The notes under the pieces were generated by a model. That model ran no database searches and had not been told where the DNA came from. It saw only the letters and a program-made list of their open reading frames with translations. Of a stretch of 21,408 nt of DNA, positions 1-21,408 are shown piece after piece (positions within the stretch are counted from its first letter, which is position 1; the number at the start of each line of letters is the position of its first letter). The DNA lies in the IMG/VR virus record IMGVR_UViG_3300013126_000295, positions 1-21,408 of that record; one strand, written 5' to 3'. This DNA is from a virus. Both the position numbers and the translations under genes were made by a program.

Positions 1-3000
1 CCGGTGAAGTGCGCTTCCTGCTGGGATCGACGCCCAAGATGGGCGCCGGTACCAACGTGCAAAAGCGCCTGGTAGGACTGCATCACATCGACGCGCCGTG
101 GCGCCCGTCTGATCTGGAGCAGCGCGAGGGCCGCATCATCCGGCGCGGCAATGAACTGTACGCCCGCGACCCGGACAACTTCGAGGTGTTCATCGGGCGT
201 TACGCAACCGAGCAAACCTACGACACCCGCCGCTGGCAAATTCTGGAACACAAGGCTCGCGGCATTGAACAGTTGCGCAACTACGACGGCACGATCAACG
301 AGATCGACGACATCGAGGGCGAAGCCGCCAACTCTGCCGACATGAAGGCTGCTGCTTCCGGCGATCCGATGATTCTGGAGGAAACCAAGCTGCGCAATGA
401 CGTGCGCCGCCTGGAGCAGTTGCAGGCTGGCCACGCCGATGAAGTGTTGTCGATGACGCGCAAGGCCCGCGATGCACAGGAGTACGCCGACACACACGGG
501 CCGGTTGCCGTGCGCGAGATCAAGGAGATTTTGAGCATCACGGCCAAGCATCCAGTGGATAAGGAAGGGTTCGCGCCTGTTACCGTGCAGGGCGGCAAGC
601 CGCTGTCCGACAAGGAAGCCGCCCACAAGGCGCTGGCATCCGTGTTCGAGAACGTGCGCAGCCACATGATCGACACCGCTTCGGTGCAGTACCGTGGCCT
701 GTCCTTCAAGCTGGAGCACTTCGCCGGTAATGTCATCCTGCGCACCCCCACCGGCAACGGCGGGGCGTGGAGCGCGACTGATCCGTTCTCGCCGTCTGGC
801 ATGGTGCAGCGCCTCAAGAATTACATCGACCGGCTACCGGCGATGCAGGACGAGACGCAGGCACGCATCGAGAAGTCGAAGAAGGATGCCGAGTCCATGC
901 GCGAACTGGTCAAGCAGCCGTTCCCGCAAGCCAAGGACTTGGACGCTGCACGCGAGGCGCACAAGAAGGTTCAGCGTGCGCTGATGGCCAAGGGGCCGGA
1001 AGTGCCAGAAAACCAGAAGGCCGCCGTGGCGTCTGGCATGGAACAGCAGAAAGCGAAGCTGCGCGAACTGGGATTTGGTGATGCGCTGGACGAGTTTTTC
1101 AGCAACGACACCGGGCCGACTGTGCTGGCCACGACCAACGAGAGCCAGCCGTTGCCGGAAGGCGAGTGGCTGTCAGAGGCACAGTTTGCGCAGGTAATTG
1201 AAGAACGAATTGGAAAGTTTGGCCATCAGCCGCCCGTTCTCATTCGGGACAGCGTAATCGACTTGCCCCACATGCGTAATGCAAGTGCAGGGGGAACTGC
1301 CGGTGCCACCACTGGCGGGAAAATCTACCTGTTCCGTGACGCCAACGCGACCACTGCCGATGTTGTTCAAACCTTGTGGCATGAGCTTGTCCATTACGGC
1401 CTCCGTCGCTTCCTGACAAAAGAGCAGTATATCGCTCAGATGCAAAAGCTGTACGACCGTGATCCGTGGGTCAAGGCAAAGGCAGACGCATGGCTGGCCA
1501 CCGATGGCGACGACGTGAAGCAAGCCCGCAAGGCTGGCGAAGCCTACGCCCGTGCTCGTGGCGTTGATGAGGCGCTGGCAGAACTGGCAGAAACCAGCGA
1601 AGGCGAGTACCGCAACAACACGCTCAAGGCCAAGGCTATCCGGCAGGCCGCCCGCTGGATTGCTGCCGTGGCCGAACGCTTCGGGTTCCATGAGTTCGCC
1701 GCCAAGTACCGCGCCGTCACCAACGATGAGGCCCGCGCCCTGGTGCGCAGCATGTTCCAGAAACTGCGCGACGATGCGCCGGCCACCACCAGTGACTGGG
1801 CTTTCACCGCCGATCCGGCTTTCATGGTGCGCCGCATCCAGAACAACCTGATCCAGTTCTTCGGCAACCGGAAGGAGACGCTCAAGACATTCGGCAAGTA
1901 CGACAAGACCCTATCGACCCAGTACCACAAGGCGCTGAAAGACAAGCACTACGGCAAGGTGTTCGCCTATGTGAATGCCATGCAGAACGAGGTTTCGCTG
2001 ACCTCGATCCGGCCTGCCGAGTTGGCACCCGGCGTGCTGCCGCGAGTCGATGACGTGAAATCCGCACTGCGCGGCATCGTCAAGGGCAAGCACGCTGACA
2101 AGAATCTGACGCAGGCCGCCGATGCCGTATTTGCCGGAACACTGGCTGGAAGCAATGTCATGGCCGGGAAGGTGTGGAGTGACGACGAATTGCACAGCAA
2201 GTTCGGCATGAACGACACGGGCATTGCTTTGTACCGCCAGACCCGCGCTGCCATTGACGCCAGCCTGGATGAAGTAGCAGCCGCCGAATCCTACGCCATG
2301 GCGCAGGGCATCGTGCCCAAGTCAATGCGCCGGCAGATCATCGACAACCCGCGACTGGCCGAAGGCCTGATCGTTGGCGAACTGGAGAACCAGATCAAGC
2401 TGCTGAATGTGGCGATCCGCAATGCCAAGCGCCAAGGCAATGAACAGCAGCAGTCAGAGTACGAAGCCATGCGCGGCCAGTATTCCGACACCAAGCGCAA
2501 GGTGGAAAAGATTTTCGTGACCGCCAAGAACCTCAAACTGGCCGGGTATGCCCCGCTGATGCGCTTTGGCAAATGGACGGTGACAGTGCAGAGCATCGAC
2601 CCAACCACTGGCAATGTGCTGCGTGACGATGAAGGCAAGCCGCTGACCGAATACTTCGGCAAGTTCGAGACGGAGGGCGAGGCTATCTCTGTGCGGCACC
2701 AGATGGAAGCACGGTACAAGGATCATGACGACATTCGGGTGAAGGCTGGCGTGGATAGTCAGGCCGCGCATGAGCTGTACGCCGGCATCTCGCCGGAAAC
2801 CATCGCCCTGTTCGGTGAAGCCGTCGGCGCCAATGAAGTCACCCAGAAGTATTACCAGATGGCCCTGTCCGAACGCAGCGCCTTGAAGCGCCGCCTCGAA
2901 CGGAAGGGCACGGCTGGCTACAGCGATGATCTGCCCCGCGTGCTGTCGAACTTCATCACTAGCAATGGCCGCTTTACCGCCCAGCGTTACTACCTGCGCG

Positions 3001-4604
3001 ACCTGAACAACGCCATCAAGTACATCCCGCAGGAAAAGGGCGATGTGAAGGACGAGGCCATGCGCCTCAAGCAGTTCGTGCTGAACCCGAACGACCCAGC
3101 CGCCCCGGTATCGTCGGTCATGTTCGCGTGGTTCCTTGGCGGCTCCGTGGCTGCTGCGCTGGTGAACATGACGCAGCCGGTGATGATGACCGGCCCGTAC
3201 CTGTCGCAGCACGGCGTGGCCACCGCCAGCAAGGCGCTGGCCAAGGCCATTCCCTACGCCATGGGCAAGAAGGAGATCACCGACGCCGAACTCAAGTCGG
3301 CACTCAAGCGTGCCAGTCAGGAGGGAATCGTCGATGCGCAGGAGATTTTCCACCTCTACAGCGTAGGGGCGCAGGGCGTGGCGTCTGGCCTGGTCAATTC
3401 GCTGGCACGGTTGCCCGGTGTTGGCGGGGCGATCAAGGCCGGTAGCGAGGATGCACGGGCACGCATCAATGCTTTCCTGACGCTGTGGGGTTCCATGTTC
3501 TCGCTGGCCGAGGGCTTCAACCGCAAGCTGACATTCCTTGCGGCATGGGACGTGGCCAAGGCCAACAAGGAGGCCAACCCCTACGCCTTCGCCGTGCGGG
3601 CAGTCAATGAAACGCAGGGCATCTACAACAAGGTGAATCGCCCCAACTGGGCGCGCAACGCAGCGGGCCGTGTGATTCTGACCTTCAAGCAGTTCAGCCT
3701 GATGTACATCGAACTGCTGTCGCGCATGTGGAATCGGGGCGGGCCGGAAGGCAAGCGGGCCGCGCTCATCATGCTGGCGATGCTGATGCTGGCATCCGGC
3801 GAGGAAGGCTTGCCGTTCGCGCAGGATCTGGACGACCTGATCGACACCATCGGCCAGATGTTCGGACTCGATACCAACATGCGCCGCAACAAGCGCCGTC
3901 TGGCCCACGAGATTCTTGGCAAGGCCTTGGGCGACCTGTTCCTGTATGGCGTGTCGGCTCAACTGCCGATTGACCTGTCAGGGCGCCTTGGTCTGGGCAA
4001 CCTGATCCCAGGCACTGGCGTTCTCAAGCCGTCGGATGAGCAGATGCGCGGGCGCAACGTGGCTGAAATCTTCGGCCCGACTGCTGGCATGGCTACCCAG
4101 ATCGGCGATGCCTACGACGCAGCGACCGAGGGCAACGCCGGCAAGGCGCTACAGAATCTGGCGCCGAAGGCGATCAAGGACGTGATGGCTGCCGGAGAGA
4201 TGGCGAAGAAGGGTTACGCGACCGATGCCAAGGGGCGCAAGGTGGTGGATGTTGGGCTGGGGGATGCCGTGGCCAAGGGGATCGGATTCAACCCGACCAC
4301 GGTTGCCCAGACGCACCGCAAGACCATGCCGATTCAGCAGGACATTGCCTTGCAGAAGCGCACCGAGTCGGCCATCGTGTATCAGTGGGCCAGGGGTGTT
4401 GCCGACGGCGACGATGCCATGGTCAATGAGGCCATGAAGCGCCGAGACAAGTGGAACGAGTCGAACCCAAGGACGCCCATCGCCATCAGGAGCACGCAGA
4501 TCCGTGACCGGGTGCGGCAGATGGCGACGGAGAAGGATGCCCGGTTACTCGGACAGACCCCCAAGGAGATGCGCGGAACGGTGGGACTCGACCTCGCCGA
4601 CTAA
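1..4604 (+). CDS. Giant phage polyvalent protein, C-terminal 1,530+ residues (5' end outside window)
   Basis: The frame is open at the left edge, so the N-terminus lies outside the window. The first ~50 visible residues carry superfamily 2 helicase motifs V and VI (GAGTNVQKRL, then QREGRIIRRGN), as in the C-terminal lobe of DarB-type antirestriction helicases. A charged, coiled-coil-prone stretch follows, then a zincin motif HELVH (1380-1394) with a downstream DEALAELAE segment that could give the third zinc ligand. The last ~500 residues include a hydrophobic patch around 3100-3200 and a region (3600-3730) resembling the large polyvalent-protein-associated domains, probably LPD38. Proteins of this architecture are late products, often packaged and ejected with the DNA, and some protect it from restriction. 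I infer a virion-associated protein; a specific antirestriction role is unproven. The domain order and length make a phage origin nearly certain. Confidence 0.85.
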   Translation, partial: GEVRFLLGSTPKMGAGTNVQKRLVGLHHIDAPWRPSDLEQREGRIIRRGNELYARDPDNFEVFIGRYATEQTYDTRRWQILEHKARGIEQLRNYDGTINEIDDIEGEAANSADMKAAASGDPMILEETKLRNDVRRLEQLQAGHADEVLSMTRKARDAQEYADTHGPVAVREIKEILSITAKHPVDKEGFAPVTVQGGKPLSDKEAAHKALASVFENVRSHMIDTASVQYRGLSFKLEHFAGNVILRTPTGNGGAWSATDPFSPSGMVQRLKNYIDRLPAMQDETQARIEKSKKDAESMRELVKQPFPQAKDLDAAREAHKKVQRALMAKGPEVPENQKAAVASGMEQQKAKLRELGFGDALDEFFSNDTGPTVLATTNESQPLPEGEWLSEAQFAQVIEERIGKFGHQPPVLIRDSVIDLPHMRNASAGGTAGATTGGKIYLFRDANATTADVVQTLWHELVHYGLRRFLTKEQYIAQMQKLYDRDPWVKAKADAWLATDGDDVKQARKAGEAYARARGVDEALAELAETSEGEYRNNTLKAKAIRQAARWIAAVAERFGFHEFAAKYRAVTNDEARALVRSMFQKLRDDAPATTSDWAFTADPAFMVRRIQNNLIQFFGNRKETLKTFGKYDKTLSTQYHKALKDKHYGKVFAYVNAMQNEVSLTSIRPAELAPGVLPRVDDVKSALRGIVKGKHADKNLTQAADAVFAGTLAGSNVMAGKVWSDDELHSKFGMNDTGIALYRQTRAAIDASLDEVAAAESYAMAQGIVPKSMRRQIIDNPRLAEGLIVGELENQIKLLNVAIRNAKRQGNEQQQSEYEAMRGQYSDTKRKVEKIFVTAKNLKLAGYAPLMRFGKWTVTVQSIDPTTGNVLRDDEGKPLTEYFGKFETEGEAISVRHQMEARYKDHDDIRVKAGVDSQAAHELYAGISPETIALFGEAVGANEVTQKYYQMALSERSALKRRLERKGTAGYSDDLPRVLSNFITSNGRFTAQRYYLRDLNNAIKYIPQEKGDVKDEAMRLKQFVLNPNDPAAPVSSVMFAWFLGGSVAAALVNMTQPVMMTGPYLSQHGVATASKALAKAIPYAMGKKEITDAELKSALKRASQEGIVDAQEIFHLYSVGAQGVASGLVNSLARLPGVGGAIKAGSEDARARINAFLTLWGSMFSLAEGFNRKLTFLAAWDVAKANKEANPYAFAVRAVNETQGIYNKVNRPNWARNAAGRVILTFKQFSLMYIELLSRMWNRGGPEGKRAALIMLAMLMLASGEEGLPFAQDLDDLIDTIGQMFGLDTNMRRNKRRLAHEILGKALGDLFLYGVSAQLPIDLSGRLGLGNLIPGTGVLKPSDEQMRGRNVAEIFGPTAGMATQIGDAYDAATEGNAGKALQNLAPKAIKDVMAAGEMAKKGYATDAKGRKVVDVGLGDAVAKGIGFNPTTVAQTHRKTMPIQQDIALQKRTESAIVYQWARGVADGDDAMVNEAMKRRDKWNESNPRTPIAIRSTQIRDRVRQMATEKDARLLGQTPKEMRGTVGLDLAD

Positions 4605-4781
4605 GGACAGGACGCCGGCCAGGCTGGCGTCCGTCTGCCGCTTCACGGCGGCAAGGTGAGTGAGCAGGTAGTGGTTCAGTTCGCGCAGGCGGTTCAGTTC
4701 ATCAATGGCCGCCTGTGTGACTGCGGTATCCTCTGCATTGTTCAGGACGTGCTCAAGATTGCTGGTTGAAACTGGATGCAT
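4545..4781 (-). CDS. Small hypothetical protein, 78 aa, convergent with the giant gene
   Basis: I do not recognise a family. The start at 4781 is chosen because AAGGGA lies 6 nt upstream; the frame is open for 21 more codons but without a comparable ribosome binding site. The protein is mostly helical (segments AAIDELNRLRELNHYLLTHL and ASLAGVLSLVGEVESH), with no signal peptide or membrane span. Its last 60 bases overlap the 3' end of the polyvalent gene on the other strand. It lies beside the attachment region, so in a prophage it would be at the end distal to int and could be a lysogenic cargo gene. That role is inference from position. Confidence 0.6.
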   Translation of the reverse strand: MHPVSTSNLEHVLNNAEDTAVTQAAIDELNRLRELNHYLLTHLAAVKRQTDASLAGVLSLVGEVESHRSAHLLGGLSE

Positions 4782-4991
4782 GCTGTTTCCCTTGTGGTTG
4801 TTGAATGGGAAACCACGATATGCCGCCGTTATGCTGCGCTGCAATTTGGCTGTCCTTCTGCTATCGTGTTCGCTTTCGCCGACGATTACGGCAAACCCCG
4901 AGATTTTCTGGCATGGTATTTTTCATGGTATCGTCAAATGATGCACCGCACAAAAACAAATAGAATCAACGGCTTGCAAAGCCTGTTAATA

Positions 4992-5006
4992 ATCGAGTGG
5001 GAATGA
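4992..5006 (+). other. attP: Putative attP core, matching the guaA 3' end
   Basis: The sequence ATCGAGTGGGAATGA translates as Ile-Glu-Trp-Glu-stop. The GMP synthase GuaA of proteobacteria ends in ...PPATIEWE, and the guaA 3' end is a known target of tyrosine integrases of the family found next door. Recombination here would rebuild the guaA C-terminus and leave int just downstream of guaA and in the same direction, the usual arrangement for guaA-inserted elements. The core may be longer than the 15 bases visible. The host site itself is not in the window. Confidence 0.7.
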
Positions 5007-5020
5007 TTTAATGTCTCGTA

Positions 5021-5038
5021 CCGTCTGGCACCAGACGG
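5021..5038. repeat. Perfect 8-bp inverted repeat with 2-nt centre
   Basis: CCGTCTGG-CA-CCAGACGG lies 14 bases right of the attP core and 14 bases before the terminator. It has no T tract, so it is not itself a classical terminator. It may be a protein-binding palindrome in the P' arm. Confidence 0.6.
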
Positions 5039-5052
5039 CATAAAACCACCGT

Positions 5053-5078
5053 AAGCCCGCGTCACTGCGGGCTTTTTT
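5053..5078 (+). terminator. Rho-independent terminator between attP core and int
   Basis: The stem AAGCCCGC pairs with GCGGGCTT across the loop GTCACT and runs into six T residues on the + strand. It would stop rightward late transcription before int in the free phage and, once integrated, would stop guaA transcripts about 50 bases after the gene. Confidence 0.8.
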
Positions 5079-5311
5079 GTTGTTTGTGTCTGGTATTGCC
5101 ATGCACCACAAAGCATCCGCAAGGAGTTATTCGGCGTGGTACTTCCAATGGTATTATTTTCAGGCGCCCGGAAATTCAGGCCGATACCATCCATTGATGA
5201 TGTGGGTTTGCATGGTATCGAAACCGTGAAAGTCTAGGCGTGGTGCGGTTTTGCGGCGTTTTTTATGGTTCATTGAATCATGGTATCGCCAACCACCGCC
5301 AATACCATGAC

Positions 5312-5335
5312 CGAACGAACGAACGAACGAACGAA
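5312..5335 (+). repeat. Six tandem CGAA units abutting the int ribosome binding site
   Basis: Six exact CGAA copies end directly against GGAG of the int ribosome binding site. They lie upstream of the preferred int start, but in frame with an alternative ATG at 5280, where they would encode an ERTNERTKER-like stretch. Confidence 0.85.
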
Positions 5336-5345
5336 GGAGCGTGCC

Positions 5346-6542
5346 ATGCTTACGGATACCAAGCTGCGCAACCTCAAGGCGCAGGACAAGATGTACAAGG
5401 TGGCCGACAGAGACGGCCTCTATGTGGCCGTCACCAAAGCGGGCGGCATCTCATTCCGCTACAACTACTCGCTCAACGGCAGGCAGGAAACGGTGACGTT
5501 CGGCCAGTACGGCGTGGGCGGGATCACGCTGGCCGAAGCACGGGAACGGCTGGTCGAAGCCAAGAAGATGATTGCCGCTGGCAAGTCGCCCGCCCGTGAG
5601 AAGGCCAGAAGCAAGAACCGGGAGAAGGACGCCAAGACGTTCGACGACTGGGCGCAGGGCTGGCTGCGCGGGTACGAGATGGCTGAATCCACCCGTGACA
5701 TGCGCCGCGCAACCTACGAGCGAGAACTGAAACCGGCCTTCGGCAACAAGCTGATGACCGAGATCAGCCACGACGACTTGCGCGATCTGGCCGACAAGAT
5801 CGTGGCCAGGGGGGCGCCGGCCACGGCGGTGCATTGCCGGGAAGTGGTGATGCAGATCTACCGCTGGGCGAACGAACGCGGGCAGCGCCTGGAGAACCCT
5901 GCTGACATGGTGAGGCCGACGGCGATTGCCAGGTTCGCGCCGCGTGAGCGTGCCCTGTCGCCTGACGAGATCGGCCTGATGTACGAGTATCTGGACAAGG
6001 TATCGGCAGGCCCGCAGTTCAAGGTGGCGTGCAAGCTGTTGCTGCTGACGATGGTGCGCAAGGGCGAACTGACCGATGCCAAGTGGAGCGAGATCAGTTT
6101 CACGGATGCCCTATGGACGATCCCGAAGGAGAGGATGAAGCGCCGCAATCCGCATCTGGTGTTCCTGTCACGGCAGGCGCTGGACATCTTCATTGCGCTC
6201 AAGACCTTTGCCGGTGGATCTGAATGGGTGTTGCCGTCGCGCTACGATGCTGACGCGCCGATGAGCAACGCCACGCTGAATCGTGTGCTGGAACTGGTCT
6301 ATACGATGGCGCAGAAGGACGGCAAGGAACTTGGCAAGTTCGGGCCGCACGACTTGCGCCGCACGGCCAGCACCTTGCTGCACGAGGCCGGGTACAACAC
6401 GGATTGGATCGAGAAATGCCTTGCCCACGAACAGAAGGGGGTACGGGCGGTGTACAACAAGGCCGAGTACCGGGAGCAGCGCACGGCCATGTTGCAGGAT
6501 TGGGCAGACATGATCGACAAATGGGCGATCAGGAAACAATGA
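5346..6542 (+). CDS. int: Tyrosine recombinase / phage integrase, 398 aa
   Basis: This enzyme would insert the phage into, and with a directionality factor excise it from, the host chromosome. Residues ~1-80 match the arm-DNA-binding (DUF4102) domain of P4-type integrases (DGLYVAVTKAGG, FGQYG, LAEAR). A SAM-like core-binding domain spans ~95-190. The catalytic domain shows R238 (MVRKGEL), H335-x-x-R338 (HDLRRTAS), H361 and the nucleophile Y370, so it appears intact. The start at 5346 is preferred because AAGGAG lies 6 nt upstream; an ATG at 5280 adds 22 residues encoded by the CGAA repeat. Family members often use tRNA, ssrA or guaA sites, which fits the upstream guaA-like core. The 3' end overlaps the convergent AlpA-like gene by 14 bases. 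Confidence 0.95.
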   Translation: MLTDTKLRNLKAQDKMYKVADRDGLYVAVTKAGGISFRYNYSLNGRQETVTFGQYGVGGITLAEARERLVEAKKMIAAGKSPAREKARSKNREKDAKTFDDWAQGWLRGYEMAESTRDMRRATYERELKPAFGNKLMTEISHDDLRDLADKIVARGAPATAVHCREVVMQIYRWANERGQRLENPADMVRPTAIARFAPRERALSPDEIGLMYEYLDKVSAGPQFKVACKLLLLTMVRKGELTDAKWSEISFTDALWTIPKERMKRRNPHLVFLSRQALDIFIALKTFAGGSEWVLPSRYDADAPMSNATLNRVLELVYTMAQKDGKELGKFGPHDLRRTASTLLHEAGYNTDWIEKCLAHEQKGVRAVYNKAEYREQRTAMLQDWADMIDKWAIRKQ

Positions 6543-6744
6543 CCGTCTGGCCGGGGCGTGCCGCCTGTGCGCCCGATGCCTTGCGGCTCTCGATCCAGTT
6601 GGTGACTTCGGCCAAGTCCCAGGCGACATTGCGGCTTGTGAGGGCAATGCGCTTGGGGAAGTCACCGCGCTTTTCCATGTTGTAGATGGCCTTCTCCGAC
6701 AACGGGATCATGCCCAGCAGTGTTTTCTTGTTGATGAGTTGCAT
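6529..6744 (-). CDS. AlpA-family DNA-binding protein, likely excisionase, 71 aa
   Basis: The protein has the AlpA/MerR-like helix-turn-helix pattern: LINKKTLLGMIPLSEKAIYN, then a turn with KRGDFPKRI and a W-x3-EV-x2-W-I segment. AlpA proteins activate int transcription or act as excisionases (directionality factors). The start at 6744 follows a GAGG-containing stretch and gives the normal length for the family; the longer open frame upstream is arginine-rich and unlikely to be coding. It is the last gene of the leftward operon and converges on int, so expression of the early operon would yield this protein when the phage is induced. The excisionase role is inferred. Confidence 0.85.
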   Translation of the reverse strand: MQLINKKTLLGMIPLSEKAIYNMEKRGDFPKRIALTSRNVAWDLAEVTNWIESRKASGAQAARPGQTVIVS

Positions 6745-6755
6745 GATCGCCTCGC

Positions 6756-6971
6756 CTAAAAAGGTATCTCGTCCCACTTCCACTCGGGGCAGCCTTGCGC
6801 CTTGACCTCGGGCGGCGGTTCCACACCACCGGCACGCTTGCAGCCACGCCCGTCGAAGGCATCGCATGACCCGCATCCGGTGTTGATGGATTCGAGAAAA
6901 CTGATTTCCATGCGCAGCACTTCGATGCGCTTGGCGATTTCTTTCTTTGTGGTGTAAAGGGCTTCGCTCAA
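6756..6971 (-). CDS. Small cysteine-rich hypothetical protein, 71 aa, TTG start
   Basis: I do not recognise a family. The TTG start at 6971 overlaps the helicase stop codon by 4 bases (TTGA) and has AGGTGG about 6 nt upstream, so translation is probably coupled. The N-terminal 30 residues form a charged helix (KKEIAKRIEVLRMEISFLES). The middle has CGSC, then GC and GC, enough for one zinc site. An internal ATG at about codon 21 is possible but would remove most of the helix. Its position between helicase and AlpA-like genes suggests an accessory early protein. Confidence 0.7.
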   Translation of the reverse strand: MSEALYTTKKEIAKRIEVLRMEISFLESINTGCGSCDAFDGRGCKRAGGVEPPPEVKAQGCPEWKWDEIPF

Positions 6972-8608
6972 AATGCCACCTCGTCACGGTCTGCGACACT
7001 CGACACGTCCATGCGACGGCGGCCCATATCGACGGACTGCACGCGCCAATACTTGCCGTCCAGCTTGACGGTTATGGTGTCAGGGGAAGGGATGCGGTTC
7101 TCGCGCACCATGGCGAGGGCTTCCTCGACATGGTTTGGGCAGACGCAGCCGCGCTGCCAGAACCACGAAACGGCGTGCTTCTTGACGTAGGCACGGTCGT
7201 CCTCGATGGGCAGCCACTCGTTGAAGGTGGAGGGGCCGCACCAGTACGTCACCTTGATCGAATCGGGCTTGCCAATCTTCGAGTACCGTTCGTACTCGAC
7301 ACGATCCACGGTATAGGTGCGCGGTTTCTCCAGCGCAGCAACCACCACGGCATCAGCGGCTTCGGTGCCGTGCTTGGCCGACTCGTTCTCCGGGAACAGG
7401 TTGCCGCACTCCGGGCACTCGCGCACACCAGCATGCACCAGCGCCTGACAGTTCGGGCATTCCTTGACCGGTGCCACGCTGACGCCTTCGCCTTTCTCTG
7501 CCTTGCGCTTGACCTTGATCTGGTCGATGGGGCCGTGGCGCTCGACGTTACCGGCGAAGTCCAGAATCAGCGTGTTCTCCTTGCTCGGGTGCTTGCGCAG
7601 GCCGCGCCCCATGATCTGCACGTACAGGCCGGTGGATTTCGTCGGGCGCAGCATCACGATGCAGTCGATGTGCGGGGCATCGAATCCAGTGGTGAGCAGC
7701 ATGGCGTTGAACAGGATGCGCGTGCGCCCTTCCTTGAAGGCGTTGATCTTGGCATCACGTTCGCCGGGTGCCATGTCGCCGGTTACGTAGTCTGCTGTCC
7801 AACCACGGGCACGGCTGGCCTCGGCGCAGTGGGCGGCGTGCTCCACGCCAGCGCAGAAGCCAAGGATGTGATTGCGGTCGTGGGCGTAGCGTCCCACTTC
7901 ATCCAGGGCGCCTTGGATCAGGTATTCATTGTCCATGGCCTGCTGCAACTCGTTGGCCACGAACTCGCCGCCTCGGGTATGCACGTCGGACAAATCGGCC
8001 TTGGTGGCGCCGTTGCGTGCGACCAGCGGGCAGAGCCAGCCGTCTTTGATGAGATCGCCAACACCAGCCTCGTAGGCAATGTCGGTGAATACCCGGCGCT
8101 CGCCTTCAATCAGGATGCCGGAGTCCATGCGGTACGGCGTGGCCGTCAGGCCGATGACCTTGAGATACGGGTTGTACTGACGCAGGCCAGTGAGGAATCG
8201 CCCGTACATGGTGTCGCTGTTCTTCGACAGCAAGTGGGCCTCGTCGATGATGACCAGATCGGTGCCGCCGAATTTGGCAGGCATCTTGTGAATGGACTGG
8301 ATGCCGGCCACGGTGATCTGGTGCTTGACCTTCTTGCCCAGGCCTGCCGACCAGATGCCGATGGGGGCTTCCGGCCAGTAGCGGATGATGGCTTGGGCGT
8401 CTTGGGCGATCAGTTCCTTGACGTGGGTAAGGACGATGATTCGCGTCGACGGGTAAGCGTCGATGGCGCCATGAATGAAAGCGGCCAGGGTAAGGCTCTT
8501 GCCGGCGCCAGTAGGCAGCACGATCAGGGGATTACCATCACGCTCGCGGAAGTAGGCATACAGCGCGTCGATGCTGGCCTGTTGGTAGGGGCGAAGTACC
8601 GGCGTCAT
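6968..8608 (-). CDS. DEAD/DEAH-box superfamily 2 helicase with zinc ribbon, 546 aa
   Basis: This is an ATP-dependent DNA helicase or translocase of the phage UvsW/RecG-like group, likely acting in branch migration or replication restart. It shows a Q-motif-like RPYQ, Walker A PTGAGKS (32-38), DEAH (122-125), motif III TAT (155-157) and motif VI QIMGRGLRKH near residue 330. At about 383-405 there is a four-cysteine ribbon (CPNC, then CPEC). The remaining ~140 residues form a phage-specific tail with further Cys/Trp-rich segments. All core motifs look intact. It lies downstream of the HNH gene, separated by 32 bases that include most of a repressor-type operator. Its Shine-Dalgarno sequence (GAGAA) is weak. 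The neighbouring nuclease and Sak4-like ATPase support a recombination-dependent replication role. Confidence 0.92.
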   Translation of the reverse strand: MTPVLRPYQQASIDALYAYFRERDGNPLIVLPTGAGKSLTLAAFIHGAIDAYPSTRIIVLTHVKELIAQDAQAIIRYWPEAPIGIWSAGLGKKVKHQITVAGIQSIHKMPAKFGGTDLVIIDEAHLLSKNSDTMYGRFLTGLRQYNPYLKVIGLTATPYRMDSGILIEGERRVFTDIAYEAGVGDLIKDGWLCPLVARNGATKADLSDVHTRGGEFVANELQQAMDNEYLIQGALDEVGRYAHDRNHILGFCAGVEHAAHCAEASRARGWTADYVTGDMAPGERDAKINAFKEGRTRILFNAMLLTTGFDAPHIDCIVMLRPTKSTGLYVQIMGRGLRKHPSKENTLILDFAGNVERHGPIDQIKVKRKAEKGEGVSVAPVKECPNCQALVHAGVRECPECGNLFPENESAKHGTEAADAVVVAALEKPRTYTVDRVEYERYSKIGKPDSIKVTYWCGPSTFNEWLPIEDDRAYVKKHAVSWFWQRGCVCPNHVEEALAMVRENRIPSPDTITVKLDGKYWRVQSVDMGRRRMDVSSVADRDEVAF

Positions 8609-8628
8609 TTTTCAATTCTCAGTGTGTG

Positions 8629-8645
8629 GTTGAGCATTTCTCAAC
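8629..8645. promoter_or_regulatory. Putative CI/Cro operator, helicase upstream region
   Basis: GTTGAG-CATTT-CTCAAC is a perfect 6-5-6 inverted repeat matching the immunity-region sites. It overlaps the stop codon of the HNH gene and lies 21 bases before the helicase start. No strong promoter is visible with it. Confidence 0.65.
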
Positions 8646-9219
8646 TCTCCGGGCAAAAGTTTGGATTGGCGTAGCTGGAGAATTCCTTGTGGTGCATTTC
8701 CCTGCCGTTGATCGCCGCTTCCTTGGCGGCGTTGAGGCTTGAGAACAGGCCAAGGTGAATCTTCCTGCCATTGACTCTGACGTGCGCCTGCCATTTCTCC
8801 AGCTTCTTGTTCCATGTCACGCCAAGCACGCCACTGGTGTTGCTCGACGGCAGAGCGGAGCGGTTCATGCCGTTCTCTGAAACGGATGCGATGCGCAGGT
8901 TTTCCAGCCGGTTGTCTGACTTGTTGCCGTTCTTGTGGTCGATCAGCAAGTCGGTGTCGAAGTCACCATTTGCGATCAGCCAGACAATGCGATGCACGGC
9001 AAGCCGTCGCCCCACAAGATGCACGTACATGTAGCCGCTGGCGTCATGTGTTCCGGCGTTTGTTCCAGCCTTTTGCTTGTTGGTGTTCGCCCACGACTGC
9101 GCCGATTGGAAGTGGTGACGTGGCCTGTGCAGCCAGCGCAGTTGTCCGGTGTTCTCGTCGTAGTCAAAGCACTCGCGCAAGAAGTCGATGCTTGGATACT
9201 CAACGGCTTTCTTACCCAT
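8641..9219 (-). CDS. HNH homing-type endonuclease with AP2 DNA-binding domain, 192 aa
   Basis: The protein combines an HNH_3-type nuclease with an AP2/ERF-like domain, the usual make-up of free-standing phage HNH endonucleases. Catalytic candidates are H76 (LAVHRIVW), D94-H95 (LIDHKNGNKSDNR) and N103/N107. The AP2 part runs ~128-170 (SGVLGVTWNKKLEKWQAHV, then GLFSSLNAAKEA). Its ATG overlaps the end of the nuclease gene by 8 bases, so it may be translationally coupled. It splits two genes whose products probably work together (nuclease and helicase), as expected of a selfish insertion. Motifs are complete, so activity is plausible; its target is unknown. Confidence 0.92.
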   Translation of the reverse strand: MGKKAVEYPSIDFLRECFDYDENTGQLRWLHRPRHHFQSAQSWANTNKQKAGTNAGTHDASGYMYVHLVGRRLAVHRIVWLIANGDFDTDLLIDHKNGNKSDNRLENLRIASVSENGMNRSALPSSNTSGVLGVTWNKKLEKWQAHVRVNGRKIHLGLFSSLNAAKEAAINGREMHHKEFSSYANPNFCPES

Positions 9220-10297
9220 CTATCTTCGCTCCGAACTGGGTACGGAATTCCTCAATTCCCTGGTCGCAAATAGCCCGGTGATCCTTGGCCGCGCTGATCT
9301 CCTTGCTGGCATAAATGAACTGCTGCAAGGGCAAGTCGGCGGGCAACGGCGTGGCTTCGTCGGTGACGATGAACTGCTTGGCCGGGTCGTCCTTGCGCTG
9401 AAACATGATCCAGCCGTCGCCCGCGTCGATGGCGGTGGCGTAGGTGACGAGGAACGGCAGGGGCAGATGGTGGCCACAACCGGCCCGCTGGGCATGCACT
9501 GGGATTTCCGGGCCGTGCTTGGCGCATGACCAGCGCCCGTCGCCTTCGCGCTCCGGGGTTGCATGCACGCACGTCCTGCACGACAGGGCAGGTGTCCGGT
9601 TGCCATGGCACACGGCATTGTGCGAACACCAGTTGCAGATGTAGAACTTCGGGTCGTCGCTGATCTTGGGCGGCGGCTCGGTGGCGAAGATGATGCTCTC
9701 GGCCTTGGCAAGAATTTTCTCGTACTCGACCTGATCGAACTCGATGCGCTCGGAGTAAAGCTCGTCGGTGTCCTTGTTCACGGCCAGGTACAGTGCGCGA
9801 TCCATGCCCGACTTGCCCATGTACCACATCATCTGGTCGTAGTGCTCGGGCTTGGCCTTCTTCACGCCGTCTTTCTTGAGCGTGGCGAATGACTTGGCCG
9901 AATGGGTCTTGAATTCGAGGACGTGCCACTTGACCCCGCCCGTCGGGATGCCCTTGGCGCAGCCGTCCATGTGCCCGCGCATGTGCCCGCCGAAGTGGGC
10001 AAACCCGAATTGCTTGCCGGTGGCTGGATCGACATCATGCACGGTGGCGCCGATGGCGCGAAGATCGGCAACAAAGCGCGGCTCGGCCAGGTGCCCGGTC
10101 TGGAACAGGCGCAGCATGCGACCGTCGAAGCTCCCGGTGCCGGCCCAGCGGAAGGAGTACCACAGCGCCCGCTTGCATTCCTTGCCGATGACGGAGGCGC
10201 CCAGGTAGGTGCGGGCCTTCTCGGTTTCGCCGCGCTTCTCGTACTGTTCGTAGATGGACGCGACAACCGGATCGGTGAAGTCGGCGATGTCAGGCAT
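9212..10297 (-). CDS. PD-(D/E)XK nuclease of Cas4/RecB type with Fe-S cysteine set, 361 aa
   Basis: This is a predicted DNA exonuclease for phage recombination. The catalytic core shows D111 (GHMDG) and E128-x-K130 (VLEFKT). C41, C221, C224 and C230 reproduce the C-xn-C-x2-C-x5-C arrangement that holds a 4Fe-4S cluster in Cas4 and AddB-like nucleases. After ~230 the protein continues with another Cys/His-rich segment (CRTCVH, CGHH) and a ~100-residue tail not seen in minimal Cas4 proteins. Its 5' end overlaps the preceding small gene by 8 bases and its 3' end overlaps the HNH gene by 8. With the DUF669 protein, the Sak4-like ATPase and the helicase it makes a plausible end-resection and annealing system. 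Confidence 0.9.
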   Translation of the reverse strand: MPDIADFTDPVVASIYEQYEKRGETEKARTYLGASVIGKECKRALWYSFRWAGTGSFDGRMLRLFQTGHLAEPRFVADLRAIGATVHDVDPATGKQFGFAHFGGHMRGHMDGCAKGIPTGGVKWHVLEFKTHSAKSFATLKKDGVKKAKPEHYDQMMWYMGKSGMDRALYLAVNKDTDELYSERIEFDQVEYEKILAKAESIIFATEPPPKISDDPKFYICNWCSHNAVCHGNRTPALSCRTCVHATPEREGDGRWSCAKHGPEIPVHAQRAGCGHHLPLPFLVTYATAIDAGDGWIMFQRKDDPAKQFIVTDEATPLPADLPLQQFIYASKEISAAKDHRAICDQGIEEFRTQFGAKIDG

Positions 10298-10562
10298 TGG
10301 GCGCTCCCGGTGTGTAAACGTGCTTGAGATAGTCGGCCTGCGAGCATCCGTTGTGGCGCGAGATGTACAGGTCTTTGGCTTCGCTCCTGATTGCGGCGAA
10401 CAGGTTGTTCAGCAATTCATCCTGCGCGTCCATGCTATTGACCATGGAGCTTGCAGCGGCGATGCCCAGCGACAGGCTGCGCACCAGCATTGTCATGTTC
10501 TCTGGCGTCTTGTTGGCCTCGACATGCTTGAGCATGTCAATGACCGTGATTCCGTAATCCAT
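10290..10562 (-). CDS. Small hypothetical protein, 90 aa
   Basis: I do not recognise a family. The ATG at 10562 has GAAGGA 7 nt upstream. The protein is mostly helical with a mildly hydrophobic middle (LVRSLSLGIAAASSMVNSM) too weak to call a membrane span. It ends 8 bases inside the nuclease gene, and this overlap implies coupled translation in the early operon. Confidence 0.7.
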   Translation of the reverse strand: MDYGITVIDMLKHVEANKTPENMTMLVRSLSLGIAAASSMVNSMDAQDELLNNLFAAIRSEAKDLYISRHNGCSQADYLKHVYTPGAPNA

Positions 10563-10633
10563 CGTTCAGTCCTTCATTCGTGGGTGCGATGGGCGGGTGG
10601 CGGTTGTCTGGCCAGCCCGCCCATGCGAGGGGG

Positions 10634-11464
10634 TTACAGGCCGGCGTTGCCGTACAGAAGCATGAAGCCGGTGGCTTCGTGGATGCGCTCGATGTCGTCG
10701 GTGACAGCCTGCTTGAACACGCGATCAGGCCGGATCAACTCGAACCAGAACACCAGCTTGTCGGACTGCTGGCGGTATTTCAGACGGGCCTCGATGGGGT
10801 AAGCCGCCGTGCTGCCCTGGAATACCGGGATGCCGATGGTGAATCGCTCGAAGAAGCGCATCTTGGCGCTGGTGCTCTCGTCCTGTTGGTCGACGTACTC
10901 CAGCGCGGCACCGCCCGATTGCAGGTCAATGCGCTTCTTGAACCGCTTGTCGCTGTTCGCCTCGAAGGCCAGCGCCATTTGCAGCATGTCGGTAGCCGTG
11001 GGCATGCCTTCGATGCTGGCGATGTCGGCCATGTTGTCCTCGATGAAGGCGGCGAACTTGGCCTGATCCTGCGCTTGGCCGTTGAACTGCGACCAGCGGC
11101 GCCACTCGTGCGACAGCTTGGGCTGGAAGGTTGCCGTATGGTCGCGCCAGCGGGGTTGATCCACGTCGGAACCGTGGTCATCGACGACCGCCACGATGCT
11201 GCACTTGCTGCTGTCGTAATCCACGTCAGCGTACAGGGTGCAATTGTCCAGGCTGCCATGCTTCTTGGCGTAGGCGATGAAGCTGGGCGAGTCCAGCATC
11301 ACCACCTTGGCCCGCTTGCGTGCCGGTTGCGGCAGCAGGTTTTCCAGATCATTGACCGAGTAGCCATCGGGCAGGGCGACATACGGGATGCCGCCATGCT
11401 CGCGCACGGGATCGACGAGGGATGCGCCAGCGTCCAGAATGACTTGAGCGTTGTTGGTGTCCAT
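10634..11464 (-). CDS. DUF2303 family phage protein, 276 aa
   Basis: The length and several segments fit DUF2303 (PF10065), a family found in recombination and early regions of Gram-negative temperate phages. Examples are GGIPYVALPDGY near the N-terminus, FIAYAKKHG, and the HEWRRWSQFNG-QAQDQAKFAAFIEDN block in the middle. No catalytic motif is evident, and the biochemical role of the family is not established to my knowledge. The ATG at 11464 has AAGGA about 6 nt upstream. It is co-directional with the nuclease downstream and the small DUF2829-region genes upstream, so a role in DNA recombination is inferred from context only. Confidence 0.88.
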   Translation of the reverse strand: MDTNNAQVILDAGASLVDPVREHGGIPYVALPDGYSVNDLENLLPQPARKRAKVVMLDSPSFIAYAKKHGSLDNCTLYADVDYDSSKCSIVAVVDDHGSDVDQPRWRDHTATFQPKLSHEWRRWSQFNGQAQDQAKFAAFIEDNMADIASIEGMPTATDMLQMALAFEANSDKRFKKRIDLQSGGAALEYVDQQDESTSAKMRFFERFTIGIPVFQGSTAAYPIEARLKYRQQSDKLVFWFELIRPDRVFKQAVTDDIERIHEATGFMLLYGNAGL

Positions 11465-11473
11465 GTTGATTCC

Positions 11474-11809
11474 TTATGCGGCGCTGACTTGTTTGAGTTC
11501 CTTCGCCTCGACGGCGACGGGCTTCAAGTCCAGCTTGGTTTGACGGGGATCTTCGGTAAGCAGATTGCCCTCGGGCGTGGCGAACAGCAGCGACTCGATG
11601 GCAGGTTCGGCAGGCTTCTTGATGGCGACGTTGCCGGTGACGGCCAGGGCGCCAGCCGTTGCCTTGCGCAGTTTCAGGGTGAGCGTCAGGGTGCCGGTCT
11701 TTCCGGTGGCATCCACAGCCTTGACCAGTTCGGCCAGCTTCTCGCTGGCGTCGTCGATCAGGCAGCCGGCATCAAGGTGACGCAGGGTGTCAGTGATAGA
11801 GCGAACCAT
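11474..11809 (-). CDS. Conserved phage-type hypothetical protein, 111 aa
   Basis: No named family is recognised with confidence. The N-terminal third is helical (TDTLRHLDAG, ASEKLAELVKAV). It is followed by a beta-rich part with alternating hydrophobic residues (TGTLTLTLKLRK, GALAVTGNVAIKKP), suggesting a small compact fold. The start at 11809 is preferred because AAAGGA lies 6 nt upstream; an ATG 15 bases earlier overlaps the previous stop codon and is an alternative. It sits 9 bases before the DUF2303 gene and is probably co-translated with it. Confidence 0.75.
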   Translation of the reverse strand: MVRSITDTLRHLDAGCLIDDASEKLAELVKAVDATGKTGTLTLTLKLRKATAGALAVTGNVAIKKPAEPAIESLLFATPEGNLLTEDPRQTKLDLKPVAVEAKELKQVSAA

Positions 11810-11820
11810 GATGATTCCTT

Positions 11821-12327
11821 TCATTCAATGATTTGCCAGTCCTCGGCGAGCATGTCCGTCTGGGAGGCAAGCCATCCCGGCAACATGGCGCGTCGGCCTT
11901 CGGCATTGGTTGTCCACATGTCGATGTGGGGCAGGATTTCGCACGACTCTTGGCCAAGTGCTTCGCGGTACGGGGTGCCCTCTCGTAAGGCTGCGTTAGG
12001 CGTGCCGGCCACGAGAATCAGCCACATGCCTTTGCCGTTCCATCCAGCGCGGGCGACTTTCAGGCCCATCTTTAGGGCGGCCAGTGCGTTGCCGAAGTCC
12101 ATGCCTTTGTACGGGCGGTAGGAACGCTCGAACACATCAGCCGGCGACCACGAGATGTAGCCTTCGTAGTCCGGGTGATTGGCCTTGCCGCCGTCGATGT
12201 ACTCGACCAGATACCCGGCGTCGTCGCCGTTCTCGTCGGCTGGAAGCTCCCAGCCACGCAGCGCGTTGTACGCAGCGCGGTTCATCGGGTGAGCGTGGAT
12301 CAGCTTGGTGCCAATGTGCAGGGTCAT
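11821..12327 (-). CDS. Tad2-like (DUF2829) protein with extra N-terminal domain, 168 aa
   Basis: Residues ~72-168 match DUF2829 (PF11195). The start of the domain reads MDFGNALAALKMGLKVARAG, followed by WNGKGMWL, and the end reads LPGWLASQTDMLAEDW, both hallmarks of the family. The family founder, Tad2, blocks Thoeris defence by sequestering the cyclic ADP-ribose-type signal. Residues 1-70 form a second conserved block (ALRGWELPADENG, GYLVEY-IDGGKANHPDY, YISWSPADVFERSYRP) that I know only as a domain of unknown role in phage proteins. The ATG at 12327 has GGAGG 7 nt upstream and overlaps the previous stop. An anti-defence role is inferred from the family; DUF2829 members need not all bind the same ligand. 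Confidence 0.85.
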   Translation of the reverse strand: MTLHIGTKLIHAHPMNRAAYNALRGWELPADENGDDAGYLVEYIDGGKANHPDYEGYISWSPADVFERSYRPYKGMDFGNALAALKMGLKVARAGWNGKGMWLILVAGTPNAALREGTPYREALGQESCEILPHIDMWTTNAEGRRAMLPGWLASQTDMLAEDWQIIE

Positions 12328-12539
12328 TGCTGGGCCTCCTGCGGTTCATCGGCGCCAGCTTCTTCCACCGGGCAGCCCGTGGCCACGAGTGAAACCAGAT
12401 CATCCTGCCCAGCCACTTCGCACGAGAACTTGTTGCGCGAAGCGTGGCGCACGGCTTGAGGTTGGTTGCTGGCGCGGATCAGGCGTTTCTTGCCGGATTC
12501 GGTATCCGTCACGAGGTAGATGCGGGTCTGGGTGCTCAT
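12324..12539 (-). CDS. Small hypothetical protein, 71 aa
   Basis: The ATG has GGAGGT 6 nt upstream, and both ends overlap neighbours by 4 bases (ATGA), a strong sign of a real gene. The sequence (RIYLVTDTESGKKRLIRASN, then QAVRHASRNKFSCEVAGQDDLVSL) looks like a small alpha-beta protein with an acidic C-terminus. I have the impression of similar proteins in phage early operons, often near DUF2829 genes, but assign no function. Confidence 0.8.
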   Translation of the reverse strand: MSTQTRIYLVTDTESGKKRLIRASNQPQAVRHASRNKFSCEVAGQDDLVSLVATGCPVEEAGADEPQEAQQ

Positions 12540-12787
12540 GCCGGCACCTCCAACGCTTCCGGGGGAAGGGCGCGGATACGCTCGGCCTCGGCCTCACGCT
12601 CGGCGGCGTCGTTGTGAGCCTGCTCGGCATCCTGCAAGGTTTGCAGGGCAGCACCACGCATGGCGCTGTAAAGCTGCTCCACACGCTCATACGGCAGCTT
12701 GCCCAGCCCTTCCAGCAGCAGATTGACCTGCTGGAAATTCAGGGTGTAGTTGATCGGCACGGTGGCCGGGTTGAATGGTTGTTGCAC
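12536..12787 (-). CDS. Small hypothetical protein, 83 aa, GTG start
   Basis: The GTG at 12787 follows AGGAG with a 6-nt spacer, which settles the start. The first half reads YTLNFQQVNLLLEGLGKLPY, a pattern common to short phage and virion-adjacent proteins. The second half is an acidic coiled coil (LQDAEQAHNDAAEREAEAER). No function can be assigned. The 96 bases upstream, up to the DUF669 stop, contain this ribosome binding site and nothing else I can identify. Confidence 0.75.
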   Translation of the reverse strand: MQQPFNPATVPINYTLNFQQVNLLLEGLGKLPYERVEQLYSAMRGAALQTLQDAEQAHNDAAEREAEAERIRALPPEALEVPA

Positions 12788-12883
12788 GTTGATCTCCTAT
12801 GGAAATGGCGGCCTACTCGCTGCACCGGACGGCCAGTGCCGGGAACCCCCAGCACGCCGGCATCTGCTTTCGGCCTTGTCGGG

Positions 12884-13396
12884 TTACTTTGCCCAGGGCG
12901 GCGTGCCGGGTGCGGCAGCCGGGGCAGCGGCAGCGGGCGCGGCCTGTTGGCCTCCCCACGGAGCACCACCGGAGGCGGTAGGCGCAGCGACGGAAGCACC
13001 GGGGCCAACGGCTTCGTACTTCTTGATGATGTTGCTCTCGCGCTTGCGGTCGTCGATCTCGACGGCGACGGTGATGAGCATCGGCTTGTTGTGCAGTTCA
13101 GCCGAATCGCTGGGCTTGATGACGCCAACAGCGCGGCAGATCGCCCCCAGTTCGCGCTGTGCAATATCCACGGCGGTCTGGTTCGGATTGACAAGGTTCA
13201 GGCGTGCCCAGAGCTTGCGCCCCTTCTGCTGGCCGTCCAGAACCTCGAAGGTGAATTGCAGGAACTGGCCGTTGCCTGACTTGGTGGGCTTCATTTCGGA
13301 AGCGGTGGCAATCACCACGTATTGCCCTTCGGGCAGCGCGGAGAACTCTTGTTGCTCGGGTACTTGGGAGGCGTCAAAGCCTGCGAGATTGGCCAT
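12884..13396 (-). CDS. DUF669 family protein, probable phage single-strand DNA-binding partner, 170 aa
   Basis: The sequence matches DUF669 (PF05037): LPEGQYVVIATASEMKPTKS, then FLQFTFEVLDGQQKGRKLW and ELGAICRAVG. The ~45 C-terminal residues are alanine/proline-rich and disordered (from about residue 125), ending in GTPPWAK, a shape seen in single-strand-binding proteins that use the tail for partner contacts. The family is commonly encoded next to Sak-type annealing proteins, as here, where the Sak4-like gene lies 54 bases upstream. Single-strand DNA binding is inferred from context and fold similarity, not shown by a motif. The ATG follows AAAGGATCG, and an operator-like palindrome lies in the gap upstream. 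Confidence 0.88.
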   Translation of the reverse strand: MANLAGFDASQVPEQQEFSALPEGQYVVIATASEMKPTKSGNGQFLQFTFEVLDGQQKGRKLWARLNLVNPNQTAVDIAQRELGAICRAVGVIKPSDSAELHNKPMLITVAVEIDDRKRESNIIKKYEAVGPGASVAAPTASGGAPWGGQQAAPAAAAPAAAPGTPPWAK

Positions 13397-13430
13397 CGTT
13401 CGATCCTTTCGTTATGGCAGTTTGGGAAAA

Positions 13431-13447
13431 GTTGAGAAAATCTCAAT
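13431..13447. promoter_or_regulatory. Putative CI/Cro operator upstream of the DUF669 gene
   Basis: GTTGAG-AAAAT-CTCAAT matches the immunity-region sites with 6-5-6 symmetry. It lies 3 bases after the Sak4-like stop codon and 34 bases before the DUF669 start. No convincing promoter is visible. Confidence 0.65.
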
Positions 13448-13450
13448 CAA

Positions 13451-14191
13451 TTAGGCAGCAGAAGCCGCCAGTGCGTTGGCAAAAGCGTTCCAGTCCAACG
13501 GCAGTGACGCCGGCAGGTTGTAACGGTTCTTCGCCAGATAGGCTGGCGTCTCCTGCGTGTACAGAAGGCGCTCGCCCGTGGTGATGCCGCGATTCACTTG
13601 CTTGTTGAACCCGACTTCATCTTTCTTGATCAGCGTGCGGTAGTTGGCGAACAGCACGGCGTCGGCCCACTCTTGCAGCAAAGCAGAGGCACGGCTTTGC
13701 AGCTTGGGCTGGTAGCGGTCATACGGCTCGACCTCGGGCGAATCGAAACGCTTGATTTCGCAATGCCCGATGATGATGACCACCATGTTCTTGTCGTTGC
13801 GCAGCGCATTGAATCCGTCCAGCACTTCACGCCAGCGATCAGCCAGCAGCAAAGCGCCCTTGCCGTAGGCCAGTTCCTTGGCGTCGTGCTTCGATTCAAT
13901 CTCGACCTGGAGGATGGATTCCAGCCAGTCGGCAGAGTCCAGCACCACGGTTTTGTAATCGTGATTCTCGGAGTACAGCGTTTTGATTGCTGCCATCACG
14001 TCGCCGCTGCTCTTGGCAAGCGGGAAGCTGCTGGTGTCGATACTGCCCAATCCGTCCTCGGTGCAGATGAAGATTGGATCGGGCGCATTGGCAGCAAACG
14101 TGCTCTTGCCGATGCCGTGTGTGGAGTACATGAAGATGCGCGGGGCATGGATCGTCTTGCCCTTGCGAATGGAGTTAAGGTCGAATGCCAT
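13451..14191 (-). CDS. Sak4-like RecA-fold ATPase / annealing protein, 246 aa
   Basis: The protein is a small P-loop ATPase with Walker A STHGIGKS (23-30) and Walker B TVVLDSADWLE (D85), typical of the Sak4/AAA_24 group of phage single-strand annealing proteins. Later segments (KNMVVIIIGHCEIKRFDSPE and RASALLQEWADAVLFANY) are also characteristic of that group. The family catalyses or assists single-strand annealing together with a single-strand-binding protein, supplied here by the DUF669 gene just downstream. AAAGGA lies 7 nt before the ATG. Some members are annotated only as 'ATP-binding protein', and the annealing role is by homology. All key residues are present. Confidence 0.88.
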   Translation of the reverse strand: MAFDLNSIRKGKTIHAPRIFMYSTHGIGKSTFAANAPDPIFICTEDGLGSIDTSSFPLAKSSGDVMAAIKTLYSENHDYKTVVLDSADWLESILQVEIESKHDAKELAYGKGALLLADRWREVLDGFNALRNDKNMVVIIIGHCEIKRFDSPEVEPYDRYQPKLQSRASALLQEWADAVLFANYRTLIKKDEVGFNKQVNRGITTGERLLYTQETPAYLAKNRYNLPASLPLDWNAFANALAASAA

Positions 14192-14225
14192 CGGTCAGTC
14201 CTTTCTTGGTTGGTTAAATCGCTCG

Positions 14226-14417
14226 TTACTCGCCATTGGCGATACGGTTCAGAATGTCATCTTGTTTGTCGCTCAAAAACATACCTGTTCCGAATTCTTC
14301 AAATTTGTCTTGCATATCAGAAACAAAAGTTTTTTCCCAGTTGCCGCTTGCGTTTTCCTGCGCTGCGTCAAGCAAGTCTTGAAACTCTATTTCATCGTAT
14401 TTGTCTTTGACTTTCAT
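14226..14417 (-). CDS. Small acidic phage-type protein, 63 aa
   Basis: The ATG has GAGGATC upstream and overlaps the preceding stop by 4 bases (ATGA). The sequence is acidic and aromatic (YDEIEFQDLLDAAQ, FVSDMQDKFEEFG, FLSDKQDDILNRI) and looks like a known type of short phage protein of unknown role. Its base composition is visibly more AT-rich than its neighbours, which may reflect recent transfer or simply its amino-acid content. No function is assigned. Confidence 0.75.
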   Translation of the reverse strand: MKVKDKYDEIEFQDLLDAAQENASGNWEKTFVSDMQDKFEEFGTGMFLSDKQDDILNRIANGE

Positions 14418-14620
14418 GTGATGATCCTCGAAGGCTCGACGTTCAGTTCAGGTGCGGTGTCCTCGATTGCCTTGTAGCTTTTGGCATTGCCAAGGATCGA
14501 CTCCACCAGGACGGATATCATCTGATGCGCTTGTGACTCAGGCTCAACACGCTCGCCGAAGTCTGCCGATACGGTGACTGATTCACCGTCGTCGGTGATG
14601 GTGATGGATGCAGATGCCAT
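14414..14620 (-). CDS. Small hypothetical protein, 68 aa
   Basis: The start at 14620 is fixed by AAGGAGG 7 nt upstream and by its TAATG overlap with the preceding stop; the open frame upstream lacks such a site. The protein begins with a beta-rich segment (SASITITDDGESVTVSADFG) and continues with a helix (AHQMISVLVESILGNAK). I do not recognise a family. Confidence 0.75.
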   Translation of the reverse strand: MASASITITDDGESVTVSADFGERVEPESQAHQMISVLVESILGNAKSYKAIEDTAPELNVEPSRIIT

Positions 14621-15093
14621 TACGCGGCCTCCTTTTGTTGCATGGAATAGAACAGGTCGCGCAGGCACCGCAGCTTTCCGTCGGACAGTCGCGTAATCAG
14701 GTCGATGTGACCTTCAATCTCGCACCAGCAATCAGCCACGAGTGCAGCGCCAAAGCGTGAGAATTTCCTTATTGGCTGACTCAAAAGCCATTCAAACTTC
14801 TGGCTGATTGAGAAAACCTCAACCTTGCGGGCGCAAGGAAGCGGGTTTGGGTAGATTGCGATGCTCTCCTGATACTTCTGCTCTGCCGCAAGACAACTGA
14901 CGTAACCAAGCAGCTTGTCGTAAGCGTCGTCGTATGCCGTGGTTTTCATCAATTCGCAGTCGTTGCTGGTGCTGATGTCGCACGGCGACTGGCCGATGAC
15001 GCGAAAGCCATTGACCATTTCAATGACGCAGAACATAAAGCCTGGAATGTGGTGATACGTCACCGTGTCGATGTACTTGTCGGACACATTCAT
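14620..15093 (-). CDS. Phage protein with Gp49/66-like N-terminal motif, 157 aa
   Basis: The start at 15093 has GGAGGT 6 nt upstream and overlaps the previous stop (ATGA). Residues ~5-60 resemble the phage gp49/66 family (PF13876): HHIPGFMFCVIEMVNGFRVI, then a Cys/Asn segment and TTAYDDAYDKLLGY. The remaining ~90 residues are not recognised. No enzyme motif is seen. An operator-like palindrome (14807-14823) lies inside the coding sequence, about 190 bases before the start of the next gene. The family resemblance is moderate and its function is unknown. Confidence 0.75.
   Translation of the reverse strand: MNVSDKYIDTVTYHHIPGFMFCVIEMVNGFRVIGQSPCDISTSNDCELMKTTAYDDAYDKLLGYVSCLAAEQKYQESIAIYPNPLPCARKVEVFSISQKFEWLLSQPIRKFSRFGAALVADCWCEIEGHIDLITRLSDGKLRCLRDLFYSMQQKEAA
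14807..14823. promoter_or_regulatory. Putative CI/Cro operator inside a coding sequence
   Basis: ATTGAG-AAAAC-CTCAAC fits the same 6-5-6 consensus but lies within the gp49/66-like gene, where it encodes part of VEVFSISQKF. It is the only intragenic copy I found. It may be fortuitous or may serve as an internal block to transcription. Confidence 0.5.
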
Positions 15094-15476
15094 GCTGCGA
15101 CCTCCACGGGCTTGACCTCTACCGCCGTCTTGGCCGGCTTTACTTCGAGGGGCAGCAGCTTGTAGATGTCGGGCTGGTTGTCGGCCAGCCACTTGACGCC
15201 CTTTTCATCCAGTTCAGGCTTGAGTTTGACGGGGTGCATGTCTGCCGGGATTTGAGCCTTGATCGTCTCCCAGGCTTTCCAGTCCATCTTGCGACTGATC
15301 TTGCCGGTGACGGTGATCTTGAAGCCGGTGGCATCTACGGTCTTGGCGCCTTCATCACGCTTGCCCGTGAGTTCGACGATCTGATCTTCGATGGCCACAC
15401 GCTCGGCGTTGGCCTTTTGCTCGGCCTTCTTGGCGGCCAGCCAGTCGGTGCAGAGTTGCTCGATGGTCTGGCTCAT
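15090..15476 (-). CDS. Conserved phage-type early protein, 128 aa
   Basis: The N-terminal half is a helical, charged segment (CTDWLAAKKAEQKANAERVA) leading into EDQIVELTGKRDEGAKT and KITVTGKISRKMDWKAWE. The rest includes DMHPVKLKPELDEKGVKW and a Lys/Pro/Val-rich tail. I recall the overall pattern from early operons of Gram-negative temperate phages, possibly a DUF7173-like family, but the function is unknown. The start at 15476 overlaps the previous stop (ATGA) and has GGGGA upstream; a GTG 24 bases earlier is an alternative. Confidence 0.8.
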   Translation of the reverse strand: MSQTIEQLCTDWLAAKKAEQKANAERVAIEDQIVELTGKRDEGAKTVDATGFKITVTGKISRKMDWKAWETIKAQIPADMHPVKLKPELDEKGVKWLADNQPDIYKLLPLEVKPAKTAVEVKPVEVAA

Positions 15477-15580
15477 AGCGTCATCCCCGCGTTGCGCCAC
15501 GCTGTCCGAACGCGATTCTTCACTGGCATGTGCCGGAAGATGCGCAGGTAGTAAATGAAGTCGGTCAGAAACTTTCTCAC
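15473..15580 (-). CDS. Very small basic protein, 35 aa, GTG start
   Basis: This short gene is supported by AAGGAG 5 nt before a GTG and by a 4-base overlap of its stop with the next start. The product begins VRKFLTDFIYYLRIFRHM and ends RTAWRNAGMTL. That pattern (a hydrophobic/aromatic helix, then basic residues and R-x-AW-x2-A-x-x-TL) is familiar from tiny proteins in phage early operons. It would be the first gene of the leftward operon, about 60 bases from the -10 box of the promoter. No function is assigned. Confidence 0.75.
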   Translation of the reverse strand: MRKFLTDFIYYLRIFRHMPVKNRVRTAWRNAGMTL

Positions 15581-15630
15581 TTTCGCTCCTTCGTTGGTTG
15601 ATGGTTTCGGTAGCCGCTCATCAATTTCTT

Positions 15631-15647
15631 GTTGAGCGAAACTCAAT
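15631..15647. promoter_or_regulatory. Putative operator at the leftward promoter (promoter-proximal copy)
   Basis: GTTGAG-CGAAA-CTCAAT overlaps the edge of the proposed -10 box and the start region of the leftward promoter, where a bound repressor would block initiation. Confidence 0.8.
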
Positions 15648-15673
15648 CATAAAGCAAATTGAGAAAAACTCAA
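15646..15673 (-). promoter_or_regulatory. Leftward early promoter (PL-like)
   Basis: Read leftward, TTGAGT (15668-15673) is followed after 16 bases by TATGAT (15646-15651), a good sigma-70 match. Both hexamers overlap operator copies, so the promoter is almost certainly controlled by the CI/Cro pair. It would drive the operon from 15580 to 6529. Confidence 0.75.
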
Positions 15674-15674
15674 C
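15658..15674. promoter_or_regulatory. Putative operator at the leftward promoter (-35 copy)
   Basis: ATTGAG-AAAAA-CTCAAC covers the -35 hexamer of the leftward promoter. Its centre is 27 bases from the other copy, a spacing that would allow repressor dimers to bind side by side. Confidence 0.8.
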
Positions 15675-15716
15675 CATCAAGGCGAAAAAAATTTTTACCG
15701 CGTTGAGTCTTGTTGT

Positions 15717-16343
15717 TCAGGAAAGCATCTTGCGGATGGTGATTTCCGTCACCATGCCAATGATGCGCACGCCTTCATCCATGCGGTACGTGGGAAATCG
15801 GGTGTCGTCCGCAACCAACAGATCGTCGCCGCCTTCGCGCACGTACTTGCGCAACACGGGTTCGCTGGCCTTGTTGATGACGGCCAGGACAATCTGGCCC
15901 GGTTCGGCAACATGGCCCTTGCTGATGACGGCATAGCACCCGGTCGGGCAGGTGCTGGTTAAGGCATCGCTGGCCACAAGCATGGCGGCTGCCGTTTGTG
16001 GTGGGTACGCAACAGCGGTTTGCAGCAGTTCCGCGACCGCTTCCCAGTGCCAGCGGGCCATTGCAGAGGGCGGCACGACGGGCACGGCATGGAATGGCGC
16101 CTCTGCCTTGCTGCCAATGGCAGCCTGTTTTCCGCTTTCCACGCCCAGCAGCCAGTCGCAACTGACGTGGTACCAGCGTGACAGTTCAGCCAGGGTCGAG
16201 GCGTTGGGTTCAGTCTTTCCGGCCTCCCACAGATTGACGGTGGAGGGCGATAGGTTCAGGTGTTTGGCCACGTCGCGCTGGGTGATTTCCGGTGTGATGG
16301 CCTGACGTGCGGCACGCAGGCGCTGGGCAAGCAGTGGTTTCAT
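15717..16343 (-). CDS. CI-like repressor: XRE HTH plus S24 (LexA-like) domain lacking the catalytic serine, 208 aa
   Basis: This is the probable prophage repressor. Residues ~5-65 are an XRE-type helix-turn-helix (ITQRDVAKHLNLSPSTVNLW, then EAGKTEPNASTLAELSRWY). Residues ~110-208 follow the LexA/CI S24 fold, including VAEPGQIVLAVIN and IIGMVTEI. At the position of the active serine (GDSM or GNSM in relatives) it reads SDAL, so alanine 127 replaces serine, while lysine 166 (VLRKYVR) is kept. The spacing of 39 compares with 37 in LexA and 43 in lambda CI. I also see no Ala-Gly cleavage site between the domains. The start at 16343 is set by AAGGAG 6 nt upstream. The flanking promoters carry palindromes that it probably binds. 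Confidence 0.92.
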   Translation of the reverse strand: MKPLLAQRLRAARQAITPEITQRDVAKHLNLSPSTVNLWEAGKTEPNASTLAELSRWYHVSCDWLLGVESGKQAAIGSKAEAPFHAVPVVPPSAMARWHWEAVAELLQTAVAYPPQTAAAMLVASDALTSTCPTGCYAVISKGHVAEPGQIVLAVINKASEPVLRKYVREGGDDLLVADDTRFPTYRMDEGVRIIGMVTEITIRKMLS

Positions 16344-16390
16344 GGTGCGCTCCTTCGGTCGGTCGTTCAGTAAATTTAATGCGTGAGTCA

Positions 16391-16410
16391 AGTATAGAGA
16401 AATACTCAGC
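16391..16410 (-). promoter_or_regulatory. Repressor promoter -10 with degenerate operator
   Basis: Read leftward, TATACT (16391-16396) is a good -10 box for the repressor gene, 47 bases before its start; the -35 region is poor, as in activated maintenance promoters. A weak operator, ATAGAG-AAATA-CTCAGC (16394-16410), overlaps it. This suggests autoregulation. Confidence 0.55.
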
Positions 16411-16412
16411 CC

Positions 16413-16439
16413 TTGGCGATACGGTGATTTGTGTATAAC
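16413..16439 (+). promoter_or_regulatory. Rightward early promoter (PR-like)
   Basis: TTGGCG (16413-16418) and TATAAC (16434-16439) are separated by 15 bases, a short but workable spacing. The promoter would start a ~25-base leader before the Cro-like gene. An exact operator begins at the next base. Confidence 0.6.
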
Positions 16440-16456
16440 ATTGAGTTTTTCTCAAT
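16440..16456. promoter_or_regulatory. Putative operator at the rightward promoter
   Basis: ATTGAG-TTTTT-CTCAAT lies just after the -10 box of the rightward promoter and covers the expected start site. The sequence after it contains an extra half-site (ATCTCAA). Confidence 0.8.
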
Positions 16457-16470
16457 CTCAAAACACGGCG

Positions 16471-16734
16471 ATGACCAAGAAAATGAGTAATTCTGATGAG
16501 CCGGTGGGCTTCACCGTCGAGGGTGTGCTGGCGCTGGCGGGTGGGCGTGGCGCGGTTGCCAAGGAGCTTGGCGTGTCGGTGCAGTCCGTTGTGAAGTGGG
16601 GCCGCCGCATCCCGGCGCCCCATGCCCGCAAGGTGGCTGTCATGGCAGGCCTGCCGCTGGAGATCGTGCGCCCGGACATGGTGAAGCGTGGCCACGACGA
16701 GGCAAGCGAGTACGTGAGGGCTTCTCGAACATGA
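16471..16734 (+). CDS. Cro-like HTH regulator, 87 aa
   Basis: This is the first gene rightward from the immunity region, divergent from the repressor. Residues ~20-60 form a Cro/YdaS-type helix-turn-helix (LALAGGRGAVAKELGVSVQS, then VVKWGRRIPAPHARKVAVM). It likely binds the same operators as the repressor and helps commit to lytic growth. The ATG at 16471 is in a short leader with a weak ribosome binding site (ACGGCG); an ATG at 16483 is an alternative. Its stop overlaps the next start (ATGA). Confidence 0.88.
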   Translation: MTKKMSNSDEPVGFTVEGVLALAGGRGAVAKELGVSVQSVVKWGRRIPAPHARKVAVMAGLPLEIVRPDMVKRGHDEASEYVRASRT

Positions 16735-17204
16735 GGAAGCGCAGCAAGTACCGGCCAAAAGTGGTAAGGCTTGACGTGATGACGTGGGTCATCAACGGCA
16801 TGCGGCCAGTGACCGATGCAGCAGACGAGATTCTGACGCTGCGCATCAAGAACCACATGGCGATTGAGATGTTGCGCAAGGGGGAGGGCACAAAATCCGA
16901 CATGGATGTCGTGATCGCTGCCTTCAACATGACGGAGGCGCTGGCGCGGCTTCGCATTGGCAGCGAACTGGCAGACAAGATACGGGCAGGGCAAGACGCG
17001 CTCTATGCCTTGGCGAAGCGTGGCGCCAACCTCGGGCGCTTCATCTTCACCGGCCCGGAGTTGCAGGCCGTCAATCTGGTCATGGAGATCCACGATGCCC
17101 AGCTTGACGTATGCACCATCGCCGAACTGGAAAAGGCTGTCGAGATCGTCAAGCAGGAGCTTCGCCACAAGCGCATGCGTGTGGTGGAAGTGAAGGAGGC
17201 TTGA
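16731..17204 (+). CDS. Conserved phage-type hypothetical protein, 157 aa
   Basis: The ATG overlaps the Cro-like stop. The protein starts with basic residues (MRKRSKYRPK) and continues as a helical protein, with NHMAIEMLRKGEGTKSDMD, then a block with FNMTEALARL and GQDALYALAKRG. I recall the same pattern (helical, with TGPELQAVNLVMEIHDAQLD) directly after cro in other temperate phages. No function is known to me and no catalytic motif is seen. Co-transcription with the Cro-like gene and the primase suggests an early role. Confidence 0.82.
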   Translation: MRKRSKYRPKVVRLDVMTWVINGMRPVTDAADEILTLRIKNHMAIEMLRKGEGTKSDMDVVIAAFNMTEALARLRIGSELADKIRAGQDALYALAKRGANLGRFIFTGPELQAVNLVMEIHDAQLDVCTIAELEKAVEIVKQELRHKRMRVVEVKEA

Positions 17205-17207
17205 CCC

Positions 17208-17567
17208 ATGGCCCCACCACTGAACAAAGGGCGGCGCATCGTCAAGATCAACGCCATGTCGCAGGCCAAGCTGATCGCGCTCATGCTCGATGGCGTCTAT
17301 ACCTGCGAGCAACTGGCCGAAGAAACCGGCCTGCACTACGTCACCGTTCTCCAATACACCCGCGAACTGCACCGGGCCAAGGCTGCGCACATTTCGAGCT
17401 GGGAGAAGGATAGCCGGGGGCGCGATGCCATCAAGGTCTATCAGATCGGCAGAGGGCGGGACGCCAAGCGCGAGAAGCTGACCGCTGCCCAACGGCAGGC
17501 GCGGTATCGGTCCAAAAAGAAAGCACACGCCTTGTGCCAACTGTTCGCCGGAAAGCAGACAGCATGA
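17208..17567 (+). CDS. Helix-turn-helix protein upstream of the primase, 119 aa
   Basis: The ATG has AAGGAGG 8 nt upstream. Residues ~15-60 look like a winged or simple helix-turn-helix (AKLIALMLDGVYTCEQLAEE, then TGLHYVTVLQYTRELH), followed by beta-rich residues (DAIKVYQIGRGRDAKREK) and a basic tail (QARYRSKKKA). Proteins of this type before phage primases may help load the replication machinery or regulate it; that is inference. Its stop overlaps the primase start by 4 bases. Confidence 0.82.
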   Translation: MAPPLNKGRRIVKINAMSQAKLIALMLDGVYTCEQLAEETGLHYVTVLQYTRELHRAKAAHISSWEKDSRGRDAIKVYQIGRGRDAKREKLTAAQRQARYRSKKKAHALCQLFAGKQTA

Positions 17568-19999
17568 ACGAAGAAAAACAAGATCAATCCATCTTTGCCG
17601 CATTTGCGTGGAAGTTTCTGGAGCGAGACATCAGCGTGGTGCCCATTGCACCAGGCACCAAAAAACCCGGCCAGTATTCGCAGGAGCAGGGATGGCGCGG
17701 CATGGGCGACTGGACGCGCTTCGCGCAGCGTATGCCCACCGACATCGAGATCGAGCACTGGGAGAAGTGGCCGGATGCCGGTATCGGCGTGGTGCTCGGC
17801 AAGCTGTCCGGGCTGGTGGCGCTGGACAAGGACTACGATTTGCCGGGTGGCGGCAATGACGCGCTACAAGCCCTGATCCCGTACAGCCCGGTGGCCAAGA
17901 AGGGCGAGAAGGGCTGGACACGGTTCTACCGCTGGAACGGCGAGAAGTCATGCAGCTTCGACGTGGGCGGCATGCGCGTGCTCGATGTGCTGTCGGACGG
18001 TCGGCAAACCGTAGTGCCGCCGACGATCCACCCTACCGGCCTGCACTACACCTGGATCACGGAGGACACGCTTGATTCGCTGCTGTCGGTGTCGGAACTG
18101 CCGATACTGCCCGACGACTTCCTCCAGCAAATCGAAAAGGTGCTGGCGCCGTACCAGTCTGACAACGACAAGAAGCACCAGAAGCGGCACGTCGCACCCA
18201 AGGAGGACGACGGCCACATCAACACCGATCTGTCGATTCAGGCCGAATACTTCCGTGACCTGAATGCCGCCGCGCTGTCGCGCCTGGATGACTGGGTGCC
18301 CAAGATCATCCCAACGGCCAAGGCTGACCACGACGGCTACCGCTGCATCGCTACTTGGCGCAACTGCAAGAACCCGAACGTCGGCATCCACCCGCACGGC
18401 ATCCGTGACTGGGGCGGGGGCTACGGCATGACCGCCGTCGATTTGGTGATGTACGCGAACGGGATGCCGTTTCAGCGGGCCGCTGAATCACTGCGCAACT
18501 GCTTGGCCCTGTCGGAGCCTGAACCTATCCAGATGACCGTGGGCGGCCAGCCCCAGCACCAGGCACACCCGCCAGCCCACACACCGGCCAAGTTGCCGCC
18601 GCTGCCATGGCAGAAGATGGTGGAACAGCCCGCGCCCGTGATGCTGCCGCCAACGACCAGCGACGAACCGGCGATGGCCATACCGCGCTTCATCACCAAC
18701 CCGCCAGGAATCCTGAACGACATCGCCGCCTGGATCACGGCCACGGCACCGAAGTCCCAGCCAGAACTGTCGCTGGCCGCCGCCATCTCCCTGGGCGCAA
18801 CCTGCACCCAGCGCATCTACCGCAGCAATCTGGCCAACTTCACCAGCCTGTACATGGTCATGGTGGCCAAGTCGACCGAAGGCAAGGAACACCCGCAGTC
18901 GTGCGTGGAGCGTGTGCTGACGGCTGCCGGACTGCAAGACTTGATTGCCGGGTCGGGCTACACCTCGGCGGGCGCCGTGTTCTCGGCACTGCTGCGACAG
19001 CCCAGCCACATCGCCATCATCGACGAGATGGGCAAGCTGCTGAAACTCTCGCGCAGCAAGGGCAACGCCAACAGCGAGGCGGCCATCGACAAGCTGGTGG
19101 AGGCCTTCGGCAAGCTGAACGGCGTGATTCGCCCACCGGTCTATTCGACCATGACCATGACCAAGGCGCAGGCCGGGGCCATGCAGGGGGCGGTGCAGAT
19201 GATCCACAACCCTGCCGTGTCGATTCTGGGGGCGACGACGCCCTCCACGTTCTACGGCAACCTGACCGACGATCTGGTGCAGGATGGTTTCCTCGGTCGC
19301 CTGATCGTGGTCGAGTCCAGCCAGCCGCGCCAACTTGCCCGCTTCGTCGATCAGACAGATCCACCGGCCCGCATTGTCGAGTGGTGCAAGAAAGTCAATG
19401 CACCAGCCCAGCGCACGGGCAACCTGTCGGAGATCGCCATGGCAGAGATGCCGGCCACGACGGTCGGCATGGAGATCAGGGACGAATGCCAGGAGTTGAT
19501 GCGGGCATTCGAGACGGAACTGAACCAGTTGAAAGACCAGTTCGAGCCGGAGCATCTGGACGTGCTGCTGGGACGGACGTTCGAGAAGGCGCTACGCCTG
19601 TCGATGATCGCCGCCAAAGCATGCGATCCCAACACCGTGACCGTGCGCCGCGATCATCTGGAGTGGGCCATCAGCTACGTGCGCCACTACGACATGGCGA
19701 TGATTCGCGCCGTTCGCAAGAACCGCATCGTGAATCAGATCGACACAGACATGAAGAAGGCCGTCGACTACATCAAGGGTGCCCGCAAGTACGCCAGCGA
19801 TCCCAAGCTGGCGCATCTGGCCAGCGTGCTGGCGTCAGGCGCAATGCCGCGCCAGTTGCTCTTGAAGAAGATGCACATGAAGGCCAGCGAGTTCAATGCC
19901 ATGATCGACACGGCCATCGAGGCGGGCATCATCACCCGGTCGCCCGGTGTGCATCTCAACTACGCGGGCGATGTGTATTACTGCGCCGATCAAGACTGA
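17564..19999 (+). CDS. Bifunctional primase-polymerase fused to DUF3987 helicase-like domain, 811 aa
   Basis: This is the phage replication primase. Residues ~10-165 are an archaeo-eukaryotic prim-pol domain: D88-x-D90 (VALDKDYD) are candidate metal ligands and RQTVVPPTIH (147-156) is the sxH-type motif. Residues ~250-310 resemble a CHC2 primase zinc-finger fold (NPNVGIHPHGIRDWGGGYGM, then TAVDLVM) with most zinc ligands missing. From ~370 it matches DUF3987, with an atypical P-loop (KSTEGKEH near 433), a Walker B-like IAIIDEMGKLL near 482 and a conserved ILGATTPSTFY segment. The C-terminal ~60 residues could form a small winged helix. The start at 17564 overlaps the preceding stop. It would prime, and perhaps unwind, DNA at the phage origin. 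An origin was not located. Confidence 0.9.
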   Translation: MNEEKQDQSIFAAFAWKFLERDISVVPIAPGTKKPGQYSQEQGWRGMGDWTRFAQRMPTDIEIEHWEKWPDAGIGVVLGKLSGLVALDKDYDLPGGGNDALQALIPYSPVAKKGEKGWTRFYRWNGEKSCSFDVGGMRVLDVLSDGRQTVVPPTIHPTGLHYTWITEDTLDSLLSVSELPILPDDFLQQIEKVLAPYQSDNDKKHQKRHVAPKEDDGHINTDLSIQAEYFRDLNAAALSRLDDWVPKIIPTAKADHDGYRCIATWRNCKNPNVGIHPHGIRDWGGGYGMTAVDLVMYANGMPFQRAAESLRNCLALSEPEPIQMTVGGQPQHQAHPPAHTPAKLPPLPWQKMVEQPAPVMLPPTTSDEPAMAIPRFITNPPGILNDIAAWITATAPKSQPELSLAAAISLGATCTQRIYRSNLANFTSLYMVMVAKSTEGKEHPQSCVERVLTAAGLQDLIAGSGYTSAGAVFSALLRQPSHIAIIDEMGKLLKLSRSKGNANSEAAIDKLVEAFGKLNGVIRPPVYSTMTMTKAQAGAMQGAVQMIHNPAVSILGATTPSTFYGNLTDDLVQDGFLGRLIVVESSQPRQLARFVDQTDPPARIVEWCKKVNAPAQRTGNLSEIAMAEMPATTVGMEIRDECQELMRAFETELNQLKDQFEPEHLDVLLGRTFEKALRLSMIAAKACDPNTVTVRRDHLEWAISYVRHYDMAMIRAVRKNRIVNQIDTDMKKAVDYIKGARKYASDPKLAHLASVLASGAMPRQLLLKKMHMKASEFNAMIDTAIEAGIITRSPGVHLNYAGDVYYCADQD

Positions 20000-20145
20000 C
20001 GACGGGTTGCGCGATCGTACTCGTCGGCCAGTCTTGAGGCGCCGGCTTCTGCCTGCATTCGCTCGTTCTCGGTGCGCTCTTGCCATCGACCTACCCGGTA
20101 CGCAACGTACAGGGCCAGCAGCATCAGTATTCCATTCATGTCCAT
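19990..20145 (-). CDS. Small predicted membrane-anchored protein, 51 aa
   Basis: The ATG at 20145 has AAGGAG 6 nt upstream. The product starts MDMNGILMLLALYVAYRVG, a short hydrophobic N-terminal helix. A charged, helical, probably coiled-coil part follows (WQERTENERMQAEAGASRL, ADEYDRATRRQS). It overlaps the primase 3' end by 10 bases on the opposite strand. It follows a terminator, so it may have its own promoter, though none is obvious in the 32 bases between. No function is assigned. Confidence 0.7.
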   Translation of the reverse strand: MDMNGILMLLALYVAYRVGRWQERTENERMQAEAGASRLADEYDRATRRQS

Positions 20146-20177
20146 CGTTCGCTCCTTCGTTCCCGTCAGTCTGGCAC

Positions 20178-20201
20178 AAAAAAAGGCCGATTGCTCGGCC
20201 T
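20178..20201 (-). terminator. Rho-independent terminator for the leftward accessory genes
   Basis: Read leftward, AGGCCGA pairs with TCGGCCT across GCAA and is followed by seven T residues. It lies directly after the AlpA/AT-hook-like gene at 20206. Confidence 0.85.
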
Positions 20202-20205
20202 GGGT

Positions 20206-20499
20206 TTAGGGCTTCTTCTTCTTTGGGCGCTTGACGCCTTCCGGGTAGGGCTGCTTGTTGCGCGAACCGGGGGGCCTGCCACGGCCACGCCTGCCGACGA
20301 TCTGCTCCACCTTCCCATTCGTGCGCAGCTTGTTGCCCACCACCGGCAACGAGGACATCATCAAGTCTGACCAGCGGATCACCCAGCGCCCATTGAGCAA
20401 CTCGGCATCGCCGATCATGTAGCCAGCACGGCACCAGGCTGTCACGCATTGCGGCGTGACGCCAAGCAGTTCGGCAAGCTGTTTCGGGGTCATCAGCAT
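20206..20499 (-). CDS. Small HTH protein with AT-hook-like basic tail, 97 aa
   Basis: Residues ~1-50 resemble an AlpA/MerR-type helix-turn-helix (MTPKQLAELLGVTPQCVTAW, then a wing with RWVIRWSDL). The tail carries GRRGRGRPPGSRNK, close to the AT-hook core (RGRP), and ends in KRPKKKKP. It is likely DNA-binding; it could be a regulator or a nucleoid-type protein. Either ATG 20499 or 20493 may be the start. It ends at a terminator. Confidence 0.78.
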   Translation of the reverse strand: MLMTPKQLAELLGVTPQCVTAWCRAGYMIGDAELLNGRWVIRWSDLMMSSLPVVGNKLRTNGKVEQIVGRRGRGRPPGSRNKQPYPEGVKRPKKKKP

Positions 20500-20502
20500 G
20501 GC

Positions 20503-20688
20503 CTACGCCCCCACAATCGGCTTGACGTGGCAGGCGTGGTGCAGCGCGGTTTCCCGGTTTCCGCCATCCATCAGGACAGTGATTCGTGTCCATTGGCCAG
20601 GTTCGCGCCGCACCTTCTGGTATTTCTGCCCGGTGCGGCACAGCACAAACCGCACGCCATCGCCAAGCTGACGCAGGTAGATGGTCAT
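20503..20688 (-). CDS. Small hypothetical protein, 61 aa
   Basis: The ATG at 20688 overlaps the stop of the upstream gene (ATGA). The sequence is beta-rich (TIYLRQLGDGVRFVLCRTGQ, WTRITVLMDGG). I do not recognise a family. Its ribosome binding site is weak, so coupled translation is likely. Confidence 0.7.
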   Translation of the reverse strand: MTIYLRQLGDGVRFVLCRTGQKYQKVRREPGQWTRITVLMDGGNRETALHHACHVKPIVGA

Positions 20689-21320
20689 GGCTGCACCCGC
20701 TTGAATTCGACCACCCACACCCACGGGTTTGAATTCCAGCTTTCATCGCCGTTGATGAACTTCCACAACGACCGGAAGCTACGGCGGGCATCGCCGCACG
20801 GCGGCACGCCAACTTCCTCGCTGTCAGGATCGCAGTACCGGCGCCAGCCCACGCCCGCGACAACGCGCTCCACGCCTTCGGCCTGGGCGTCTGCCTCGCT
20901 GATCTCGTGCAGGCGCTCCACGCGCACGCCGGTTATCTCCAGCAGGATGCGCGAGGCAAGGCGCGGCATGTGGATGCTGGGCTTCCACTTCTTCTTTTCG
21001 CCGATCAGGTCGCCAAGCCGGTAGCCGTGCTGGTAGGTGGCTTGGTAGTCGTACTCGATGGGCCTGCCGCCGTTGTAGTGCGGGTCTTGCGGATAGATGG
21101 GGCAGAAGTTCTCGCGCACCCACAGCCGGTCGCCGACTTGCCCGTAGGGGCAATCGACATAGCCAGCGTAATCGACACGGGCAGGCTTCCACACTTGGCC
21201 ATTGGTCACGACGACATCAGCACCGTAGCGCAGCTTGACGACGCGCCGCGTCATGGTCTTTCGGCCTTCGAGAATGGCCCGCACCATGGGGCCGCTGAAC
21301 AGGATAGGGCGCTCTTTCAT
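20685..21320 (-). CDS. ASCH/PUA-like phage protein, 211 aa
   Basis: The protein resembles phage proteins with an ASCH-type (PUA-like) fold: ERPILFSGPMVRAILEGRKT at the N-terminus, GDRLWVRENFCP, IHMPRLASRILLEITGVRVE, RLHEISEADAQAEGVE and a terminal NPWVWVVEF. ASCH domains are linked to RNA binding or modified nucleosides, but the role of this phage version is unknown. The start at 21320 has GGAG 6 nt upstream. Its end overlaps the next gene by 4 bases, and its start overlaps an upstream gene. Confidence 0.85.
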   Translation of the reverse strand: MKERPILFSGPMVRAILEGRKTMTRRVVKLRYGADVVVTNGQVWKPARVDYAGYVDCPYGQVGDRLWVRENFCPIYPQDPHYNGGRPIEYDYQATYQHGYRLGDLIGEKKKWKPSIHMPRLASRILLEITGVRVERLHEISEADAQAEGVERVVAGVGWRRYCDPDSEEVGVPPCGDARRSFRSLWKFINGDESWNSNPWVWVVEFKRVQP

Positions 21321-21408
21321 GTCTGGCTCCATCCGCAGGCTTCGCACTTCATGCAGTCGATCACACGGCCAGGGCCGCCCGGTGACATGGTGATGCAGGT
21401 ATCTTGCC
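21317..21408 (-). CDS. C-terminal end of a small cysteine-rich protein (5' end outside window)
   Basis: A frame open to the window edge ends with a stop that overlaps the next start (ATGA). The visible end includes DTCITMSPGGPGRVIDCMKC and then EACGW, with several cysteines (C-x2-C-x2-C) suggesting a zinc-ribbon fragment. The full gene lies to the right. It is too short to name. Confidence 0.5.
   Translation of the reverse strand, partial: QDTCITMSPGGPGRVIDCMKCEACGWSQT

Follow-up and report, generated by a model that had tools for sequence, protein, structure and literature searches.

For the actinobacteriophage L5, which carries an unusual monomeric repressor, there is ample evidence that operators scattered inside operons bring about repression. 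In the Streptomyces phage phiC31, palindromic repressor sites known as CIBs are spread across the early region, and most of their action is probably at early promoters. Operators that lie distant from or downstream of a promoter, such as FL/FR of phage 186 and lac O2/O3, act by looping. The C1 protein of phage P1 is not a member of the repressor class found in this study. It has 22 dispersed operators with an asymmetric 17-mer site in a phage of a Gram-negative host (PMC8546580). In L5 and Cluster A phages, one immunity repressor binds early-promoter operators together with many genome-wide sites that are mostly off promoters (PMC6550527). These sites, 20-30 per genome, are 13-14 bp long, oriented and without dyad symmetry (PMC6550527), and one Cluster A repressor that has been crystallised binds as a monomer and contains a dedicated stoperator domain (PMC9283540). 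For a repressor of the lambda/P22 class, no description of dispersed, promoter-less operators was found in the open-licence papers searched.

The 17-bp palindrome RTTGAG-N5-CTCAAY (RTTGAGNNNNNCTCAAY) was scanned over the window, which is the whole 21,408-nt stretch of temperate-phage DNA analysed here. Six exact matches were identified at 8629, 13431, 14807, 15631, 15658 and 16440, and a degenerate copy with two mismatches (16.9 bits by the family matrix) was located at 16394; beyond these seven, no match with up to two mismatches was present in the window. The reversed motif, used as a backwards control, gave 0 matches in the window, and 29 palindromes built in the same way from permuted half-sites had 0 exact matches there. 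A weight matrix was derived from the PL and PR sites of the whole phage family, so that its hits at PL and PR are not independent of the training set, while its hits away from them are. This matrix returned seven sites of at least 14 bits in the window, compared with 0 in 12 shuffles, and recovered only the seven already known, indicating that no clear copy was missed and that the list is complete. Two copies are placed at PL, two at PR/PRM, and three inside the leftward operon, the latter (14807, 13431 and 8629) at 0.85, 2.2 and 7.0 kb from OL1. The scan and its controls bear out an earlier note on this DNA, which had reported six repeats and a degenerate copy, four of them at the immunity promoters and three 0.8-7 kb inside the operon, namely within a gene (14807), in a gap before DUF669 (13431) and at the HNH-helicase junction (8629). 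That note had also allowed for missed weaker copies, and no further site of at least 14 bits appeared in the window. That the operators form a dispersed family is all but certain.

The immunity region encodes a CI-type repressor of 208 aa (15717..16343, minus strand) with HTH_3 (PF01381, E 2.6e-10) and S24-like (PF00717, E 1.1e-7) domains and a PHROG transcriptional repressor match (E 4e-19), and, divergent from it, a small Cro-like HTH protein (16471..16734, plus strand; PHROG 409 transcriptional regulator, E 8e-7). OL1 (15658..15674, an exact site) contains the -35 of PL, which is predicted on the minus strand as TTGAGT (15668-15673), a spacing of 16 and the -10 TATGAT (15646-15651), with a score of 10.6 on approximate E. 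coli weights. OL2 (15631..15647, also exact) covers the end of the PL -10 plus bases beyond it, and a second PL copy occurs in many relatives. On the other side, the exact OR operator at 16440..16456 is positioned at the start predicted by promoter scan for PR (TTGGCG 16413-16418, 17 bp spacing, TAACAT 16436-16441) and is kept in relatives; the degenerate OR copy (16394..16410) lies near PRM and recurs in five relatives.

The divergent ci/cro genes, the P22 C2-class repressor with HTH and S24-like C-terminal domains, and the 17-bp palindromic operators overlapping both PL and PR are the features of a lambda/P22-type switch. However, lambda-type operators are confined to PL and PR, whereas those described here continue inside operons. 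The repressor shares 24% identity with P22 C2 and, unlike the lambda/P22 class, does not retain the S24 Ser-Lys autocleavage dyad: SDAL stands opposite the P22 GDSM and LRK opposite FKK, and the residues concerned, Ala127 and Arg165, are invariant in six family members. Self-cleavage residues are likewise missing from the CB repressor of phiKO2/N15, whose published description includes only OR and OL sites (PMC4997575). We infer that the phage's own CI binds all seven sites, and the Cro-like protein probably binds the operators as well.

Viral contigs carrying this CI family were found at 34 loci, with CI identities of 55-99%. Each of the 23 CI-bearing phages that were examined at PL has this same operator there. 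In five relatives of 60.6-63.9 kb, the matrix detected 11, 15, 7, 4 and 6 sites of at least 14 bits, compared with shuffle means of 0-0.33. Across nine genomes, with genes in the relatives called by a simple codon-usage script, 39 of 50 non-immunity sites were situated in gaps or gene ends, against 18% expected (p 3e-20 if the sites are independent, although not all of them are phylogenetically so). In two of these genomes, sites occur in the head operon, immediately following the gene for the major head protein and ahead of other head genes. In several phages, sites also occur close to a Holliday-junction-resolvase-like gene, in a divergent region, and some of these have good promoters; likely promoters also accompany the dispersed sites at 35143 in G002 and 28725 in G006; for this reason, not all dispersed sites are stoperators. 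In three relatives, a site-like stretch of the GTTGAGAAATACAGAAC type lies close to where the Cas4-like exonuclease gene ends; since its right half fails to match, it was discounted as probably reflecting coding conservation. The comparison of about 35 phages strongly supports the proposal of the earlier note that the sites form one CI/Cro regulon with dispersed, non-promoter operators, and we regard it as very likely that they are operators of this CI family. As for the hosts, megablast against isolated phage genomes gave no match, CI relatives in phages and plasmids were less than 60% identical, and no CI relative was found in the bacterial genome collection. One relative of the primase was present in a gammaproteobacterial MAG, on a contig without the CI region, and phages of this lineage are probably proteobacterial.

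The exact internal operator at 13431..13447 occupies the gap between the gene for a Sak4-like AAA protein (13451..14191, minus strand; PF13479, E 7.5e-46; PHROG 124, Sak4) and that for a DUF669/ssDNA-binding protein (12884..13396, minus strand; PF05037, E 3.5e-20; PHROG 6015 SSB, E 1.4e-43), 34 nt upstream of the DUF669 start. Among the 34 CI-bearing phages, a site upstream of DUF669 was detected in 27 at a threshold of at least 13 bits and in 33 at one of at least 9 bits, 19-34 nt ahead of the gene start. The same Sak4-DUF669 module was found in 15 contigs with no detectable CI relative, and the site was present in 0 of the 8 scorable contigs without a detected CI; many of the CI-less contigs are fragments, so the absence of CI at the phage level is not proven for them. 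Starts of other early genes carried no such site in the case of Sak4 (0/35), the Cas4-like exonuclease (0/23), g83 (0/25) and most others. The DUF669 site was retained in five phages in which the upstream Sak4 is another allele (41-44% identical), and it is cleanly absent from L019, where Sak4 is 94% identical and the gap is otherwise alike.

Of the other two internal operators, the exact site at 14807..14823 is embedded in a gp49-like gene. Another 12 CI-bearing loci, among them several near-identical phages, have an intragenic site, and in L005 and L017 the gene that carries it is a different one. A synonymous-codon test of the gp49 site gave 4/4 identical codons inside and about 54% outside, a result that is no more than suggestive. 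The exact site at 8629..8645 overlaps the stop of an HNH-AP2 endonuclease gene (8641..9219, minus strand; PF13392, E 1.7e-15; PF00847, E 6e-6) and lies 20 nt upstream of the start of a DNA helicase gene (6968..8608, minus strand; PHROG 16, E 8e-101). An identical copy occurs only in L005 and L018, which are two cuts of one contig; L054 has a weaker, separate copy at the same helicase-upstream place, and an exact site occurs in L042 at 13134, near the start of its helicase gene. On the sense strand, T predominates in the spacer at PL and DUF669, but the spacer is A-rich in the gp49 site of L005 and the helicase site.

The best mechanism for the internal sites appears to be a stoperator-like block to elongation, to which we assign a probability of about one half. 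The four operators at PL and PR/PRM would switch initiation as in lambda, and the promoter-less sites at 14807, 13431 and 8629, with their counterparts in relatives, would act after initiation, bound CI being predicted to stop elongation. In a lysogen, CI at the internal sites would block or terminate polymerases escaping from PL or arriving from elsewhere, and would thereby keep the replication genes (DUF669 onward and the helicase) silent until its removal. Ineffective roadblocking has been reported for Cro and for the nearest repressors that have been studied, lambda CI and 186 CI, with looping improving roadblocking by lambda CI (PMC10310618), and looping or atypical promoters therefore remain rivals. 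By bridging OL/OR and the internal sites, CI oligomers might tighten repression of PL and PR, any roadblock effect being secondary and loop-strengthened. Such an arrangement has precedents in lac O2 inside lacZ, lambda OL-OR and 186 FL/FR. It would suit a CI of the lambda/P22 class, some members of which oligomerise, as well as the intragenic copy, which keeps 829-897 bp from OL1 where measured, whatever gene holds it. The DUF669 copy, however, is fixed to its gene start, while its distance from PL ranges from 1440 to 2788 bp and its helical phase is not constant; fixed-distance looping was rejected for this copy, and the head-operon sites are far from PL. Looping seems an unlikely explanation. 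Because the site keeps its place relative to DUF669, not PL, a local effect on this gene and those downstream is favoured. The internal sites might also be CI-repressed internal promoters, weak or outside the E. coli sigma-70 rules, that give separate control of the DUF669-onward genes and the helicase. Their location just ahead of gene starts is one that promoter operators may take, the half-site TTGAGA/T resembles a -35, and the promoter scan, with the same weights as above, gave 8.3 at 8629 (a marginal match, TTGAGA-18-GAGAAT) and 7.9 at 13431, though both are under the 95% intergenic null of 10.6. At 14807 the scan found no promoter, and neither this site nor the other copies in gp49-like genes have an adjacent gene start or a promoter; the earlier note had seen no strong promoter at any of the three internal sites. 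Across 23 phages, the left half TTGAG at PL, which forms part of the -35, never varies and is followed by a -10 (mean 5.6, possibly biased upward because the PL member was picked by its best -10), whereas at the DUF669 sites the best downstream -10 has an average of -1.6 against a null of -0.7 (sd 2.9). The left half also drifts at DUF669 (TAAAG, TCGAG, TTTAG, TCCAG) and the other half is better kept, the reverse of PL. The missing -10 and the drifting half argue against a standard promoter at DUF669, which was rejected, and internal promoters of a weak or atypical kind are unlikely. Because the left half-sites drift in many relatives, affinity at DUF669 may be modest, which, like the scarcity of counterparts of the 8629 copy, counts against the elongation model.

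Two further accounts were considered, of which the titration of CI is very improbable and an RNA element highly so. Decoy sites could set the free CI level, in keeping with the response of P1 lysogeny frequency to the number of C1 sites (PMC8546580), or the copies could be chance recombination remnants. One position at a gene start has nevertheless been kept over CI divergence to 55% and replacement of the neighbouring gene, which counts against decoys since these need no fixed place. A hairpin, a boxB/nut-like element or a processing site in the leftward transcript would match the boxB-like dimensions of the repeat (a stem of 5-6 bp and a 5-nt loop) and the presence of most copies in transcribed leaders or gaps. 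Against it, pairing over 18 distinct DUF669 sites was no better than shuffled, with no covariation, the outermost pair is often A-C, and folding of the 13431 site yields only -4.1 kcal/mol; on the pairing result, the hairpin or boxB reading was rejected. OL1, an invariant copy, contains the PL -35 and is hence not transcribed from PL, which also argues against an RNA element.

The internal sites resemble L5 stoperators in part, and would do so in function if they block elongation. The likeness drawn in the earlier note stands for the layout, in which repressor sites are dispersed through operons and most non-immunity sites are away from promoters, the G002 and G006 examples being among a promoter-linked minority. 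It fails for membership, as the sites are 17-bp palindromes at 4-15 per ~61-kb genome, unlike the asymmetric L5 sites, and are served by an HTH_3 and S24-like CI, unlike the monomeric L5 repressor with its two DNA-binding domains. P1 shares the dispersed operators of one repressor but has an asymmetric 17-mer where a palindrome occurs here, and phiC31 differs in host phylum and repressor. The operators of 186 and lac are few and near one promoter, whereas the present ones form a multi-site family over several operons.

As a tentative proposal, a CI of the S24/lambda fold may have independently evolved true stoperators that are anchored to genes in the early and head operons and are perhaps helped by loops or by adjacent RNA hairpins. 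If this is true, such stoperators would contradict the view of CI-type repressors as weak roadblocks. An L5-like layout under a lambda/P22-class repressor would mean that multi-point silencing of prophages evolved more than once, and these phages would offer a natural test case for the conditions under which RNA polymerase can be halted by a CI-type protein. The operator pattern also provides a rule for spotting the regulon in about 35 uncultivated phages. Taken as read from their genomes, the arrangement suggests that a lambda-type repressor silences the dormant virus at many points, beyond the starts of transcription.

Within the Sak4-DUF669 gap, the intergenic stretch that holds the predicted CI operator at 13431 (a 17-bp palindrome, RTTGAG-N5-CTCAAY), a GC-rich hairpin was located between two putative operators approximately 50 bp apart in three related loci (L039, 5824-5890; L041, 12719-12786; L055, 7298-7364), and immediately upstream of one lone putative operator in L021 and L054. 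The same gap in L019 (705-781), a related contig with a 94% identical Sak4 that does not include the CI region, was missing exactly the operator, with flanks otherwise alike. On the 3' side of the major head protein gene, the longer relative genomes G001 (L058, 9899-9968) and G002 (19509-19582) contained a putative operator accompanied by another stretch that resembles an operator more weakly, both of which shared half-sites with an RNA hairpin exhibiting a 12-bp stem (about -27 kcal/mol). Different GC-rich hairpins were found at this position in G003-G006, where the operator was absent. Hairpin and operator 3' of the head gene may be interchangeable as stops.

The operator at 8629 overlaps the stop codon of an HNH-AP2 endonuclease gene (8641-9219, minus strand) lying between the Cas4-like exonuclease and helicase genes. 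Neither this gene nor the operator was found in L008, L009, and L015, and the operator may therefore have arrived along with the gene. A non-coding divergent region of ~500 bp adjoined the Holliday-junction-resolvase-like gene in G001 (20528-21030), G002 (35122-35624), and G004 (16900-17520), with two putative operators ~400 bp apart in the latter two. This region might be another divergent promoter region under CI control. Near the window edge, the ORF at 9-4604 (plus strand) is possibly the terminal part of a giant gene; an ORF of 11-14 kb was present in each of G003, G005, and G006.

Alignment of the CI-type repressor (15717-16343, minus strand) with P22 C2 showed that the S24 self-cleavage dyad was missing from the CI family, with SDAL at the position of P22 GDSM and LRK at that of FKK. 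The dyad-position Ala and Arg were invariant in six family members; the most divergent member, L056, had Ser, as in P22, but kept the Arg. Judging from these residues, CI induction probably needs a mechanism other than RecA-stimulated cleavage.
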